This document shows, piece after piece, positions 1 to 64,000 of a stretch of 64,000 bases of DNA. The position numbers and the translations under genes are program-made. Location: NCBI GenBank assembly GCA_948466335.1, contig CAOKAE010000002.1:156029-220028 (forward strand). Reading direction: 5' to 3'. The notes under the pieces are model-generated. The model was not told the origin of the DNA. It searched no databases and was given only the letters and a program-made list of their open reading frames with translations. This DNA is from an uncultured Coriobacteriia bacterium (GTDB lineage: Bacteria; Actinomycetota; Coriobacteriia; Coriobacteriales; QAMH01). Within the stretch, counting starts at the first letter, position 1; every line of letters starts with the position of its first letter.

Positions 1-866
1 GCGCCCAGGAACTTGGCGCGCTCGGCATCTGGGTCGGCGCGGTTCCCAGCGACCGCCTGCTGTGGGCCATGAAGCAGTACCAGCCCACCTTCTTCTGGTC
101 GTCCCCCTCCTATGCCTGGCAGCTTGGCCAGAAGGCCATCGAGAAGGGCTACGATCCCAAGACGGACTTCGCCTCGCTCAAGCACATCATCATCTCGGGC
201 GAGCCCGGTGGCTCCATCGAATCCACCCGCAAGGCCATCGAGGAGATCTGGGACGCGAGCGTCTATGACTTCTTCGGCCTGTCCGACATCTACGGCGCCT
301 GCGCGGCCATGTGCGATGCCAAGGACGGTCTGCACATCATCGAGGACCAGATCCTCGTCGAGGTCGTCGACCCCGTCACGGGCGAGGTCTTGCCCGATGG
401 TGAGCGCGGCGAGATTGTCTACACGACGCTCAAGAAGCGCGCCCGCCCGATGATTCGCTTCCGCAGCGGCGATATCGGCCACGTCAACCGCGAGACCTGC
501 GAGTGCGGTCGCACCATGACCCGCATCTACATCCAGGGCCGCAAGGACGAGATGTTCATCGTGAGCGCCGTCAACGTCTTCCCGAGCGACATCGAGTACA
601 TCGTGCGCAACGACAAGGGCCTGTCCGGCGAATACCTCATCCGCGTCTACGACGAGAACTTCACGACGCGCTACGAAGTCTCCGTCGAGCGTGCGTTTGG
701 AAGTGACGAGGCGTACGATGAGATCGCCAAGCGCGTCGAGAACGAGCTCAAGACCCACACCGGCGTACGCCCGGCCAAGGTGCTCGTGTTCGACACTGAC
801 AAGCTGGGCACTTCGAGCGAGCACAAGGCCAAGCGCTTCATCGACGAGCGCAACCAGGACGCGTAG
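1..866 (+). CDS. Phenylacetate-CoA ligase-like adenylate-forming enzyme, 5' truncated by window edge
   Basis: The frame is open from the first full codon at base 3, so the window holds only the C-terminal ~288 residues of a ~430-residue family. The family activates aryl or other carboxylic acids to CoA thioesters through an acyl-adenylate. Visible signatures are SGEPGG in the core, FFGLSDIYG before the adenylate site, RFRSGDIGHV, and GRKDEMFIVSAVNVFPSDIE, which opens the mobile C-terminal domain of PaaK-type ligases. A CxC pair (ETCECGR) suits the small C-terminal metal or structural motif of this subgroup. The next gene follows after 18 bases, so the two are probably co-transcribed. The acid substrate cannot be read from the sequence. 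Confidence 0.88.
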   Translation, partial: AQELGALGIWVGAVPSDRLLWAMKQYQPTFFWSSPSYAWQLGQKAIEKGYDPKTDFASLKHIIISGEPGGSIESTRKAIEEIWDASVYDFFGLSDIYGACAAMCDAKDGLHIIEDQILVEVVDPVTGEVLPDGERGEIVYTTLKKRARPMIRFRSGDIGHVNRETCECGRTMTRIYIQGRKDEMFIVSAVNVFPSDIEYIVRNDKGLSGEYLIRVYDENFTTRYEVSVERAFGSDEAYDEIAKRVENELKTHTGVRPAKVLVFDTDKLGTSSEHKAKRFIDERNQDA

Positions 867-884
867 GAAGGCAAGGGATACATC

Positions 885-1538
885 ATGACCAAGAAGTTCG
901 CAGTTTCCGGACAGCACTACCTGTTCGACGTCCAGTCCTTCGCGGCCCTCGTCCTCGCGCTTGGCGGCGATGATTACGAGTACGCACTGCGCGACCGCAC
1001 CACCAAGCGCGTCATCGAGGACGTCGCAAGCGGCGAGAGCGAAATCGGCGTGCTCGTCGAGACCACGCGCTCGGCGGCCGGCCTCGAGGAGGCCTTCGCG
1101 CAAGCCGGCGTTGAGTTCGTCGAGCTCATCGAGTCGACTCCGCGCGTCGCCCTGCCCAAGAGCCACCCGTTCGTGAACGCCGAATCACTCACGCTCGACC
1201 AGCTCGAGGACTATCCGTACATCTACTTCGAGCAGGAGGAGGACGCCCCGGTGTGCTTTGCCGAGGAGGCCCTTGCCGACGAAGCGCGCCATAAGAGCAT
1301 CGCCTGCACGGACCGCGCCTCGCTCTCCGAGCTCATCGTCGCGCTCAATGGCTATACGGTGACGAGCGGCATCCTCGTCGGCATCTCGGATGGCGCCTCT
1401 CTCGCCACGGTGCGCCTCGACACGGACGTGACGCTGCATCTGGGCTACATCGTCAAGAAGGGCGTGGAGCTCTCCGACACGGCCAAGAAGTTCATCGAGA
1501 AGCTTGAGGGCAACCTCAAGAAGTACGCGAAGTTCTAA
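885..1538 (+). CDS. Stand-alone LysR-type substrate-binding domain protein (no DNA-binding domain)
   Basis: This 217-residue protein reads like the effector-binding half of a LysR-type regulator. RVALPKSHPF and SLTLDQLEDYPYIYFEQ match the family's typical 'lpxxHPlA...itleDLadyPfI' segment, and GVLVET resembles the first strand-loop region. The usual N-terminal winged helix-turn-helix (~60 residues) and linker are absent. The start codon has a GGCAAGGGA purine-rich region upstream and directly follows the ligase gene, so the missing domain is not just a wrong start. It may act as a ligand-binding accessory for the upstream CoA ligase pathway, or as a cytoplasmic binding protein. Function is inferred; no catalytic motif is visible. 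Confidence 0.7.
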   Translation: MTKKFAVSGQHYLFDVQSFAALVLALGGDDYEYALRDRTTKRVIEDVASGESEIGVLVETTRSAAGLEEAFAQAGVEFVELIESTPRVALPKSHPFVNAESLTLDQLEDYPYIYFEQEEDAPVCFAEEALADEARHKSIACTDRASLSELIVALNGYTVTSGILVGISDGASLATVRLDTDVTLHLGYIVKKGVELSDTAKKFIEKLEGNLKKYAKF

Positions 1539-1567
1539 AGACGCAGCTCACTGACTCGGCTTTGCGT

Positions 1568-1595
1568 ATGGGGCGGTCCCTATGGACCGCCCCAT
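1568..1595 (+). terminator. Hairpin terminator after the LysR-like domain gene
   Basis: A perfect 12-bp stem (ATGGGGCGGTCC / GGACCGCCCCAT) with a CTAT loop begins 29 bases after the stop. No clean T-run follows (CTTCGCC), so termination is inferred from the strength of the stem. Confidence 0.6.
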
Positions 1596-1679
1596 CTTCG
1601 CCACTATCGGCAAGAATTGCAATCGAGTACCGATGAAATAGCGTTGTTTTTGCCGATAACGGCAAAGACGAGCAAAGAC

Positions 1680-1727
1680 GAGATTTCTCGACTCCACTCA
1701 CTTCGTTCGTTTCGCTCGAAATGACAG
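1680..1727. repeat. Dispersed intergenic repeat, family B (copy 1)
   Basis: The element runs from GAGATTTCTCGACT to CGCTCGAAATGACAG. It is almost the exact inverse of the sequence at 60461-60507 and shares both ends with 56846-56930. It lies between the convergent ends of the LysR-like gene and the FKBP gene. Confidence 0.75.
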
Positions 1728-1744
1728 TGGGAGTAGCAGTCCTT

Positions 1745-2188
1745 TCATTCGTCGGTGATATCGAGGAGTTCGAGTTCGTACTCGAGGGTCTTGCCGGCGA
1801 AGGGGTGGTTGAAGTCGACCTGGATGAAGTCCTCGGTGGCCTTCGTGCAGATGGCGGGAATTCGTTGCTGCGAGACGGGATTGACCCAGCTACCCACGAA
1901 GCCCTCGTAGATTTCGTCGCCATTGGGAAAGTCGCGGCGCAGGAAGCGCTGCACGCCCGCCGGGTCATGCTCGCCGTAGGCCCTCGCGGGCTCGATCACC
2001 ACGGTGCGCGTCTCGCCGAGTTCCATGTCATAGAGCGCCTCGTCGATGCCGCGGATGACCTCCCCCACGCCCATGCGAATGGTGGTGGGTTCGTTCCAGC
2101 AGATATCTTCGGGAGGCTGGCCCTGCACGCCGCCGCGATAGCGCAGGTGCGCCACCTTCCCCGAGCGCTCGGTATTCGGAAAAGCCAT
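1745..2188 (-). CDS. FKBP-type peptidyl-prolyl cis-trans isomerase, SlyD-like
   Basis: This is a 147-residue cytoplasmic prolyl isomerase/chaperone of the SlyD branch. The FKBP fold is recognisable at the N terminus (KVAHLRYRG, then GVGEVIRGIDEALYDMELGE). The family hallmark AYGEHDP precedes the inserted chaperone flap, and the protein closes with VDFNHPFAGKTLEYELELLDI. It lacks the His/Cys-rich metal-binding tail of E. coli SlyD. The start at 2188 is chosen because AAGGAGG lies five bases upstream; a longer reading frame to 2215 would put that ribosome site inside the gene. It lies downstream of the molybdoenzyme pair on the same strand, so a role in its folding is possible but unproven. Confidence 0.9.
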   Translation of the reverse strand: MAFPNTERSGKVAHLRYRGGVQGQPPEDICWNEPTTIRMGVGEVIRGIDEALYDMELGETRTVVIEPARAYGEHDPAGVQRFLRRDFPNGDEIYEGFVGSWVNPVSQQRIPAICTKATEDFIQVDFNHPFAGKTLEYELELLDITDE

Positions 2189-2243
2189 GCCAGCCTCCTT
2201 ACGGCTGCAGGGCACCGCATGACGCGACGCCCCGCTCTCGTTC

Positions 2244-2606
2244 CTAATCTCGTAGCTTCTCGTAGGGCTTGTACACCGGCGTGAAGATAACCTGGCGCTT
2301 CGTGCCGTCCATCTTCTTGGCCAGCTCGCACACCGACCCGTAGGTCATCACGTTTGCCAGGCAGTGGTGCACGCAGATGGGCTCGCGGCCACGGCTCGTG
2401 CGGTCGATGCACAAGTCGCACAGGTCGCTCGGCACCGGAATCTTGTTCCAGTTGTAATGGCCGGGTTCGATCTCCCACGGTCCGTCATCGAGCACGCGGA
2501 TGCCCCACTTGCCCACCGGGTAATCGTGCTCTTCCTTGCATGACACCTCGCACGACTGGCAGCCCGTGCAGAGCTCGTAATCGATCAGCAGTCCCATTGC
2601 CTCCAT
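2244..2606 (-). CDS. 4Fe-4S ferredoxin-type electron-transfer subunit of a molybdoenzyme
   Basis: This 120-residue protein is the small iron-sulfur partner of the oxidoreductase encoded directly upstream, whose stop codon lies only two bases before this start. Cysteine motifs CTGCQSCEVSC near residue 15, CDLCID near residue 65 and a later CVHHC fit the short DmsB/NrfC-like two-cluster type, not the ~200-residue four-cluster version. It would pass electrons to or from the catalytic subunit in the cytoplasm; there is no signal peptide or membrane anchor. A second ATG three codons in is a possible alternative start. A close homologue occurs at 50254-50577. Confidence 0.9.
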   Translation of the reverse strand: MEAMGLLIDYELCTGCQSCEVSCKEEHDYPVGKWGIRVLDDGPWEIEPGHYNWNKIPVPSDLCDLCIDRTSRGREPICVHHCLANVMTYGSVCELAKKMDGTKRQVIFTPVYKPYEKLRD

Positions 2607-2608
2607 GG

Positions 2609-4990
2609 CTACCTCAACTCCCCGAATTTGTCCTGGATGAGCTGCATGTCCGTGTCGAAGTTCTCATCCGTGCCCTCGACGTTGCAGAGCATGCACTTGA
2701 ATGGCGCGCCGAATCCCAGCTTGCCCACGTGGAAGTTGGGAATGAGGTTGTTGATGTTCGAGCGGCACACGCCGTAGTTGTGCGGTGCGTTGCCGTCCTC
2801 CTCCGGGAACCACCAGCCGTGCTGCGCGTGAATCACGTCGGGCTTCACCGACACCGTGAGCTTGGCCTTGAGGTACGCCTCGCCGAACTGGTTGAACACG
2901 CGGCACCACTGGCCGTCGACAACACCGAGCTTCTTGGCAGTCTCGGGATTGATCTCGACGAGCGGGTTGGGATTGAGCTCGCGCAGACGCGGAATCTGGC
3001 GATGCTCCGAGTGGAAGAACGCGTAGGTGCGCGCGCCGGTGGTGAGCACGAACGGATAGTCCTCCAGAAGCTCCGGCGTGCTGATGGGGCTGAAGTCCGG
3101 CTCCTCGTAGTACGGCAGCGGGTCATCGCCGAACTGCTGGAATCCCAGGTTGTAGAGCTCGACGCGACCCGTGGGTGTGTTGAAGCCGGGGGCGCCGTCG
3201 GGGCGCATGAGGCCCTTCTCGTACTTGTAGTACTCGTTCTTGCTCTGGATGCACACCTGCTCGCGCAGCTCCTCGAACATGCGGCTCTTGCCAAAGCGCA
3301 GGAACTGCAGCAGGTCGTAGTAGCTATCGAATTCCTCGAAGCGCTTGGGATTGAGGCGCTTGCCCAGGATGTAGAGCAGCTCGAGGTCGCCTCGGCAGTC
3401 ACCTTCGTCGACGCACTTGTTCTGCGTGCCGAAGTACAGCGGTGCCGAGCCGTAGGCGGCGGCGACCGTGCTGTCACGCTCGACCACCGTGGCCAGCGGC
3501 AAGACGATGTCGCAGACCGCCTGAATCGACGGCGTCATGAAGCAGTCGAAGCCGATGACGAACTCGAGCGAACGGTTGATGGCCGCCTCCCAGCGCTTGG
3601 GCTCGGCCGAGGTGCAGGCCAGCAGGTTGTTGCCGGCAAAGGCGCCGATGCGCAGCGGGTACGGCTCGTCGGTCTCCATGCAGCGCAGCGTGAGGTCGGC
3701 ATGGGAGTTCTGGCTCATGCCGCAGTAGGCCGGGTATTCCTTGAGGCCGATCATCTTGCCGCGCAGCTCGTCGTCATCGAGAGCCATGTAGGGCATATAC
3801 TCGTCGTCTTCCTCGGTGTCGGCGTCGAGTGCCACGGCACCGCCGGTGGTGATCTGGCCACCGGGGCGGTCGATGTTGCCGGTGATGGCCATGAGGGCGA
3901 TGATGCACTGCGCCTGCTGCATGCCATTGGTCTTCTGGTCGGTCGCGAGGCCCCACTGGATCGTGGCGGCCTCGGCGTTGGCGTACAGGCGGGCGGCGCC
4001 GATGATGTCCTCGGCGGGAACGCCGCAGATCTCGGCGGCTTTCTCGGGCGGCATCGTTGCCACGCGCTCGGCGAGCTGCTCGAAGCCGTAGCACCACTTC
4101 TCGACGAAGTCGTGGTCGTAGAGTCCCTCGCGAATGATCACGTCGAGCATCGCCATGCCGATGGCCGTATCGGTGCCGGGGCGCAGCTGCAGATGGTAGG
4201 CGGCACGCGTCGTGAGCCAGTTCACGCGCGAGTCGACCATGATGAGCTTGCTGCCACGCTTCATGAGGTCGATGACCGCATGACCGAACGCGCCGTCCGG
4301 GTTCGAGACCGTCGGCACCTTGCCCCACAGCACGACGGCTTCGGGGACGTGGTACTCGGGATCATCGTAGCGACCGGGCAGGCAGCCCGCGTAGTCCATC
4401 TCGGGATACACCAGGCCGGCCGACATGGTGCCGGCGGCCAGACGCGGGAAGTAGCACGCATAGCCTGACTGCGTGTAGCATGCGTTGGGCGTCTGCCACA
4501 CCATGGCGGTGTAGGTCATGCACGATACGCCGCCCTCACGACCGGTGCCGCCGAAGTTCACGAAGCTTTCCTTGCCGTACTTGCCCGTGATCTCCGTGTA
4601 GCGCTCCTCGATGAGGTCGAGTGCTTCATCCCAGGTGATCTCCTCCCACGCATCCGCCTGGCCGCGCTTGTCGCGGTCGCGCTTCATCGGATGCAGGATG
4701 CGGGAGTTGTTGTACTCGTAGTCCTTGAGCGCGATGCAGCGCACGCACAGACGGCCCTGGGTGACGGGATGGTTCTCGTCGCCCTCGACCTTGACGAGAC
4801 GTCCGTTCTCGTCCGTGTAGAGCTTGAGTCCGCAGCCAACCGGGTGACAGCCCGGCGGTGACCACACGCAGCTCCTGGTGACGGTCAGCCCCGTGTCCTC
4901 GTCGGTGAATCGCCAGGGCTTGCCCAGGTCGTTCACGTCGGAGAGGCTGTCCAGCTTGACGGCTGGTGACGCAGTCTTTCTCAACGCCAT
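2609..4990 (-). CDS. Molybdopterin-dependent oxidoreductase, DMSO-reductase superfamily (catalytic subunit)
   Basis: This is a 793-residue enzyme carrying a bis-molybdopterin cofactor. An N-terminal [4Fe-4S] site is formed by Cys48, Cys53, Cys82 and Cys85 (C-x4-C-x28-C-x2-C), followed by ITWDEALDLI. Cys179 in GYACYFPR aligns with Cys172 of the paralogue at 50593-52887 and is a candidate metal ligand. The C-terminal dinucleotide-binding domain is visible (LTTGARTYAFFHSEHRQ, then HGWWFPE). There is no Tat signal, so it acts in the cytoplasm. The start at 4990 follows a GAGAGGAG site; the frame extends to 5095 without a good site. The layout resembles Eggerthella/Gordonibacter catechol dehydroxylase or acetylene-hydratase-like loci; that is inference, and the substrate is unknown. 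A divergent PucR-like regulator probably controls it. Confidence 0.92.
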   Translation of the reverse strand: MALRKTASPAVKLDSLSDVNDLGKPWRFTDEDTGLTVTRSCVWSPPGCHPVGCGLKLYTDENGRLVKVEGDENHPVTQGRLCVRCIALKDYEYNNSRILHPMKRDRDKRGQADAWEEITWDEALDLIEERYTEITGKYGKESFVNFGGTGREGGVSCMTYTAMVWQTPNACYTQSGYACYFPRLAAGTMSAGLVYPEMDYAGCLPGRYDDPEYHVPEAVVLWGKVPTVSNPDGAFGHAVIDLMKRGSKLIMVDSRVNWLTTRAAYHLQLRPGTDTAIGMAMLDVIIREGLYDHDFVEKWCYGFEQLAERVATMPPEKAAEICGVPAEDIIGAARLYANAEAATIQWGLATDQKTNGMQQAQCIIALMAITGNIDRPGGQITTGGAVALDADTEEDDEYMPYMALDDDELRGKMIGLKEYPAYCGMSQNSHADLTLRCMETDEPYPLRIGAFAGNNLLACTSAEPKRWEAAINRSLEFVIGFDCFMTPSIQAVCDIVLPLATVVERDSTVAAAYGSAPLYFGTQNKCVDEGDCRGDLELLYILGKRLNPKRFEEFDSYYDLLQFLRFGKSRMFEELREQVCIQSKNEYYKYEKGLMRPDGAPGFNTPTGRVELYNLGFQQFGDDPLPYYEEPDFSPISTPELLEDYPFVLTTGARTYAFFHSEHRQIPRLRELNPNPLVEINPETAKKLGVVDGQWCRVFNQFGEAYLKAKLTVSVKPDVIHAQHGWWFPEEDGNAPHNYGVCRSNINNLIPNFHVGKLGFGAPFKCMLCNVEGTDENFDTDMQLIQDKFGELR

Positions 4991-5137
4991 GTCCCACTCC
5001 TCTCGTTCAAAACGCACGGCAATTCGCCATAGGCCAAGCATATGGACGGGAACGACCGCAGAGAAGCTATCGCGTGGTGCCGTATGAAGGGGCAAGTGCG
5101 AACGGGGCGACCAATTGCGACATCTTTCGAACTCTCA

Positions 5138-5145
5138 GTACGGAT
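5138..5145. promoter_or_regulatory. Extra GTACGGAT half-site in the divergent intergenic region
   Basis: A third copy of the GTACGGAT word that forms the palindrome at 5235-5255 lies about 100 bases away, nearer the molybdoenzyme gene. This is the spacing expected if one regulator contacts both divergent promoters. Confidence 0.45.
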
Positions 5146-5180
5146 TTTCCGAGGATTTGCGGTCTTGGAGTTCGGACAAA

Positions 5181-5209
5181 TGGGCATGTTTTGAGGTGAA
5201 GGCTATACT
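5181..5209 (+). promoter_or_regulatory. Predicted sigma-70 type promoter of the PucR-like regulator gene
   Basis: TGGGCA (5181-5186) and TATACT (5204-5209) are separated by exactly 17 bases, with 4/6 and 5/6 matches to consensus. The predicted transcript would start near 5216, upstream of the palindrome at 5235-5255. Confidence 0.5.
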
Positions 5210-5234
5210 TTTGCCAAACGGCATGGGCGATTCA

Positions 5235-5255
5235 ATCCGTACCCTGCGTACGGAT
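5235..5255. promoter_or_regulatory. Perfect inverted repeat, probable operator of the PucR-like regulator
   Basis: ATCCGTAC, five bases, then GTACGGAT: 8-bp perfect arms just downstream of the predicted promoter and 21 bases before the regulator start codon. The position suits negative autoregulation. Confidence 0.6.
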
Positions 5256-5276
5256 ACCGACCGGAGCGGAGGCCAC

Positions 5277-6509
5277 ATGTTTCTGAGCATGGACATACTG
5301 GCGGGAGACCTCGCGCAATGGAATCCCGTCGCGCACGTGCATGAAGCGGATACGAGCAGGCAAATCCGCTACGTGACGCCGGCCGGGACACTCAAGCTCG
5401 ATGACGTCTCCGTGCTCTACGCCACAGACGCACGGGGGCTCTCGGACTGCGCGCGCCGGGCGGCCCGTGGCGCCAACCTGCTATGCGCGGGCACACCCGA
5501 CGAGGATGCGCTACGCGCGTGCGATGCGCTCAACGTACTCGTGCTGGATGTGCCCGAAGGTGAATTCGACTTGGCGCTCAAGGACTGCGCCGAGGCCATC
5601 GCCTGGTATGCGGACGGCTTCACGAACCTCGCCGACGCGGTCGAGCGCGGCGACGAGGAGGCGATGCGCCGCGCAGCCACGCTCCTGCAATATTGCCTGC
5701 ACGGAGACTCAGCGCAGACCGACGACCCGAGCGCCCTGGCCGAGCAACTCAACTTGCTCCTGCATCGCAACATCACCTCGTGGCAGCTGCTGGAAGACAC
5801 CATCGCCGATTGGGGGTGGGACCTGCTCGACGAATACCTGTGTGTGACGAGCACCATTCCCGACGGGACGTTTCGCTCGATGCTGACGGCCATCCAACCC
5901 GAGACATCGGGCAAGCCGCCCGCACAGGTATGCCTGCCGCAGGAGGAGTACCTGGTGGTGGTCGTGAACCTGACGCACTTCGGGACGGGCTATCGCGAGG
6001 CGGCACGCGCCATCGCGGCCAAGCTACACGGGCTTTCGAAGGAGGCGCGCATCGGGGCAAGCAACCCGTTCAGCGAGCTGCAGGACCTTTACTACTACGG
6101 CCAGCAGGCCAAAAGCGCCGTGCAGATGGGCAGCGCCTTGAATTGCGACGAGGAACTGTCGTTCTTCCACGACCGCTTCCTCGACTTCGTGGCCCTGCGC
6201 CTGCTGGAGGCATGCCCGCCCACCACGTTGTTTCCACCAGGCTACAGCCGCCTGCGCAACTACGAGCACGGGCGCGGGCGCACCGGCTCGCTGTCGCACT
6301 TCCTCGATAGCTACATCGCGCACGATTTCCAAATGAAGCCCACGGTCGCGGCCGAGTTCTGCTCGCGCACGACGGCGTTCGACAAGCTGCGCAAGATCAA
6401 GCAGATCACGGGCATGGACCTGGACGATCCCAACACGCGCGCCGCCTTGCGCCTGGCAACCCACGCCATACGGCTGTCGAAGCTCTCGCCAAGCCAACCG
6501 GCGAAATGA
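5277..6509 (+). CDS. PucR-family transcriptional regulator, divergent from the molybdoenzyme operon
   Basis: This 410-residue cytoplasmic regulator ends in the PucR-type helix-turn-helix: FLDSYIAHDFQMKPTVAAEFCSR, then LRKIKQITGMDLDDPNTRAALRLA, which matches the family's 'xxAAxxLxVHRNTLxYRLxRIxExxGxDLxDPxxR' pattern. The N-terminal ~330 residues are of no recognised family, with a possible small-molecule sensor region. The start at 5277 is set by GGAGG five bases upstream; the frame opens at 5115 but has no comparable site. Its divergent position from the molybdoenzyme pair and the repeated GTACGGAT words between them suggest it controls both itself and the enzyme. The inducer is unknown. Confidence 0.82.
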   Translation: MFLSMDILAGDLAQWNPVAHVHEADTSRQIRYVTPAGTLKLDDVSVLYATDARGLSDCARRAARGANLLCAGTPDEDALRACDALNVLVLDVPEGEFDLALKDCAEAIAWYADGFTNLADAVERGDEEAMRRAATLLQYCLHGDSAQTDDPSALAEQLNLLLHRNITSWQLLEDTIADWGWDLLDEYLCVTSTIPDGTFRSMLTAIQPETSGKPPAQVCLPQEEYLVVVVNLTHFGTGYREAARAIAAKLHGLSKEARIGASNPFSELQDLYYYGQQAKSAVQMGSALNCDEELSFFHDRFLDFVALRLLEACPPTTLFPPGYSRLRNYEHGRGRTGSLSHFLDSYIAHDFQMKPTVAAEFCSRTTAFDKLRKIKQITGMDLDDPNTRAALRLATHAIRLSKLSPSQPAK

Positions 6510-6535
6510 GACAACCTCCCTGAGACGTTGTCTCA
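6507..6535. repeat. GAGACAA hairpin, family A (copy 1), likely bidirectional terminator
   Basis: TGAGACAAC at 6507-6515 is the exact reverse complement of GTTGTCTCA at 6527-6535, with an 11-base loop. The left arm contains the regulator's own TGA stop codon. It sits between two convergent genes. Confidence 0.7.
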
Positions 6536-6569
6536 AAACATCGACATCTCTTTCGTTTTGGCCGCCTTT

Positions 6570-6598
6570 TGAGACAAGGTGCCTGAGACGTTGTCTCA
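6570..6598. repeat. GAGACAA hairpin, family A (copy 2), likely terminator
   Basis: TGAGACAA at 6570-6577 pairs with TTGTCTCA at 6591-6598, enclosing GGTGCCTGAGACG. The right arm overlaps the stop codon of the AAA+/methyltransferase gene (TGA, 6598 to 6596). A 15-base palindromic core, TGAGACGTTGTCTCA, is shared exactly with copy 1 at 6521-6535. Confidence 0.7.
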
Positions 6599-8842
6599 CT
6601 TACGAGCGTTGAGAGCGATGGCCTCGAAGCGGACGGTCTCGGTTGAGGGGACGGTTTCGACGACCGTGGTCGACGTGAAGCCCCGATCGGCATCGACCGG
6701 ATAGCTATCGACGACCTCCACGTCCTCGAAGCCCGCCGCCGCCATCAACGCGAGGATCTCGTCTTCGGGAAGCGCCGCCTGGATGCTGTTGCCGATGCCG
6801 CGGGCCTTCTCGACCACCGCCTTGTCACGGGGTACGTCCGAGACGATCGTCTCGCATATGAGCAGGCCTCCCGGCTTGAGCACGCGATGGAACTCCTCGA
6901 GGGCCCTGCCCTGGTCGTAGAGCAAGGTCATCACGTTGTTGATGTAGACGACGTCAACCGTCTCCTCGCCAATGCCGGCCTCCATGAGGTCCTCGGGATA
7001 GGCGACCTTGAAGTCCATGTTGTTGGCCTTGAGGTTGTTCTTGCGCCATGCGCGCTCGGAATCCTCGATGGCCTCGGCGATGTAGCTCGGCGACCAATCC
7101 ACGCCAATGACGCGACCCGTGCCGCCCACCTTCGCGCTGAACTTGAAGCAGCCCTTACCGCGCCTGCACGCCACGTCGAGGACGGTCTTGCCCTTGAGGG
7201 CAGCGGCATCGGGCAGCGTCATCTTGCTCATGGACGCAAAACCGTACTCGAACTGCTTGCCGCCGTAGTACTCCCCGATCGTCTGACCGCTACCGGCTGC
7301 CGTCTCGCCAGGCCGCACCGCCTCCTCGGCATTGATGTCAAGCGTGCGCACGCGCTCGGACAGGCTGCGGCGGTGCTCGTCGACCTGCAGCTCGTCGTTA
7401 TGCGCGTAGTAGGCCTCGTTGCCGTAATGGGCGATGAACTGCGTGGTCGTCTGGCGTGTCGTGAGCTCGGCCACCATGACGAGCATCTCGCGCCCATTGC
7501 CCCAGGCCTCCTCGAGAAACTTGAAGGCGTTGGTCATCTGGCCATCGGCCGTCTTGACGAGCGGGTCGATCGCGTTGACCTCCTCGCGATACGCATCGCT
7601 GATGGTCGCGAAGGCCGCCTCACCCGCCACCGTGCCGGTGAGCCTGCACTGCTCCATGAGGCGCTTGAGCTTGGCGATGACGAGACCTTCCTTGCGCTCG
7701 TAGCTGGGCTTGGCCGTGCCGGACGCGATCTTGCGGGCCAGCGCCTGCTCGCGCGAGCCCGTGACGATGCCAACGGTCTCGTCGATGGACGCGCCATCGA
7801 GCAAGGCGGGCTTGGCATCACGTAGGATGTCGCGCAGCGAGATGACGACCTCCTCCTGTTCGAGGGCATGGGCACAGGCATTGGCGACCGCGTCGAGCAT
7901 GAGGCCGAGCAGGGCCACGCGCTCATCGAACTCGGCGCCACGGGCGCGGTTGATGATGTCGAGTCCCGCCTCGCCGGAGAGGATGTTCATGATCTGGTAG
8001 TCGGAACGGTACTTGTCGAAGAGGTTGTAGTACACCGAAAAGCTGTCGGCGATGTCGTCGTCGCGCAAGAACTGCCCGATGAGGTCGCGGCTAATCGGTT
8101 TGCCCATCTCCTCGTAGAGCGCGATGGCCTCGGCCAGGTCCTCCCAACCGCGGGCGGTGACGAAGCTCTTGCCACCACCGGGCTTGGACTGCACGAGGTA
8201 GAAGCAATCGGGCTTGGCCTCGAGGAAGGTCGTGACCGCCGGATGGATGCCCTTTTGCGTGGCATAGCGCTTCCACGCGGCGTATTCGGGCTCCACCTCG
8301 ATCTCGCGCAGGCGGTCGAGCGTGACGATGTCGAACTCGTGCACCGACTTGTTGTACTCGGGCGGATTGCCCGCGCACACGATAATCCAGTCATGGGGGA
8401 TGCGATGGCGTCCGAAGGTCTTGAACTGCAGGAACTGGAGCATGGATGGGTAGAGCGTCTCGGAAACGCAGTTAATCTCGTCGAGGAAGAGGATGCCGGC
8501 ACGCAGCCCCGTCTCGCCCATGTAGTCGTAGATGGACGACACGATCTCGCTCATCGTGTACTCGGAGGAGTCGTACTCGAAACCCTCGAACTCGTTGTGC
8601 ACGATGCGCGGCAAGCCGAGAGCGCTCTGGCGCGTGTGATGCGTCATCGAGTAAGAGACGATGCCAATCTGCAGTTCCTGGGCGATTTGCTCCATGATGG
8701 CGGTCTTGCCGATGCCCGGCGCGCCGATGAGGAAGATGGGGCGCTGGCGTGCGGGATTGATCTTGTACATCCCCGCATCGTCCTTGAGGAGGTAGGCCTC
8801 GACGGAGTCCTTGATCTGTTCCTTTGCGTCGGCAATGTTCAT
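6596..8842 (-). CDS. MoxR-type AAA+ ATPase fused to a class I SAM methyltransferase
   Basis: This 748-residue protein joins two normally separate enzymes. Residues ~1-300 form an AAA+ ATPase with Walker A GAPGIGKT (40-47), Walker B ILFLDEIN (117-123) and an arginine-rich DRLREIE segment; MoxR-type ATPases remodel partner complexes with a VWA protein. Residues ~300-520 are an alpha-helical lid or linker. Residues ~545-748 are a Rossmann methyltransferase: motif I reads VLDVACRRGKG in place of the usual VLDxGCGxG, followed by VIGVDWS, VDVVYINN and VLKPGGLLICE. It is the last gene of a four-gene operon, 27 bases after the VWA gene. The fused domain is homologous to the stand-alone methyltransferase opening the operon. 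The methylation target is unknown. Confidence 0.9.
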   Translation of the reverse strand: MNIADAKEQIKDSVEAYLLKDDAGMYKINPARQRPIFLIGAPGIGKTAIMEQIAQELQIGIVSYSMTHHTRQSALGLPRIVHNEFEGFEYDSSEYTMSEIVSSIYDYMGETGLRAGILFLDEINCVSETLYPSMLQFLQFKTFGRHRIPHDWIIVCAGNPPEYNKSVHEFDIVTLDRLREIEVEPEYAAWKRYATQKGIHPAVTTFLEAKPDCFYLVQSKPGGGKSFVTARGWEDLAEAIALYEEMGKPISRDLIGQFLRDDDIADSFSVYYNLFDKYRSDYQIMNILSGEAGLDIINRARGAEFDERVALLGLMLDAVANACAHALEQEEVVISLRDILRDAKPALLDGASIDETVGIVTGSREQALARKIASGTAKPSYERKEGLVIAKLKRLMEQCRLTGTVAGEAAFATISDAYREEVNAIDPLVKTADGQMTNAFKFLEEAWGNGREMLVMVAELTTRQTTTQFIAHYGNEAYYAHNDELQVDEHRRSLSERVRTLDINAEEAVRPGETAAGSGQTIGEYYGGKQFEYGFASMSKMTLPDAAALKGKTVLDVACRRGKGCFKFSAKVGGTGRVIGVDWSPSYIAEAIEDSERAWRKNNLKANNMDFKVAYPEDLMEAGIGEETVDVVYINNVMTLLYDQGRALEEFHRVLKPGGLLICETIVSDVPRDKAVVEKARGIGNSIQAALPEDEILALMAAAGFEDVEVVDSYPVDADRGFTSTTVVETVPSTETVRFEAIALNARK

Positions 8843-8869
8843 GGCCCTGATCCTTTCTTCGAGACCGTC

Positions 8870-10555
8870 TTATCGCGTATGGGCGCGCTCGGCGCTCTTG
8901 AACCGGTTGATGCCGTCCTCGTCGATGACCACGCGCATGGCCCACGGAGGCACGTTGGGGAGATGCGTCTCGCCGTTGTCGACGAAAACGAACGCCACAT
9001 CGTAGGGCGGCATCTTGTCCGGGTAATAACCCAGGCCGTCCGTGAAGTACAGCAATCCCTGCAGGTTCTCGAGCTCACCGCGGTCCTGCAGGTCGGACAC
9101 ATAATCGAACACGGGCCTGAAATCGGTGCCGCCAAACCCGCGCACGTAGAAGCTGGCGAGGTAATCCTTGAGCTGGCTGGGGCTCGTGATCTTGGTGTCG
9201 GACTGCACCTTCGCATCGCATTGGATGATGTGGATGTTCACCTTGCTGCCGAACTCCTCGGACTGCATGAGGATGTCGAAGGTATGCTCGATGAAGCGCT
9301 TGCATAGCTGTCCGCTCACGGATTCGGACGTGTCGATGGCGATGACGAAATCGCGCACCGTCTTGATCTCCTTGTATTCGAGCGGCTCGACGAGCGGCAT
9401 GTTGCCGTAGAGCTCGAGGCCGTAGGTGTAGAAGATGTAGTCGAACTCGTCATCATTGATGCGCATGTCCTCGGACACCGTGGCAAAGCGCCGCAGAAAG
9501 TCGCTGTAATCGTAGGTCTTGCGGTTGGCGATGGCGAGGCTCGAGATCAGATCGCGCGCCTCGTCGCCCCATTCCTTGGAGAAGGTCTCGAGGTTCATCT
9601 CGATCTGGCGGCTGATTTCCTCCCACTCCTTCTCCTCGCGAGCGGTCTCGTCGTTGACCTGCTCCTCGACGTCGTTATCGCTGCTCGTGCCCTCGAGCTC
9701 GTCGTTGGCCGTGTCGAGTCCCGCGCCGTCGACGTTGCTGCTCGCATCCTCGCCTTCGTCGTCTTCGGATGCCTGCTCGTCATCGCCGTCGTCCGAGCCC
9801 TCCTCCATCTTCTGGTCGGAGGAGTCGCTTTGGCTCACGTCCATCTCGCTTGTCGATTGCAGATTCTGGGCGCTCGTGTCCGCCGATTCCTCGGCGATGT
9901 CGTCTTCCTCGCCGATCTCCTCGATGTCGCCGGGCTTCTCCTCGCCCTCCTGGTCGTTGAAGGCCGGCCAGGATTCGTGGTTGTCACGCTCGAACAGCGC
10001 CTGCATCTCGACGATGTTGCTCTTCGAGTAGTTGAAGTAGGTGGCCCCCTCGGGGTTCTTCATGATGCGGTCGAAGAGGTGGTAGAGCTTGGCCGGCATG
10101 AACGCGCCGACCGTCTGCTTGATTTGCGAGAGATAGTGCTCGCGGTCGGCATCGGACTGGCTCGTGAAACGCGTCGCACACATCTCCATGGCGACGCTCT
10201 CGACAATGACGTCGCATGCCAGCGACCATGCCTCGCGGTTGGCAAGATGGTCGCGGTCGTAGGGATGACGGAAGATGCAGTGCAAGACGAGGTGCAGGTA
10301 GTCACGCACCGTCTCGTCGAAGGACTCCTCGAAGCGCGCGAGCACGCTATAGGGCTCGAAGTAGATGTTCTTCCCGTCCGTCGAAAGCGGATAGCGCGCC
10401 CGCGCATGCACCGGCACAAGTTCCATACGCCAAAGCGCCAGGTCGAGGAAGCGAAACTTGAGCATGAGCTGGACGCGGCATTCCTCGATGATGTCGGTTG
10501 CGAGGCGGGCGGCGCGATTGAAGCGTTCGGTCTTCTCGTCGGTGATCTGCGCCAC
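8870..10555 (-). CDS. VWA-domain protein with N-terminal metallopeptidase-like domain (DUF2201/VWA-like)
   Basis: This 561-residue cytoplasmic protein is the expected partner of the MoxR ATPase. The N-terminal ~190 residues resemble the putative metallopeptidase domain of VWA-like proteins, but the usual HExxH reads HLVLH (88-92), followed by FRHP, so peptidase activity is doubtful. Residues ~200-310 are an extremely acidic, Ser-rich disordered linker. The C-terminal VWA domain has a complete MIDAS metal site: DTSES (408-412), GGTDF (Thr477) and FTDG (Asp506). The start is GTG with GGGAGGG seven bases upstream. It begins 13 bases after the LRR gene and ends 27 bases before the ATPase gene. 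Confidence 0.85.
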   Translation of the reverse strand: MAQITDEKTERFNRAARLATDIIEECRVQLMLKFRFLDLALWRMELVPVHARARYPLSTDGKNIYFEPYSVLARFEESFDETVRDYLHLVLHCIFRHPYDRDHLANREAWSLACDVIVESVAMEMCATRFTSQSDADREHYLSQIKQTVGAFMPAKLYHLFDRIMKNPEGATYFNYSKSNIVEMQALFERDNHESWPAFNDQEGEEKPGDIEEIGEEDDIAEESADTSAQNLQSTSEMDVSQSDSSDQKMEEGSDDGDDEQASEDDEGEDASSNVDGAGLDTANDELEGTSSDNDVEEQVNDETAREEKEWEEISRQIEMNLETFSKEWGDEARDLISSLAIANRKTYDYSDFLRRFATVSEDMRINDDEFDYIFYTYGLELYGNMPLVEPLEYKEIKTVRDFVIAIDTSESVSGQLCKRFIEHTFDILMQSEEFGSKVNIHIIQCDAKVQSDTKITSPSQLKDYLASFYVRGFGGTDFRPVFDYVSDLQDRGELENLQGLLYFTDGLGYYPDKMPPYDVAFVFVDNGETHLPNVPPWAMRVVIDEDGINRFKSAERAHTR

Positions 10556-10568
10556 GCCTCGGCCCTCC

Positions 10569-12857
10569 CTACAAGTCGAAGTCCACGGCGCCGTGCTGGA
10601 ACATGCGCCGCTTTATCTCGAGCAGGTACCCCGTCATCGCCGCATCCTGCAGCTTGCCGATGTGGTCGATGACGCCGAGGAGATTATCCTTGTTCAGCAT
10701 ATCCAGTTCAATAAGCTCATCAATTAATGAGCGGTCATCGTGACGCGCGATGGCCTCGCACACCTCCTCGAGGTTCTTCGTGAGGACCTGCGTGAGCATG
10801 ATCTTGTTGGTGCTGCTCATGAGGACGGGATCGGCGAGGCGCTCGATCGCGAGCTTGGCCTGGCCGTACACGTCGAAGTCATCGCGCGCGGTGCTCGCCT
10901 TCTTGTCGAATTCGTGCATGTTGGCGATGGCGCTGTCGTAGTGCTTGAAGATGCGCGCCAGGTCGACCGAACTGCTCAGGTTGAAGGCGAGCTGGATCTC
11001 GTGCACGCTGCGCGGCGCGTCGGGGAAGTAGAAGTCGAAGCTTGCATGGCCCTCGTGGGGCTCGTCCAGGTCGATGTGAAGGTGCTCCACGAAGCAATCG
11101 AGGCTCAGGCCCCGCATGCCGACGCGGCGGACGCGGTCGCTCAGGTACAGCTCGCGCAGATGCCGTGCGCCGCCGAAGGCGTAGGGGTCGATGACGGTCA
11201 CGTCCTCGGGAACCCTCACGCTCTCGGTGCCGTCGGCATAGACGACGACGTGGGAGCCGCCCTCGTCGTGACGCTCGACGAGCAGACCGCAAACGGAGTA
11301 GAAGCGCTCGTTTTCGCCGTCGGCGCCAACGCTCGTGAGCGACGGGGCTCCGTCTCCGTTGTGGGCGCCATGGGTGATGAGCGCGATGTTACCCAGACGC
11401 TTCAGGCCGCGGGGAATGAAGACGCGCGACAACGAGGTGTCGAGAAACGCCTCGTCACCCACGTCCTCGAGCGTCGAGGGAAAGTCGGCAATGGCGAGCT
11501 CGCGACAGTCGCGAAACGCCCCGTCCCCGATGCGCAGCAATCCTTCGGGCAAGACGACCTTGGCGATGTGGGCATGATGCGAGAAGGCATGCGCTTCGAT
11601 CTCGACCGTGCCCGGCTGCACCGCATACTCCGTTACCTTGTCGTCGAGCAGGCGTACATAGTGCTTGCCCTCAGGCGTGTTGCGATATAGGCCGCCCTCG
11701 CGGTCAATCTCGAGAATGCCACTAGGCGCGATGGAAAAGCCGGCATCGTCACCGGAGAACGTGAGCTTGGTGTCTGCCGCGATGCTGTTGCCCAGCGTCT
11801 CGAGCGTCGCGGGCGCACGCAACGTCTCGATGTCCGTGCCCGTGAAGGCGTCGTCACCGATGAAGACAAGGCCCTCGTCAAGCGTGACCTGCGTGAGCCT
11901 GCGGCAACGGAAGAACGCGCGCTCGCCGATGGTACGCAGGTCGCGCGGAGCGACGAAGGTCTCGAGCCCCGAGTAGGAGAACGCGTAGTCCTCGATGGTG
12001 GTGATGGTGCCGGGCAAGTCGACCGCGAAGAGCTCCGCTCGATTCGCGAAGGCCTTCTTCTCGATGACCTCGCAACCATCCGGCACCGCGTAGCGCTCGC
12101 AGGAAAGGGCCAGCACGCGCAGGTGCGTGCCCTCGTGCGCGAAGATGGCCTTGCCGTCAGTCGTGATGTGGAGATTGTCATCGTCTATGTATAGGTGCTC
12201 GACATTGCCCTGGGCAAACATGCCCGGAATGAAGTCATAGGTGCCAGGCCCGATGGTGAGCGTGCGGATATCGCCCTCGTCGAAGATGCTGGGCGCGAGA
12301 CGGCGCAGCATGCCGGGAAGCGCGAGCTCGGTAAGCCTGCGGCAACCACGCACCCACGACGAGTCATAGGTGTCCACATTACGCGGCAGCACGAGGCGCT
12401 GCAGGTTCTTGCAGGAGCGAAACGCGCAGTTGCCGATCTTCTCGATCTGCGGCGAGCAGATGATCTCGCGCACCGAGTCCAGGTACGAGCAGGCGTCGAC
12501 CGCGAGCTCTGCCACGGGCTTTTCCTCGACAAACGCGGGAATCTCGAGGACCTCGTCGTCCGTCTTGCATCCGATGATGCGCACGTACTCGTCGCGGACC
12601 GTCACGTACTCCCAGAGCGTGCCACCGTCCGTCATGAATGCGCGCTCCTCGGAGCACGCGGCCTCGTCCTCGCGGATGAGACGGTCGCGTTCCTCCTGGC
12701 TGGAGGCGATGACCTCCTCCATCTGCTCCATCTGCTCGACCGTGTAGTGTCCATCGCTCAATGCCATGACGGCCACTTCCTTGATTCTCGCAAATTCCTC
12801 GTTCTCGTCCGCATCGAGACCGCCGTTTGCAACCGGCATCTCCCTACCCCAACCCAT
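10569..12857 (-). CDS. Cytoplasmic leucine-rich-repeat protein (BspA/LRR_5 type)
   Basis: This 762-residue protein has no signal peptide, unlike most BspA-type LRR proteins. After ~85 charged residues it carries many LRR_5 units of the form 'IGxxAFxxCxxLxxVxLPxxLxxI' (IGNCAFRSCKNLQRLVLP, IGERAFFRCRRLTQVTLDEG, IGDGAFRDCRELAIADFP), to about residue 590. A helical C-terminal region of ~150 residues follows, of no recognised family. It lies between the methyltransferase (two bases upstream) and the VWA gene, which suggests it is the recognition or scaffold subunit of the complex. The start is ambiguous: the first ATG lies right after the upstream stop with weak ribosome signal, and a second ATG at 12839 abuts GGGAG. 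Confidence 0.85.
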   Translation of the reverse strand: MGWGREMPVANGGLDADENEEFARIKEVAVMALSDGHYTVEQMEQMEEVIASSQEERDRLIREDEAACSEERAFMTDGGTLWEYVTVRDEYVRIIGCKTDDEVLEIPAFVEEKPVAELAVDACSYLDSVREIICSPQIEKIGNCAFRSCKNLQRLVLPRNVDTYDSSWVRGCRRLTELALPGMLRRLAPSIFDEGDIRTLTIGPGTYDFIPGMFAQGNVEHLYIDDDNLHITTDGKAIFAHEGTHLRVLALSCERYAVPDGCEVIEKKAFANRAELFAVDLPGTITTIEDYAFSYSGLETFVAPRDLRTIGERAFFRCRRLTQVTLDEGLVFIGDDAFTGTDIETLRAPATLETLGNSIAADTKLTFSGDDAGFSIAPSGILEIDREGGLYRNTPEGKHYVRLLDDKVTEYAVQPGTVEIEAHAFSHHAHIAKVVLPEGLLRIGDGAFRDCRELAIADFPSTLEDVGDEAFLDTSLSRVFIPRGLKRLGNIALITHGAHNGDGAPSLTSVGADGENERFYSVCGLLVERHDEGGSHVVVYADGTESVRVPEDVTVIDPYAFGGARHLRELYLSDRVRRVGMRGLSLDCFVEHLHIDLDEPHEGHASFDFYFPDAPRSVHEIQLAFNLSSSVDLARIFKHYDSAIANMHEFDKKASTARDDFDVYGQAKLAIERLADPVLMSSTNKIMLTQVLTKNLEEVCEAIARHDDRSLIDELIELDMLNKDNLLGVIDHIGKLQDAAMTGYLLEIKRRMFQHGAVDFDL

Positions 12858-12859
12858 CT

Positions 12860-13618
12860 CTAGCGGAACTGCGCGATGTCGTCACGCAGGAATGCCTGGT
12901 AGTCAAAGCCGCCAAGCTTCTCGACGCTTACCGTGCAGGAGATGAAGCCGGGATCTTCGGGCGTGATGACGAAGGGGGCGTGGCCCTCCTCGGTGGCCGC
13001 CGCGTCGACGGCGATGGGACGGGATTCGATTGTCTCGTAGGTGGGCATGTCCATGCCGGCACCGTGCAGCCAGCGCGCGAAGTCCTTGCGAAACGGCGCC
13101 GCCTGAACCGCGTTGCCGATGGAGCGGGCCTCGGCCATGATCTCGCGGTCGCGGGGGCGTATCGCGAGGGCCGTCTGGCACACGAGCTTGCCCGCGGGCT
13201 TGAGCAGGCGTCCGATGAGCTTGATGACATGGGCCGGGTCGCAGAAGAGGTTGAGGGCGCTGTTGACGTAGACGTAGTCGACGCTTCCCTCTTCGATGCC
13301 GATTTGATCGATGAGCTCGGGGTAGGCGACGATGAACTCCATGTTGCTCGCGGCAAGGCCGTTCTTCTGCGCGGCATGGGCCTCGCCTTCGCGCGCACTC
13401 TCGACGAAGGGCTCGCGCCAATCGACGCCGAAGACGCGACCGGCGGGACCAACGTGATCGGAGAGCTTGTAGACGCCCAGGCCCTTGCGACAGGCCAGGT
13501 CGAGCGCCACCTGATCGTCAAGACCGCCGGGAACGAACATCCCGCACCGGCTGTCGAGACCACCGCTTTCGGGTAGCTGGGCGTAATGGGTTGCAAGATC
13601 GTCGAGTGAGAACGCCAT
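12860..13618 (-). CDS. Class I SAM-dependent methyltransferase, paralogue of the one fused to the ATPase
   Basis: This 252-residue methyltransferase opens the AAA+/VWA/LRR operon. Motif I is ALDLACRKGLG and motif II VFGVDWREP. Further matches to the fused domain include NGLAASNMEFIVAYPE, VDYVYVN, LLKPAGKLVCQT, RPRD and ARSIGNAVQAAP, which aligns with ARGIGNSIQAAL. The shared unusual DxACRxGxG motif shows the two belong to one subfamily. The start at 13618 is set by AGGAGG seven bases upstream. The open frame continues to 13768 but would run through the tRNA-Thr gene and its terminator, so that extension is rejected. Substrate unknown. Confidence 0.85.
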   Translation of the reverse strand: MAFSLDDLATHYAQLPESGGLDSRCGMFVPGGLDDQVALDLACRKGLGVYKLSDHVGPAGRVFGVDWREPFVESAREGEAHAAQKNGLAASNMEFIVAYPELIDQIGIEEGSVDYVYVNSALNLFCDPAHVIKLIGRLLKPAGKLVCQTALAIRPRDREIMAEARSIGNAVQAAPFRKDFARWLHGAGMDMPTYETIESRPIAVDAAATEEGHAPFVITPEDPGFISCTVSVEKLGGFDYQAFLRDDIAQFR

Positions 13619-13632
13619 GGATGCCTCCTGGA

Positions 13633-13662
13633 ACAAAAAAGGCCCGCGACGCGGGCCTTTGC
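13633..13662 (-). terminator. Intrinsic terminator downstream of tRNA-Thr
   Basis: On the minus strand, GGCCCGC-GTC-GCGGGCC is followed by TTTTTT. It separates the tRNA from the methyltransferase operon. That operon must use a weak promoter here or read-through, since only about 14 bases separate the T-run from its start codon. Confidence 0.85.
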
Positions 13663-13668
13663 TTTCGA

Positions 13669-13744
13669 TGGTGCCGACGAAGAGACTCGAACTCTTGACC
13701 CCCGCATTACGAGTGCGGTGCTCTACCAGCTGAGCTACATCGGC
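13669..13744 (-). tRNA. tRNA-Thr (anticodon CGT)
   Basis: This is a 76-base cloverleaf with encoded CCA. The acceptor arm is GCCGATG paired with CGTCGGC, the D arm starts GCTCAGCTGGTA, the anticodon stem is CCGCA/TGCGG with loop CTCGTAA, and the T arm is AAGAG-TTCGAGT-CTCTT. The CGT anticodon reads ACG threonine codons. A terminator follows directly. Confidence 0.96.
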
Positions 13745-13861
13745 CTGGCGCGTTTCGCGCAGTTGCACAGTCTATCAGAATTGCACGCGCTTGTGCGAAC
13801 GAGTTTGGGAGAGGTGCCGAATGTGACAAATTCGCCCGAGCGATTGCCACAGGCTCCTCAT

Positions 13862-13890
13862 TTGACATGATGCTATGTATTGCATAGTAT
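13862..13890 (+). promoter_or_regulatory. Promoter with embedded PadR operator
   Basis: TTGACA (13862-13867, perfect) and TAGTAT (13885-13890) are 17 bases apart. The spacer and -10 carry CTATG-TATTG-CATAG (13873-13887), a perfect inverted repeat where a bound PadR dimer would block RNA polymerase. This implies autorepression. Confidence 0.7.
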
Positions 13891-13905
13891 TATGCAACAG
13901 GAGGT

Positions 13906-14223
13906 ATGATGGATGCTCAAATGAAACGCGGGTTTTTGGATGCGTGTGTGCTCGCCAGCATGGCCAGCGGCGAGTCGTACGGATACCAGATCATCAAGGA
14001 CGTGCCCGATTCGCTTGGCATGAGCGAATCGACTCTTTATCCCCTGCTCAAGCGGTTAGAGACAAAAGGGCTCATCACGGTGCGCAAGGCCGAGCACAAC
14101 GGACGGCTGCGCAAGTACTACTCGCTCACCGACGAGGGACGCGAAACGCTGACGGAGTTTCTCGATTCGCGGCAGGAGATATGCGCGGTGCTCGATTACG
14201 TCGCCGAGGCACTTGACAAATAG
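13906..14223 (+). CDS. PadR-family transcriptional repressor
   Basis: This 105-residue winged-helix regulator shows the classic PadR pattern: LDACVLASMASGESYGYQIIKDV, then SESTLYPLLKRLETKGLI and RKYYSLTDEGRE. AGGAGG ends close to the first ATG, so translation may begin at the second ATG (13909), which gives better spacing. It is followed after 50 bases by a DUF1700/HAAS membrane protein. This pairing is common, with PadR sensing and repressing the membrane-protein operon. Its operator and promoter overlap directly upstream. Confidence 0.93.
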   Translation: MMDAQMKRGFLDACVLASMASGESYGYQIIKDVPDSLGMSESTLYPLLKRLETKGLITVRKAEHNGRLRKYYSLTDEGRETLTEFLDSRQEICAVLDYVAEALDK

Positions 14224-14273
14224 ACCAGATACGAAGACCTAGCTGCGATGACGTGAGCTACTTGGAGGATGAA

Positions 14274-15221
14274 ATGAACATCAGGGAATACGAAGCCCAG
14301 CTGACGAAGCTTTTAGGAGAACTGCCGAGCAAGGAACGGGAAGAGGCCGTGTCCTTCTACATAGAGACGCTGGCCGACCGCATAGATGACGGCGCAAGCG
14401 AGGCCGATGCGGTGGCATCGCTTCCCACACCCGAGGAGGCGGCGCAGGCAATCCTGAACGACCGTCCAACGGACGAGCAGAAGGACTTCGACCTCACGGT
14501 ACGCAAAGGCGGTGGCACCTGCGACGATGACGAAGCGGGGCCCGATCGCGAACGATTCATCGACCGGCTGAGGCAAAGAAGGCTCTCCGTCCTGGAATGG
14601 GTCGCGGTCATCGTCACCTCGCCGTTGTGGCTTTCGATTCTCGCCGTCATTCTCGCGCTCGTCGTCGTGCTCCTTGCTGTCTATGTGGTTATCTGGGTGC
14701 TCATCGCCTGCGTCTGGATAATCGGAGCGGCACTTGTGGCGGCCGCGCCGATGGCGCTCCTCTTCGTCATTTGGGGTTTGCAGCTAGGCTACTTCCCGTA
14801 CGCTCTCGTCAACGTCGGCTATGGCCTGTTCGGTTTCGGCGCGGGCATGTGGGTCATGCGAGGCGCACTGAAGCTGACCCGCGCGTTCCTGTCGTGGCAG
14901 AAGCGAAACATCAAGGTCCGCATGCGCAGACACCGCGATGCGCCGGATGACGAGAAGCTGTTTGGGGACGAGGATGAAGATAAGTCCTCTTCCGTCGAAA
15001 CGACGTCGGCGCCTCCCTCGAAGTGCTGCGGCTTCTTCAGGGTATGCACCGGCCTTGTCATTGCAGGCGTTGCCTGCGTAGCCATCGGCTTTCTGGCGTC
15101 CGGCATGGACTGGCGCGTATTCCTCACGAGCCTCTACACGGAAGGCAACATGTACATCGGCGGTGTGCAGGTGGATGATCCGAGCGCCCTCCTGTTCGCG
15201 CCCGTGTACCTGGGCCGCTGA
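14274..15221 (+). CDS. DUF1700/HAAS-domain membrane protein
   Basis: This 315-residue protein has an N-terminal HAAS/DUF1700 helical domain (MNIREYEAQLTKLLGELPSKEREEAVSFY, then LPTPEEAAQAIL, roughly residues 1-60). An acidic linker follows, then about four or five membrane segments in two blocks around residues 105-185, a charged cytoplasmic loop, and a last hydrophobic segment near 260-280. The start at 14274 has GGAGG six bases upstream, better than the earlier in-frame codon at 14253. It is encoded with PadR, as in many Firmicutes and Actinobacteria. The DUF4097 adhesin-like partner often found with this pair is absent here but occurs at 62204-63127. Role unknown; likely envelope stress or membrane homeostasis. 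Confidence 0.85.
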   Translation: MNIREYEAQLTKLLGELPSKEREEAVSFYIETLADRIDDGASEADAVASLPTPEEAAQAILNDRPTDEQKDFDLTVRKGGGTCDDDEAGPDRERFIDRLRQRRLSVLEWVAVIVTSPLWLSILAVILALVVVLLAVYVVIWVLIACVWIIGAALVAAAPMALLFVIWGLQLGYFPYALVNVGYGLFGFGAGMWVMRGALKLTRAFLSWQKRNIKVRMRRHRDAPDDEKLFGDEDEDKSSSVETTSAPPSKCCGFFRVCTGLVIAGVACVAIGFLASGMDWRVFLTSLYTEGNMYIGGVQVDDPSALLFAPVYLGR

Positions 15222-15273
15222 GCAGCGAGACGTGGGGCCAGTATCCCGAAGGCAACCGCCGCGTTCCCGTTGC

Positions 15274-15302
15274 TTGAAGTCGCGCTGAGCGGGGCGTATA
15301 CT
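15274..15302 (+). promoter_or_regulatory. tmRNA promoter
   Basis: TTGAAG (15274-15279) and TATACT (15297-15302) are separated by exactly 17 bases. A short leader with a CCCGC-TTGA-GCGGG hairpin precedes the mature tmRNA 5' end. Confidence 0.6.
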
Positions 15303-15349
15303 GAGAAACCCGCTTGAGCGGGCATGTTCCTTGAAAAGGGTTTGAAACT

Positions 15350-15732
15350 GGGGGTGACTGGTTTCGACAGGATAGTTTGAGCGAAGGGCAGCAGGCCGTG
15401 GTCTCCTCGCCACGTTAAACAGGGGTAAAGCCAATTAACTGGCAAAGTTGTTTCTTTCAAGGGTGCGCAGGCTCAGCCTGTCGCCCTGGCTGCCTAATTT
15501 AGGTTCAGCCCTCCCAACCAGTTGCTAAAGCTCTGGCATCTGCACGGGATCATTTTAAGGAGCTTGCTCCCGGGGACGTAGTCGGTATGCCCCGGGCTAA
15601 GATTGAACCGGCGGGAAGCCGTTCTCGTTTGTCGGTGTACCAGACGGTTTCCTACTTGAACATCGACTGAGCTTGGAGACACCTTTCGCAGGATTATCGT
15701 GGACCGGAGTTCGATTCTCCGCACCTCCACCA
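15350..15732 (+). ncRNA. ssrA: Transfer-messenger RNA
   Basis: The 5' end GGGGGTG pairs with CACCTCC before the encoded ACCA at the 3' end. The start carries the conserved GACTGGTTTCGACAG, and the 3' tRNA-like arm ends in GGAGTTCGATTCTCC. The tag frame reads GKVVSFKGAQAQPVALAA and stops at TAA; the last five residues are the usual protease signal, while the exact resume codon (GGC here) is inferred. With SmpB (20714-21178) it rescues stalled ribosomes and marks the peptide for degradation. Confidence 0.96.
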
Positions 15733-15821
15733 ATCGCAATCGATGCGGCAAGCTGCGGTTCCGCCCGTGGCTTGCCGTCGTTTTCTGGCCCAAGTCACCG
15801 TATCGTCATAGGAGGATTGCC

Positions 15822-16577
15822 GTGCCCGAGAAGGAAGGCAGCCGTTTCCACGCCTTTTCCGAACCTCTTCGGGAGGGCATCATCCTCGCACGTCCCAACC
15901 GCTTCATCATGGACGTGGAGCTGGATGGCGAGGAACTGCGCTGCCATTGCCCCGTGGTCTCGCGCATCGGCGGCCTGGATCTGGCCGGCAGGCCCTGCCT
16001 CGTCTCGGACAGCCATAACCCCAAACGCAAGTTCGCCCACACCGTCGAGGCGCTCTCGCTGGCACGCCCCGAAGATGACGCCAAGTCCTGGATCGGCATC
16101 AACCAGAACGCCTCCAATCGCCATGTGGAGCACTTCCTGAAGCACGATGCCCTCGCCGAGGTCACGGGTCCGGTGCAAACCTTGCGTCGCGAGGTCTCGC
16201 TCGGTGACTCGCGGCTGGACTTCCTCGTCAACGAGGATCTGTATCTCGAAGTCAAGACGCCTCTCGTACAGATTCAGACCGACGTGCCCGATTACGTGCC
16301 GCACCTGCCGGAGGCGCCCTTCAACTCCACGGACCGCGCCATGCGCCACTTGCGCGAGCTCGCCGCAAGCCTCGAAGGCCACGAGCGGGCCGTCATCCTC
16401 TATTGCCTCTACTACGACAACTTCGGCTTTCGCTACTACCACGGCACCACCTATGATGAGGTGATGGACACCGTGGACGCCTGTTCCAGGGCCGGCGTCG
16501 AGCTCTGGCAGGCCGATTTCGAGGTGAGTCCCGCGGGCGTGAAGTTCAAAAGTGCCCATCCCATGGAAGAGTGGTAG
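15822..16577 (+). CDS. sfsA: SfsA-family protein (sugar fermentation stimulation/nuclease-like)
   Basis: This 251-residue protein has the SfsA core: an N-terminal OB-like part (REGIILARPNRFIMDVELDGEELRCHCP) and a PD-(D/E)XK-like domain with DSRLDFLVNEDLYLEVKTPLVQ, the family's equivalent of 'SRfDFllxxxxxxxyvEVKsvTL'. E. coli SfsA was described as a DNA-binding protein affecting maltose use; the true activity is uncertain. The start is GTG at 15822 with AGGAGG five bases upstream. The open frame runs back into the tmRNA, which is rejected. The middle is longer than usual (residues ~150-175), where PHLPEAPFNSTDRAM replaces the compact core. Confidence 0.82.
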   Translation: MPEKEGSRFHAFSEPLREGIILARPNRFIMDVELDGEELRCHCPVVSRIGGLDLAGRPCLVSDSHNPKRKFAHTVEALSLARPEDDAKSWIGINQNASNRHVEHFLKHDALAEVTGPVQTLRREVSLGDSRLDFLVNEDLYLEVKTPLVQIQTDVPDYVPHLPEAPFNSTDRAMRHLRELAASLEGHERAVILYCLYYDNFGFRYYHGTTYDEVMDTVDACSRAGVELWQADFEVSPAGVKFKSAHPMEEW

Positions 16578-16636
16578 CGTGGCGGCGAAACTGGGACAAT
16601 GAAACGAAACGCTTACTCCCTAGAAAGGCAAGCCCC

Positions 16637-18430
16637 ATGGCATACGAATCCCGTGACGAAATCGAAGAGCGCTATCGCTGGGACCTCTCCAGTATCTATG
16701 CGGATGACGAGGCGTTTCTCGCAGCGCTCAAGGAGGCGAAGGGTTACGCGGCCAAGCTCGCGACCTATCGCGGCAAGGTCTCGCAATCGGCTGATGAGCT
16801 GCTTGCCTACCTGCGCTTGAGCGACGAGGCCGGCGTCGAGCTCGGTAAGCTCGTGAACTACGCGCAGCGCAAGCTCGACGAGGATACGCGCAACGCCACC
16901 TATCAGGACTATTCCGCGCAGGTCATATCCGTCTACACGGATGTCTCGAGCGCCACGAGCTGGTTCGCTCCCGAACTGCTCAAGCTCGATGATGCGCAGA
17001 TGGAGCAGTTCTACGCCGTCTGCCCTGAGCTCGTGCTCTATCGCCGTGCCCTGGACGTGGTCTTTCGCCAACGCGGGCACATCCTGGGCGATGCCGAGGA
17101 AGAGTTGCTTGCCCGTTCGCAGGACATGGCCATGCAACCCGAGCACATCTTCTCGCTCTTCACCGACGCCGACCTCAGGTTCGAGGACGCCATTGACGCG
17201 CAGGGCGAAGCGCACCCCGTCACCCACGGCAGCTATGTGCCGCTCATGATGTCGGATGACCGCGAGCTCCGCCGCTCCGCCTACTCCTCGCTGTACGCGG
17301 CCTACGAGCAATTCCGCAATACGGCTGCCGCAACGCTTGGTGCACAGGCCAAGCAGCTCAAGTTCTATGCGGACGCGCGCAAGTACCCGAGCTCACTTGA
17401 CTATTGCCTCGACCAAAACGAGGTACCCACCGAGGTCTACACCAACCTCATCTCGTGCGTGCACGAGCATTTCGCCCCCATGCACAAGTACGTCGAGCTG
17501 CGCAAGCAGGTACTCGGCGTCGACGAACTGCACTTCTATGACCTCTACGTGCCCATCGTGGAAGACGTCGACATGCAGTTCACCTACGAGGAAGCGTGCG
17601 ATCTCATACTCGAAGCACTCGAACCCCTGGGCGAGGACTACCTGCAGATCGTGCGCGAGGGTCTGTCCCAGCGATGGATTGACGTGTACGAGACACCCGG
17701 CAAGCGTAGCGGCGCCTATTCCGCCGGTGGCTTTGGCATGCATCCGGTCATCCTCATGAACTTCCAGGGCCAGCTCGACGACGTGTTCACGCTCATCCAC
17801 GAGATGGGCCATTCCATCCACACCTACATGAGCTGCAAGGGCCAGCCGGCCGTCTATTCCGATTACGTGATCTTCGTGGCCGAGGTCGCCTCTACCGTCA
17901 ACGAGGCCCTGCTCACCCAGTATCTGCTCAAGACGCGCACTGATCCGCGCGAGCGTGCCTACATCCTCAACCACTTCTGCGAACAGTTCAAGGGCACGCT
18001 GTACCGCCAGACGATGTTCGCCGAGTTCGAGCTTGCCTTCAACGAGATCGCCGCCCGTGGCGAGGGCATCACCGCCGAGGCGCTCGGCACGATATACCGC
18101 GAACTCAACGCGAGCTACTACGGCCCCAACATCGTTGTGGACGACCAGATCGCGGTCGAATGGGCACGTATCCCGCACTTCTATTACCAATACTACGTCT
18201 ACCAATACGCGACGGGGTTTTCCGCGGCCATCGCCCTCTCGAACCGCATCCTGGACGAGGGCGCACCCGCCGTGGCCGACTACCTCGGCTTCCTTTCGGG
18301 CGGGTCGAGCAAGACGCCCATCGAATTGCTCAAGAGGGCCGGCGTCGACATGACCACGCCCGAACCGACCGCCAACGCCCTGGCCTATTTCGACGAACTC
18401 ATCGACGAGCTGGCCGATGCGCTAAGATAG
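16637..18430 (+). CDS. pepF: Oligoendopeptidase F (M3 family zinc peptidase)
   Basis: This 597-residue cytoplasmic peptidase degrades short peptides. The zinc site is HEMGHS with the downstream glutamate in EVASTVNEALL. Other family markers are RWDLSSIYADDEAF near the N terminus and SGAYSAGGFGMHPVILMNFQG before the active site. Length and layout match PepF. The start at 16637 follows AGAAAGG. It ends seven bases before murI and begins a run of pepF-murI-rph-rdgB, probably one transcript. Confidence 0.95.
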   Translation: MAYESRDEIEERYRWDLSSIYADDEAFLAALKEAKGYAAKLATYRGKVSQSADELLAYLRLSDEAGVELGKLVNYAQRKLDEDTRNATYQDYSAQVISVYTDVSSATSWFAPELLKLDDAQMEQFYAVCPELVLYRRALDVVFRQRGHILGDAEEELLARSQDMAMQPEHIFSLFTDADLRFEDAIDAQGEAHPVTHGSYVPLMMSDDRELRRSAYSSLYAAYEQFRNTAAATLGAQAKQLKFYADARKYPSSLDYCLDQNEVPTEVYTNLISCVHEHFAPMHKYVELRKQVLGVDELHFYDLYVPIVEDVDMQFTYEEACDLILEALEPLGEDYLQIVREGLSQRWIDVYETPGKRSGAYSAGGFGMHPVILMNFQGQLDDVFTLIHEMGHSIHTYMSCKGQPAVYSDYVIFVAEVASTVNEALLTQYLLKTRTDPRERAYILNHFCEQFKGTLYRQTMFAEFELAFNEIAARGEGITAEALGTIYRELNASYYGPNIVVDDQIAVEWARIPHFYYQYYVYQYATGFSAAIALSNRILDEGAPAVADYLGFLSGGSSKTPIELLKRAGVDMTTPEPTANALAYFDELIDELADALR

Positions 18431-18437
18431 CGAAGTT

Positions 18438-19298
18438 ATGAACAACGCTCCTATCGGCATATTCGACTCCGGCTTTGGCGGCCTCACCGTCGCGCGCGCC
18501 ATTCACGAGCGCCTGCCGAAAGAATCGCTCATTTTCTTTGGCGACACCGCCCGCTGCCCCTATGGCCCGCGTGACCTGCGCGAGGTGCGCGGCTTCGTGC
18601 ACCAGATAGGCACCTGGCTTTCCAAACACGACGTCAAGCTCATCGTCATCGCCTGCAACACGGCGACGGCGGCCGGGTTGGCGCTCGCGCAGATGGAGTT
18701 CGACGTGCCGGTCATCGGCGTGGTCGAGCCGGGAGCGCGCGGCGCCGTGCGCATGACGCGCAACCGCCGCGTGGGTGTCATCGCCACGCAGGCCACCATC
18801 GACTCGGGCATTTACCCGGACACGATTCGCAACCTCGACGCGGGCGTGACCGCGTTCTCTTCGGCGACCCCGCTCTTCGTCGAAATCGTCGAGGACGGCA
18901 TTCGCCGGTCCAACAGCCCCATCGAACGCCTCACCGCCGAGGCAAGCGACGTGTACTTGCGTCCGGCGTTCCAGACGATCGCGCGCGATTACCTCGACCC
19001 CATCAAGAAGGCCGGCGTCGACACGCTCGTCCTGGGCTGCACGCACTATCCCGTGCTCGCCCCGCTCATCCAGCAGGCCGTGGGCGAGGATGTCTCGATC
19101 ATCTCGTCGTCCGAGGAGACGGCCAAGGAGGTCGTCGAGACGCTCACCTATCGCAGGCATTTGGCTGACGGCTCGGTGCCGCAGTCAAGCAGCTTCTACA
19201 CGACGGGTAAGGACCTGGATGACTTCCGCAACATCGGCGGTCACATCCTCGGCTACCCCATCGAAGACCTTACGTACGTGGACGTTCAGGACCTCTAG
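18438..19298 (+). CDS. murI: Glutamate racemase
   Basis: This 286-residue enzyme interconverts L- and D-glutamate for peptidoglycan. The two catalytic cysteines are visible in ACNTATAAG and GCTHYPVL, and substrate-binding DSGFGGLTV lies at the N terminus. Full length for the family. The next gene, rph, starts 12 bases after its stop. Confidence 0.97.
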   Translation: MNNAPIGIFDSGFGGLTVARAIHERLPKESLIFFGDTARCPYGPRDLREVRGFVHQIGTWLSKHDVKLIVIACNTATAAGLALAQMEFDVPVIGVVEPGARGAVRMTRNRRVGVIATQATIDSGIYPDTIRNLDAGVTAFSSATPLFVEIVEDGIRRSNSPIERLTAEASDVYLRPAFQTIARDYLDPIKKAGVDTLVLGCTHYPVLAPLIQQAVGEDVSIISSSEETAKEVVETLTYRRHLADGSVPQSSSFYTTGKDLDDFRNIGGHILGYPIEDLTYVDVQDL

Positions 19299-19310
19299 GC
19301 AGGAGAAATC

Positions 19311-20048
19311 ATGACAGTCAACATCGGTTTGGGACGCTCCTACGGGCGCGGTCCCGAGGAGAAGCGCCCCACCACGATCACGCGGCACTTCCTCGACAAC
19401 GTTCCCGGCTCGTGCCTCATCGAGACGGGTGCCACCAAGGTACTGTGCGCGGTGAGCATCGAAGAGCGCGTCAAGGCGTGGCGCAAGGGTGCGGGCGCCG
19501 GCTGGATCACCGCGGAATACGCGATGTTGCCCGCCTCCACGGCCAAGCGCACCTCGCGCGAGCACCTGACGCGCAAGGGGCGCAGCATGGAGATCGAACG
19601 CCTCATCGGGCGCAGCCTGCGCTCCGCGGTCGACATGACCGGGCTGGGCGGCGAGGTCACCTTCACGGTGGACTGCGACGTGCTTCAGGCTGACGGCGGC
19701 ACGCGCACGGCGGCCATCACGGGGGCCTGGGTCGCGCTGCACGACGCGCTCGAGATGTGGCAAAACGCCGGCAAGATAAAGACGAGCCCCATCATCGACC
19801 AGGTCGCAGCCATCAGCGTCGGTCAGGTGGACGGGCGCATCCTGCTCGACCTCGATTACCAGGAGGACTCGCGCGCCGAGGTCGACCTCAACCTCATCAT
19901 GAACGGACGCGGTGAGATCATCGAGATTCAGGGCACGGGCGAGCAATGCTCCTTTGACCGCGCGAAACTCAACAAGATGCTCGACGTCGCGACCGTAGGT
20001 ATCGATGAATTGCTCGCCGAGCAGCGACGCGCGATCGGCGAGGAGTAG
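19311..20048 (+). CDS. rph: Ribonuclease PH
   Basis: This 245-residue phosphorolytic 3'-5' exoribonuclease trims tRNA 3' ends. The family core is clear: GRSYGRGPEEKRPTTITRHFL at the N terminus, GAGAGWITAEYAMLP, then QADGGTRTAAITGAWVAL with the phosphate-binding arginine. It ends two bases before rdgB; rph-rdgB adjacency is widespread. Confidence 0.97.
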   Translation: MTVNIGLGRSYGRGPEEKRPTTITRHFLDNVPGSCLIETGATKVLCAVSIEERVKAWRKGAGAGWITAEYAMLPASTAKRTSREHLTRKGRSMEIERLIGRSLRSAVDMTGLGGEVTFTVDCDVLQADGGTRTAAITGAWVALHDALEMWQNAGKIKTSPIIDQVAAISVGQVDGRILLDLDYQEDSRAEVDLNLIMNGRGEIIEIQGTGEQCSFDRAKLNKMLDVATVGIDELLAEQRRAIGEE

Positions 20049-20050
20049 TC

Positions 20051-20650
20051 ATGGCTGCCAAGAAAGTCGTCATCGCGACGAACAACGCCCATAAGCTCGA
20101 GGAGATATCGCGCATGCTCAGTCCTGTGACGGGCTGGGAGTTCGTAAGCCTCAAGGACTGCGGGAGCTTCCCCGAGCCAGTGGAGGACGCCGACGACTTC
20201 GAGGGCAACGCCCGCATCAAGGCGCTGGCCGCACGCGACAACACGGGACTTCCCGCCCTTGCCGACGACAGCGGTCTCATGGTCGATGCGCTCGATGGCG
20301 CACCCGGCGTGTTCTCGAGCCGCTTTGCCGGTGAGGATGCCACCGACGCCGATAACAACGCCAAGCTGCTCGAGCTTCTGGCCGACGTGCCCGATGCCGA
20401 GCGCACGGCGCGCTTCGTTTGCACCCTCGTCTTCGTTGACACCGACGGCTCCGAGATCGTGGCCCACGGTAGCTGCGAGGGAAAGATTGGCTACGAGGAA
20501 CGCGGCAGCAACGGCTTTGGCTATGACCCGCTCTTCGTGAGCGAGGCCTGCGGTGGCCTGACCACGGCCGAGGTCCCAGCCGAGCAGAAGGACGCCATCT
20601 CCCATCGCGGTGAGGCCCTGCGTGCCTTCATCCGCGAATTCGAAAACTAG
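20051..20650 (+). CDS. rdgB: XTP/dITP diphosphatase (non-canonical purine NTP pyrophosphatase)
   Basis: This 199-residue HAM1/RdgB enzyme hydrolyses ITP, XTP and their deoxy forms to monophosphates. Markers are ATNNAHKLEEI at the N terminus, ADDSGLMVDALDGAPGVFSSRFAG in the middle and GSNGFGYDPLF near the end. It is the last gene of the pepF-murI-rph-rdgB run and ends just before a strong palindromic element. Confidence 0.97.
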   Translation: MAAKKVVIATNNAHKLEEISRMLSPVTGWEFVSLKDCGSFPEPVEDADDFEGNARIKALAARDNTGLPALADDSGLMVDALDGAPGVFSSRFAGEDATDADNNAKLLELLADVPDAERTARFVCTLVFVDTDGSEIVAHGSCEGKIGYEERGSNGFGYDPLFVSEACGGLTTAEVPAEQKDAISHRGEALRAFIREFEN

Positions 20651-20665
20651 CATTTCCCGGTAACC

Positions 20666-20694
20666 AGACAAAACGTGCCTGGCACCTTTTGTCT
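20666..20694. terminator. Nested palindrome (family A repeat, GTGCCTGGCAC core), bidirectional terminator
   Basis: AGACAAAA, C, GTGCC-T-GGCAC, C, TTTTGTCT: a 29-base, nearly perfect hairpin between the convergent rdgB and smpB genes. It is followed by TAGTTTTG on the plus strand, so it can serve both genes. The arms match the hairpins at 6507-6598 and 27379-27405. Confidence 0.8.
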
Positions 20695-20713
20695 AGTTTT
20701 GCTGGTCAGTAAC

Positions 20714-21178
20714 TTATCGATTGCTGTTCTTCATCGTGCGTGCGATCTCGCGCTTGGCGTCGCGTTCCTTGATGGAGGCGCGCTTGTCGTAGAGCTTCTT
20801 GCCCTTGCAGACGCCGACCTCGACCTTCACGCGGCCCTCTTCGGTGAAGTACATGGAGAGCGGGATGAGCGAGTAGCCCTGCTGGGCTGCCTCCTGCTCG
20901 AGCTTGAGTATCTCCTTCTTGTGCAGGAGCAGCTTGCGACGGCGTTCGGGCTCGACGTTGAAGATGGAGCCGTTGCTGTACGGGGCGATGTGCACGCCGT
21001 TGAGCCAGGCCTCGCCCTTGCGGATGGTGATGAAGCAATCACGCAGCTGCGCCGAGTTCTCGCGCAGCGAGCGCACCTCGGTGCCCGTGAGCACGATGCC
21101 CGCCTCGACGCGGTCCTCGACGAAGTAGTCGTGTAGTGCCTTGCGGTTCTTGGCGATGTATGTGCGTTCCTTCTTCAC
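20714..21178 (-). CDS. smpB: SsrA-binding protein SmpB
   Basis: This 154-residue protein partners tmRNA (15350-15732) in rescuing stalled ribosomes. It shows the OB-fold signature AGIVLTGTEVRSLR, SLIPLSMYFTEEGRVKVEVGVCKGKKLYDKR and a basic C-terminal tail (RDAKREIARTMKNSNR) that threads the empty mRNA channel. The two partners lie about 5 kb apart on opposite strands. Confidence 0.97.
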   Translation of the reverse strand: MKKERTYIAKNRKALHDYFVEDRVEAGIVLTGTEVRSLRENSAQLRDCFITIRKGEAWLNGVHIAPYSNGSIFNVEPERRRKLLLHKKEILKLEQEAAQQGYSLIPLSMYFTEEGRVKVEVGVCKGKKLYDKRASIKERDAKREIARTMKNSNR

Positions 21179-21289
21179 GTGGCTTTCCGCTCGTCGACTT
21201 TATCCGTAACTCGTGCAAACCATTCTAGAATACTCTTCCCCGTTTACGGCCCAAATCCGCCCGTAAATTGTTTGTGGAACGTTTTGTCT

Positions 21290-21317
21290 TTGTAACAGAA
21301 TGAGGTTTCTCTATAGT
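21290..21317 (+). promoter_or_regulatory. Predicted promoter of the hydrogenase operon
   Basis: TTGTAA (21290-21295) and TATAGT (21312-21317; 5/6) with a 16-base spacer, about 75 bases before the small-subunit start codon. The leader between them has no recognised riboswitch. Confidence 0.5.
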
Positions 21318-21394
21318 AGGTTCGGTGTCATAGCTTCGCTGCGATTTCGTGTGAGGGGCACGCGTGGCGAGTTGATTGGAAGATGGAGGTATCT

Positions 21395-22657
21395 ATGCAA
21401 GATTCGTTTATCGAGTCGCTTGAGTCGCGTGGTTTGACACGTCGCGCCTTTCTCGGCTTCTGTGGCACGATTGCAGCTGCAATCGGCATTGAAGGCGTGA
21501 CAGCTGCTGACGTTGCTGAAGCCATCGAGAGCAACTCCCTCATCGGTACGAATGGAGGTTTGGGCGAAGGCGCTCTCGCACCGGTCATCTGGATGGAGCT
21601 TGGCTCCTGCACCGGTTGCACCGAGTCCTTTGCACAGGCTGACAATCCCGATCCGGCTACGCTGATCCTCGAGTATCTCGCGCTCAACTACGCCGAGACC
21701 CTCTCCGCCGCCGCCGGCTACTCCCTCGAGGAGGCCCGCGAGGAGACCATCGAGGCCGCCAAGGGCAAGTACGTCGTCGTCATCGAGGGCGCCGTCATGA
21801 CCCGCTACGATGGTGAGATCCTGCGCATCGCGGGTGCCCCCACCTGCGCTCCGCACGAGAGCCATCTGCTCCACACCTGCAAGGACGCAGCCGTCGTCAT
21901 CGCCGCAGGCTCCTGCGCCGTCGACGGTGGATTCTGCGCGGCATACCCCAACCCGGGCGATGCCGAGGGTATCCAGAAGTACCTCAAGGACAATGGCGTG
22001 TCGACTCCCGTCGTCAACCTTCCCTCTTGTCCCGTCAACCCCGCCAACCTCGTCGCGGTCATCGTCCAGTACCTGCTGCTGGGCCCCGAGTCCGTCGTCG
22101 CCGGCCTTAACGAGTTCAACATGCCGGCCGCCATGTACGGCGAGACCATCCATGACAACTGCGAGCGTCGCGGCCACTTTGAGAACGGCGAGTTCGTCTA
22201 CGAGTTCGGCAGCGAGGAAGAGGCCAAGGGCTACTGCCTGTACGCCCTGGGCTGCAAGGGTCCGCAGACCAAGGCCAACTGCCCGCAGGTCCGCTGGAAC
22301 CGCCGCGTGAGCTGGTGCGTCGCCTCTGGCGCTCCCTGCATCGGCTGCTGCAACGGCGACCCGCGCACCACGGTCCGCAACTGGATCGACGTCGATTCCC
22401 CGTTCCTGGGCCGTCTCAAGACCCTCAGGCTCGGCGACATCGCGTTCCAGCCGACCCCTGTCGCTCTCGGCGTCACCGGTCTTCTGACCGCCGCACTCGT
22501 CGTCCACGGCATTGGCATGAAGGCCACTGGCCGTACCAAGGGCGGTGCTCCGTTCGAGAAGGAGCGCGAGTGGGATGTCAAGCACGGCAAGAAGGAGCCC
22601 TCCACCGTACCTGTCGTCGAAGAGCAGGTCGTCGTTGATTTCGAGGAGGGTAAGTAA
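21395..22657 (+). CDS. hyaA: [NiFe]-hydrogenase small subunit, Tat-exported (group 1-like)
   Basis: This 420-residue iron-sulfur subunit carries electrons from the Ni-Fe site through three clusters. A twin-arginine signal (LTRRAFLGFCG) shows export of the folded heterodimer. LGSCTGCTESF binds the proximal cluster, and distal cluster residues lie in HDNCERRGHF, KGYCLYALGCKGP and GAPCIGCC. A C-terminal membrane helix (ALGVTGLLTAALVVHGIG) anchors it. The start at 21395 has GGAGG five bases upstream. It is followed two bases later by the large subunit and then cytochrome b, the layout of a membrane-bound H2-uptake hydrogenase facing outward. Confidence 0.94.
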   Translation: MQDSFIESLESRGLTRRAFLGFCGTIAAAIGIEGVTAADVAEAIESNSLIGTNGGLGEGALAPVIWMELGSCTGCTESFAQADNPDPATLILEYLALNYAETLSAAAGYSLEEAREETIEAAKGKYVVVIEGAVMTRYDGEILRIAGAPTCAPHESHLLHTCKDAAVVIAAGSCAVDGGFCAAYPNPGDAEGIQKYLKDNGVSTPVVNLPSCPVNPANLVAVIVQYLLLGPESVVAGLNEFNMPAAMYGETIHDNCERRGHFENGEFVYEFGSEEEAKGYCLYALGCKGPQTKANCPQVRWNRRVSWCVASGAPCIGCCNGDPRTTVRNWIDVDSPFLGRLKTLRLGDIAFQPTPVALGVTGLLTAALVVHGIGMKATGRTKGGAPFEKEREWDVKHGKKEPSTVPVVEEQVVVDFEEGK

Positions 22658-22659
22658 AC

Positions 22660-24381
22660 ATGGCTAAGCATTCTATTATCGATCCGGTTGACCGCATCGA
22701 GGGCCATCTGCGCGTCGAGATGGAGGTCGAGAACGGCGTCGTGACCGACGCATGGGTCTCCGGCGGTCTGTTCCGTGGCCTCGAGCTCATCGCCGAGGGT
22801 CGCGATCCCTATGACGCGGCCATGCTCGCCCAGCGCGTCTGCGGCGTCTGCCCCGTCTCGCACTGCCACACCTCCGTCTTCGCGGCCGAGGAAGCCTATG
22901 GCATCCAGATTCCCGAGGGCGGTCGTCTGGTCCGCAACCTCATCGAGGGCGCGCAGTTCATGCACAGCCACATCCTGTGGTTCTACCAGCTGAGCGCACT
23001 CGACTACGTCAACCCCCTGCACGCGCTTGAGGCTGACATCAACAAGACCTACGCCCTGTGCGAGACCCTGGGCCTTGCCCAGACCGACTTCGCCGCGCTC
23101 AAGGACCGCCTCGCCAAGTTCGCCCAGAACGGTCAGTACTCCTGGCTGTCCGGCGGCTGGTTCATGGACGGCCTGGCCCCCGAGGCCTACAAGCTCCCGG
23201 CTGAGGTCGACCTCATCGCCACGGCTCACTACATCGAGGCCATCGACATGCAGGCCACGGCCGACGAGATCTCCGCGATCATCGGTGGCAAGATGCCGCA
23301 CGTCCAGACCTCGATTCCCGGCGGCACCGCTTGGTACCCGAGCGTCGAGAAGCTCGACGACATCCTGTTCCGCGCCACGAAGCTCAAGGAATGGGTCGAC
23401 AACGTCATGATTCCCGACGCCATCGCCATCGCGAGCGTCTACCTCAACGACGTTGCCACCATCGGCAACAACAAGCACGGCAACTTCATGGCCTACGGTG
23501 TCTTCGACCGCCCCTCACGCGAGCTCGACGACCGCTTCTTCCCCGCGGGCATCGTCCGCATGGGCAGCGGCGCACCCGTCCTCGAGCAGTTCGACGGCGC
23601 CTACATCACCGAGGGCACGACCCACGCCTACTACAAGGACAGCGGCGAGCCGCTGCATCCCACGGTCGGCGTGACCGAGCTTCCCGAGAAGTTCCCCGGC
23701 TACTACAAGGATGCCGCTGCCGAGATCGTCAACGACAAGTACACCTGGTCCAAGGCCCCGCGCTACGACGGCGAGCCCATGGAGGTCGGTCCGCTTGCCC
23801 GCGTGCTCGTCTCCTACATGAGCGGTAACCCCGAGATCGTCGCCGGCGTCAATGCCGTCCTCACGGGCCTCAAGCTTCCCGTCGACGCGAGCAGCGTCAT
23901 GGCCCTCAACTCCGCGCTCGGCCGTCTGGCCGCCCGCCCCATCGAGGCTTCCGCCGTCGCCGGCTACATGATCGACTGGTGCGGCGAGCTCGTCGAGCTC
24001 CTCGGCCTCATCGAGGCAGGCGCCGTCGAGGGTAACCCCTGGTTCGCCGAGCGTGTCCGCGACACGGGCCTGGGCGAGGGCTTCTGGGAGGCTCCGCGTG
24101 GCGCCCTCTACCACACCGAGACGCTTGCCGGCAACACCATCACGCACTACCAGGAGGTCGTCCCCACCACGTGGAACATCTCCCCGCGTGACGAGCACGG
24201 CGTGCCCGGCACCATCGAGCAGGGTCTCATCGGCACGCCCGTCGCCAACATCGAGGCTCCCATCAACGCCCTGCGCATCGTCCACGGCTACGATCCCTGC
24301 GTCGCCTGCGCAGTGCACATCGTCGAGCCCAAGACGGGCCGTGAGTTCAAGATGCACACGAGTCCTTGGGGAGGTCGATAA
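22660..24381 (+). CDS. hyaB: [NiFe]-hydrogenase large subunit
   Basis: This 573-residue catalytic subunit splits H2. The N-terminal ligand motif is RVCGVCPVSHCH and the C-terminal one DPCVACAVH. The 20-residue tail after that histidine (from IVEPKTG) is the peptide normally removed by a maturation protease; a matching protease is encoded at 25784-26341. DPVDRIEGHLRVE at the N terminus is typical. Codons are strongly C-ending, suggesting high expression. The hyp metal-insertion genes are not in this window. Confidence 0.96.
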   Translation: MAKHSIIDPVDRIEGHLRVEMEVENGVVTDAWVSGGLFRGLELIAEGRDPYDAAMLAQRVCGVCPVSHCHTSVFAAEEAYGIQIPEGGRLVRNLIEGAQFMHSHILWFYQLSALDYVNPLHALEADINKTYALCETLGLAQTDFAALKDRLAKFAQNGQYSWLSGGWFMDGLAPEAYKLPAEVDLIATAHYIEAIDMQATADEISAIIGGKMPHVQTSIPGGTAWYPSVEKLDDILFRATKLKEWVDNVMIPDAIAIASVYLNDVATIGNNKHGNFMAYGVFDRPSRELDDRFFPAGIVRMGSGAPVLEQFDGAYITEGTTHAYYKDSGEPLHPTVGVTELPEKFPGYYKDAAAEIVNDKYTWSKAPRYDGEPMEVGPLARVLVSYMSGNPEIVAGVNAVLTGLKLPVDASSVMALNSALGRLAARPIEASAVAGYMIDWCGELVELLGLIEAGAVEGNPWFAERVRDTGLGEGFWEAPRGALYHTETLAGNTITHYQEVVPTTWNISPRDEHGVPGTIEQGLIGTPVANIEAPINALRIVHGYDPCVACAVHIVEPKTGREFKMHTSPWGGR

Positions 24382-24383
24382 TC

Positions 24384-25115
24384 ATGGCACATCTCGTACA
24401 CTATCCTGAGGCGCATCCATTCGTCTTCCGTTTCACCCACTGGGTCAACCTCATCTGCATGCTTCTCCTTATCCTCTCGGGTATCGAGATTCACTATCCG
24501 GTTGTTCCCTACCTGATGGGCGTGGCCCGCGGCGTGCACATGTTCTGCGCGTTCGTGATCCTCATCAACCTCATCTTCCGTATCGTCGCCGCCGGCTTCA
24601 TCAAGTCCGCTCCGGCCTACGGCACCCGTGAGACCAAGCTGGACATGTACACGTTCTTCCCGCAGAAGGACAACCGTCACCAGCTCTGGCCGTGGATCAA
24701 GTACTACCTCTTCTTCAAGAAGGAGCACCCGCTGGGTGGCAAGTACGGCGTTCCGCAGAAGCTGTCCTACCTGCTCATCGCGGTGGCCATCCTCTTCATG
24801 GGCTACACGGGCTTCTGCCTGTGGGCACCGACGATGAACATCCCGTTCTTCGCCGGCTTCACCACCCTCGTCGGTGGTCTGATGAAGGTGCGCGTCATTC
24901 ACTACTTCATGATGTTCTTCTTCATCTGCTTCACGCTCATCCACATCTACCTCGCCAACATCGAGGGTATCGATCCGACCAAGGTCATGCTGCTTGGCAC
25001 CAAGCCGCATGGTGGTCTGACCTACAGCCTGGAGACCCGCAACATCTCCGGCTACGACCCGATGGACGAGGAGATCATCGTCATGGAGGACAAGGTGGTC
25101 CTCGAGAAGGACTAG
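24384..25115 (+). CDS. hyaC: Cytochrome b subunit of the [NiFe]-hydrogenase
   Basis: This 243-residue membrane protein has four hydrophobic segments (about residues 15-35, 50-70, 125-150 and 165-195). Heme-ligand histidines are probable in RFTHWVNL, RGVHMFCAF, RVIHYFMM and FTLIHIYLAN. It would pass electrons from the small subunit into the quinone pool. The start at 24384 is preceded by GGAGG nine bases upstream, within the end of the large-subunit gene. A strong terminator follows. Confidence 0.92.
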   Translation: MAHLVHYPEAHPFVFRFTHWVNLICMLLLILSGIEIHYPVVPYLMGVARGVHMFCAFVILINLIFRIVAAGFIKSAPAYGTRETKLDMYTFFPQKDNRHQLWPWIKYYLFFKKEHPLGGKYGVPQKLSYLLIAVAILFMGYTGFCLWAPTMNIPFFAGFTTLVGGLMKVRVIHYFMMFFFICFTLIHIYLANIEGIDPTKVMLLGTKPHGGLTYSLETRNISGYDPMDEEIIVMEDKVVLEKD

Positions 25116-25139
25116 TTGCCTCTCGCCATACGATGTCTG

Positions 25140-25172
25140 GAGGGCCCGCGGATTTCCGCGGGTCCTCTTTTT
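25140..25172 (+). terminator. Intrinsic terminator after hydrogenase structural genes
   Basis: A 12-bp stem (GAGGGCCCGCGG / CCGCGGGTCCTC, one G-T pair) with an ATTT loop is followed by TTTTT. It separates the structural genes from the kinase-like and protease genes. Confidence 0.92.
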
Positions 25173-25186
25173 ATGGAGCGAATGTT

Positions 25187-25211
25187 CCAGGCACGTTTGT
25201 CTCATTTTGCT
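25187..25211. repeat. Partial family A repeat (right arm only)
   Basis: CCAGGCAC followed by GTTTGTCTCATTTTGCT matches the right half of the element at 20666-20706 (GGCAC, TTTGTCT, TTTTGCT); the left arm is missing. It leads directly into TAGAAT, a possible -10 for the kinase-like gene. Confidence 0.5.
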
Positions 25212-25242
25212 AGAATGACGCAGGTTACAAGGAGGGTTTACG

Positions 25243-25764
25243 TTGGCCGAAGCGACAAACGACAACATCACACTCATTGGCATGCCCGGTGCCGGCAAAA
25301 GCACGCTTGGCGTCGTACTCGCCAAGAAGCTCGGCTATCGCTTCGTCGACACCGACCTGCTCATCCAGGAAAGCGAGGGCATGCTGCTCTCGGAGATTCT
25401 GGAACAGCGTGGCGTCGAGGGCTTCATCGCCTGCGAGAACGAGCTACTTGCCAACCTGAGCTGTGCGCGTCACGTCATCGCGACCGGCGGTTCGGCCGTC
25501 TATGGCGGTGATGCCGTCGCCAACTTGCGCGCGCTGGGAACGGTCGTCTTCCTCGACCTAGGCCTCGACGAAATCACGCGTCGCCTGCAGCCCGACCTGC
25601 TCGACCGTGGCGTCGTCATTCATCAGGGAAGCACGCTCGAAGACCTCTACGAGGAGCGTCATCCGCTCTATGCACGCGCCGCCGACCTCACCGTCAAGCT
25701 CGATGGGCTGAGCACGCTCGAATCGGTCGAAAGGCTCACGGCGAAGCTTGCGCCGTACCTATAA
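25243..25764 (+). CDS. Shikimate-kinase-like P-loop kinase with altered substrate site
   Basis: This 173-residue protein has a clear shikimate kinase frame: Walker A GMPGAGKST, DTDLLIQE, and LYEERHPLYARAADLTV near the end. However, the shikimate-binding FR of AroK (GEEGFRxxE) reads GVEGFIACE, the GGG loop reads GGSAVY, and the RPLL lid segment reads LLDRGVVIHQG. This subfamily (ATGGSxVY, RGVVxxxGxTLxDLYEER) is common in gut anaerobes and usually annotated as shikimate kinase; its real substrate may differ. The start is TTG with AAGGAGGG upstream. It lies 20 bases before the hydrogenase protease, probably in one transcript. Confidence 0.8.
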   Translation: MAEATNDNITLIGMPGAGKSTLGVVLAKKLGYRFVDTDLLIQESEGMLLSEILEQRGVEGFIACENELLANLSCARHVIATGGSAVYGGDAVANLRALGTVVFLDLGLDEITRRLQPDLLDRGVVIHQGSTLEDLYEERHPLYARAADLTVKLDGLSTLESVERLTAKLAPYL

Positions 25765-25783
25765 ACGCAACGAAGGGGATACC

Positions 25784-26341
25784 GTGGAAGATATCAAGCA
25801 GATGGTGGTCTGCGTGGGAAACATGCTCATGCTCGACGAGGGCTTTGGCTCGCACATGGCCAAGGTGCTGACCGATTACGACACGGCACGCGAGTCCTTC
25901 GACGATGCCCACGCCCGGGCGCTTGTCGACACCTTTTGCGAGTACGATGCCCATGATGATGACGAAACCGACGGACGCATCCCCGTCATGGATGCCGGCA
26001 CCATGGGCATGAGCCTCATCCCCTACATCCGCGACTTCGACCGCCTTGTCATCGTGGACGCCGTGGATTGTGGGCCGGATGCCGTGCCTGGCACCTGCTA
26101 CACCTTCACGCCCGAGGACATGGCTGCCTACAGCATCATGCATTCGCTGCACGACATGCGCATCTCGGACGTGCTCAACAACGCGCGGCTGGCGGGACAC
26201 GATTGCGACATCCGCTGCGTGGGCGTGCAGAAGAAGGACATCTGCCCGCGGGACTTCACCATCGACTTGACGCCCGAAGTGAAGGCCGCCGTGCCCTATG
26301 CGGTCGGTGCGGTGCTGGAGCTGCTGGAAATCGAGATATAA
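25784..26341 (+). CDS. Hydrogenase maturation protease (HyaD/HybD family)
   Basis: This 185-residue endopeptidase removes the C-terminal tail of the large subunit after nickel insertion. Family markers are VCVGNMLMLDEGFGSHMAKVL with the nickel-sensing Glu, VIVDAVDCGP followed by PGT, and the His-containing SIMHSLHDMRISDVL. The start is GTG at 25784 with AAGGGG upstream, since the longer frame overlaps the kinase-like gene. Its partner substrate is the large subunit at 22660-24381. It ends before a bidirectional hairpin terminator. Confidence 0.9.
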   Translation: MEDIKQMVVCVGNMLMLDEGFGSHMAKVLTDYDTARESFDDAHARALVDTFCEYDAHDDDETDGRIPVMDAGTMGMSLIPYIRDFDRLVIVDAVDCGPDAVPGTCYTFTPEDMAAYSIMHSLHDMRISDVLNNARLAGHDCDIRCVGVQKKDICPRDFTIDLTPEVKAAVPYAVGAVLELLEIEI

Positions 26342-26369
26342 AAAGACCCCGCGAGTGCGAGGTCTTTTG
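26341..26369. terminator. Bidirectional terminator between hydrogenase protease and rpsI
   Basis: AAAAGACC, twelve bases, then GGTCTTTT: A-rich on one side and T-rich on the other, between convergent genes. Confidence 0.85.
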
Positions 26370-26390
26370 CATGCGTGTTTCTCGTGCGAC

Positions 26391-26792
26391 TTAGCGCTTG
26401 GAGAACTGCGGGCGCTTGCGGGCCTTCTTGAGACCGTACTTCTTGCGCTCGACCATACGCGGATCGCGCGTGAGGAAACCGGCCTTCTTGAGCTCGGCGC
26501 GGTAATCGCCAGCCTCGAGCAGGGCGCGGGCAATGCCGTGGCGCAGGGCGCCGGCCTGACCCGAGATGCCGCCACCGTTGACCGTGGCGATGACGTCGAA
26601 GTGCTTGACCGTACCTGTCACGGTGAAGGGAGCCGTCGCGAACTCGACGAGCGCCTTGCGGCCGAAGTAGTCCTCGGCGTCGCGCTTGTTGACGGTGACC
26701 TTGCCGGTGCCGGGGACGAGGCGAACGCGCGCTATGGCGTTCTTGCGGCGACCGGTGCCATAGTAGATGGCTTCTTTCTTGGTATCTGCCAT
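26391..26792 (-). CDS. rpsI: 30S ribosomal protein S9
   Basis: This 133-residue protein is full length. It has [16 protein letters not shown] at the N terminus, [21 protein letters not shown] in the middle and the basic [17 protein letters not shown] tail that reaches the ribosomal P site. It is co-transcribed behind rplM with a 3-base gap. Confidence 0.98.
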
Positions 26793-26795
26793 GGG

Positions 26796-27230
26796 TTATG
26801 CCTCCAGGTCGATCTTGCGGGGATTCTGCGCCTGATGCGGATGCTCGGGGCCTACATAGACCTTGAGCTTCTTACCCATCTGGCGTCCGAGCGTGTTCTT
26901 GGGGAGCATGCCCTTGACCGCGTGCTCGATGACGCGCTCGGGGTGCTTCTCCATTGCCTCCTGGAAGGTCTCCTGACGCACGCCGCCGGGATAGCCCGTG
27001 ATGCGGGTGTACACCTTGTCGGTGACCTTGGCGCCAGTAACTTTGATCTTGTCGCAGTTGATGACGACGACGAAGTCGCCCGTATCAACATGCGGCGTGT
27101 ACGTCGGCTTGTTCTTGCCGCGCAGAATCTGAGCAACGGCAGAGGCAAGACGACCAAGGGTCATGTCGGTCGCATCGACCAGAAGCCACTCGCGCTGGAC
27201 TTCGCCGGGCTTCGCATAGTAGGTCTTCAC
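26796..27230 (-). CDS. rplM: 50S ribosomal protein L13
   Basis: This 144-residue ribosomal protein has [33 protein letters not shown] and [29 protein letters not shown]. The start is GTG at 27230 with GGAGG seven bases upstream; the frame is open to 27269 without a better site. The rplM-rpsI pair is a conserved operon. A promoter is proposed at 27304-27332. Confidence 0.97.
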
Positions 27231-27303
27231 GTGTGTTCCTCCAACTAAACTACCATGTTGTTCAATCACAGAGTTTCACGGGGCTCTGAAAGCGAACCCG
27301 TTA

Positions 27304-27332
27304 AGGATACTCGTCGCGCGACGTGCGTGCAA
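27304..27332 (-). promoter_or_regulatory. Predicted rplM-rpsI promoter
   Basis: On the minus strand TTGCAC (27332-27327) and TATCCT (27309-27304) are 17 bases apart. The leader to the GTG start is about 65 bases. Matches to consensus are moderate. Confidence 0.4.
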
Positions 27333-27378
27333 CAATTATTTGCGCTTTTATCGCCCTGAAGGGCTTCTTCGCCTCAAT

Positions 27379-27405
27379 GAGACAAATACCCTGTGTATTT
27401 GTCTC
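27379..27405. repeat. GAGACAA hairpin, family A, terminator of the DUF4013 gene
   Basis: GAGACAAATAC, CCTGT loop, GTATTTGTCTC: a perfect 11-bp stem directly against the DUF4013 stop codon. The arms match the hairpins at 6507-6598 and 20666-20694. Confidence 0.8.
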
Positions 27406-28587
27406 CTACTTGGAATCCGCGTCTTCGTTGTCCGCGTCGGTTTCCACCTCGACGTCGACTTCGACGACCTCGGTGACCTCGGCAGGCGTTTCCGGCTCGC
27501 CCGCCGGAAGCTCGGGCTCGGCGTCAAGCGCCTCGGCCACATCCACCGGGTTGAGCGCGGGAGGCACCTCGACCGGAGCCTCGGGAGCAGCCGTCTGCGA
27601 AGCGGCGACGCTCACCGGCTCGCCCGTGGGTGGCGCGGGCGTATCGCTGGCCTGGGCGGGCGCATGCGGCGGATGCGGTGCATCGGGCTGGGCGCCTGCA
27701 ACCTCAAAGGGCAGCGGGTCGTCCTTCGTGCCCCAGGCGGCTACGTCGAACTGACGTGTCCAGTAGCCGACGGCCCTGGCAAGCAGCAGCTCGACGAAAG
27801 TGGAGTAGACGTTCCAGATGTAGCAGAACACAAGAAACACCGGCAGCATCGTCATGACGAGCGTCACGAGGTAGCCGACCATCGCGGAATCGGAATAGGC
27901 ACCGCCGTTTGCCATGAGCAGAAGCGGCGTGATCGTCGCGCCGAGCACGATCGCGATGATGATGAACAGAATGAAGCTGACGATGATGGCGCCAACGACT
28001 TCGAAGAGGATCACCATGCCGAAGATGCGCATGATACCACCGAAGTCCTGCTTGATCATGGCCCAGATCTTGCCAAGCTGCAGGCCCGCGCCCAAGCGAT
28101 CGTACATGGTCATGCGGATGGTGCCCACCCAGCCAATCACGCAGGCGAAGACGGCCAGCACGATACCGGCGACGTTGACGACCCAGCCGAGGGCGGCAAA
28201 GCCGAAGTTGCCCGGCGTGACCACCATGTAGCGGCCCGTCGCCGTGTATATGCCAGTCTCGGCGCCCATGGCGCTGAGCCAGCCGCCAATGGACATGACG
28301 ACACCGGGGATGATCGCTATGACGATGGCGATGACGAGCGCGAACCAGCCCCAGCGCAGCATCTTGCTACCCGGACGCCCGTAAATCTTCTTGGGCATGG
28401 GCGACTCGACACCCCACGCGGCCTTGTGCGCCCACTCCCAGGCGTAGCCATATGCGGTCATCTGGCCGAAGATGGGGATGAACATGATGAGACCAAGCAG
28501 GCAAATCTTGCCGAACCAGCCCTTCGTCCCCTTGATATCACCAAAGCTCGTGCGGAAGTACTTCCCGCTGTAGTTGGTCTTGTCCAT
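27406..28587 (-). CDS. DUF4013-like multi-pass membrane protein with acidic C-terminal tail
   Basis: This 393-residue protein has about six hydrophobic segments between residues ~25 and 275 (GKICLLGLIMFIPIFG, FALVIAIVIAIIPGVV, VNVAGIVLAVFACVIGWVG and others), in the arrangement of DUF4013 proteins. The last ~110 residues are a Pro/Ala/Glu-rich tail ending in strings of Glu and Val (TEVVEVDVEVETD), probably disordered and cytoplasmic. It lies 21 bases after gatD, so it may belong to the cell-wall operon. No function is known; envelope role inferred from position. Confidence 0.75.
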   Translation of the reverse strand: MDKTNYSGKYFRTSFGDIKGTKGWFGKICLLGLIMFIPIFGQMTAYGYAWEWAHKAAWGVESPMPKKIYGRPGSKMLRWGWFALVIAIVIAIIPGVVMSIGGWLSAMGAETGIYTATGRYMVVTPGNFGFAALGWVVNVAGIVLAVFACVIGWVGTIRMTMYDRLGAGLQLGKIWAMIKQDFGGIMRIFGMVILFEVVGAIIVSFILFIIIAIVLGATITPLLLMANGGAYSDSAMVGYLVTLVMTMLPVFLVFCYIWNVYSTFVELLLARAVGYWTRQFDVAAWGTKDDPLPFEVAGAQPDAPHPPHAPAQASDTPAPPTGEPVSVAASQTAAPEAPVEVPPALNPVDVAEALDAEPELPAGEPETPAEVTEVVEVDVEVETDADNEDADSK

Positions 28588-28608
28588 GGTTCTCCTCCGA
28601 TTAAGCGA

Positions 28609-29367
28609 CTATGAGATTAGTCTTCGCTCCATAGTATCATGTGCGGCCTCTTCCAGCGCGTCATCAAGCGGCTGAAGTTTCGTTCCCGGATAGCGTCGCT
28701 GCAGCGCGAGCTCGATGAGCGCGTCTGCCACGCATGGGTTCTTGGGCAGCAGCGGCCCGTGGCTGTAGGTCGCGATGACGTTGCGATAGCGCAGGCCCTC
28801 GGTGCCATCCTCGCCGTTGTTGCCATAGCCCTTCACGACCGTGCCCAACGCCTGAGCCCCCTCGCGCAGATGCGTGCGACCTGCGTGGTTCTCGAAGCCG
28901 ACGATCGAAGGCGCCCCTTCGATGGCATCGGCCCTGAAGACGATGTTGCCGATGAGACGTGTGTCGCCCGCCTCGGTGTACATGGGCAGCGCGCCGATGT
29001 ACGCAGACTCGTGCCCTTCGTGGTCGACGTAGTATTCGCCGAGAATCTGATAACCGCCGCAGATGGCGAGCACGGGAACGTCGCGCTCGATGGCCTGCTG
29101 CAAACGCGTGGCCTTGGAGCCCGCGACACCCACGCCCAAATCTGCCAGCAACGTGCGCTGGTCGAAGTCCTGACCACCGCCGATGAAGAAGAGGTCGATG
29201 TCCTCGAAGTCCGTATCCTGGCCGGCGCCCAGGTCAACCACCCGTGCATCGATGCCGCGCCACTCGCAGCGTCTGGTAAGCGCGATGGTATTGCCACGGT
29301 CACCGTAGAGATTGAGAAGGTCCGGGTAGAGATGCCCGATCGTGATATGCATGGACTCGTCAGCCAT
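28609..29367 (-). CDS. gatD: Lipid II isoglutaminyl synthase, glutaminase subunit
   Basis: This 252-residue class I glutamine amidotransferase supplies ammonia to MurT, which converts the D-Glu of lipid II to D-isoglutamine. The nucleophile Cys is in VLAICGGYQILGEYY and the catalytic His in TYSHGPLLPKNP. ITIGHLYPDLLNLYGDRGN at the start is typical. GGGAGGG seven bases upstream supports the first ATG. It follows murT by three bases. Confidence 0.95.
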   Translation of the reverse strand: MADESMHITIGHLYPDLLNLYGDRGNTIALTRRCEWRGIDARVVDLGAGQDTDFEDIDLFFIGGGQDFDQRTLLADLGVGVAGSKATRLQQAIERDVPVLAICGGYQILGEYYVDHEGHESAYIGALPMYTEAGDTRLIGNIVFRADAIEGAPSIVGFENHAGRTHLREGAQALGTVVKGYGNNGEDGTEGLRYRNVIATYSHGPLLPKNPCVADALIELALQRRYPGTKLQPLDDALEEAAHDTMERRLIS

Positions 29368-29370
29368 CGC

Positions 29371-30738
29371 CTAGCCCTCCCAGAATCCCGCGAGACCCAG
29401 GACGCTCGCCGCCTTCGCGCGAAAGCCGAGCATCGCCGAATAGTTGGCGACGACGGTCACGGCATGGTCCATGCGCCCAAGCTCCTCGATGAGCTTGCCG
29501 TAATCGTGCACGATGCGAATGCCGGAATCGGGCATGCCGGCGTACTTGAGACGCAGCGCCATGTCCTCGGCACGCTCGCCGCTGCAAATCGCGGCGTCCT
29601 TGTGCGCGCAAATCGCCTCCCAGCCGGCATCGTAAATCCACGAGACGTCCGTGCCATCGCATTCCTGGTCGTTGAGTATGCACACGAGACCCATGTCCTC
29701 GTCGGTCTCGTTGAGCAGCAGGTTGATGATCTGGTTGCAGCCCGCCGGGTTCTTCATGAGCATGAGGCGCACCTTGGTGCCGTTCACATCGAGCACCTCG
29801 GAACGGCCGAAGCCATGCTTGAACTTGCCGAGCGCCTCGAAGGCCCGTTCCTTCGTAAAGCCAAAGGCCAGAAGGCCGGCGACAACGCATGCGCAATTGT
29901 AAATGTCATAGCTCGCGGGCACGTCGACCGGCACAATCGAGCTCACGCCGTCGACGCTCATCTCGAGCACGCAGCTATCACTATGTCGCTCGACGATGCG
30001 CTCGACCGCAACGAAGGGCGCCGGACGGGCATAACCACAAGCGGGGCACCGAAAGCCGCCCAGATGCGCAAACGTGACGTAACCGTAGGCGTACTCGGTG
30101 CCGCACAGGATGCAGTGCGTCGCATCCGAGAGGTCGGCCACGCGCTCGGGGTAAATCTCGCAGCTCACGCCATAGAACATGACGTCGTTGTCGGCCTTGC
30201 CCGCAATCGAGGCGACCATGGAGTCGTCCGCGTTGAGACATAGCGTCGCGTGCGGGGAATTCGTCACGCCCGCCATGATGTTCTCGAGCGTGTGCGTGAC
30301 CTCGCCGTAGCGGTCGAGCTGGTCGCGAAAGACGTTGGTGACGACGAGCACGTCGGGGTCGAGTTGCTTGCACACGCGACACAGCGCGCCCTCGTCGCAC
30401 TCGATGGCGGCGAGCTTGTAGCGCGGTTTGCCCGTGATGCTCGAGCGAATCGCGAACTCGGTCGTGATGCCCTGGATGAGATTTGCGCCACTGCGGTTGT
30501 AGAAGGCCTGCTCGCCCATGTTCTCGAGCGCCTGGGCGACGATGTGCGTGGAGGTCGTCTTGCCGTTGGTGCCCGTGATGACGATGGTGCGCACGCCGCG
30601 GCTGAGCTGGTGCAGGTATTCGGGATCGATCTTGAGGGCGAGCTTGCCGGGCAGCGAGGTGCCGCCGCGCCCGAGTAGACGCAGCGCATGATACGTCGCC
30701 TTGCAGACGAGCGCTGCGCAAACCGTCCTCACGCCCAT
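29371..30738 (-). CDS. murT: Lipid II isoglutaminyl synthase, Mur ligase-like subunit
   Basis: This 455-residue ATP-dependent ligase works with GatD. Markers are the P-loop TGTNGKTTSTHIV, SGANLIQGITTEF, and a Mur ligase central domain with the inserted zinc ribbon of MurT (CILCG and CPACGY). A DUF1727-like C-terminal part ends the protein. Amidation of D-Glu is needed for peptidoglycan cross-linking in many Gram-positive bacteria. It begins three bases after the rsfS stop. Confidence 0.95.
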   Translation of the reverse strand: MGVRTVCAALVCKATYHALRLLGRGGTSLPGKLALKIDPEYLHQLSRGVRTIVITGTNGKTTSTHIVAQALENMGEQAFYNRSGANLIQGITTEFAIRSSITGKPRYKLAAIECDEGALCRVCKQLDPDVLVVTNVFRDQLDRYGEVTHTLENIMAGVTNSPHATLCLNADDSMVASIAGKADNDVMFYGVSCEIYPERVADLSDATHCILCGTEYAYGYVTFAHLGGFRCPACGYARPAPFVAVERIVERHSDSCVLEMSVDGVSSIVPVDVPASYDIYNCACVVAGLLAFGFTKERAFEALGKFKHGFGRSEVLDVNGTKVRLMLMKNPAGCNQIINLLLNETDEDMGLVCILNDQECDGTDVSWIYDAGWEAICAHKDAAICSGERAEDMALRLKYAGMPDSGIRIVHDYGKLIEELGRMDHAVTVVANYSAMLGFRAKAASVLGLAGFWEG

Positions 30739-30741
30739 GGG

Positions 30742-31191
30742 CTAGTCCTCGTCCGCCGCGTCTTCGGTCATGCTCGCGGCACGTTCGAGGAGACTCGCGA
30801 TGCGCTCGGTATAGGCGGGATCCTCGATGCCGGCAAGGGCAACGTCCACGGTAGGCGCCGCATCCCAGAGTTGTTCGAGGCGATAGTAGTCGCGCGGACC
30901 GGGTTGGAAGATGTGGACGACGATGGAGCCGTAGTCCATGAGCACCCATTCGCTCTCGTCGAGGCCCTCGATGCTCGCCGGCTTGATGCCGAACTCCTTG
31001 AAGAGCTGTTCTTCGACCTCCTCGGCGATCGCGTCGACGCGACGGTTGTTCGCCGCCGTGCAGATGACGAAGTAGTCAGTGACGTTGAGCAGGTCGGACA
31101 CGTCCTGGATGACGATGTCGCTTCCCTTCTTCTCGTCGATGGCGCGCGCGGCAACGAGTGCCTGCTCCTTGAATGCGCTGTGCTCGGTCAA
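30742..31191 (-). CDS. rsfS: Ribosomal silencing factor RsfS
   Basis: This 149-residue protein binds L14 and blocks subunit joining when nutrients are low. It shows the family core KKGSDIVIQDVSDLLNVTDYFVICTAANNRRVDAIAEEVEE and WVLMDYGSIVVHIFQPGPRDYYRLEQLW. It carries an extra acidic C-terminal ~30 residues. It sits in the usual nadD-yqeK-rsfS order. Confidence 0.96.
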   Translation of the reverse strand: MTEHSAFKEQALVAARAIDEKKGSDIVIQDVSDLLNVTDYFVICTAANNRRVDAIAEEVEEQLFKEFGIKPASIEGLDESEWVLMDYGSIVVHIFQPGPRDYYRLEQLWDAAPTVDVALAGIEDPAYTERIASLLERAASMTEDAADED

Positions 31192-31244
31192 CGTGCCCCC
31201 TTATGGATATGCAAGCGTGCTTGCGTCAATGATAGCGAATTGTA

Positions 31245-31880
31245 TTACAAGACGACGTTCGGGTCGCCCTGACGCGACTTGTCGATGGGATGATGGCGTG
31301 CGACCAGGCCGTTCCAGATCTCGAGCGCCACCGGATCGATGAAGCGCTTCCGGTCGATAAGCGAGCGCATGGTGGCGGCGTAGGCCTCGAAGTAGAGCTC
31401 ATCGAGATCGACCTTGCCCGCCATCTCGCGCAGGCGCTTGACCTCGGGGCGGCCCTTCGACTTGCGCAACGGCTCGATCATGTCGGCGACGAAGATGATG
31501 ATGTCCAGGTCACTCATGTCGAGCGCCCCGAGCGTGTGGTTGTTGATTGCGCTGATGATGCCATCGTCAAGCTCGGGGAACTCGCGCTTGACAGCCGCCG
31601 CCCCGGTGAAGGAGTGAAGCACCGGATAGAGGTACTCGATGTGATCGGGACGCGCGATGCCCAGCTCGTCGAGGCGCGCCGGCAGCTCGTCATCGGTCAG
31701 CAGCTTGTCCCAGTCATGCAAAAGACCGGCGATGCGCGCGTCGTACTCGCTTGCCCCGTACTTTCGCGCAAGCTTGGCCGCATACTCGGATACCGAATGC
31801 ACGTGATCGAGGCGCTTGCCCGACAGGCGCTTGTCCACCGCCTTGGTCACGCGCTTGAGCAGCTTCTTGTCTTCCTTCAC
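31245..31880 (-). CDS. yqeK: YqeK-type HD-domain hydrolase (diadenosine tetraphosphatase)
   Basis: This 211-residue metal-dependent phosphohydrolase of the HD family has the core LDHVHSVSEYAAKLA, then GLLHDWDK, HSFTGAA and INNHTLGALDMSDLDIIIFVADMIEP. Members cleave Ap4A symmetrically to ADP. The GTG start at 31880 overlaps the nadD TGA (GTGA), a sign of translational coupling, and is preceded by GAGAGAGGG. The frame is open to 31910 but that would overlap nadD further. Confidence 0.9.
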   Translation of the reverse strand: MKEDKKLLKRVTKAVDKRLSGKRLDHVHSVSEYAAKLARKYGASEYDARIAGLLHDWDKLLTDDELPARLDELGIARPDHIEYLYPVLHSFTGAAAVKREFPELDDGIISAINNHTLGALDMSDLDIIIFVADMIEPLRKSKGRPEVKRLREMAGKVDLDELYFEAYAATMRSLIDRKRFIDPVALEIWNGLVARHHPIDKSRQGDPNVVL

Positions 31881-32530
31881 GCTCGTAAACCCTCTCTCTC
31901 GATGTGCCACGGTGCCTGACCCCCTGACACATCCTGGTACAGGCCCGTCTGGTCAATATACGCCATGACGGATGCCGGAATCATGTCGCTCACGTCCCGT
32001 CCTTGCGCAATGCGCTCGCGCAGCTGGGTCGAGGACACATCGACCTGGGGAACGTCGAGATAGACGACATCGAAATCGAGGAGACTTGCAGCAAGCACCT
32101 CGCGCACCTGTCGCGTGGACTGGCCCGGCCGCTTTGCCACGACGACCGTGCACAGGCGCGCGACATCCTCGGCACGCTTCCAACCCGGCAAGGTGAGGGC
32201 CGAGTCGGTGCCCATGATGAAGAAGAGCTGCGCGCCCTCATGGCAACGCGTCAGCTCCTCGAGCGTATCGGCCGTGTAGGTGACGCCCGGCCGCTCGACC
32301 TCACGCAAATCGAGCTGGAAAAGCGGTTCGTCTTCGATCGCGAGCGCGACCATATGCGCGCGTTCGGATGCGGGGGCAATCTTTAGCCCCTGCTTGAAGT
32401 TGGGGTTGCCCGTGGGAATGAAGAGCACGCAATCAAGGTCGAGTTGCTTCGCGACGCTTGCCGCCACGGCAAGATGCCCGTTGTGCACGGGATCGAAGGT
32501 CCCGCCCATGATGCCTATGCGTTCGCGCAC
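31877..32530 (-). CDS. nadD: Nicotinate-nucleotide adenylyltransferase
   Basis: This 217-residue enzyme adenylates nicotinate mononucleotide in NAD synthesis. The nucleotidyltransferase motif IGIMGGTFDPVHNGHL and the ISSTQLRERI-like VDVSSTQLRERIAQG are intact. The usual C terminus (YIxxxGLY) is followed here by 18 extra residues, of which about seven (31911-31930) come from a palindromic intergenic-type repeat read in frame. This does not touch the active site. It is coupled to yqeK by a 4-base overlap. Confidence 0.95.
   Translation of the reverse strand: MRERIGIMGGTFDPVHNGHLAVAASVAKQLDLDCVLFIPTGNPNFKQGLKIAPASERAHMVALAIEDEPLFQLDLREVERPGVTYTADTLEELTRCHEGAQLFFIMGTDSALTLPGWKRAEDVARLCTVVVAKRPGQSTRQVREVLAASLLDFDVVYLDVPQVDVSSTQLRERIAQGRDVSDMIPASVMAYIDQTGLYQDVSGGQAPWHIEREGLRA
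31911..31930. repeat. GTGCCTGAC...GTCAGGCAC-type palindrome inside nadD
   Basis: GGTGCCTGACCCCCTGACAC on the plus strand has imperfect inverted symmetry and shares GTGCCTG with the elements at 6581-6587 and 20675-20681. It is translated as part of the NadD C-terminal tail (VSGGQAP). Confidence 0.55.
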
Positions 32531-32533
32531 GCC

Positions 32534-33793
32534 CTAGCCTCGAATCTGCCCCTCGCCGCTCACGAGGTACTTGACCGATGTGAGGGCGGTCGCCCCCATG
32601 GGGCCACGGGCATGCAGCTTCTGGGTGCTGATGCCAATCTCGGCGCCCAGGCCGAATTCGCCGCCATCGGTGAAGCGCGTCGAGGCGTTGGCGTAGACGA
32701 CCGACGCATCGACCTCGCGCTGGAACCGGCCGACGGCACTCACGTCCTGCGAGATGATGCTCTCGGAATGTCCCGTGCCATAGGTGTTGATATGTGCAAT
32801 CGCCTCATCGACGCCCGTCACGCACTTGACGCTGATCTCCATGTCGAGATATTCGGTGCCCCAATCGTCTTCGGTCGCCGCAACGACCCCGATGCCGTGC
32901 GCGGAGGCGATGGCGGCGGCAGGCGCATCGGCGTGGATGGTCACACCCGCACGGGCCAGCGCCATGAGCAGCGTGGGTAGGAAGGTCTCGGCAACCTCCT
33001 CGTCGATGAGCACGCTTTCGCAGGCGTTGCAGACACCGGGCCGCTGGGTCTTCGCATTCATGATGATGGGCTCCACGTAGGCCGGATTGGCCTGCGCGTG
33101 GATGTAGACATGGCAGTTGCCCGTCCCCGTCTCGATGACGGGTACGGTCGCGTTCTTCACGCAATGCTGGATGAGCCCCGCACCACCGCGGGGAATGAGC
33201 ACGTCGACAAGGCCGGCGAGGTTCATGAGCTCGTCGGTCGCCTCGCGGCCCGGGTCCTCGATGCTCTGGATGCAATCGGCGGGCAGGCCGGCATCGGCCG
33301 CCGCCTGGGCAAGCACCTGCGAGATGGCAAGGCACGAGCGCTGCGCAAGACTTCCGCCACGCAGGATGCAGGCGTTGCCCGTCTTGATGCACAGGCCCGC
33401 GGCATCGGCGGTGACATTGGGACGCGCCTCGTAGATCATCGCGACGACGCCGAGCGGCACCCGGTACTTGATCATGCGCAGCCCGTTGTAGAGCTCGCTT
33501 CCCTCGAGGACTTCGCCAAGCACCTCGGGCTGTGCTGCCACCTGGCGCAGACCGTCGGCAATGCCGTCGATGCGTTCGTGGGAGAGCATGAGGCGGTCGA
33601 GTAGCGGGCCAGGCGTGCCCTTTTCGCGTGCCGCGTCCATGTCGGCCTCGTTGGCCGCGAGTATGCGTGATGCGTTCGCGATGAGCGCATCGGCCATCCC
33701 GTTGAGCGCGTCACAGCGCTGTTGCGAACTCGTCTGCGCCAGCTCACGTGATGCGACGCGCGCCTTCGTTGCCTTGTCCCGTGCCTCGCCCAT
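32534..33793 (-). CDS. proA: Gamma-glutamyl phosphate reductase
   Basis: This 419-residue NADPH-dependent enzyme makes glutamate semialdehyde in proline synthesis. The catalytic Cys lies in CNACESVLID; NALDGMADAL-like motifs (CDALNGMADALIAN) and YGTGHSESIISQD are present. proB is not adjacent; the neighbours are nadD (three bases downstream) and whiA upstream. Confidence 0.96.
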   Translation of the reverse strand: MGEARDKATKARVASRELAQTSSQQRCDALNGMADALIANASRILAANEADMDAAREKGTPGPLLDRLMLSHERIDGIADGLRQVAAQPEVLGEVLEGSELYNGLRMIKYRVPLGVVAMIYEARPNVTADAAGLCIKTGNACILRGGSLAQRSCLAISQVLAQAAADAGLPADCIQSIEDPGREATDELMNLAGLVDVLIPRGGAGLIQHCVKNATVPVIETGTGNCHVYIHAQANPAYVEPIIMNAKTQRPGVCNACESVLIDEEVAETFLPTLLMALARAGVTIHADAPAAAIASAHGIGVVAATEDDWGTEYLDMEISVKCVTGVDEAIAHINTYGTGHSESIISQDVSAVGRFQREVDASVVYANASTRFTDGGEFGLGAEIGISTQKLHARGPMGATALTSVKYLVSGEGQIRG

Positions 33794-33849
33794 GGGTCAT
33801 GCCTTTCTTCTCCTGCGTGCGTTTGCGTTTCAGCCATTATACGGGAGCG

Positions 33850-34776
33850 TCAGCCCTCGTCCTCGTCAATCATCGCCGCAATGCGTCGCATGCGGTGGTA
33901 CACCGCGCTCTTGGACAACGGTGGGTCGGCGAGCTCGCCCAGTTCCTTGACCGAGGCATCCGGGTGCTTGATGCGCAGCAGGGCGACCTCGCGTAGCGAC
34001 GCGGGAATTGCCTCGATGCCCCTCTGGCCGATGACGCGCCGTATGCACTCGATCTGCCGCATCGAGGCCTTGGTCGCCTTGACCTGGTTGGCGATCTCGG
34101 CGTTCACCCGGCGGTTCGTGTCGTTTCTCACCGACTTGATGACCCGCGCGTTCTCGATGGCAAGGGCGCCTTGATGGGCACCCACGAACGCGAGGAAGGC
34201 GATGATCTGCTCGATGCCCTTGATGTAGATCGCGTACATGTTGTGGCGGCGTATGTAACGGGCCCGGATACCATGGGCGTCCATGAGCTCGAGACAGGAG
34301 GCGATGAGCTCTTCGGACGGGCCGGCAAGCTCGAAGTGAAAGGCGCCGCGCGGGTCGGCGATGTAGCCGCCGCCCAGAAAGGCGCCGCGGAGGTAGGCTC
34401 CGGCGCAGCAGGCGCTCTCCACGAGCTCGGGACGTATACCGCCTTCGAAGCCCGTATCGCCCAGAATGCCCATGTCACGCAACGCGTCGGTGAGGCCCAC
34501 CTGCGGCGGCACGGTGATGAGGTAGTTATGCGTCTTGTGCAGGATGCTGCGACGCACGGTGAGGTTGGTGGCGAGCTCGTAGACGCTGTGGAGCAGACGA
34601 ATGGCCGTGCGCGCGACGCTGGCCGTCTCGGTTGCGAGCTCGAGACGGGGACCCTCGCCGCTGATGGAGAGCGTGCCCTCGATGCGGATGAGGGCGGAGA
34701 GCTCGGCGCGGTCGCACCGCGAGCACGTGGGCTCGATACGAGACAGCTCGTCTTTCACCTCTGACGTGAATGACAC
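33850..34776 (-). CDS. whiA: WhiA-type sporulation/cell-division regulator
   Basis: This 308-residue protein has the WhiA layout: an N-terminal degenerate LAGLIDADG homing-endonuclease fold (SFTSEVKDEL, RGAFLGGGYIADPRGAFHFE) and a C-terminal helix-turn-helix (LREVALLRIKHPDASVKELGELADPPLSKSAVYHRMRRI). In non-sporulating bacteria WhiA affects cell division and chromosome segregation. It overlaps the yvcK end by 22 bases, in the conserved uvrC-rapZ-yvcK-whiA order. Confidence 0.97.
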   Translation of the reverse strand: MSFTSEVKDELSRIEPTCSRCDRAELSALIRIEGTLSISGEGPRLELATETASVARTAIRLLHSVYELATNLTVRRSILHKTHNYLITVPPQVGLTDALRDMGILGDTGFEGGIRPELVESACCAGAYLRGAFLGGGYIADPRGAFHFELAGPSEELIASCLELMDAHGIRARYIRRHNMYAIYIKGIEQIIAFLAFVGAHQGALAIENARVIKSVRNDTNRRVNAEIANQVKATKASMRQIECIRRVIGQRGIEAIPASLREVALLRIKHPDASVKELGELADPPLSKSAVYHRMRRIAAMIDEDEG

Positions 34777-35792
34777 GCCGCCAGCACCTCCCGAAACGCC
34801 TTGGCAAGCTTCTCGCGGTCATGCCAGGTGGGCCGCACGGGATCGACCAGGTCGCGCACCATGGGCTGCACGCCAAGCTCCTTGACCTTGTGCACGAGCT
34901 CGTCGCTCGCCTCCACGTGGGCGAGCTTTCCCGTTCTGCGTCCCTTCGTGTACCGGCGCGCGTCCGAGTAGTCGGTGAGCGCGGGAAAGACGCCGCTTGC
35001 CATCGGGCTTGCCTCTGCGTTGCGGTGGATGAGCGCGATGTCGAGCAGACCGCGCATGCCATGGCGCGTGAGCGCGTCGACGTAGTCGTAGCAGTTCATG
35101 CCCCAGGTCTCGCCCTGCATGTCGGCAAGGGAGCAGACGAAGAGCGTGCACGCGGGGTCGTTCTCGCGGTCGTGCGCCTCGCGGATCGCCTCGACGACGC
35201 CGGGGACGAGCAGGTTGGGGATGATCGAGGTGAACAGCGAACCCGGGCCGAGCACGATGAAGTTTGCCTCGCGGATGACCCGCAGCGCCGCCGGATAGGC
35301 CTGGGCATCGGCCGGGTGCAGCGAGACGTAGCGCATGGAGCAGTCCGCATCGCTGATGACGGCCTGGCCCTCAAGCTCGACGCCGTCGTTGGTGAGGCCG
35401 TAGAGGCTTACGTCATGCAGGGTCGAGGGGTATACGTGACCGCGCGCCTCGATAAGCCCCTCGCATACGCGTATGGCATCGGGAAAGGAATTGGTCTCGT
35501 CGGCGATGGCGGTGAGGATGAGGTTGCCGAGCGAATGATTGTCGAGATAATCGAAACGGTGACGGAAGGCGCGCGCGAGGATGCCCTCGTAGTTGGCCGA
35601 CATCGCGCTGATGCACTTGCGGATGTCGCCGGGCGGAATCACCCCGCCGCGCTCGCGCAGGATGCCCGTCGAGCCCCCGTCATCGACCATGGCGACGACC
35701 GAGGAGACCTTGCAGCCCATGTCGAGCAGGGTGCGAATGGAGGCCGGCGCGCCCGTGCCGCCGCCTATGACAACAGCGTTCGTTCGATTCAT
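34755..35792 (-). CDS. yvcK: YvcK/CofD-like gluconeogenesis and morphogenesis factor
   Basis: This 345-residue protein begins with the CofD-like nucleotide-sugar-binding loop AVVIGGGTGAPASIRTL and MVDDGGSTGILRERGGVIPPGDIRKCI. YvcK proteins bind UDP-GlcNAc and link carbon supply to wall synthesis. It lies between rapZ (10 bases upstream) and whiA (overlapping). Confidence 0.95.
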   Translation of the reverse strand: MNRTNAVVIGGGTGAPASIRTLLDMGCKVSSVVAMVDDGGSTGILRERGGVIPPGDIRKCISAMSANYEGILARAFRHRFDYLDNHSLGNLILTAIADETNSFPDAIRVCEGLIEARGHVYPSTLHDVSLYGLTNDGVELEGQAVISDADCSMRYVSLHPADAQAYPAALRVIREANFIVLGPGSLFTSIIPNLLVPGVVEAIREAHDRENDPACTLFVCSLADMQGETWGMNCYDYVDALTRHGMRGLLDIALIHRNAEASPMASGVFPALTDYSDARRYTKGRRTGKLAHVEASDELVHKVKELGVQPMVRDLVDPVRPTWHDREKLAKAFREVLAACHSRQR

Positions 35793-35801
35793 GGAAGCCT
35801 C

Positions 35802-36719
35802 CTAGTTGACTTCGGCAAGGGCCAGGTCACGGTGGGCGGTGCTTGCGCGATAGCCCGCCTGGGAAAGATGCTGGCCCGTCATGACCGCGAGCGCAACGCT
35901 GCGATGCTGGCCACCCGTGCATCCCACGCCGATGGTGAGGTACTGCTTGCCTTCCTTGATGTAGCCGGGGATGATCTCGTCGAGCAGGGCGTACCAACGC
36001 TCGAGGAAGCGCTTGGTCTCGGGTTGCCCGAGCACGAACTCGGAGACCTCGCGGTCGAGACCCGTCTTGGTGCGCAGATCCTTGTCATAGTAGGGGTTGG
36101 GCAAGAAGCGCACGTCAATGACGATGTCGGCGTCGATGGGAGCCCCGTGCTTGAAACCGAAGGAATAGACCGAGATGTGCATTTCATCGATGTCGTTTTC
36201 GGAGGCGAACAGTGCGCGAATCTTCGCACGCGTATCCTGCGGACGCGTCACGCTCGTGTCGAGCACGTAATCGGCCTGCTCCCGTGCCTCGTCAAGCAGC
36301 TCGCGCTCCTTGCGAATGCCGTCGAGCACGGACATGTCGCCTTCGCATAGCGGGTGACGGCGACGCGTGGCCTTGTAACGATTCAACAGTTGCTCATCTG
36401 TCGAATCGAGGAAGAGCACCTTGGTGGTGATGCCCATCTCGTCGAGCTTGTCGAGTTCGCGGGCGAGTTCGGGGAAGAACTCCTGGGCGCGCAGGTCGCA
36501 GACGACGGCGAGCTTGCGCGAGGAGCCGACGTTGAGGCCGGCGAGGCTCACGAGGTTGAGCAGCAGCGAGGGCGGCAGGTTGTCGATGCAGAAATAGCCA
36601 AGGTCCTCGAAGGTGTGCATGGCCTCGGTGCGGCCCGCGCCGGACATGCCCGTGATGACGATGAGATCGGGACCGAGCGTCGAGGGATCGAGCTCTTCGA
36701 CGGCGTCTTGCTGAGTCAT
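35802..36719 (-). CDS. rapZ: RapZ-family nucleotide-binding RNase adapter
   Basis: This 305-residue P-loop protein has ITGMSGAGRTEAMHTFEDLGYFCIDNLPPSLL. Arg in place of the Walker lysine (GAGRT) is usual in actinobacterial members. The C-terminal half has GCTGGQHRSVALA, the family's metabolite-binding site. In E. coli RapZ senses GlcN6P; in Gram-positives its role is less clear. Conserved synteny with uvrC, yvcK and whiA. Confidence 0.96.
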   Translation of the reverse strand: MTQQDAVEELDPSTLGPDLIVITGMSGAGRTEAMHTFEDLGYFCIDNLPPSLLLNLVSLAGLNVGSSRKLAVVCDLRAQEFFPELARELDKLDEMGITTKVLFLDSTDEQLLNRYKATRRRHPLCEGDMSVLDGIRKERELLDEAREQADYVLDTSVTRPQDTRAKIRALFASENDIDEMHISVYSFGFKHGAPIDADIVIDVRFLPNPYYDKDLRTKTGLDREVSEFVLGQPETKRFLERWYALLDEIIPGYIKEGKQYLTIGVGCTGGQHRSVALAVMTGQHLSQAGYRASTAHRDLALAEVN

Positions 36720-36764
36720 GAGACTCCCCTTGTCGGAATTGCAGGAGTCCCCAGTATACCGCGC

Positions 36765-38690
36765 CTACTCGTCACCGTGTTCGGCGTCGAAGTCGAGGAT
36801 GACGGCGTAGAGGTCCTCGGCGACCTGCTTGGGAATGCCTGGGACGGCCTCGATGTCCTCGAGGCTTGCCTCGCGCATGCGCTTGACGCTGCCGAAATGT
36901 TTAAGTAAAAGTTTGCGGCGCTTGGGCCCCAAGCCGGGCACATCGTCGAGGATGGAGGCGACCATGCCCTTGTCGCGCAGCTCGCGATGGAAGGTGATGG
37001 CGAAGCGGTGCGCCTCGTCGCGCACATGCTTGACGAGGTAGAGCGACGGGCTGCCGCTCGGCAGCACCACGGGACCCGTGTCGTCCCAAGGCACGTAGAG
37101 CTCCTCGTCCTTCTTGGCCAGGCCGGCCATGGGAATGTCGAGGCCGAGCTCGGATAGCTCGTTGATAGCAGCCGTAAGCTGGGGCTTGCCGCCGTCGAGG
37201 ATGAGCAGGTCGGGGCGCGAGCCAAAGCGCTCGTCCTCCATGCGCTCGGGCGCGTAGCGGCGGCGCAGCACCTCGCTCATCATCGCGAAGTCGTTGGCCT
37301 CGCCGTATTCCTTGCGAATCTTGAAGCGACGGTACTGCGATTTGTCGGGCTTGCCGCCCGTGAACACGACCATCGAGGCCACCGAGTAGTTGCCGTGGAT
37401 GGTCGAGATGTCGAAGCACTCGATGCGCATGGGCGGGTCGGGCAGCGCGAGCGCGCTTTCGAGCTGCAGCAGTGCCAGGTCAATGCGCTCCTCGTCGTAG
37501 CGCGTGCGCATCTTGTGGCGCATGAGCGCGTGCTTGGCGTTGAGCGCCGCGAGCTCAAGGAGCTGGTTGCGCTCGCCGCGCTCGGGCACGACCACGTGCA
37601 CCTTGGCGCCATGGGGGCTCGCCAGGCGCTCGGTGAGCCACTGCTCGAGCGGGCGCGTCACGTCCTCGGGCAGATGCTCGGCGATGACGACCTCGTGCGG
37701 AAGCTCGGTGGTCTGGTCGTAGTACTTGGAGAGGAACTGCCCCACGAGGTCTGGCTCGGGAACGTTGAGGCCCTTGTCGAGGACAAAGTCGTTGCTGATG
37801 ATGATGCGCCCGTTGCGCACGACGAAGACATGGGCCGCGGCAATGGTCTCCTCGCGGAAGAAGCCGACGACGTCGATGTTGAGCGGACGCGAGAGCACGG
37901 CCTTCTGCTTCTCCTGCAGCGCCTTGATGGCCTCGAGCCGGTCGCGGGCACGAGCGGCGTGCTCGAAGTCGAGCTCGGCGGCGGCCTCCTTCATCTCGGC
38001 CTCGAGTTCGCCCACGAACTCGTCGCGCTCGCCGGCCAGGAAGCGCTCGACGCGGGCGACGAGCGGCGCGTACTCCTCGGGCGTGATGGCCGCGCAGCAT
38101 GGGCCCGTCCCCTTGCCGATGTGATAGGCGAAGCACGCCTTGTCGTCGGGCGTGGGCCAGCGCCCCGCCTCGATCATGCGCGTCATCTTGCGATACTGCT
38201 CGCAGGAGACGGCGCAGATGGGCACGATGCGGCGCACGGTATCGATGGTCTCGCGCGCGGCGCGGGCGTCGGTGTAGGGGCCGAAGTAGCGCGTGCCGCT
38301 TTTGTGCTTCTCGCGCGTGAACTTGATGGCCGGGTATGCGGCGCCCTTGGTGATGGCAATGAACGGATAGCTCTTGTTGTCGCGATAGTCGACGTTGAAA
38401 GGCGGGTTGTACTGCTGGATGAGGTTCTTCTCGAGGACGAGCGATTCGGTCTCGTTGTTGACCACGATGTAGTCGAAGGACGCGACCTGCTCCATCATGA
38501 ACGGAATCTTGAGCCGTTCGTCTTGCCCGGAAACGTACTGAAGCATGCGTGCGTGTAAATCGACTGCCTTGCCGACGTAGAGAATCTCGCCCTCGGCGTT
38601 CTTCCACAGATAGCAGCCGGGAGCCTCGGGCACGCCCTTCAACTGCTCGCGCAGATCGGGAACGCTGCTATTTTCCGGGGTGTTCGTCAT
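36765..38690 (-). CDS. uvrC: Excinuclease ABC subunit C
   Basis: This 641-residue dual-incision nuclease of nucleotide excision repair has an N-terminal GIY-YIG domain (GCYLWKNAEGEILYVGKA), a UVR motif around ELDFEHAARARDRLEAIK, and an RNase H-like C-terminal nuclease domain starting IECFDISTIHGNYSVASMVVF and LLILDGGKPQL. It ends with tandem helix-hairpin-helix motifs (VPGLGPKRRKLLLKHFG, VPGIPKQVAEDLY). Its start overlaps the end of the upstream wecA-like gene by 23 bases. Confidence 0.98.
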   Translation of the reverse strand: MTNTPENSSVPDLREQLKGVPEAPGCYLWKNAEGEILYVGKAVDLHARMLQYVSGQDERLKIPFMMEQVASFDYIVVNNETESLVLEKNLIQQYNPPFNVDYRDNKSYPFIAITKGAAYPAIKFTREKHKSGTRYFGPYTDARAARETIDTVRRIVPICAVSCEQYRKMTRMIEAGRWPTPDDKACFAYHIGKGTGPCCAAITPEEYAPLVARVERFLAGERDEFVGELEAEMKEAAAELDFEHAARARDRLEAIKALQEKQKAVLSRPLNIDVVGFFREETIAAAHVFVVRNGRIIISNDFVLDKGLNVPEPDLVGQFLSKYYDQTTELPHEVVIAEHLPEDVTRPLEQWLTERLASPHGAKVHVVVPERGERNQLLELAALNAKHALMRHKMRTRYDEERIDLALLQLESALALPDPPMRIECFDISTIHGNYSVASMVVFTGGKPDKSQYRRFKIRKEYGEANDFAMMSEVLRRRYAPERMEDERFGSRPDLLILDGGKPQLTAAINELSELGLDIPMAGLAKKDEELYVPWDDTGPVVLPSGSPSLYLVKHVRDEAHRFAITFHRELRDKGMVASILDDVPGLGPKRRKLLLKHFGSVKRMREASLEDIEAVPGIPKQVAEDLYAVILDFDAEHGDE

Positions 38691-39828
38691 GTTGCGGCTC
38701 GTGCTCGGGGTCGATGCCCTCGGTGTCGTAGACGACGTCGCCGCGCCCGTGACGCTGGCGCACCGGGTCGAAGAGGCCGATCTTGTACACGATGATGGCC
38801 GAGGCGATGAGCAGCAGGATGAAGATCACGAGCTTGGCCGCACCACCGAGCACCCACATGAGCAGGGTGCCGATGCACAGGATGGCCGTCCACAGGTAGA
38901 TGAGCAGCACCGCCTTGCGCTGCGAGTAGCCGCGCAGGAGCAGGCGATGGTGGATGTGGCCGGCATCGGGCGTGGCAATCGACTCGTGCTTGCGCAGGCG
39001 CCGCACGATGGCCGCAGCCGTGTCGATGATGGGGATGAGGGCGACGATGATGGGGACGATGAGCAGCGTGATCGAGAGCAGGCGCGTGGTGCCCACGAGC
39101 GAGACCGATCCAAGCAGCAAGCCGAGCAGCATCGAGCCGGAATCCCCCATGAAGATGCTCGCCGGGTAGAAGTTGTAGATGAGGAAGGCCCCCGCCACGG
39201 CGGCCGTGATCGCCGCGAGAAGCGCGGCCTCCGTCTGCTGCAGGGTCATGAACATGATGAAGAGCGTGATTGCCGCCATACCCGTGATGCCCGCGGCCAG
39301 GCCGTCGAGGCCGTCGATGAGATTGATGATGTTGATGAAGCACACGAGGTACAGAACCGTGATGGGATAAGCCCACAACCCAAAGTCGATGATGGCCGAG
39401 GAACCGGGAATCTGAAACGCGTGCAGGATGGTGCCCGTTCCCGCGATGATGCAGGAGGCGAATAGCTGCCCCAGGAACTTCACCCCCGGCCCCAGGTTGC
39501 GCACGTCGTCGATGATGCCCACGATCACGATGACCGCAAGACCGACAAGGACGCCCAATGACCTGACGTTGACCTCGCCCGGCATGTAGAGCGGACCATG
39601 CCAAAGCCCCGTGCGCTCGCCCACGTACTCGACCACGACAGCGACGAGCAGGCCACCAAACATGGCGACGCCGCCCAGACGCGGGACGGTGCGGCGATTG
39701 ACGCGGCGCGGACCGGGCTCGTCGACGACGTTATGCGCCGTGGCAAAGCGTCTAATGGGAGGAACGAACGCGGCCGTCGCGGCAAAGGCGATGGCGAAAA
39801 TCAGCAAGTAGTGTATCCACGTTTGCAT
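38668..39828 (-). CDS. Undecaprenyl-phosphate sugar-1-phosphate transferase (WecA/TagO type)
   Basis: This 386-residue polyprenyl-phosphate transferase has about eleven membrane helices. It would start a teichoic-acid-like or other wall glycopolymer by moving GlcNAc-1-P onto undecaprenyl phosphate. Active-site motifs are GIIDDVRNLGPGVKFLGQ, NIINLIDGLDGLAAG, MGDSGSMLLG and the cytoplasmic HIHHRLLLRGYSQRKA (HxHHR, typical of WecA/TagO rather than MraY). The C-terminal ~35 residues are charged and His-rich. Confidence 0.93.
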   Translation of the reverse strand: MQTWIHYLLIFAIAFAATAAFVPPIRRFATAHNVVDEPGPRRVNRRTVPRLGGVAMFGGLLVAVVVEYVGERTGLWHGPLYMPGEVNVRSLGVLVGLAVIVIVGIIDDVRNLGPGVKFLGQLFASCIIAGTGTILHAFQIPGSSAIIDFGLWAYPITVLYLVCFINIINLIDGLDGLAAGITGMAAITLFIMFMTLQQTEAALLAAITAAVAGAFLIYNFYPASIFMGDSGSMLLGLLLGSVSLVGTTRLLSITLLIVPIIVALIPIIDTAAAIVRRLRKHESIATPDAGHIHHRLLLRGYSQRKAVLLIYLWTAILCIGTLLMWVLGGAAKLVIFILLLIASAIIVYKIGLFDPVRQRHGRGDVVYDTEGIDPEHEPQHDEHPGK

Positions 39829-39849
39829 GCGGCTTAGTATACGGCATTC

Positions 39850-40698
39850 TCATACGCTGCGCGGATATGAGCCGATGACCTTGACCTCTCTCATCTTCAT
39901 GCGCAGGCAGTTGAGCGCGATCTGGATGTTGGGCTCGTCGGCGTATCCGTCGATGTCCATGAAGAACATGTAATCGCCCAGCTCGCGCTTGGTGGGACGC
40001 GACTGGACCATCGTGAGGTTGACGCCGGCGAAGAAGAGCTCCGAGAGGATCATCTGCAACGTGCCCGGCCGGTCGGCGTTCATGAAGAGCGCAAGCGTGC
40101 TCTTGCCCGGGCCATCATGGGGTACCGGACCCTTGCCGATGATGACGAAGCGCGTCTGGCTGCTCAGGTTGTCCTCGATGGCCTCCTCGTGGACATCGAT
40201 ACCGCACATCTCGGCGGCCAGGGGCGAGGCTATGGCGGCGACGCTCTTGTCGGCAGCGGCCATCTCGGCGGCAGCGGCGGTCGAGTCTGCGAGGCGCAGT
40301 TGGCAGTTGGGAAGGTTCTGGCTAATCCAGCGACGGCACTGCCCGATGCCCTGCGTGTGCGAGGCGATGGTCGTCACGTCGTCAAGCGAGGCATCCGGGT
40401 TGAGCAGCAATGCCTGGTGAATGTCGATCGCGATCTCTCCCAGAATCTCCGCGCGCGAGGTGAAGGCGAAGGCATCAAGCACGGCCGTGACCGAGCCCTC
40501 GAGGGAGTTCTCGATGGGAACGACACCGTAATCGGCCTTGCCCCGCTCGACGGCCTCGAAGACCTCCGGCAGCGAGTCGCAGGCAAGCGGCTCGTAGCCG
40601 GCGGGAAGCGATCCGCGCTCGACGAGCGCGCGGACGGCCATATCGGAGAAGGTCCCGGCGGGACCAAGAAACGCGTAGGTGAGATTATGCTGGGGCAT
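39850..40698 (-). CDS. pheA: Prephenate dehydratase
   Basis: This 282-residue monofunctional enzyme converts prephenate to phenylpyruvate. The catalytic motif is SSQTRFVIIG and the N terminus is AFLGPAGTFSDMAV. The C-terminal ACT domain (LALFMNADRPGTLQMILSELFFAGVNLTMVQSRPTK) has the phenylalanine feedback site; the common ESRP reads QSRP. There is no chorismate mutase domain. Confidence 0.96.
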   Translation of the reverse strand: MPQHNLTYAFLGPAGTFSDMAVRALVERGSLPAGYEPLACDSLPEVFEAVERGKADYGVVPIENSLEGSVTAVLDAFAFTSRAEILGEIAIDIHQALLLNPDASLDDVTTIASHTQGIGQCRRWISQNLPNCQLRLADSTAAAAEMAAADKSVAAIASPLAAEMCGIDVHEEAIEDNLSSQTRFVIIGKGPVPHDGPGKSTLALFMNADRPGTLQMILSELFFAGVNLTMVQSRPTKRELGDYMFFMDIDGYADEPNIQIALNCLRMKMREVKVIGSYPRSV

Positions 40699-40761
40699 GA
40701 TGGATACGTACCTTCGTCTAGCTTGCGATGACAGGGCATTTTAGCACAGCCGGACCACAGG

Positions 40762-41619
40762 CTATTCCGCGCACAGCCACAGGTCTTCCTGGCGTGCGAT
40801 GAAGCCCTCGCGCTCGAGTTCGGCGAGTATGGCGCGAACCTCCCCGAGCGTCGGAGCGTCACGGCCAGTCTCCCGTTCGCTGAGCGCCAGGTCTCGGGCT
40901 ATCTGCTCGTCCGTGAGAGCCTCGTCGATGATGCGGCGCAGCACGTAGGCGCGCTTCTGGCGATGGCTCCCCTCGAACTTGGATTGGCGCACGTACTGCT
41001 TGCTTCGGCGCGTGGGATTGACGGTCGTCTTCTTCAGATGCGCGCCATAGTCGAGCAGGGCATAGTACCAATTCCGCACGCGCGCGTCATCGGGACACGT
41101 CGCCTCGACAAGCGGCGCGAGCTCCTTGTCGCTCACGGCCTCCTGCTCGTCGAAGAACTCGTGGATGAACACGGCGCGCACGTTGGTTTCGAGGTACATG
41201 TCCGGCTGTTCGAATGCAAATATGCGCACACCCGCAGATGTCGAGGGACCTATGCCCGGCAGGCCGAGCAGGGCCTTCTTGTCGCTTGGGACGATCCCGC
41301 CATAAGACGTCACGACCTCCTCGGCGCAGCGCTTGAGGTTGAGCGCGCGTCGGTTGTATCCCATGCCCTGCCAAAGCTCGAGCACCGGGGGCAGAGGAGC
41401 CGCGGCGAGGGCGGCGACGGTGGGAAAGGTCTCAAGCCACTGCTCCCAGCGGCCCAGGACACGCGCGACTTGCGTCTGCTGGAGCATGACCTCGGAGAGC
41501 AATATCGCATAGGGATCGTGGGTGTTACGCCAGGGCAGGTCACGATAGAGCTCGCGGCCCTGTTCCCAGACGGTCTTCGTGAAAGCCTCGAGCCTCGCGT
41601 CCGACGGCTCCATGATCAT
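40762..41619 (-). CDS. MutY/EndoIII-family adenine glycosylase-like protein lacking the iron-sulfur cluster
   Basis: This 285-residue protein has a helix-hairpin-helix glycosylase fold. Catalytic Glu is in LSEVMLQQTQVARV and the hairpin is LLGLPGIGPSTSAGVRIFAF. Two departures from MutY stand out. The catalytic Asp segment (VDGNVxRV) reads YLETNVRAV, with Glu for Asp. The four cluster cysteines are gone, replaced by YGAHLKKTTVNPTRRSKQYVRQSKFEGSHRQKR. A winged-helix-like tail replaces the 8-oxoG-recognition domain. ATG at 41619 overlaps the HAD gene stop (ATGA); the second ATG at 41613 is possible. Cluster-less relatives exist in other bacteria; activity on A:8-oxoG is unproven. Confidence 0.82.
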   Translation of the reverse strand: MIMEPSDARLEAFTKTVWEQGRELYRDLPWRNTHDPYAILLSEVMLQQTQVARVLGRWEQWLETFPTVAALAAAPLPPVLELWQGMGYNRRALNLKRCAEEVVTSYGGIVPSDKKALLGLPGIGPSTSAGVRIFAFEQPDMYLETNVRAVFIHEFFDEQEAVSDKELAPLVEATCPDDARVRNWYYALLDYGAHLKKTTVNPTRRSKQYVRQSKFEGSHRQKRAYVLRRIIDEALTDEQIARDLALSERETGRDAPTLGEVRAILAELEREGFIARQEDLWLCAE

Positions 41620-42281
41620 GCGTCCCAGTCGACAATCTTCCAGCCGCGTTTCTTGGCCACGCGCGCGAGCTTCTTGTCCGGATCGACGACCGTGACCTCG
41701 TGGGCATGTTCGAGCATGGGGATATCGCTGTAATGGTCGCTGTAGGCATGCTCGAGCACCCAATTGCCCGGGCCAAACGTATCGTTGCACAATTGCACGA
41801 GCAAGCGAAGCTTCTCGCGCCCCTGGACGGGCACGCCCACGACGCGACCCGTGTAGTGGTTGTCCTTCTCCTCCATGATGGTCGACACCTGGCCGTCAAA
41901 GCCGAGCTCTTCGACAATCGTGGTGGTGATGGGCTTGAAGGAGGCGGATGCCAGGATGAGCTTCATGCCGTCGGCGCGGCATCGCTCGATTTCGCGCAGG
42001 GCACCGGGACGTATGCGCTTGCGGATGCGACGGTTGAAGATCTCCATGATCTCGGCGTCAACCTCGTCGACCGTCGGCTCGGTGAGCGCGGAGAACAGAA
42101 GCTCGCGGGGCGTGGACTCGACCTGCGGCAAACGCAGGCGATAGCGAATGCCCCAGATGCCCATGAGAAAGCCCTTGTGGACGGGCAACTGACGATGCCT
42201 GAGCAAGCTCGTCGTGAGCTTGAGCGGCGACTCTCCGTCTATGATCGTTCCGTCCAAGTCAAAAGCGGCGACGCGTACCAA
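41616..42281 (-). CDS. HAD-superfamily IB phosphatase (SerB-like)
   Basis: This 221-residue hydrolase has motif I FDLDGTIIDGES, motif II ASASFKPI and motif III/IV KLRLLVQL with YSDHYSDIPMLEHA, the pattern of the HAD-IB group that includes phosphoserine phosphatases. Substrate cannot be assigned. The start is TTG with GGGGG six bases upstream. It overlaps the glycosylase start by four bases. Confidence 0.85.
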   Translation of the reverse strand: MVRVAAFDLDGTIIDGESPLKLTTSLLRHRQLPVHKGFLMGIWGIRYRLRLPQVESTPRELLFSALTEPTVDEVDAEIMEIFNRRIRKRIRPGALREIERCRADGMKLILASASFKPITTTIVEELGFDGQVSTIMEEKDNHYTGRVVGVPVQGREKLRLLVQLCNDTFGPGNWVLEHAYSDHYSDIPMLEHAHEVTVVDPDKKLARVAKKRGWKIVDWDA

Positions 42282-42327
42282 TGCAATCCCCCGTGCATGG
42301 AAGTCAAATTCGTCTGCGCATTATACG

Positions 42328-44214
42328 CTAGTAATCCACTTCGTCGATGCAATCGCTGAACTGCGAGTTGTAGAGCTCGGCATAGAAACCGTCTTGCAGT
42401 AGAAGCTGCTCGTGGGTGCCCATCTCGACAATGTCGCCGTCCCTCAGCACCAGAATCACGTCCGCGTCGCGAATGGTCGAGAGCCGGTGTGCGATGACGA
42501 AACTCGTGCGCGTGCTCGCAAGCTCGGTCATGGCGCGCTGGACGAGGCGTTCGGTGCGCGTGTCGATGGAGCTCGTCGCCTCATCGAGAATGAGGATCTC
42601 GGGGTCGGCAAGCAACGCCCGTGCAATCGTGATAAGTTGGCGTTGACCGGCGGAGATATTGGACGCCTCCTCGTTGATAACGGTATCGTAGCCGTCGGGC
42701 AGCGTGTGGATGAAGTGGTCGACGTGCGCGGCGCGGGCCGCACGTTCGATGTCCTCGTCACTTGCATGGTCGACGCCATAGGCGATGTTGTCGCGAATGG
42801 TTCCGTTGAACAGCCACGTATCCTGCAACACCATGCCCATATGGGAGCGAAGCTCATCGCGTTTGATGGTGCGGATGTCACGTCCGTCGAGGTAGATCGC
42901 GCCCCCGTCGATTTCGTAGAAACGCATGAGCAAATTGACAAGTGTCGTCTTTCCCGCACCGGTGGGACCCACGATCGCGACCATCTGGCCTGGCAGCGCC
43001 TCGACCGAGAGGTCATGGATGACGGGCTTGGCGGGGTCGTAGCCAAAGCGCACGTGCTCGAACCGGATGTGACCGGTGCCCTTCGTCATATCGGGAAGCA
43101 ACGCGGTCTCGTCGCTCATCTCGGGCTGGTCGAGGATCTCGAAGACGCGCTCGGCACCGGCGATGGTGGCCTGGAAGGTGTTGATGATACCCGCCATCTG
43201 GCTGATGGGACGCGTGAAGTTGCGCATGTACTGCGTGAACGCCTGCACCTCGCCAACGGTGAGGGCACCGACCACCGCCTGCCAGCCGCCAAAGCACACG
43301 ATGGCGATGTAGGCGAGATTGCCCACGAATATCATGAGCGGGCGAATGAGGCCCGAGACGAACTGTGCGCGCCAGGCGTGGCCGAAGTACTCGTCGTTGA
43401 TGCGCTCGAAGTCCTCGATGGCGCCCTTCTCGTGCGCGAAGGCCTTGACCTCGGTATGACCGCCGTAGGTTTCCTCGATATGCGCGTCGAGCACACCGAG
43501 AGCGGTCTGCTGGGCGAGAAAGAAGCGTTGGGATCGCTTGGCGACGATGGCCGTGAGGATGATGGAGACGGGCAGCGTGCACAGCGCGATGATCGTGATG
43601 AGCGGGCTCATGAACATCATCATGACGAAAACGCCGACAATCGTGATGACCGAGGTGAGCGCCTGCGTCATGCCGTCTTGCAACGTCGTCGATATGAGGT
43701 CGATGTCGTTGACCACGCGCGAGAGTATGTCGCCTTTCGCATGGGAGTCGTAGTAGGACAGCGGGATGCGATTGAGCTTTTCCTCGGTCTGCTGGCGCAG
43801 CGAGTAGACGACGTTTTGCGCGACGCGCGCCATCACGAAGGCTTGCAGGTAGGTGAACACCGAATAGCACAGGTAGAGCACGAGCAGAACGAACAGAATC
43901 TCCCGCAACAGCTCGAAGTTCACGCCCGCGCCCACCTCGCCGTTGGCAATGGCGACACCGGCACGGAAGATCTCGGTCGTGGCCATGCCCAGCTGACGCG
44001 GGCACAGGATGTCGAAGAGCGTGGCGATGATGGCGCAGACGAGCACGAGCGCTATCTTGGGAAGCTCCGGTTTGACGAAGACGAGTAGGCGCCTCACCGT
44101 GCCCTTGGCGTTCTTCGCCTTCTTGACCGGCGCGCCGCCATGGGGGCCATGGGGCCCGTGAGGACCGCCACGCTTGCGGCCTGCTTGCATGGGATTGGGA
44201 TGTTGGGGCGACAT
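42328..44214 (-). CDS. ABC exporter half-transporter (canonical ATP site)
   Basis: This 628-residue half-transporter has six membrane helices (residues ~50-345) followed by an ATP-binding domain with Walker A GPTGAGKTT, signature NISAGQRQL (Ser in the usual SGGQ) and Walker B ILILDEATSSID, so the catalytic Glu is present. The N terminus has His/Gly/Pro repeats (GGPHGPHGPHGG), which may bind metal or be disordered. It is paired with the next gene upstream to form a heterodimer. Substrate unknown; drugs or lipids are typical. Confidence 0.92.
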   Translation of the reverse strand: MSPQHPNPMQAGRKRGGPHGPHGPHGGAPVKKAKNAKGTVRRLLVFVKPELPKIALVLVCAIIATLFDILCPRQLGMATTEIFRAGVAIANGEVGAGVNFELLREILFVLLVLYLCYSVFTYLQAFVMARVAQNVVYSLRQQTEEKLNRIPLSYYDSHAKGDILSRVVNDIDLISTTLQDGMTQALTSVITIVGVFVMMMFMSPLITIIALCTLPVSIILTAIVAKRSQRFFLAQQTALGVLDAHIEETYGGHTEVKAFAHEKGAIEDFERINDEYFGHAWRAQFVSGLIRPLMIFVGNLAYIAIVCFGGWQAVVGALTVGEVQAFTQYMRNFTRPISQMAGIINTFQATIAGAERVFEILDQPEMSDETALLPDMTKGTGHIRFEHVRFGYDPAKPVIHDLSVEALPGQMVAIVGPTGAGKTTLVNLLMRFYEIDGGAIYLDGRDIRTIKRDELRSHMGMVLQDTWLFNGTIRDNIAYGVDHASDEDIERAARAAHVDHFIHTLPDGYDTVINEEASNISAGQRQLITIARALLADPEILILDEATSSIDTRTERLVQRAMTELASTRTSFVIAHRLSTIRDADVILVLRDGDIVEMGTHEQLLLQDGFYAELYNSQFSDCIDEVDY

Positions 44215-44217
44215 GGG

Positions 44218-45960
44218 CTAGCTCGCCTCCTCATCGCTAATCTGGGAGGCGACGATCTCGTGATAGACCTCGCTTGCGCCAAGAAGCTCCTCGTGGGTAC
44301 CGATGGAGTCGATGCGGCCCTCATCGAGCACGATAACCATGTCGGCGTCCATGGCCACGGCCACACGCTGCGCCACGATGAGCACCGTCGCGCCCTGGGT
44401 CGCGCGCTTGAGGTTCGCGCGCACCTCGGCATCGGTCTTGAAGTCGAGCGCCGAGAAGGAATCGTCGAAGACGTAGAGGCCCGCCTTCTTCGCGAGCGCG
44501 CGGGCTATGGCGATGCGCTGCTTCTGGCCGCCGGACAGGCCGCCACCGGCCTGGGTGACCTGGGTCTCGAAGCCGTCGGGCTTCTCCATGATGAACTCGT
44601 AGGCAGCCGCCGCACGCGCCGCCTCGATGACTTCCTCGTCGCTCGCATCTACGTTGCCGTAGCGGATGTTGTCGGCAATCGTGCCCGTGAACAGCGTCGT
44701 GCGCTGCGGGGCGTAGGAGATGAGAGAGCGCAGCTCGTCTTGCGGGATGCGGGATATGTCCACGCCGTCAAGGAGCACGCGGCCGGATGTCGGGTCGTAG
44801 AAGCGTTCGATAAGATCGACGAGTACGCTCTTGCCCGAGCCCGTCGCGCCGATGAGCGCATAGGTCTTGCCCGGCTCGAGCGTGAAATCGATGTCGCAGA
44901 GTGTCGGCTCGTCGGCACCTTCGAAGGCAAAGCCCACATCCTCGAAACGCAGCTCGTGGGCCGCGCCCGCAACGGGAGCCTCGAGACGCTCGTCACTTGA
45001 CGGATCGTGGATGGTGGGCTCGCAGTGCAGCACGGCCGTGACGCGCTCGGCAGCGGCCTGGGCGCGCGGCCAGATCATGAAGATCATCGACAACATCATG
45101 ACCGACATGAGCAGGAGCATCGCATACTGGATGATGGCCATGAGGTCGCCCGCCTGGAAGCTTCCCAGGTCGACGAGCTCGCCGCCCATCCATGCTATCG
45201 CGATGACGACGAGGTCGAGCACGATGCTGATGAGCGGCATGAGCACCGACATGCGCCGGGCCACGGAGACGTTGGTGTCGGCGAGGATCTTGTTGGCGAG
45301 CGAGAAGCGACGCTCCTCGAAGTCTTCCTTGTTGTAGGCGCGGATGACGCGGATACCCGTCAACCCCTCGCGCGTGACGCGGTTGAGATCGTCGATGCGT
45401 GCCTGCAACGAGCGCAGCAACGGCACCGTGAACTTCATCACGATGGCGACGATGACGGCCATGACCGGGATGGCGGCAAAGACGATGAGCGAGAGCTGCA
45501 CGCTCTTCTGGAAGGCCATGAGCGCCGCGCCCACGAACATGATGGGTGACATCATCGCGACGGTCATGGACATGTGAATGAAGCGTTCGAGCTGCTGGAT
45601 GTCGTTGGTGGTGCGGGTGATGAGCGAGGAGGTGCCGAACTCGCCGACCTCGCGCAGGCTAAAGGCCGTGACGCGCCGATAGAGGGCGCTTCTCAGGTTA
45701 CGGCCGAACCCCATGGCCGCACGGGCCGCGCACAGGCCGGCCGCGACGTCGGCCACGACGCAGCCGAGCGCCCACAGCAGCATCACGCCGCCGGTCTGGA
45801 AGATGTAGACGACGTCCTTGTTCACGACGCCGGTGTCGATGATCTCGCTCATGAGGTTGGGGATCTCGAGGTCGCAGCCCACGCGGATGGCCGTGAGCAC
45901 GAACGCCCCTACGAAGAGGGGCGTGAAGCGCATGAAGTATGTCCTGAACAGCTTGAGCAC
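44218..45960 (-). CDS. ABC exporter half-transporter (degenerate ATP site)
   Basis: This 580-residue half-transporter has six membrane helices and an ATP-binding domain with Walker A GATGSGKSV and signature GLSGGQKQR. Walker B ends LYVFDDSFSALD, with Asp where the catalytic Glu belongs. One degenerate and one canonical site is the mark of heterodimeric exporters such as TM287/288 or BmrCD. It stops three bases before its partner starts. Confidence 0.92.
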   Translation of the reverse strand: MLKLFRTYFMRFTPLFVGAFVLTAIRVGCDLEIPNLMSEIIDTGVVNKDVVYIFQTGGVMLLWALGCVVADVAAGLCAARAAMGFGRNLRSALYRRVTAFSLREVGEFGTSSLITRTTNDIQQLERFIHMSMTVAMMSPIMFVGAALMAFQKSVQLSLIVFAAIPVMAVIVAIVMKFTVPLLRSLQARIDDLNRVTREGLTGIRVIRAYNKEDFEERRFSLANKILADTNVSVARRMSVLMPLISIVLDLVVIAIAWMGGELVDLGSFQAGDLMAIIQYAMLLLMSVMMLSMIFMIWPRAQAAAERVTAVLHCEPTIHDPSSDERLEAPVAGAAHELRFEDVGFAFEGADEPTLCDIDFTLEPGKTYALIGATGSGKSVLVDLIERFYDPTSGRVLLDGVDISRIPQDELRSLISYAPQRTTLFTGTIADNIRYGNVDASDEEVIEAARAAAAYEFIMEKPDGFETQVTQAGGGLSGGQKQRIAIARALAKKAGLYVFDDSFSALDFKTDAEVRANLKRATQGATVLIVAQRVAVAMDADMVIVLDEGRIDSIGTHEELLGASEVYHEIVASQISDEEAS

Positions 45961-45978
45961 GGCCGGTCCCGAAAGGTG

Positions 45979-46995
45979 CTAGCTCCTGTACCCGTTGGGA
46001 TTGGCCTGCTGCCAGCGCCACGAGTCGGCGCACATGTGGGCGATGTCGTATTGCGCCTTCCAGCCGAGCTCCCGTTGCGCCTTGCCGCAGTCGGCATAGC
46101 ATGCGTCGATGTCACCCGCGCGACGGGGCTTGATGGCGTAGGGAACCTTGACGCCCGTGGCCTCTTCGAAGGCGTGCACGAGCTCGAGCACGCTCGTGCC
46201 GTTGCCCGTGCCCAGGTTGTAGATGTACAGCCCGCCCTCGGGCTTGATGGCCTTGAGCGCGGCGACATGGCCGCTGGCAAGGTCCATGACGTGGATGTAG
46301 TCGCGTACGCCCGTGCCATCAGGCGTATCGTAGTCATCACCGAAGACGCCGAGCTCGGCGAGCTTGCCCACGGCTACTTGCGTGATGTAGGGCATGAGAT
46401 TGTTGGGGATGCCCGACGGATCCTCGCCCATGGTGCCCGACGGATGAGCCCCGATGGGGTTGAAGTAGCGCAGCAGCACGACGTTCATGTTCGGGATGGC
46501 ATACTGCACGTCGGCGAGGATGTCCTCGATCATGGACTTGGTGCGGCCATAGGGGTTCGTGAGCTCGCCCTTGGGCATGTCCTCGGTCAGAGGCAGGCTC
46601 GCAGGCGCACCGTAGACCGTGGCCGAACTCGAGAAGATGATGTTCTTGCAGCCAGCATCACGCATGGCCTCGAGCAGCTTGACCGTGCCTCCAATGTTGT
46701 TGTCGTAGTACTCGATGGGCTTTTCGACCGACTCGCCCACCGCCTTGAGGCCGGCGAAGTGGATGACGCAGTCGATGTCGTTTTGGGAGAAGACCTCATG
46801 CAACTTACCCGCATCGCGGATGTCGCCCTCGATGAAGGGCACGTCGACACCCGTGATGGCCTTGATGCGCTCGAAGACGACGGGCGAGGAATTGCACAGG
46901 TTGTCGTAGGCGATGGGCTCGTGGCCAGCCTCGATGAGCTCGATGATCGTATGGCTTCCGATGAAGCCCGCTCCACCCGTTACCAGAATCTTCAT
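45979..46995 (-). CDS. galE: UDP-glucose 4-epimerase
   Basis: This 338-residue short-chain dehydrogenase-type epimerase has NAD-binding MKILVTGGAGFIGSH, catalytic SSSATVYG and YxxxK in NPYGRTKSMIE, and GTGVRDYIHVMDLASGHVAAL. It supplies UDP-galactose for surface glycans. The start at 46995 has GGGAG upstream; the longer frame to 47043 adds an unlikely N terminus. Confidence 0.97.
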   Translation of the reverse strand: MKILVTGGAGFIGSHTIIELIEAGHEPIAYDNLCNSSPVVFERIKAITGVDVPFIEGDIRDAGKLHEVFSQNDIDCVIHFAGLKAVGESVEKPIEYYDNNIGGTVKLLEAMRDAGCKNIIFSSSATVYGAPASLPLTEDMPKGELTNPYGRTKSMIEDILADVQYAIPNMNVVLLRYFNPIGAHPSGTMGEDPSGIPNNLMPYITQVAVGKLAELGVFGDDYDTPDGTGVRDYIHVMDLASGHVAALKAIKPEGGLYIYNLGTGNGTSVLELVHAFEEATGVKVPYAIKPRRAGDIDACYADCGKAQRELGWKAQYDIAHMCADSWRWQQANPNGYRS

Positions 46996-47050
46996 GACAC
47001 TCCCTAGTACGCATGCGTTCGAGACGTGGACCCACGATAGCACAGCACGC

Positions 47051-48247
47051 TTATTTTCGCAGGCCCGCTGCGTAGAACAGCAGCATGAGCACCGAACAAG
47101 CGCCCATGACGATGGCCAGGCCGCCCACGTAGCTTGCCCAGGGCAAGGTCATGACGACGGTGCCGATTGCGCCGAACACCGTGTACATGAAGTTCACGAT
47201 GGCACTGGCCGAACCAACCTGCTCGGGCGGCTGGTCGAGCAGCACCACGAAGGCGTGGGGGCGGATGATGCCCTCCATGAGGGCATAGGGCGCAAAGCAC
47301 AGAAAGAGCGCGAGCGGACCCCAGGGACCAAAAAACCAGGTGAGGGCAGCACCGGCAAGACCGAGGACGATGCAGAGCAGCGTGAGGGGCTTTGGCCTCA
47401 TCACCTTGGACACGCGCAGGTACACGAAAGGAGCGAGCACGCTCACGCCGCAGGTGCCGGCGTACACAAGGTTGTAGACGAAGTAGCTAGCACCAAAGTC
47501 GTCGAGCAGGATATACGAGGCCACGGCGATATAGCCCATGTACGGCAGGCCCGCGAGCGCCACGATGAGCGCCATGGCGCTAAACGCGCGCCGCGAAAGC
47601 AGGGCGCGGCCGCGCGAAAGCGTGTCGCGCAGCGCCGGAAGCACGCCCGAGGCAAGACGCTGCTCGGGCAGCAGAGTCTCGGTGACGAGCAGGGCGAGGA
47701 GCAAGTCGACGGCGCCCATGACGGCGAGGGCCACGAAGATTTCGCGCCAACCGCCGATGCTCAGGAACAACGTGCCCAGAAACGGCGCAAGCACCGGTCC
47801 GATGATGACAAGCGACTGCAGCAACGACATCGCAAACTTGAGGTCCTTGTCGGTATAGGCGTCCTTGATGAGCGCCGTCACGTCCGTCTCGACCAAGCCA
47901 AAGCCAATGGCCTGCCCCACGCGAAACACCGTGAGCATGAGCACGGAAGTGGAAAGTGCGCAGCCCACCGAGGAGAGCGCGAAGATCGCGGCACTCGCCA
48001 CGAGCACCGGCTTGCGCCCAAACTTGTCGCAGAGCGGGCCCGAGACAAGAATCGCGAGCGCCGAGACGAACATGAACATGAACATCGTGAGGTTGAGAAA
48101 CGACGCCGTCGTGTCGAACTCGTGCAGCAGGCCGGGCAGCGCCGGCACGTACATGTCGATGGCGAGGATGAGCGTCGTGTTGATGACGAGTATGCACGCC
48201 AGAAAGGCGCGCGGGCCAAGACGTTTTTGTGGCGACGCGAGTTGCAT
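47051..48247 (-). CDS. MFS transporter, Bcr/CflA drug-resistance type
   Basis: This 398-residue protein has twelve membrane helices and family markers near the N terminus (IDMYVPALPGLLHEFDTTASFLNLTM, GPLCDKFGRKPVLVASAAIF). It is a probable proton-linked multidrug or sulfonamide exporter. It lies just left of the cassette boundary at 48327. Confidence 0.88.
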   Translation of the reverse strand: MQLASPQKRLGPRAFLACILVINTTLILAIDMYVPALPGLLHEFDTTASFLNLTMFMFMFVSALAILVSGPLCDKFGRKPVLVASAAIFALSSVGCALSTSVLMLTVFRVGQAIGFGLVETDVTALIKDAYTDKDLKFAMSLLQSLVIIGPVLAPFLGTLFLSIGGWREIFVALAVMGAVDLLLALLVTETLLPEQRLASGVLPALRDTLSRGRALLSRRAFSAMALIVALAGLPYMGYIAVASYILLDDFGASYFVYNLVYAGTCGVSVLAPFVYLRVSKVMRPKPLTLLCIVLGLAGAALTWFFGPWGPLALFLCFAPYALMEGIIRPHAFVVLLDQPPEQVGSASAIVNFMYTVFGAIGTVVMTLPWASYVGGLAIVMGACSVLMLLFYAAGLRK

Positions 48248-48326
48248 GAGGCACAGGATAGCCGAACGAGGCAGATTGGTCAGGCCAATCTGTCCCGTTT
48301 TCCGCTTGAGGTGACAGGGAAGTGAT

Positions 48327-48353
48327 TTCTACAACTCCACGCCGAGAGCGGCC
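48327..48353. repeat. Left 27-bp direct repeat bounding the molybdoenzyme cassette
   Basis: These 27 bases (starting TTCTACAACTCCACG) are identical to 54058-54084, which are the last eight codons and stop of tetR plus two bases. Flanking bases differ on both sides. The copy here is not part of any tetR reading frame. Confidence 0.9.
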
Positions 48354-48356
48354 TTG

Positions 48357-48839
48357 CTAGGAGGGACTAAAGCCGCTCACCTTGGATGCAAGCTTCTGCG
48401 CTACGGGGAGCAGTGCAAGAATTGCGACAAATCCTGCAAGAACGGCGGGGGCCCACAGAGTGCCTATGATGGCAATAACATCGACTACATTCATGTTCGC
48501 CAGCAATGCAATGAGCATGCAGAGCGTGAGAATAACCGTAATGTTGACAATCGCAAGCGTTAGACTGATGACAAGATGTCTGGCAAACCTGCTTGTCGCA
48601 TGAAGACGTTCGGCGATTCTTTGCCCCCATTCCATCGAAGGCAGGAAATCTCCTACGGCATACCCTACGGGAATACTCATTATGAGTGACTGTATGAACA
48701 CTCGAGCAATCTCATTGGCCTGCATGGCAGACACATCGTGAGTAAGAAATAGAAATACACTTCCCAAGACGATGCCAATGAAAATGTTCATGAACAGGCT
48801 TGTCATGCGCTGAAATCCGATAGGGCCCTTGTTCGACAT
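48357..48839 (-). CDS. Small four-helix membrane protein of unknown function
   Basis: This 160-residue protein has four hydrophobic stretches near residues 15-35, 48-65, 88-112 and 118-145, with short polar links. The first half (ARVFIQSLIMSIPVGYAVGDFLP) has weak DUF2798-like character; I do not recognise it with certainty. The start at 48839 has GGGAGG seven bases upstream. Its stop lies three bases inside the left repeat, and it is the last gene of the MFS/ferredoxin/molybdoenzyme unit. Codon use is less GC-rich than the neighbours outside the cassette. Confidence 0.7.
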   Translation of the reverse strand: MSNKGPIGFQRMTSLFMNIFIGIVLGSVFLFLTHDVSAMQANEIARVFIQSLIMSIPVGYAVGDFLPSMEWGQRIAERLHATSRFARHLVISLTLAIVNITVILTLCMLIALLANMNVVDVIAIIGTLWAPAVLAGFVAILALLPVAQKLASKVSGFSPS

Positions 48840-48927
48840 GCCAAAACCTCCCAAACAATCCAAAAGGGCACCTCCCGCGCAGGCTGGGGGACGCGGGAGG
48901 TGCATAGTGAGGGACTTACAACGTGAC

Positions 48928-50235
48928 TTACGAATTTTCCGAGACGGAAGCCGTCTCGAGCCGTGCCTGGTCCTCCTTCATGATCTTGTGGTCGCTCTTC
49001 ACGAAGAAGAGGATCAAGAGCACGCATACGGCCAGGGGAATACCGAGGAATACGAGAGCGGCAGTAAAGAAACCCCAGCTCGCGATGAGGGCACCAAAGA
49101 TGCCATTGCCGAAGAAGGTGAGATTGGTGACAAAGGCCATGATTCCCAGAACATAGTCCATTTTCTTCGGGTCGGTAACGAGCACAGGGATATACGTCCT
49201 TATCGCCACAGGCACAATACCTGCCAGCATGCCTATGCCGATACCAAACAGCCACATATTGATTGCACTGTCGCCATAGCTACCGTAGGAAAGCAGAATC
49301 ATGCCGCCAAAGATGATAAAACCGCCAATGGCAAAGACCTTGCGCAGGGAAGTCTTCTCGAAGAAGACGCCAGAGGAGACGCCAAAAAGAACGACCAGAA
49401 TCTGAGCGTAGAGCGCCGGACTGTTAGATTCGACAATGCCCACTCCAATACTTTGCAGGAAGGTGGGAAAGAAACCTTGGCACAGACCGTAAATCCAGCA
49501 ATAACCGAAGAAGGCAAACGCACAGATTATGCCGCCGCGAACATAGTTATGGTTGATAGCCGTTTTCTCCTCACGTGCAACAGCCTGAGCATTTAGGACG
49601 TTTTCGTCTACGGCATTAAGCCTAAACATGACAACATGGACCACTAGCGCAAAGAGGCAAATGCCGATGCCGATGTAGGTAATCGTGTCAATGGAACCTG
49701 TTGCGGAGAAGACAATTGGGGAAATCAGAACCGCGACCACGAGGCCCGCAACAGTCCATTGTGACCATACGCCCATGGCAAGGCCCATCTTCTGCAGCGG
49801 GAACAATCGTGGAATGATGTTAGGGCCACAGGCTGCAAGCATCCCCATGCCCGTACCCTCGATAACTCGAGCAGCAAGGAATCCCGTCGCGTCCGGCGTG
49901 AACAAGCTTGCAGCCGAGCCAATCACGGTGATGACCATCGCCAATGCGAGAGTGAATTTGACGCCTATGTTTCTCATAATCCATACAGCGGGAAAGCAAA
50001 CGATACAGCCCATGAAGAGTGCAAGTCCGGAAATGTTTCCGATCATGTCCATTCCCATGCCATGGGCCTCGCCCACGAACGCGAGAATGGGATTCCACTT
50101 CATGACGACGAACACGACGGCAAGGCCGGTGATCATCATCGATACAAGCGATATCCAACGCTGGCTTTGCGTGAGTTGATCTTCGGATACGCCCCAGGCG
50201 CGAAGGCCGGTTGGCCTTTCCATTTGGTTAGTCAT
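48928..50235 (-). CDS. MFS transporter of the molybdoenzyme cassette
   Basis: This 435-residue carrier has twelve membrane helices. MGRLAMTNQMER is trimmed to start at 50235, where GGGGAGG lies six bases upstream. It begins 18 bases after the ferredoxin-like gene. Dedicated MFS carriers beside cytoplasmic molybdoenzymes in Eggerthellaceae are thought to import the substrate or exchange it with the product; here that is inference from position. The AT-richer codons set it apart from the surrounding genome. Confidence 0.88.
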   Translation of the reverse strand: MTNQMERPTGLRAWGVSEDQLTQSQRWISLVSMMITGLAVVFVVMKWNPILAFVGEAHGMGMDMIGNISGLALFMGCIVCFPAVWIMRNIGVKFTLALAMVITVIGSAASLFTPDATGFLAARVIEGTGMGMLAACGPNIIPRLFPLQKMGLAMGVWSQWTVAGLVVAVLISPIVFSATGSIDTITYIGIGICLFALVVHVVMFRLNAVDENVLNAQAVAREEKTAINHNYVRGGIICAFAFFGYCWIYGLCQGFFPTFLQSIGVGIVESNSPALYAQILVVLFGVSSGVFFEKTSLRKVFAIGGFIIFGGMILLSYGSYGDSAINMWLFGIGIGMLAGIVPVAIRTYIPVLVTDPKKMDYVLGIMAFVTNLTFFGNGIFGALIASWGFFTAALVFLGIPLAVCVLLILFFVKSDHKIMKEDQARLETASVSENS

Positions 50236-50253
50236 TGCGAGCCTCCCCATTGG

Positions 50254-50577
50254 TTAGGAAAACAGAACGTACTTATCACTGACTATCTTGGATGCCATCT
50301 CGACTACCGAACCGAGCTGAATGCAGCCGGCCTGACAATGTTGCACGCACATGGGCAGCTTTCCCTTTGCGGTGCGACTGACACATCGGTCACAGCGATC
50401 GGTCGGGATGGGCACAAATTCGTACTGCCACCTTCGTTGCCCAATCTGATCAGGACCAATCTGGGAGAGCTTAATCCCGAATTGGTCGGGTTCGAGGTCA
50501 TGGTATTTCTGACACGCCACCTCGCAGGTATGGCAACCTGTGCAATACTCGTAATTGATGAGCAGGGCATCTCTCAT
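50254..50577 (-). CDS. 4Fe-4S electron-transfer subunit of the second molybdoenzyme
   Basis: This 107-residue protein is a close relative of the one at 2244-2606: LLINYEYCTGCHTCEVACQ at the N terminus, CDRCVSRTAKGKLPMCVQHC in the middle. Two clusters are expected. There is no export signal. It lies 15 bases after the catalytic subunit gene and is probably translated in proportion to it. Confidence 0.9.
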   Translation of the reverse strand: MRDALLINYEYCTGCHTCEVACQKYHDLEPDQFGIKLSQIGPDQIGQRRWQYEFVPIPTDRCDRCVSRTAKGKLPMCVQHCQAGCIQLGSVVEMASKIVSDKYVLFS

Positions 50578-50592
50578 GTCGCTAAACCTCCC

Positions 50593-52887
50593 CTATGCCT
50601 TGCACACGCGGCACAAATCGGACTTGTAGGAATTGCCCAAGCCAACGCTTCCGGGCTTGTACGAGAGCATGTTATTCGGATTGCACTCGAAGGTGCCGAA
50701 GTAGGTTCCGTCATGCTGGTCGCGCTCGGGGAACCACCAACCATGATCACAGGACACGACGCCCTTTTTTATGCGAGGGGTAACCTCAGCCCTCTGCTTG
50801 CAGCTGCCACGATAGTTCTCGATGATCATCCACTCGCCATCCTCGATGCCGTATTTTTTCGCATCGTCGGGATGAATGCGACAGATGGGCTCTGGCTGGA
50901 CGCGACGCAAGTGGGGAATCTGTCGTCCTTCGGAGTGGAAGTAGCCCCAGTTACGTGCTCCCGTAGTGAGAATGAGCGGGTATTCCTCGAATAGCTCTGG
51001 GGTGCTTACAGGACTCGCAGGAGGCTCCACATAGGAGGCAATCGCAGGACACTCCATGGCCTCGAGGGCCACCGAGTAGAACTCGTAGAGCCCCGTGGGA
51101 GTGAGAAAACCCTGCTCGCCGTCCGGACGAAGCCCGCCCGTTTTATAACGGAAATAATCGACTTCGGGGTAGGCCCAGCTACGCTTTTTCATATCCTCGT
51201 AAGTGAAGCAGGCTCCGCTCCTCTTCATCATGTAGTCATACAGGTCCTCCGGGCCATCGAAGGGGAAGATCTCCTCGCCGCAGAAGCGCTTGCCGAGCTC
51301 GACGAGGATGCTCTGGTCGCTACGAGCTTCTCCGGCAGGTTCGACCGCCTTCACGATCGCTCCTGTGCGATAGGGCTGATGACCGGAGATGCCGCTTCGC
51401 TCCGCGTATGTCGCCACGGGCAGGAAGACATCGGCGCAAGCAAGGGCCGTGGGCGTCATCCAAGTGTCCATCACGACATTGAATTCAGTACCCTCGATAA
51501 TCGCCTCGTAGGTGCGCTTTGGCTGCGCTCCCTCATTGGCGAGGGGATTTGTCGCGAAAAACCACACGCACTTAATGGTGTAGTCATTGCTACCCGCATC
51601 GCCCTCCATGCCCTCCACGACAGACTCGGCGTCAGGCATGCCCATGGCATTGAGGCCGCGAAGCTCCGGCTTCGAAACGGGCGGACGCATGGCCGGATCC
51701 TGGGGAATCCAGTCGACTTCCTCTTTGCTCGGAATCCATGGGAAGCCGATGTTGAACGGTGCGATGCCCGCGACCATGCCGCCAGGATGATCGAACATAC
51801 CCGTGATACCAACAAGGTCGTAGGCCGCCATGCCGGTGTAGAAGCCCTCTGACGTCTGGTCCATGGCTACGCCCCATTGCAGAGCCCAGCCTTCCGCATT
51901 TCCTATGGCCCGAGCAGCTGCATACACTAAATCGACGTCAACATCGGCAATCTCGGCAGCACGCTCGGGAGTCCACTCCTTGACCGCCTCCTTGTATTCG
52001 TTAAATCCGTAAGTCCAGTTATCGACGAACTCATGGTCGTACAGATCCTCTTCGACGATGACATGGCCGAATGCAAGGGCTAATGCGGCATCGGTACCGG
52101 GCCTAACTTGCAGCCAGTATTCCGAATGAGCAGCAACCCAGGTGAGCTTCGGGTCAATCGTGATGAGCTTTGTCCCCCGTTTCATGCACTCGACGATCCA
52201 GTGCCCAAGCGTTCCATCGGAGTTGGCAACGACGGGATTGTTTCCCCAGATGAGAACGTAGTCTGGACGCTTCCACTTAGGATTATCGTAACGGTCGGGG
52301 AAGAACTGGGAATAGTCGCCCTCGTAGAGAGCTCCGCTCTTCAAGTTCGTACTGAAGGATCGCGGGATATAGCAGGCCTGACCTGGGAAGAAACCCATGC
52401 CCTGGTTGGGCGTCCCGAGAACGCGCTGCAGAAGCGTCTCGTAGATTATGACATCGCGGCCTGTGCCAGCGGCGATGTCGACGCATTCCTTGCCATACTC
52501 CGCCTGGAGAGCTTTGATTTTGGTCTCGATTAGGTCAAAGGCCTCATCCCAGGTGATACGCTCCCATGCATCAGGATTGCCACGTTCCTCCTTTGCGCGC
52601 TTCATGGGGTATAACTGCCTGTCCTCGTGATACATCATATCTGGGAGAGTCAAGCAGCGAAGACACAAACGCCCTTGGTTATAGGGATCTTCGGGGTCAC
52701 CTTCAACATGATCGATCTTCCCGTCCTTGACGTACATAAGAACGCCGCAGTTGTCATGACATCCGGGTGCCGTGCGTGCATTGGCGCGAACGACAGTAAA
52801 GCCATCCTCCTCCCACGTCCATTTACGCCCCGTAGGATCATCGGCAGTCTTTGGAGCGCAGCAGGTCTCGTTGCCCTCTTTTTCCAT
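50593..52887 (-). CDS. Molybdopterin-dependent oxidoreductase, cassette-encoded paralogue
   Basis: This 764-residue cytoplasmic enzyme resembles that at 2609-4990. The [4Fe-4S] cysteines are Cys43, Cys47, Cys75 and Cys78; GQACYIPR (Cys172) aligns with the candidate Mo ligand of the other enzyme. Conserved blocks include AWERITWDEAFDLI, RPGTDAALALAFGHVIVEEDLYDHEFV, LTTGARNWGYFHSEGRQ and HGWWFPE. It lacks a Tat signal. The start at 52887 is fixed by GAGGAGG seven bases upstream. With its ferredoxin, MFS carrier and LysR regulator it has the layout of gut Coriobacteriia reductive dehydroxylase loci, but the substrate is not predictable. Confidence 0.92.
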   Translation of the reverse strand: MEKEGNETCCAPKTADDPTGRKWTWEEDGFTVVRANARTAPGCHDNCGVLMYVKDGKIDHVEGDPEDPYNQGRLCLRCLTLPDMMYHEDRQLYPMKRAKEERGNPDAWERITWDEAFDLIETKIKALQAEYGKECVDIAAGTGRDVIIYETLLQRVLGTPNQGMGFFPGQACYIPRSFSTNLKSGALYEGDYSQFFPDRYDNPKWKRPDYVLIWGNNPVVANSDGTLGHWIVECMKRGTKLITIDPKLTWVAAHSEYWLQVRPGTDAALALAFGHVIVEEDLYDHEFVDNWTYGFNEYKEAVKEWTPERAAEIADVDVDLVYAAARAIGNAEGWALQWGVAMDQTSEGFYTGMAAYDLVGITGMFDHPGGMVAGIAPFNIGFPWIPSKEEVDWIPQDPAMRPPVSKPELRGLNAMGMPDAESVVEGMEGDAGSNDYTIKCVWFFATNPLANEGAQPKRTYEAIIEGTEFNVVMDTWMTPTALACADVFLPVATYAERSGISGHQPYRTGAIVKAVEPAGEARSDQSILVELGKRFCGEEIFPFDGPEDLYDYMMKRSGACFTYEDMKKRSWAYPEVDYFRYKTGGLRPDGEQGFLTPTGLYEFYSVALEAMECPAIASYVEPPASPVSTPELFEEYPLILTTGARNWGYFHSEGRQIPHLRRVQPEPICRIHPDDAKKYGIEDGEWMIIENYRGSCKQRAEVTPRIKKGVVSCDHGWWFPERDQHDGTYFGTFECNPNNMLSYKPGSVGLGNSYKSDLCRVCKA

Positions 52888-53067
52888 GCCCTTCCTCCTC
52901 GTCTCGAACTTGCATGTGGTGGGCGCCCAAACGCGCAATGTGTCTGCATACGGAATTGCACGTCTGGGCCACTTCCTCATTCGAGGATAAAAACCCTGCT
53001 CAGGATGTGGAAATGCAAAGCCGACATGAGCCATGCATATTGCACATGACCCCTGTTCGGAATATTC

Positions 53068-53077
53068 TTGTTAACAA
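53068..53077. promoter_or_regulatory. Palindrome TTGTTAACAA in the divergent cassette promoter region
   Basis: A perfect 10-bp palindrome lies in the 230-base gap between the divergent molybdoenzyme and LysR genes, 40 bases before the LysR start. TGCA-TAT-TGCA at 53034-53044 is a second candidate. LysR proteins usually bind such sites; assignment is tentative. Confidence 0.35.
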
Positions 53078-53117
53078 AGAGACTTCTGAAATGACGCGCG
53101 CATCAAGAGGAGGCGCA

Positions 53118-54023
53118 ATGCGCATCGAGCATCTTGAGGAGTTCGTGCATCTTTCGGATTCGCTGAACTTCACACAGACCGCGGACTGCTTCTTCATTAC
53201 ACAACCTGTGCTTTCACGTCACATCTCAGGTCTTGAACACGAACTTGGCATCCAGCTTTTCGAGCGAGAAAAGGGACGCGTTCGTCTGACGGTGGCAGGA
53301 CAGAGCTTCGCACGCGATGCTCGTCGAATCATCGACGTCTACTGGGAAGCTCTCGAGAACCTCGAAAACAGGAAGAGCGGCATAGAGGAGAGTTTCTCCG
53401 TAGGTTATCTGCTGGGTGCAGGAGGTCCTTTCATCCCCCGTATTCAGAAGTTGTTTTCGGAAATCTATCCCAATGTTGAAGTTCGCTATTTTGCCCTCGA
53501 ATTCAACGAGGTCACCGAGGCTTTGCTCAATGGAAAAATAGATGTGGCCATCGCCCGCACGACAGGCAACTCCCATGACGGGGCGATTGGCGTGCGCCCT
53601 CTCTACATCGACGAGTTCTTTGCTGTCGTGCCCGACTCGCACAGACTCGCCTCGTTTGAAAGTGTTGGACCTGAGGACTTTCGGGGTGAGACAGTCGTCA
53701 TCCCATCGCATCAATTCTGGCAGGCAAACGCCGATGGAATGCGCAACTATCTAAGTCCCGTGCTCGATAGCATCGAGCTACGTGGGATGCTATACGATAT
53801 CAACTCTCTTCCACTCATGGTGCAGACACAGGGCTATATTGGCATTTCGCTTGGTCATCTTAGAAACTACTATGATGACACTTTGGCGTTCATCCCCCTC
53901 CTGGACTGCAAGCTGGAATTTCCAGTCGGAGTCGCATGGCGACGGTCAGAAGAAAACGAGACTCTGCGCGCCTATATTGACATCGTTGAAGAGGTCGTAG
54001 GCGGCACCGATTTCACGAAATGA
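53118..54023 (+). CDS. LysR-family regulator of the molybdoenzyme cassette
   Basis: This 301-residue regulator has an N-terminal winged helix-turn-helix (MRIEHLEEFVHLSDSLNFTQTADCFFITQPVLSRHISGLEHELGIQLFER) and a C-terminal ligand-binding domain (SVGYLLGAGG, GKIDVAIART). The start at 53118 has GAGGAGG just upstream; the open frame reaches 52851 but would overlap the divergent gene. It is transcribed away from the molybdoenzyme, the normal arrangement for activating a divergent operon in response to the substrate. It ends 34 bases before the right repeat. Confidence 0.93.
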   Translation: MRIEHLEEFVHLSDSLNFTQTADCFFITQPVLSRHISGLEHELGIQLFEREKGRVRLTVAGQSFARDARRIIDVYWEALENLENRKSGIEESFSVGYLLGAGGPFIPRIQKLFSEIYPNVEVRYFALEFNEVTEALLNGKIDVAIARTTGNSHDGAIGVRPLYIDEFFAVVPDSHRLASFESVGPEDFRGETVVIPSHQFWQANADGMRNYLSPVLDSIELRGMLYDINSLPLMVQTQGYIGISLGHLRNYYDDTLAFIPLLDCKLEFPVGVAWRRSEENETLRAYIDIVEEVVGGTDFTK

Positions 54024-54057
54024 GTGTTGGCGGGCAAGGCCTTTGTTTTGGCAATTG

Positions 54058-54084
54058 TTCTACAACTCCACGCCGAGAGCGGCC
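54058..54084. repeat. Right 27-bp direct repeat (3' end of tetR)
   Basis: Identical to 48327-48353. It contains the last eight codons and TAG stop of the TetR gene plus two following bases, as expected for insertion at the 3' end of a gene with the end restored. Confidence 0.9.
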
Positions 54085-54623
54085 ATGCCTCCGCGCACGA
54101 AGCGGTCGATGACCTCCTGATAGCGCTTCCACTCCTCGCCATCTGCGTGCACCGACGTCGCCGCGGAATAGCAGCCACTCATCTGGAAGAGACAGATGAC
54201 GTGAGCTAGGTCTGCGGGAACCCCCACGTCCTGTAGGCGCCTTTTAATCGAATGAAAGTCCTGTTCGACGACCGTCCGTATGGTTGCCGGCAAGAAGCGA
54301 TCGTCGTTCACGACGCTCGCATAGGGCCCAGCCTCACGCAGGCGCTCACAATAGGGCATGGCCGTCTTCCTAACCTGGCATGACGCACAGAGGAAGTGTT
54401 CGTCAAAGGTTTCGGTCCTTTCGTAGAACATCCGGACCGTCTGCTCGTACGCCTCGCTCACGTTGTCATGATGCGCATAGAGCGTACACCGGCTCACGCC
54501 CGCCTCGCGAGCAAGCTCGCTCATGGAAATGGACGCAAGGGGCTTTTTCTCGAGAAGTCGGGCGAGCGCATCGCATATCGCCTGCTCGGACTGCATGTAG
54601 CGTGGGTCGCTCTGTCTCGGCAT
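54060..54623 (-). CDS. TetR-family transcriptional regulator
   Basis: This 187-residue repressor has the N-terminal helix-turn-helix ICDALARLLEKKPLASISMSELAREAGVSRCTLYAHH. The C-terminal ligand domain has several Cys (CASCQVRK). It is intact, but its 3' end carries the 27-bp repeat that is duplicated 5.7 kb away. It is divergent from the DUF262 pair and may repress it and itself through the imperfect palindrome at 54651-54664. Confidence 0.9.
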   Translation of the reverse strand: MPRQSDPRYMQSEQAICDALARLLEKKPLASISMSELAREAGVSRCTLYAHHDNVSEAYEQTVRMFYERTETFDEHFLCASCQVRKTAMPYCERLREAGPYASVVNDDRFLPATIRTVVEQDFHSIKRRLQDVGVPADLAHVICLFQMSGCYSAATSVHADGEEWKRYQEVIDRFVRGGMAALGVEL

Positions 54624-54650
54624 GCCTCATACCCTTCTATTGAACAATTT

Positions 54651-54664
54651 GTACGATATTGTAC
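54651..54664. promoter_or_regulatory. Candidate TetR operator
   Basis: GTAC-GATATT-GTAC is near-palindromic and lies between the divergent tetR and DUF262 genes, 28 bases from the tetR start. One central pair mismatches. Confidence 0.4.
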
Positions 54665-54734
54665 TTCACTCCCCTCCGGTCAATCGTGAAAATGATTAAC
54701 GAGACAACATGCATGCCGCGAGGGAGTGATAGCC

Positions 54735-55811
54735 ATGCACGTAACCCAACAATCGCTTCTCGATGTGCTCGGCGAGAAGGACGCACGCCTCGTCATCCCC
54801 ATCTACCAACGCGCCTATTCGTGGACACGACGCCAGTGCGAGGAGCTATGGCGTGACATGGGACACGCCGCCCAGGCGAAAAGGCGCCATTTTGTGGGTA
54901 CGCTTCTTCTCATCCCGGAAGACGGCGAGCGGGGCAATCATCGCCTCGCCATCATCGACGGCCAGCAGCGCCTCACGACGCTCACGATTCTCATTGCGGC
55001 GCTAGCCGATTACCTCAGAGCCCATGGGAACGCCTTGCCGGGACAGACGGCTGAATCGCTCGCAAACACCTATCTGCTTACCCAGGGCGACACGCCCACA
55101 TGCAAACTCGCCCCTTCCCCCAAAGACGACGAGACTCTGCAGGCAATCGTCCTGGGCATGCCCCTACCACCCAGTCCCTCCGCACGCGTTATGGACAACC
55201 TCGCGTTTTTCCGCGGGCGCATGGATGCGCGGGATTTCGACGCCACGACGCTGTGGGACGGTATGGGAAAGCTCTTCGCCATCACCGCCCAAGTCGATGA
55301 TGGCGACCAGGCCCAGAGCATCTTCGAGGGACTCAACTCCAAGGGATATCCCCTCACCGTTGCCGACCTCGTGCGCAACTACCTCCTGCTCACCGAATCC
55401 CACGCCGAGCAGACGCGTCTCTATGACGAGTACTGGCAACCCATGGAAGAGCTCTTCGCGCCAGACCCCGGCTCGCTTCGCCTTGACAACGCCATCAAAG
55501 GCTGGCTATCCGTGCGCTTCCCGCGCACACGCATGAAGAGCGCCGAGACCGTGTATAGCGGCTTCAAGCAATACGTCGAGGACGATTACGATGGCACGAA
55601 GGAAGAGCTGCTGGAGGAATTGCGTGGGTTCAGCCTCGTATGGGCCGAAAACTATCGCTACCATGCGGTCAAGAAGTTTCGCTCCTCCTTTGACTGGGCG
55701 CGCAACGGAGCGCCCCTGCTCACGTCAAGCTACAAGCTCAAGCCGGCGAGCAATCCGGAATACGCCGAGCGCGTGCGCAGCGAGCTCAAGTCCGCGGACG
55801 CGGCCATGTAG
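54735..55811 (+). CDS. DUF262 (GmrS-like) protein, first of tandem pair
   Basis: This 358-residue protein has the DUF262/ParB-like nuclease fold: VIPIYQRAYSWTRRQCEELWRDM, HFVGTLLLI, IIDGQQRLTTLTIL and SIFEGLNSKGYPLTVADLVRNYLLL. DGQQR is the characteristic motif used for NTP-dependent cleavage or sensing in GmrSD-type type IV restriction enzymes. The C-terminal DUF1524 His-Me nuclease half of GmrSD is missing; the protein ends after a helical region. GAGGGAG lies upstream of ATG 54735. The second DUF262 gene follows after 15 bases. A defence role is possible but unproven. Confidence 0.85.
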   Translation: MHVTQQSLLDVLGEKDARLVIPIYQRAYSWTRRQCEELWRDMGHAAQAKRRHFVGTLLLIPEDGERGNHRLAIIDGQQRLTTLTILIAALADYLRAHGNALPGQTAESLANTYLLTQGDTPTCKLAPSPKDDETLQAIVLGMPLPPSPSARVMDNLAFFRGRMDARDFDATTLWDGMGKLFAITAQVDDGDQAQSIFEGLNSKGYPLTVADLVRNYLLLTESHAEQTRLYDEYWQPMEELFAPDPGSLRLDNAIKGWLSVRFPRTRMKSAETVYSGFKQYVEDDYDGTKEELLEELRGFSLVWAENYRYHAVKKFRSSFDWARNGAPLLTSSYKLKPASNPEYAERVRSELKSADAAM

Positions 55812-55826
55812 AGGGAGGAAACCGGC

Positions 55827-56843
55827 ATGCTAGCAAACGAGCAAAACCTACTTGGCCTTCTGGGAAGGCAGAACGCGCAATTCGTCATTCCCGTGTACCA
55901 GCGCGTCTATTCGTGGACCGAGCGCCAGTGCGAGGAGCTATGGGCCGACCTCCAGCGGTGCGGTGCGGCCAAAAAGGCGCATTTCGTAGGGACGATCCTC
56001 TACACCGAAGAGCTCGGCTCGGAACGCTGCGAATGCCTGCTCGATCTCATCGATGGACAGCAGCGCATCGCCACCATCACGCTACTGCTCCTTGCCCTGC
56101 GCAATGCCCTGCGTGACGGCAAGGTGAAACTAGGGGGCATTACAGCCGAAGAAATCGACCAGCGCTACCTGCATGTGAATGACGCGAAGGACGCCCCGCT
56201 CAAGTTGCTGCTCTCGCGCGGCGACCGTGACACACTCGCCGCGCTCGTCGACGGTGGCAAGCTCCCGTCGCAAGACGATATCTCCACCTACCTGACCGAC
56301 AACCTCGCCTTCTTCGAGAGCCACATGACGACGCAGCGGGCCGTGGACGAAATCTGGGCGGGACTGCAGCGGCTCTACACAATTGCCGCGCAACTCGAAG
56401 GTGACGACCAGCCGCAGCTCGTGTTCGAGAGCCTCAACTCGAAGGGCATGCCGCTACGCCCGTCCGACCTTATCCGCAACCTCCTCTTCGTCCACTTTGG
56501 CTATGACGAGCAAGTGCGCCTGTACAAGCAGTACTGGGACCCCATCGACACCCTCTTTGCCGACGACGCGGAAGGGCTGCGCCTGAGCGCCGCCCTGCAC
56601 GGCTGGCTCGCGAAGCACGCGCCTAAGTTGCTCGTGCGCGACAAGAGCGAGATCTACGACGCCTTCAAGGCTTACGTGCGCAACATGCACGGAAACGACT
56701 TGGAGGGACTCCTCAAGAGCATCAACCGCTATTGCACGGACTTCGCGGCAAACCCCACGTCAACGGGGGCGAAGAAGTCGATGGATTGGGTCATGGGCAA
56801 GCGCGAGGGGCTCATCTCAGAACGCAAGCTCTTTGGCGATTGA
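55827..56843 (+). CDS. DUF262 (GmrS-like) protein, second of tandem pair
   Basis: This 338-residue paralogue of the preceding protein has FVIPVYQRVYSWTERQCEELWADL, HFVGTILYTEEL, LIDGQQRIATITLL and LVFESLNSKGMPLRPSDLIRNLLF. It also lacks a DUF1524 nuclease half. It ends abruptly (REGLISERKLFGD) just before a dispersed repeat, so the 3' end may have been shortened by that element. The tandem arrangement points to a two-subunit complex or a recent duplication that has diverged. Confidence 0.82.
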   Translation: MLANEQNLLGLLGRQNAQFVIPVYQRVYSWTERQCEELWADLQRCGAAKKAHFVGTILYTEELGSERCECLLDLIDGQQRIATITLLLLALRNALRDGKVKLGGITAEEIDQRYLHVNDAKDAPLKLLLSRGDRDTLAALVDGGKLPSQDDISTYLTDNLAFFESHMTTQRAVDEIWAGLQRLYTIAAQLEGDDQPQLVFESLNSKGMPLRPSDLIRNLLFVHFGYDEQVRLYKQYWDPIDTLFADDAEGLRLSAALHGWLAKHAPKLLVRDKSEIYDAFKAYVRNMHGNDLEGLLKSINRYCTDFAANPTSTGAKKSMDWVMGKREGLISERKLFGD

Positions 56844-56845
56844 CG

Positions 56846-56930
56846 GAGAGATTTCTCCACTTCGGGGCTTCGCCCCTCCGGTCGAAATGACAGAGGGAGA
56901 GGACTGCGCCCCTCCGGTCGAAATGACAGG
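56846..56930. repeat. Dispersed intergenic repeat, family B (copy 2, with internal duplication)
   Basis: The element starts GAGAGATTTCTCC and contains CGCCCCTCCGG joined to TCGAAATGACAG twice (56871-56893 and 56907-56929), 36 bases apart. It shares its ends with the elements at 1680-1727 and 60461-60507. It fills most of the gap between DUF262-2 and the surface protein gene. Confidence 0.75.
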
Positions 56931-57042
56931 GGCTGGCCCTCCACCTAGCACTTATGCACGGTCGGGTGATAGCTCCCGCGAAAGGGCCAAATCGGGCGTA
57001 CAATGTCTCCTCTCGACTACTGCACCATGAGGAGGTTCGGCA

Positions 57043-60000
57043 ATGCCCGCCAGCCACGTCATGACAATCGTACAGAGGGTCACCGTAGCCCTCGCTTCAT
57101 TTGCCCTCATCGCCGCGTTCATCCCGGCTACGGCCATCGCCGCGCCCGACCAAGACGCCCCGCTCACCGCCCAGGCGGCCGACATAGCCCGCGGCACGAG
57201 CGGCACGTGCTCGTGGGTCATCGACGGCTCAGGTAAGCTCACCATCCGCCCCACCAGTGGTGATAGCGGCACGCTGGGGCAAATGAACGATACTCCACCG
57301 TGGGAGCCGTATGCTGCCAAAATCACCTCCGCCATCATCGAGCCCGGCGTCAAGGATGGTGGAACGCCGATGGTTCCAGGAGACCTCAACGGTATGTTTA
57401 AAGGCTGCGTGGCAATGACCTCGGCCGATCTGTCTGGACTTGACACTTCTTCTGCGGGAAAAATGGACAGGATGTTCGAAGGCTGCGCCTCTCTTTTGTC
57501 CCTTGATCTTTCTGGCTTCTGCACAGATAGAGCAGGGACAATGGGTGAGATGTTCAAGGGTTGTACCAATCTCGAAACCCTTGATGTCTCAAGTTTCAAT
57601 ACATCACTCGTGACAAATATGCTCTCAATGTTTGAGGGCTGTTCATCGCTCAAATCTCTCGATCTCAGCAGCTTCGATACTGGCAGTTGTTTCAACATGC
57701 GCTACGCCTTCAAAGACTGCTCTGAGCTCGCCTCACTTGAGATACCGAAATTCAATACGCAAAACGCAGCTTACTTGACCGAAATGTTTGCAGGTTGCGC
57801 AAAGCTCAAAACGCTCGATGTGTCCAAATTTGACACATCTGCCTGCCGAAACATGACATCGATGTTCGCCGGATGTGCCGCACTAGAAGTGCTTGATGTC
57901 TCGAGCTTTAACACCGCCAAAGCCGAAGACATGGAAGATATCTTCAATGGCTGTGCCAGTCTTAAGACGATAGACGTTTCGAAATTCGACACTTCGACAG
58001 CTTGGAGCATGGCACGCATGTTCGCCGGATGCTCCTCCCTCACGAACCTTGACGTTCATAGTCTTGTGACCTCTGCGGTTTCAGATATGACCTCGATGTT
58101 CGAAGGATGCAGCGCGCTCGCGCGACTTGATCTTTCGAGCTTCAACGTTTCGCAACTTACCCGTGTGAAGTCCATGTTCAAGGATTGCTCGTCGCTGACC
58201 TCGCTCACGCTACCCGACCTGAGCGCGGCAAACGTCATCGACATGAGCTCGATGTTCGAGGGTTGCAAGGCGCTCTCGTCCGTTGACCCGGCGCGCTTCA
58301 ACTTCACGAGCGTGAACAGCATGAGCGCCATGTTCAAGGATTGTTCCTCGATCGCGACGCTCAACCTCGAGAACATCAGTGCCCCCGAGGTGACCAGCCT
58401 GGAAAGCCTCTGCGAGGGATGCACCTCGCTCACGAACCTGCGCTTCTCGGGTTTTAGCGCGCCAAAGGCGAAGAACATGCACGCCATGCTCAAGGGATGC
58501 TCGTCGCTGCGTTCGCTGAATCTCGCCAACTTCGACGTCTCGGCCGCAAATGCCTCGGACATGAGCTCGATGTTCGAGGGTTGCAGCTCCCTCATGAGCC
58601 TCCTCACCACCGACTTCAGGATGGGCGGTACGACGAACATGAGCGCCATGTTCAAGAACTGCCGCTCGCTCGGTACGCTCGATTTCTCCGGCTGCGACGT
58701 CTCGCTCGTCATGAAGATGGACTCGATGTTCGAGGGATGCGCCGCGCTCACGCAGGTCACCTTCCACCAAGGCGATCCCGACCGCAGCAACCTGTCGGAC
58801 ATGAGCTCCATGTTCAAGGGCTGCTCCGCGCTGACGTCCATTGACGCGCTCGGCCTCTCGCAGCTCAATACCGGAAACGTCTCGAGCATGAGCTCGATGT
58901 TCGAGGGATGCGCGAACCTCAAGACCGCCTCGCTTTCCAACCTCGACACTACGAGCCTGTCGGACATGAGCTCCATGTTCAAGGGCTGCTCCGCGTTGGA
59001 TTCGCTCGAGCCGATCGGCCTTGCCGATATCAACACCGTCTACGTGCGCAACATGAGCTCGCTGTTCGAGGGGTGCTCGGGCCTGCGCGCCGCCGACCTC
59101 ACGGGCCTCAAGACGACCAACGTCACGGACATGAGCTCGATGTTCGCTGGCTGCAGCTCGCTTCCCTCCATCGATCTCTCCGTCATCGAAACGTCCAACG
59201 TCGAGAACATGGGCAACATGTTCGCAGAGTGTGCGGCGCTCGAAACGGCGACGCTCGCCGGCATCGACACGGTCAGGCTCACGTCTATGCACGGCATGTT
59301 CTCCGGATGCCTGCATCTGGGATCGGTCGACCTCACCGACGTGGTCACCGTTGGCGTGACGGACATGGGGGCGCTGTTCTCCGGCTGCTCCGCGCTCGCC
59401 CAACTCGACCTCTCGGGCATCGACACCTCCAAGGTGACGACCATGGACGGCATCTTCGCGAACTGCGACGGACTCGACAAGGTGACGCTCGGCGAGAAGT
59501 TCGTCTTCGTGGGCACGGGCAGCGAACTGCCCAAGGCATACTGGCAGGCCGAGTCCAGCAAGAAGATCTACAACTCGCACCAGATCGCCACCGAATGCAA
59601 GGGTGTCGCTGACACCTATGCGAAGCGCCATGATATCAAGGACGAAACGCCCAAGATCATCGCCGGGGCAAACGCCAGCTGGCATCGAGGCATGCAGACG
59701 GGTGCCGAGTTCCGCTCGTCCGCACCTCTGATCATATTCACGCACGTGAAAGTAGACGGCAAGGTACTCGATGCCACCAAGTACGAGCTGCGCGAAGGCT
59801 CGACCATCGTCACGCTCAAGCGCGATTACCTTGCCTCGCTTCCCAATGGCAAGCACACGCTCGAAATCGTCTCGGCGACCGGAACGGCGAGTACCACGTT
59901 CACGGTCGGCAACGACCCCAGCGTCAAGCCCGACGAGCCGACTCCTCCGGGACCCGACAATCCTGACAATCCCGGCCCGAATCCGCCGGGTCCCGATAAC

Positions 60001-60447
60001 CCGGGCACGCCGGAGCAGCCCGGCAACGTGGACAACGAGGGCCACCCCATGTACCGCCTCTACAACCCCAACTCGGGTGAGCACTTCTACACCTCGAGCA
60101 TCGTGGAGCGCGACAACCTCATCTGGTGCGGTTGGCGCGGCGAGGACGTGGGCTGGACCGCTCCCGGCTGGGGCGACCCGGTCTATCGCCTCTACAACCC
60201 CTATGCCGGCGAGCATCACTACACGCTCTCGGCTGCCGAGCGCGACGCGCTCATCTGGGCAGGCTGGAATGACGAGGGCATCGGCTGGTACTCCGACACC
60301 GCGCAGCGCACGCCGCTGTACCGCCTCTACAACCCCAACGCCTATTCGAACAACCACCATTACACGACGGACGTCGGCGAACGTGACATCCTGCTATCCA
60401 TTGGCTGGCAGGACGAGGGCGTTGGCTGGCACGGCATTAATCGATGA
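57043..60447 (+). CDS. Secreted BspA-like surface protein with ~27 DUF285 repeats and C-terminal DUF5648-type repeats
   Basis: This 1134-residue exported protein has a signal peptide (VALASFALIAAFIPATAIA). About 27 units of 23-33 residues follow, of the form 'MFxGCxxLxxLDLSxxDTSxVxxM' (residues ~115-820), each with a conserved Cys. A domain with KVDGKVLDATKYELREGSTIVTLK resembles an X2/Ig-like module. A Pro-rich spacer and three ~40-residue units (YRLYNPNSGEHFYT... GWRGEDVGW) end the protein. There is no LPXTG or membrane anchor, so the end repeats may bind the wall. AGGAGG seven bases upstream supports this start. Early units are AT-richer than later ones, suggesting stepwise expansion. Possible adhesin. 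Confidence 0.9.
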   Translation: MPASHVMTIVQRVTVALASFALIAAFIPATAIAAPDQDAPLTAQAADIARGTSGTCSWVIDGSGKLTIRPTSGDSGTLGQMNDTPPWEPYAAKITSAIIEPGVKDGGTPMVPGDLNGMFKGCVAMTSADLSGLDTSSAGKMDRMFEGCASLLSLDLSGFCTDRAGTMGEMFKGCTNLETLDVSSFNTSLVTNMLSMFEGCSSLKSLDLSSFDTGSCFNMRYAFKDCSELASLEIPKFNTQNAAYLTEMFAGCAKLKTLDVSKFDTSACRNMTSMFAGCAALEVLDVSSFNTAKAEDMEDIFNGCASLKTIDVSKFDTSTAWSMARMFAGCSSLTNLDVHSLVTSAVSDMTSMFEGCSALARLDLSSFNVSQLTRVKSMFKDCSSLTSLTLPDLSAANVIDMSSMFEGCKALSSVDPARFNFTSVNSMSAMFKDCSSIATLNLENISAPEVTSLESLCEGCTSLTNLRFSGFSAPKAKNMHAMLKGCSSLRSLNLANFDVSAANASDMSSMFEGCSSLMSLLTTDFRMGGTTNMSAMFKNCRSLGTLDFSGCDVSLVMKMDSMFEGCAALTQVTFHQGDPDRSNLSDMSSMFKGCSALTSIDALGLSQLNTGNVSSMSSMFEGCANLKTASLSNLDTTSLSDMSSMFKGCSALDSLEPIGLADINTVYVRNMSSLFEGCSGLRAADLTGLKTTNVTDMSSMFAGCSSLPSIDLSVIETSNVENMGNMFAECAALETATLAGIDTVRLTSMHGMFSGCLHLGSVDLTDVVTVGVTDMGALFSGCSALAQLDLSGIDTSKVTTMDGIFANCDGLDKVTLGEKFVFVGTGSELPKAYWQAESSKKIYNSHQIATECKGVADTYAKRHDIKDETPKIIAGANASWHRGMQTGAEFRSSAPLIIFTHVKVDGKVLDATKYELREGSTIVTLKRDYLASLPNGKHTLEIVSATGTASTTFTVGNDPSVKPDEPTPPGPDNPDNPGPNPPGPDNPGTPEQPGNVDNEGHPMYRLYNPNSGEHFYTSSIVERDNLIWCGWRGEDVGWTAPGWGDPVYRLYNPYAGEHHYTLSAAERDALIWAGWNDEGIGWYSDTAQRTPLYRLYNPNAYSNNHHYTTDVGERDILLSIGWQDEGVGWHGINR
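58791..58830 (+). repeat. 40-bp in-frame direct repeat within the DUF285 region (unit 1)
   Basis: Identical to 58956-58995, exactly 165 bases (55 codons) away. It encodes LSDMSSMFKGCSA. It marks a recent duplication of two repeat units. Confidence 0.85.
58956..58995 (+). repeat. 40-bp in-frame direct repeat within the DUF285 region (unit 2)
   Basis: Second copy of 58791-58830. Unequal crossing-over between the two would gain or lose 55 residues without a frameshift. Confidence 0.85.
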
Positions 60448-60460
60448 GGTAGACCCGCCA

Positions 60461-60507
60461 TCATTTCGAGCGGAACGAACAAAGTGAGTGAAGTCGAGAA
60501 ATCTCGA
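60461..60507. repeat. Dispersed intergenic repeat, family B (copy 3)
   Basis: Read on the minus strand it starts TCGAGATTTCTCGACT and ends CCGCTCGAAATG, nearly the same as 1680-1727. It lies between the two surface protein genes. Confidence 0.75.
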
Positions 60508-60537
60508 CCCTGAGGTTTCATCGGCGAAAAGGAGCGC

Positions 60538-62130
60538 ATGATGAGGAAGTACGCATTGAAGAGAATCGGGGCATTCGTCCTGACGCTGGCGCTTGCCACG
60601 GCTTTCGTGCCGGCAGCGGCACTCGCGACGCCAACGCAGACCGGCAATCAGGACGCGCCGCTCGTCGCGCAGGAAGGGGCCGTTGCAACCGGTCCGCAGT
60701 CATACGGCGACCTCATCTGGGAAATTGACGCTGACGGCAAGCTCAGCATCTGGCCCGCCGATAGCAAGAACGGCACGCTTAGCGTGGGAGGCAATGCACC
60801 GTGGCAAGCGCAGGCAAGCTCGATCACGAGCGTCGACATTGCCGACGGCATCCTTGCCGTCAACCTCAGCGGCATGTTCCGCGGCTGCTCCTCGCTCGTC
60901 ACTGCCGACCTATCCAATCTCGACACGAGTGAGCTGTCGGGCATGGACACCATGTTCTCCGCCTGCACTTCGTTGCTCCTAGTCGACCTTTCGGGCTTCA
61001 ACACCTCGAATGTCTCGATGATGGGAGGCATGTTCTCGGGCTGCAGCTCCCTTGTCGCCGTGGACCTCTCGAGTTTTGACACGCAGGGAGCCTTCAAGAT
61101 GCAAGGCATGTTCTCGGGCTGCACGTCCCTGGTGAAGGTATCGCTTGGAACGAACTTCCGCTTCACGAGCGATGCGGCCTACCTGCCCGAGGGCGAGTGG
61201 CAGTCCGCCACGACAGGCGCCACCTTCAGCGCGGAGCAAATCGCCATCAGCCAACAGGGTATCGCCGACACCTACACGAACCTCACGGCCGAGGTCGAGG
61301 CACCCACCATCACGGACGAGAAGGCCGTCACCTGGGCCAAGGGTAGCAAGGACGGCTTCAAGCTGCGCTCGGACGCAAACATCCTGCTCTTCGAGGACGT
61401 GAAGGTCGACGGTGCATCCGTCGACGCCAAGAACTACGATGTCACCGAGGGCTCGACCATCGTCGAGCTCAAGCCCAGCTACCTGCAGACCCTTGCCGAG
61501 GGCGAACATGCCATCGACATCGTCTCCATCACCGGTGCGGCGAGCACGAAGTTTACGGTGGCACCCGACCCCACCGCCGTCAAGCCGAAGCCGGAGGATC
61601 CGAAGCCCGACAATCCCAAGCCAGATGACCCCAAGCTGGAGGACCCCGGCACCACTGACCCCAAGCCCGACAATCCCAAACCGGAGGACCCCGGCACCAC
61701 TGACCCGCAGCCGGGCGATGACGCCGGACATGCCATGTATCGCCTCTACAATCCCAACAGCGGCGAGCACTTCTACACCGCGAGCGTCGAGGAGCGCAAC
61801 CATCTCATGTGGTGCGGCTGGAAGGCCGAGGGCATCGCATGGACCGCCCCGTCGTGGGGCACGCCGGTGTTTCGCCTCTATAACCCCAACGCGGGCGAGC
61901 ACCACTACACGACGAGCGAGGTCGAGCGCGCCGTCTTGCAGTACGCGGGGTGGAATGACGAGGGCATCGGCTGGTACACCGACAACAGCCAGCGCGTGCC
62001 GGTCTATCGCGTCTACAACCCCAACGCCTACGCGAACAATCACCACTACACGCCCGATGCCGGCGAGCGCGACGTGCTCGTCGACATGGGCTGGCGAGAC
62101 GAGGGTGTCGGCTGGTACGGCATCAACTAG
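60538..62130 (+). CDS. Secreted DUF285/DUF5648 surface protein, shorter paralogue
   Basis: This 530-residue exported protein has the same architecture as its neighbour: signal peptide (FVLTLALATAFVPAAALA), only four DUF285 units (MFRGC, MFSAC, MFSGC, MFSGC), the X2-like module (KVDGASVDAKNYDVTEGSTIVELK), an acidic Pro-Lys spacer and three YRLYNPNSGEHFYT-type units. AAGGAG lies three bases from the first ATG and six from the second (60541), so either may start it. Its shared ends and shorter middle suggest the pair arose by gene duplication followed by repeat expansion in the longer copy. Confidence 0.9.
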   Translation: MMRKYALKRIGAFVLTLALATAFVPAAALATPTQTGNQDAPLVAQEGAVATGPQSYGDLIWEIDADGKLSIWPADSKNGTLSVGGNAPWQAQASSITSVDIADGILAVNLSGMFRGCSSLVTADLSNLDTSELSGMDTMFSACTSLLLVDLSGFNTSNVSMMGGMFSGCSSLVAVDLSSFDTQGAFKMQGMFSGCTSLVKVSLGTNFRFTSDAAYLPEGEWQSATTGATFSAEQIAISQQGIADTYTNLTAEVEAPTITDEKAVTWAKGSKDGFKLRSDANILLFEDVKVDGASVDAKNYDVTEGSTIVELKPSYLQTLAEGEHAIDIVSITGAASTKFTVAPDPTAVKPKPEDPKPDNPKPDDPKLEDPGTTDPKPDNPKPEDPGTTDPQPGDDAGHAMYRLYNPNSGEHFYTASVEERNHLMWCGWKAEGIAWTAPSWGTPVFRLYNPNAGEHHYTTSEVERAVLQYAGWNDEGIGWYTDNSQRVPVYRVYNPNAYANNHHYTPDAGERDVLVDMGWRDEGVGWYGIN

Positions 62131-62143
62131 CATCTGCTAGCAA

Positions 62144-62176
62144 GAGGGGCGGACGCGTGAATCACGTCCGCCCCTC
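62144..62176. terminator. Terminator between surface protein and DUF4097-like gene
   Basis: A 12-bp stem (GAGGGGCGGACG / CGTCCGCCCCTC) with a nine-base loop is followed by CTCTTTC. It lies between convergent genes. Confidence 0.8.
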
Positions 62177-62203
62177 CTCTTTCATGGGTATCAATGTCCT
62201 TGT

Positions 62204-63127
62204 CTATAGCGTCTGGAAGGCGAGCATGCCGCTGGCCATGTCCACGTCAAAGTGACCGGTGACCTCGGCGTTCGCATCACCGTATACGGCGCTTCCCCCG
62301 ACGCTCGGGGAGCTTCCCATGGCGGAGCCGCCGCGTACGGGAAAGCTGCTATCCACCTTGCCCGATAGCGCATCGTAGTCCACCTCGAAGGCACAGGCCG
62401 ACGGCAGCGCGAAGGTCATCATGCCGCTGGCCATATCCACGTCGACACGCTGCGGGCAATGGGCCGTCGAGATGCTCGTGTTTCCGCTGCCCATGTTCGC
62501 ATTCACCGTCTCGGGGAAATCCCCCGCAAGCGCAAGTTGTCCGCTCGCGACGTCGAGCCTCAGCTCCCCAGCGGAAAGATCGGCGCCTTCGACGGTGCCC
62601 GAGGCCACGGCAAAGGCCATCTTGCCACAGGCCAGGCCCTCGAGAGCGTAGTCACCCGAGGCGACATCGAGCTCGAAGAACCCGAGGGTCTGTGCGACGC
62701 TGCGCGGCACCTTCACGTCAAGATGCTTGGAGCCATGGGTCGAGCAGCCCATGAGATTGCGCTCCGACGTGTATTGGATACAGAGCGTACCGTTCTCGCA
62801 ACCCCAGCGCAGGGGAAGGTTGCGCACGCCCGACCCCGTCTCGGCGAAGACGATCTGGCCGCCGGTCTCGGCATCGTCGCACACCGTGATGGTCGCCGAA
62901 CCAGCCGCCCAGGCGATGGCGATGTTGCGCACGTCGGCGCCGGCAACCGCACCGGCGCCCGTCTCGTGCGCATCCACGTCCACGTCGTTGTAGAACGATG
63001 CCGGCATCTGGAACGAGGGCGTGCAACGCACGGAACAGCTCACGATGCCTCCGCACAGCACGAGGGCCAGGACCACGAGAAGGCCGATCTTCACATAGCT
63101 CGCATTGGTGAGACGCGTCATGGTCAT
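62204..63127 (-). CDS. Membrane-anchored DUF4097-like protein
   Basis: This 307-residue protein has one N-terminal hydrophobic segment (VKIGLLVVLALVLCGGIVSC; lipoprotein processing at the Cys is possible). The rest consists of short strands with repeated 'LDVASGxxxLxG' and 'VDMASGMMTF' motifs, typical of the beta-helix-like DUF4097 family. ATG 63127 overlaps the upstream regulator's TGA (ATGA), so translation is coupled. Function unknown; members often sit beside membrane-bound regulators. Confidence 0.75.
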   Translation of the reverse strand: MTMTRLTNASYVKIGLLVVLALVLCGGIVSCSVRCTPSFQMPASFYNDVDVDAHETGAGAVAGADVRNIAIAWAAGSATITVCDDAETGGQIVFAETGSGVRNLPLRWGCENGTLCIQYTSERNLMGCSTHGSKHLDVKVPRSVAQTLGFFELDVASGDYALEGLACGKMAFAVASGTVEGADLSAGELRLDVASGQLALAGDFPETVNANMGSGNTSISTAHCPQRVDVDMASGMMTFALPSACAFEVDYDALSGKVDSSFPVRGGSAMGSSPSVGGSAVYGDANAEVTGHFDVDMASGMLAFQTL

Positions 63128-63825
63128 CGCCCCTCTTTCTGCTTGCCCTCGTGGGATGCCTGCCAGTTGGGATCGTCCTCGACGACGCGCACGATCCAGT
63201 AGTAGATGGGAATCGTGAGGAAGATGACCCAGCCGGGATGCCACCAGCTGAAGACGAAGCCCATGATCAGGTAGATGATCACGCAGGCGACGGGATACGG
63301 GAACGTGGCCCAGGGGCTACGTGACGCTTTGGCCGGCCCGGTGGCCTCCGGGCCCGGAGCCTGCGGCGTGAATCGCGTCTGCGGATCGGGTGGCGGCGGC
63401 TGGGGTGCACCCGGCTCCTTGGCCTGGGCGTCAGAGGCCTCCTTCGTCGCTTGGGCGACCGCGTCCTTGAGTTCATCCTTCAACTCGTGCACGCGTGCGA
63501 CTGCCTCGGCGCGGGCTGCGGTCGCCGCCGCGCTTTCGGCCGCCGCCGTGATTGTCTCTGCAGTCACCTCGACCACCGTCTCCTTGTCGGCTTCCTCGAA
63601 GCGCACGTCATCGGCAATATCGACGTCGACACGCACGAGCTCGTCGAGGGTCACGCCGTAGAGGTCGGCAAGGGCGATGAGGTTTCCCGTGTCGGGCGAA
63701 GATTCGGCCCGCTCCCATTTGGAGACGGCCTGACGCGAGAGACCGAGCCTATTGGCCAGCTCTTCCTGGCTATAGCCCTTCTCGCGACGCATGGCTGCAA
63801 GGCGCTGCGCGATTTCGACGTTCAT
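63124..63825 (-). CDS. XRE-family regulator with C-terminal membrane helices
   Basis: This 233-residue protein begins MNVEIAQRLAAMRREKGYSQEELANRLGLSRQAVSKWERAESSPDTGNLIALADLYGVTLDEL, a typical HTH_3 domain. An Ala/Glu-rich helical stretch (80-130) and a Pro-rich linker follow. Two hydrophobic segments (PVACVIIYLIMGFVFSWW, VIFLTIPIYYWIV) tether it to the membrane. An alternative start at 63852 has a comparable GAGAGGA site. It is coupled to the DUF4097-like gene and may sense envelope state directly. Confidence 0.85.
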   Translation of the reverse strand: MNVEIAQRLAAMRREKGYSQEELANRLGLSRQAVSKWERAESSPDTGNLIALADLYGVTLDELVRVDVDIADDVRFEEADKETVVEVTAETITAAAESAAATAARAEAVARVHELKDELKDAVAQATKEASDAQAKEPGAPQPPPPDPQTRFTPQAPGPEATGPAKASRSPWATFPYPVACVIIYLIMGFVFSWWHPGWVIFLTIPIYYWIVRVVEDDPNWQASHEGKQKEGR

Positions 63826-63932
63826 GCGTGGTTCCCTTCGTTTTGACGTCATGCGTTTCCTCTCGCCAAACATACGGTTTACACATCGGTTGCACTACCC
63901 TTTCTAGTAGTCATTTTACGATTTTACCGCGC

Positions 63933-63947
63933 GCAACCATCGGTTGC
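63933..63947. promoter_or_regulatory. Candidate operator of the XRE regulator
   Basis: GCAACC-ATC-GGTTGC is a perfect 6+6 inverted repeat about 110 bases upstream of the regulator start. ATCGGTTGC recurs at 63885-63893, giving a second half-site. Confidence 0.45.
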
Positions 63948-64000
63948 TGGCATAGCTGAGCAGGGACGATGCTTTTGTCATTACGAACATGATGGGCAAA

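Follow-up and report, generated by a model that had tools for sequence, protein, structure and literature searches.

The genes for a leucine-rich-repeat (LRR) protein, a VWA protein and an AAA+ ATPase form a conserved unit, LRR-VWA-AAA, in Coriobacteriia and gut Bacillota, and in the window (the whole 64,000-nucleotide stretch analysed here) this triad lies within a four-gene operon (Table 1). Our preferred reading, held tentatively and with a little less than even confidence, is that the triad acts as a remodelling machine of the MoxR/VWA type, equipped with its own LRR protein and, at most loci of Coriobacteriia, with a methyltransferase (MT) joined to its AAA+ ATPase. Its task here would be to mature Mo/W enzymes that resemble acetylene hydratase and catechol dehydroxylases, chiefly a [4Fe-4S]-free enzyme whose gene lies about 53 kb from the operon. 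What is established is the gene content, together with conservation, linkage, fusions and residues; interactions and activities are proposed. Gut Coriobacteriia encode many uncharacterised dehydroxylase-like Mo/W enzymes whose relatives act on diet- or host-derived catechols, and no assembly machine dedicated to these is known to us; one of this kind, if real, could partly explain the difficulty of producing dehydroxylase-like enzymes and offer a handle for their production.

Table 1. Operon, neighbouring Mo-enzyme block and flanking features in the window.
Feature	Position	Strand	Remarks
FKBP-type peptidyl-prolyl isomerase	1745-2215	(-)	FKBP_C 45 bits; in FKBP neighbour cluster
Small 4Fe-4S subunit of the 2609-4936 enzyme	2244-2606	(-)	cysteine motifs seen in alignment
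bis-MGD enzyme, acetylene-hydratase/catechol-dehydroxylase-like, FeS cysteines intact	2609-4936	(-)	possible client; start codon by own gene call
AAA-MT	6596-8842	(-)	748 aa; AAA+ ATPase fused to second MT
C-terminal methyltransferase domain of AAA-MT	6596-7258	(-)	residues ~529-748; Methyltransf_31
AAA+ ATPase part of AAA-MT	7343-8842	(-)	residues 1 to ~500; AAA_5
VWA	8870-10555	(-)	561 aa, GTG start; DUF2201-type VWA protein
LRR	10569-12857	(-)	762 aa; BspA-type leucine-rich-repeat protein
MT1	12860-13618	(-)	252 aa; class I methyltransferase; ArsM/UbiE-like fold family
Terminator-like hairpin	13660-13638		between tRNA-Thr and MT1
tRNA-Thr (CGT)	13669-13744	(-)	directly upstream of MT1

The first-pass annotation had described four minus-strand genes at 6596-13618, separated by 2, 13 and 27 bases, as a candidate undescribed system. 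All four open reading frames are present there, and the same composition was not found in the open-licence literature searched. A genome survey recovered the neighbourhood beyond a single genome, in Coriobacteriia and gut Bacillota. A codon model supplied the gene calls for GC-rich loci, and the counts rest on these calls. The AAA gene adjoins the VWA gene in 49 of 49 Actinomycetota loci and an LRR gene lies near it in 45 of them, which makes the association more than chance; in the remaining four, the available sequence extends no more than 2.1 kb upstream from the VWA gene. Among the 31 Bacillota loci, 25 likewise have an LRR gene close to the VWA gene. Distribution is patchy, with a VWA gene in 16 of the 60 genomes of the order sample, the window's included. 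The core of the proposed four-gene unit is thus conserved, but a fixed unit was rejected, as MT1 adjoins LRR only in the window's genome and the sister species G001 among ten related genomes searched. Nor are two separate MT proteins, as had been supposed, a conserved feature: of the 49 Actinomycetota loci, 29 have the MT fused to the AAA protein, an arrangement more frequent in Coriobacteriia than any other, and seven have it as a separate gene; all 31 Bacillota loci lack it. Seven loci (L059, L060, L061, L063, L066, L069 and L073) form an MT-less subclade.

The two MTs of the window are paralogous, sharing 36% identity across 217 aa, and both match Methyltransf_31 in Pfam (MT1, 61 bits; AAA-MT residues 550-681, 68 bits). 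MT1 sits on a long branch of the MT tree and is a fast-evolving paralogue of the fused MT. In the ten genomes, orthologue-like matches to MT1 were found in G001 (98%) and in G005 (46%), where the gene lies at another location, about 7.5 kb from another Mo-enzyme operon, and a partial match in G021 (43%). Two further loci, L088 and L091, have the order MT-LRR-VWA-AAA with a separate MT 14 bases before LRR; this is the sole MT there, downstream of a short AAA-like gene, and the MT tree shows that it is not an MT1 orthologue. A Foldseek search with the AAA-MT model gave arsenite methyltransferase ArsM (4fsd, E 2.2e-14) as the best fold match of the fused domain, and the MT domains share both the fold and the sequence family of ArsM. 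An arsenic role was nevertheless rejected: C174 and C224 of ArsM, which we take to be its arsenic-ligand cysteines, are replaced by N and S at the aligned positions of the fused MT, and scores against the ArsM model NF008823 (NCBIfam) fall below its cut-off of 263 (MT1 54.0 bits, AAA-MT 75.7 bits). Motif I also differs from that of ArsM, and its atypical form, CRRGxG, makes MT activity uncertain.

The AAA/VWA pair appears to belong with the MoxR/VWA remodelling couples, as first proposed. The AAA part, which is conserved into Bacillota, carries Walker A (GAPGIGKT) and Walker B (ILFLDE) motifs and matches AAA_5 (32.6 bits, cut-off 22); its bpMoxR match is under the Pfam cut-off (21.6 against 27 bits). 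The VWA protein matches the DUF2201 VWA-like domain (47.9 bits, cut-off 26.4), and the MIDAS, within a VWA domain spanning residues ~398-553, is indeed intact, D408, S410, S412, T477 and D506 being invariant in 68 of 68 aligned sequences, window included. A fold search with the VWA model (pLDDT 77.7) gave Z scores of 12.6-14.8 among the 50 matches listed; VWA domains filled this search, which hardly probed the N-terminal domain. The latter appears metallopeptidase-like, with H88 and H92 invariant and H97 nearly so in the 68 sequences, 61 of which match DUF2201_N (PF13203); the window protein gave no match to it at E 0.01. An acidic disordered linker follows at ~205-299 (40% D+E over residues 201-300). 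Searched against PDB sequences, the VWA profile returned chance-level matches only (best E 0.021; CobT 0.06).

The LRR protein has LRR_5 (172.8 bits) and LRR_8 as its sole Pfam domain matches and appears, from inspection of its N-terminus by eye, to lack a signal. Among the core proteins it has the lowest conservation in 11 of 12 comparable close pairs, yet shows no hypervariability (61-94% identity), and a diversifying LRR sensor was rejected. Some Bacillota loci hold several LRR genes each, which suggests exchangeable adaptors.

The first-pass annotation had missed a linkage to Mo/W enzymes, trigger factors and peptidyl-prolyl isomerases (PPIases), which points to enzyme maturation. In Eggerthellaceae the linked enzyme is an acetylene-hydratase/catechol-dehydroxylase-like Mo/W enzyme that, by alignment, has lost its [4Fe-4S] cysteines (hereafter the FeS-less enzyme), and its small partner is a cysteine-stripped ferredoxin. 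In the window's genome its operon, accompanied by a trigger-factor-like gene, is on the same contig as the four-gene operon. An orthologue was found in 34 of 138 Eggerthellaceae genomes, usually in single copy and with 73-100% identity to the query, the next group reaching at most 60%; in 21 of the 34 it lies less than 10 kb from the VWA gene on the same strand (gaps of 3.3-5.4 kb). Enzyme and the closer VWA type occur together in 26 genomes, the enzyme alone in 8, the VWA type alone in 11 and neither in 93. The other 13 genomes have the enzyme without an adjacent VWA gene, some at contig ends, and no triad was found near it in the seven genomes whose surroundings were examined (L148-L154). 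Synteny within this one family is not independent evidence. Linkage is also seen in family f9, where G021 has enzyme, small subunit, p91, p111 and LRR on one contig. On reading of the gene maps, the order small subunit-p91-p111-LRR-VWA-AAA occurs in 16 loci, and p111 is fused to the N-terminus of LRR in six loci of five genomes. Genes for the small proteins p91 and p111, trigger factor and FKBP-type proteins recur beside the FeS-less enzyme or the operon. Of the 49 Actinomycetota loci 17 have a trigger-factor-like gene nearby, as have two of the 31 in Bacillota, and in G110 an MT gene is inside the enzyme's operon. Genes for MFS-like transporters are also seen near the enzyme in several genomes (one confirmed by Pfam).

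Within the MT-less subclade L073 alone has an adjacent Mo enzyme, of another type, which counts against the preferred reading. In its favour are further settings of enzyme assembly: in Bacillota a xanthine-oxidase-family Mo enzyme adjoins the triad at L110 and L117, and hypFCD adjoins it at L078. In the order sample all 16 VWA-positive genomes have MoeA, as do 32 of the 44 VWA-negative ones. It gave no match in 22 of the 31 Bacillota genomes with a VWA gene, most of them MAGs of completeness not given, so that the triad does not look molybdenum-specific; with MoeA in just 9 of 31, a molybdenum-only role was rejected in its general form.

The window also has a Mo enzyme beside the operon, at 2609-4936, matching Molybdopterin, Molydop_binding and Molybdop_Fe4S4 in Pfam; the Pfam matches of its small subunit are just below their cut-offs. 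Acetylene hydratase is its closest solved relative (2e7z, E 4.8e-75; next PDB match 1.3e-49). This adjacency may be due to chance, because the block is missing at the corresponding place in the sister species and genes of this kind abound, with 19 matching places in 1.9 Mb.

Several other explanations were weighed. A general folding or quality-control machine, in which LRR-VWA-AAA, trigger factors and PPIases remodel many or unrelated clients and Mo enzymes are some of these or mere neighbours, is a serious but rather unlikely alternative. It would accommodate the VWA genes of the 22 Bacillota genomes without a MoeA match, the trigger factor adjoining the VWA gene in two Bacillota loci and the multiple, perhaps exchangeable, LRR proteins at some loci of that phylum; however, one usually single-copy enzyme orthologue is linked in 21 of 34 genomes, p111, p91 and an MT are tied to its operon, and the VWA gene is patchy (16 of 60), unlike housekeeping chaperones. 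It is improbable that the MTs carry out a metabolic step on small-molecule substrates or cofactors of dehydroxylase-like enzymes, with the triad merely controlling the enzyme: although they resemble ArsM/UbiE small-molecule methyltransferases, are separate in Gordonibacter-type loci and lie within the enzyme operon in G110, and although MFS-like transporter genes lie near the FeS-less enzyme in several genomes, their fusion to the AAA protein at 29 of the 49 loci in Actinomycetota favours a role on the machine or within it.

Gene abundance and inherited gene order might by themselves have placed Mo enzymes next to the triad, since related enzymes are many in each genome (up to 137 first-look candidates) and the sister species has no counterpart of the window's adjacent enzyme at that position; against this, which we judge of low probability, stand the membership of the linked orthologue in one subfamily with unique residue losses (73-100% identity against at most 60%), its linkage in family f9 and the p111-LRR fusions. 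Defence, raised in the first-pass annotation, was set aside. A conflict system akin to the known MoxR/VWA ternary systems (PMC7159879), in which LRR would be the sensor and MT the effector, would fit the low relative conservation of LRR (11 of 12 close pairs) and the GmrSD-type genes that follow or lie near the operon in six loci (one confirmed by Pfam). A PADLOC scan, however, returned matches to common single domains only (the MT domains matched mad2 at E 9e-12 and 9e-13, the AAA domain IetA and mad8, and the VWA protein JetC), and no convincing defence link was found. The chromosomal neighbourhood is conserved and holds metabolic genes, LRR identities of 61-94% show no hypervariability, and Pfam found no nuclease, TIR, cyclase or kinase effector domain, and no VMAP, iSTAND or FtsH-type third component, among the four operon proteins; a defence role is therefore very improbable.

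Under the preferred reading of a dedicated maturation machine, the AAA protein would form a ring, as in its MoxR relatives, on which the VWA protein would dock by analogy with NorQ/NorD, its MIDAS, and perhaps its HxxxHxxxxH domain, holding the immature client. LRR and the small p111, which are observed as fusions, may recruit or orient this client, and the associated trigger-factor and FKBP-type folding helpers could act on it as well. ATP hydrolysis would then open the client for cofactor insertion or for assembly with its ferredoxin-like partner, and the tethered MT might modify client, cofactor or a bound small molecule. A bolder version, to which we give only a small chance, is that an AAA+ ring with its own methyltransferases and an LRR/VWA recruiter assembles a W/Mo-bis-MGD enzyme free of any iron-sulfur cluster, with the ferredoxin as a purely structural partner and methylation of client or cofactor obligatory; no AAA+ maturase coupled to modification would have preceded it, and it would define an iron-sulfur-free branch of the dehydroxylase/acetylene-hydratase family.

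To our knowledge, CoxD/CoxE includes no LRR protein or MT fusion, NorQ/NorD no LRR, MT or trigger factor, and RavA/ViaA no LRR or MT. The likenesses to these systems lie in the core pair. CoxD/CoxE, an AAA+ ATPase and a VWA protein, serves maturation of the Mo-Cu CO dehydrogenase of Oligotropha carboxidovorans (PMC4240915, PMC3471820), and the L110 and L117 triads similarly adjoin a xanthine-oxidase-family Mo enzyme, whereas the enzyme linked here belongs to the bis-MGD (DMSO reductase) family. NorQ/NorD, which inserts FeB into cNOR, combines a MoxR-type ring with a VWA protein whose MIDAS is needed, a layout that the present pair probably shares; the N-terminal domain of NorD is described as unrelated to that of CbbO (PMC9976466), and that of the present VWA protein appears DUF2201_N-like. 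RavA/ViaA pairs a MoxR ATPase with a VWA partner and has been proposed to help mature dedicated complexes, among them a respiratory enzyme that contains metal (PMC3893208). MoxR-vWA ternary conflict systems (VMAP, iSTAND, FtsH) show a comparable arrangement of MoxR, vWA and a third component, which here is a BspA-type LRR protein; outside its references, text searches of PMC7159879 found mention of neither a methyltransferase nor an LRR. On the client side, the Gordonibacter-type catechol dehydroxylase is described as a small, Tat-less enzyme that has a small 4Fe-4S protein as its partner (PMC7028382). In contrast to acetylene hydratase and the gut catechol dehydroxylases, the operon-linked orthologue is devoid of [4Fe-4S] cysteines and its partner is a cysteine-stripped ferredoxin, a combination unexpected in itself and conserved at 73-100% identity among the orthologues found.

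The machinery consisting of a leucine-rich-repeat (LRR) protein, a VWA protein and an AAA+ ATPase, with or without a class I methyltransferase (MT), is real and conserved, and is best read as a newly recognised variant of the MoxR/VWA enzyme-maturation machinery. We have moderate confidence that its client is a Mo/W enzyme and low confidence in a methyltransferase step. It is undescribed as far as our searches reach: titles and abstract openings of open-licence papers gave no such system for DUF2201 or for MoxR with leucine-rich repeat, with or without VWA, and searches of the same open-licence literature found no paper on acetylene hydratase together with MoxR and none related to a Gordonibacter/dehydroxylase/AAA/VWA system. 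In the work on MoxR/VWA conflict systems (PMC7159879), text searches found neither a methyltransferase nor an LRR outside the reference list.

The four minus-strand genes reported in the first-pass annotation (MT1, LRR, VWA and AAA-MT, the ATPase fused to a second methyltransferase) are present as stated, with gaps of 2, 13 and 27 bases; the window itself spans 156029-220028 of contig C2. Domain searches returned Methyltransf_31 twice, LRR_5, DUF2201 and AAA_5, and MT1 shares 36% identity with the fused MT domain over 217 residues. Among the NCBIfam matches listed for the four proteins (25 of 28 for AAA-MT) none lay above its curated cut-off, and PADLOC gave nothing for the operon beyond single-domain matches, led by mad2 via the MT domains. 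A promoter scan of window positions 5000-14500 picked up no site on the minus strand ahead of MT1; transcription of the operon may therefore run on from the adjacent tRNA-Thr. The palindrome TGAGACAACGTCTCA, found twice near the end of the AAA-MT gene, occurs with at most one mismatch at 9 places in the genome versus 0 for a reversed control, several of them as pairs 63-77 bases apart, and is possibly a small dispersed repeat or operator.

Features with coordinates in the window, its genome and related loci
Feature	Location	Strand	Remark
Window enzyme, bis-MGD	window 2609-4936		nearest solved structure acetylene hydratase (E 4.8e-75; next 1.3e-49)
PucR-type regulator (HTH_30)	window 5223-6509	+	between window enzyme and AAA-MT gene; block absent in sister species
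Palindrome	window 6521-6535 and 6584-6598		just downstream of AAA-MT gene and at its end
Operon MT1, LRR, VWA, AAA-MT	window 6596-13618	-	
tRNA-Thr, terminator-like hairpin, then MT1	window 13638-13744		MT1 follows within about 50 bases
Full-length tmRNA	window 15350-15732	+	Rfam 143.8 bits; not reported by ARAGORN
Second bis-MGD enzyme	window 50593-52638	-	38% to window enzyme
FeS-less orthologue, window's genome	contig C2 107291-109684		84% over most of length
FeS-less enzyme with stripped ferredoxin	L056 3856-6590; L142 (window's genome) 8909-11673		strange pair, conserved in orthologues
DUF262/GmrSD_N-like gene pair near operon	L056 14550-16668		also at five other loci; one member Pfam-checked
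LRR-VWA-AAA-MT behind hypF, hypC, hypD	L078 4138-14305		hyp genes directly precede the unit
Short AAA-like gene, then separate MT	L088, L091, about 6800-8180		upstream of LRR-VWA-AAA
MT-less AAA protein of same family	L104 5159-6802		cysteine-rich tail GGCSTCTC at end

The first-pass annotation had proposed looking for this neighbourhood in other genomes, and the AAA and LRR genes do recur beside VWA across both Actinomycetota and Bacillota. A VWA-alignment scan of GTDB species genomes was used, from which the best 80 loci of at least 566 relatives were kept (by title, 49 Actinomycetota, counting L077, and 31 Bacillota). The AAA gene was found around the best VWA gene at all 49 Actinomycetota and 25 of the 31 Bacillota loci, and the LRR gene at 45 and 25, respectively; at the four Actinomycetota loci lacking LRR, the sequence stops within 2.1 kb upstream of the VWA gene. 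MT was fused to AAA at 29/49 Actinomycetota loci and encoded separately at seven more, and neither form occurred at any of the 31 Bacillota loci. All of these are counts of loci rather than of independent genomes, some genomes being represented more than once (43 of the 49 Actinomycetota loci sit in 36 genomes). In the AAA tree (84 rows) the MT-bearing loci fall within an Actinomycetota clade, and MT is absent from a seven-locus subclade (L059, L060, L061, L063, L066, L069 and L073). Gordonibacter-type loci have a separate MT, with a trigger-factor-like gene between it and AAA. At L088 and L091 a separate MT, which the MT tree does not place as an MT1 orthologue, lies 14 bases before LRR-VWA-AAA, giving the gene order of the window; before it stands the short gene similar to the C-terminal part of the AAA protein, annotated in L091 and a fragment in L088, and the two together have the appearance of an AAA-MT copy that has been split. 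Within the order sample, the VWA gene was present in 16 of 60 genomes, the window's included.

Neighbours of the window and the 80 loci were clustered after codon-model gene calls. The recurring families were a small ferredoxin-like subunit (27 loci) and a bis-MGD oxidoreductase (21 loci plus 5 partial), two clusters that each mix subfamilies, followed by the small proteins p111 (20) and p91 (19), a trigger-factor-like protein (17) and an FKBP/SlyD-like protein (14), the window being counted for the ferredoxin-like, bis-MGD and FKBP/SlyD-like families. Read by eye, the order small subunit, p91, p111, LRR, VWA, AAA holds at 16 loci, with two extra genes in L067, and the enzyme gene precedes it wherever the contig extends far enough. 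One member each of p91 and p111 gave no informative Pfam or NCBIfam family, p111 having one match below cut-off. At six loci in five genomes the LRR protein carries p111 at its N-terminus (42-45% identity, E 1e-20 to 1e-24), and this fusion links p111 to the triad machine.

The operon-linked enzyme (L056 and others) has its N-terminal cysteines replaced and has lost the Molybdop_Fe4S4 match; it keeps a cysteine, taken here to be the metal ligand of the enzyme family, within the stretch CYTQSGxxCYxPR. At most four cysteines remain in 15 of 27 small subunits, and those of L070 and L071 have five yet lack cluster motifs in the alignment. The window enzyme is a different paralogue, about 44% identical to this FeS-less type, and its cluster cysteines and those of its small partner are intact; in the sister species AAA-MT and the gene after it have no window-enzyme block between them, so the adjacency of this enzyme to the operon may be recent or accidental. 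The window's genome carries the FeS-less enzyme about 53 kb from the operon on the same contig, followed by the cysteine-stripped pseudoferredoxin, p91, p111 and a Pfam-confirmed trigger factor, and Pfam found no Fe-S domain in either enzyme subunit. That trigger factor is not the best-scoring Trigger_N copy of the genome (2 to 5 such genes per genome in the ten searched). Among 11 genomes searched, the orthologue (at least 73%, partial pieces counted) occurred in G000 (the window's), G001 (the sister species), G002, G005, G017 and G021, the same six whose best VWA match reached at least 634 bits; G004, G009 and G013 had no orthologue and lower VWA matches (390, 355 and 312 bits), and G003 and G006 had neither. 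G021 has enzyme, small subunit, p91, p111 and LRR on a single contig, and in G110 the enzyme operon also encodes an FKBP and an MT whose best match reaches 57.6%.

Because these genomes hold so many bis-MGD enzymes, proximity of one to a gene is weak evidence. A family member (E 1e-100) was found in 34 of the 36 genomes covering 43 of the 49 Actinomycetota loci, all but those of L065 and L120, and since MT-bearing and MT-less loci were alike in this, presence alone does not discriminate. The linkage argument rests instead on the specific FeS-less orthologue, defined at 76% identity or more with seven candidates scored in nearly every genome, and found in at least 34 of 138 Eggerthellaceae genomes. 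In 21 of the 34 it lies within 10 kb of a VWA gene on the same strand (gaps 3.3 to 5.4 kb); for seven of the 13 non-adjacent genomes the 7-10 kb on either side of the enzyme were inspected, and none of the seven has a triad there. Among the matches listed, 26 genomes had both the enzyme and the closer VWA type, 8 the enzyme only, 11 VWA only and 93 neither (Fisher p 8e-13, ignoring relatedness of the genomes). MoeA, detected in 16/16 VWA-positive and 32/44 VWA-negative genomes of the order sample, supports a molybdenum tie weakly at best. Of the 31 Bacillota genomes that carry the VWA gene, only 9 gave a MoeA match. Although most of these 31 are MAGs by title with no completeness given, the triad appears not to require molybdenum there. 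Bacillota locus L117 encodes all of a xanthine-oxidase-family Mo enzyme (FAD, 2Fe-2S and large subunits); 178 bases separate its end from VWA-LRR-AAA, behind which come a 180-aa protein and a trigger factor. L110 shows the last part of this arrangement.

The VWA model (pLDDT 77.7) has an acidic linker of low confidence, and its VWA domain gave Z 12.6-14.8 among the matches listed; DUF2201_N was detected in 61 of 68 aligned VWA sequences. The AAA-MT model (pLDDT 84.7, pTM 0.58) had As(III)-bound ArsM as its best structural match, at rmsd 2.3 across 220 columns. The ArsM cysteines C174 and C224 align with N and S in the fused MT. Where GxGxG is usual, the MT motif I consensus has CRRGxG, which leaves the use of SAM uncertain. 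The tail of the L104 AAA protein is perhaps a metal-binding end. By reading alone, L150 and L153 also have DUF262/GmrSD_N-like pairs close to their FeS-less enzyme operons.
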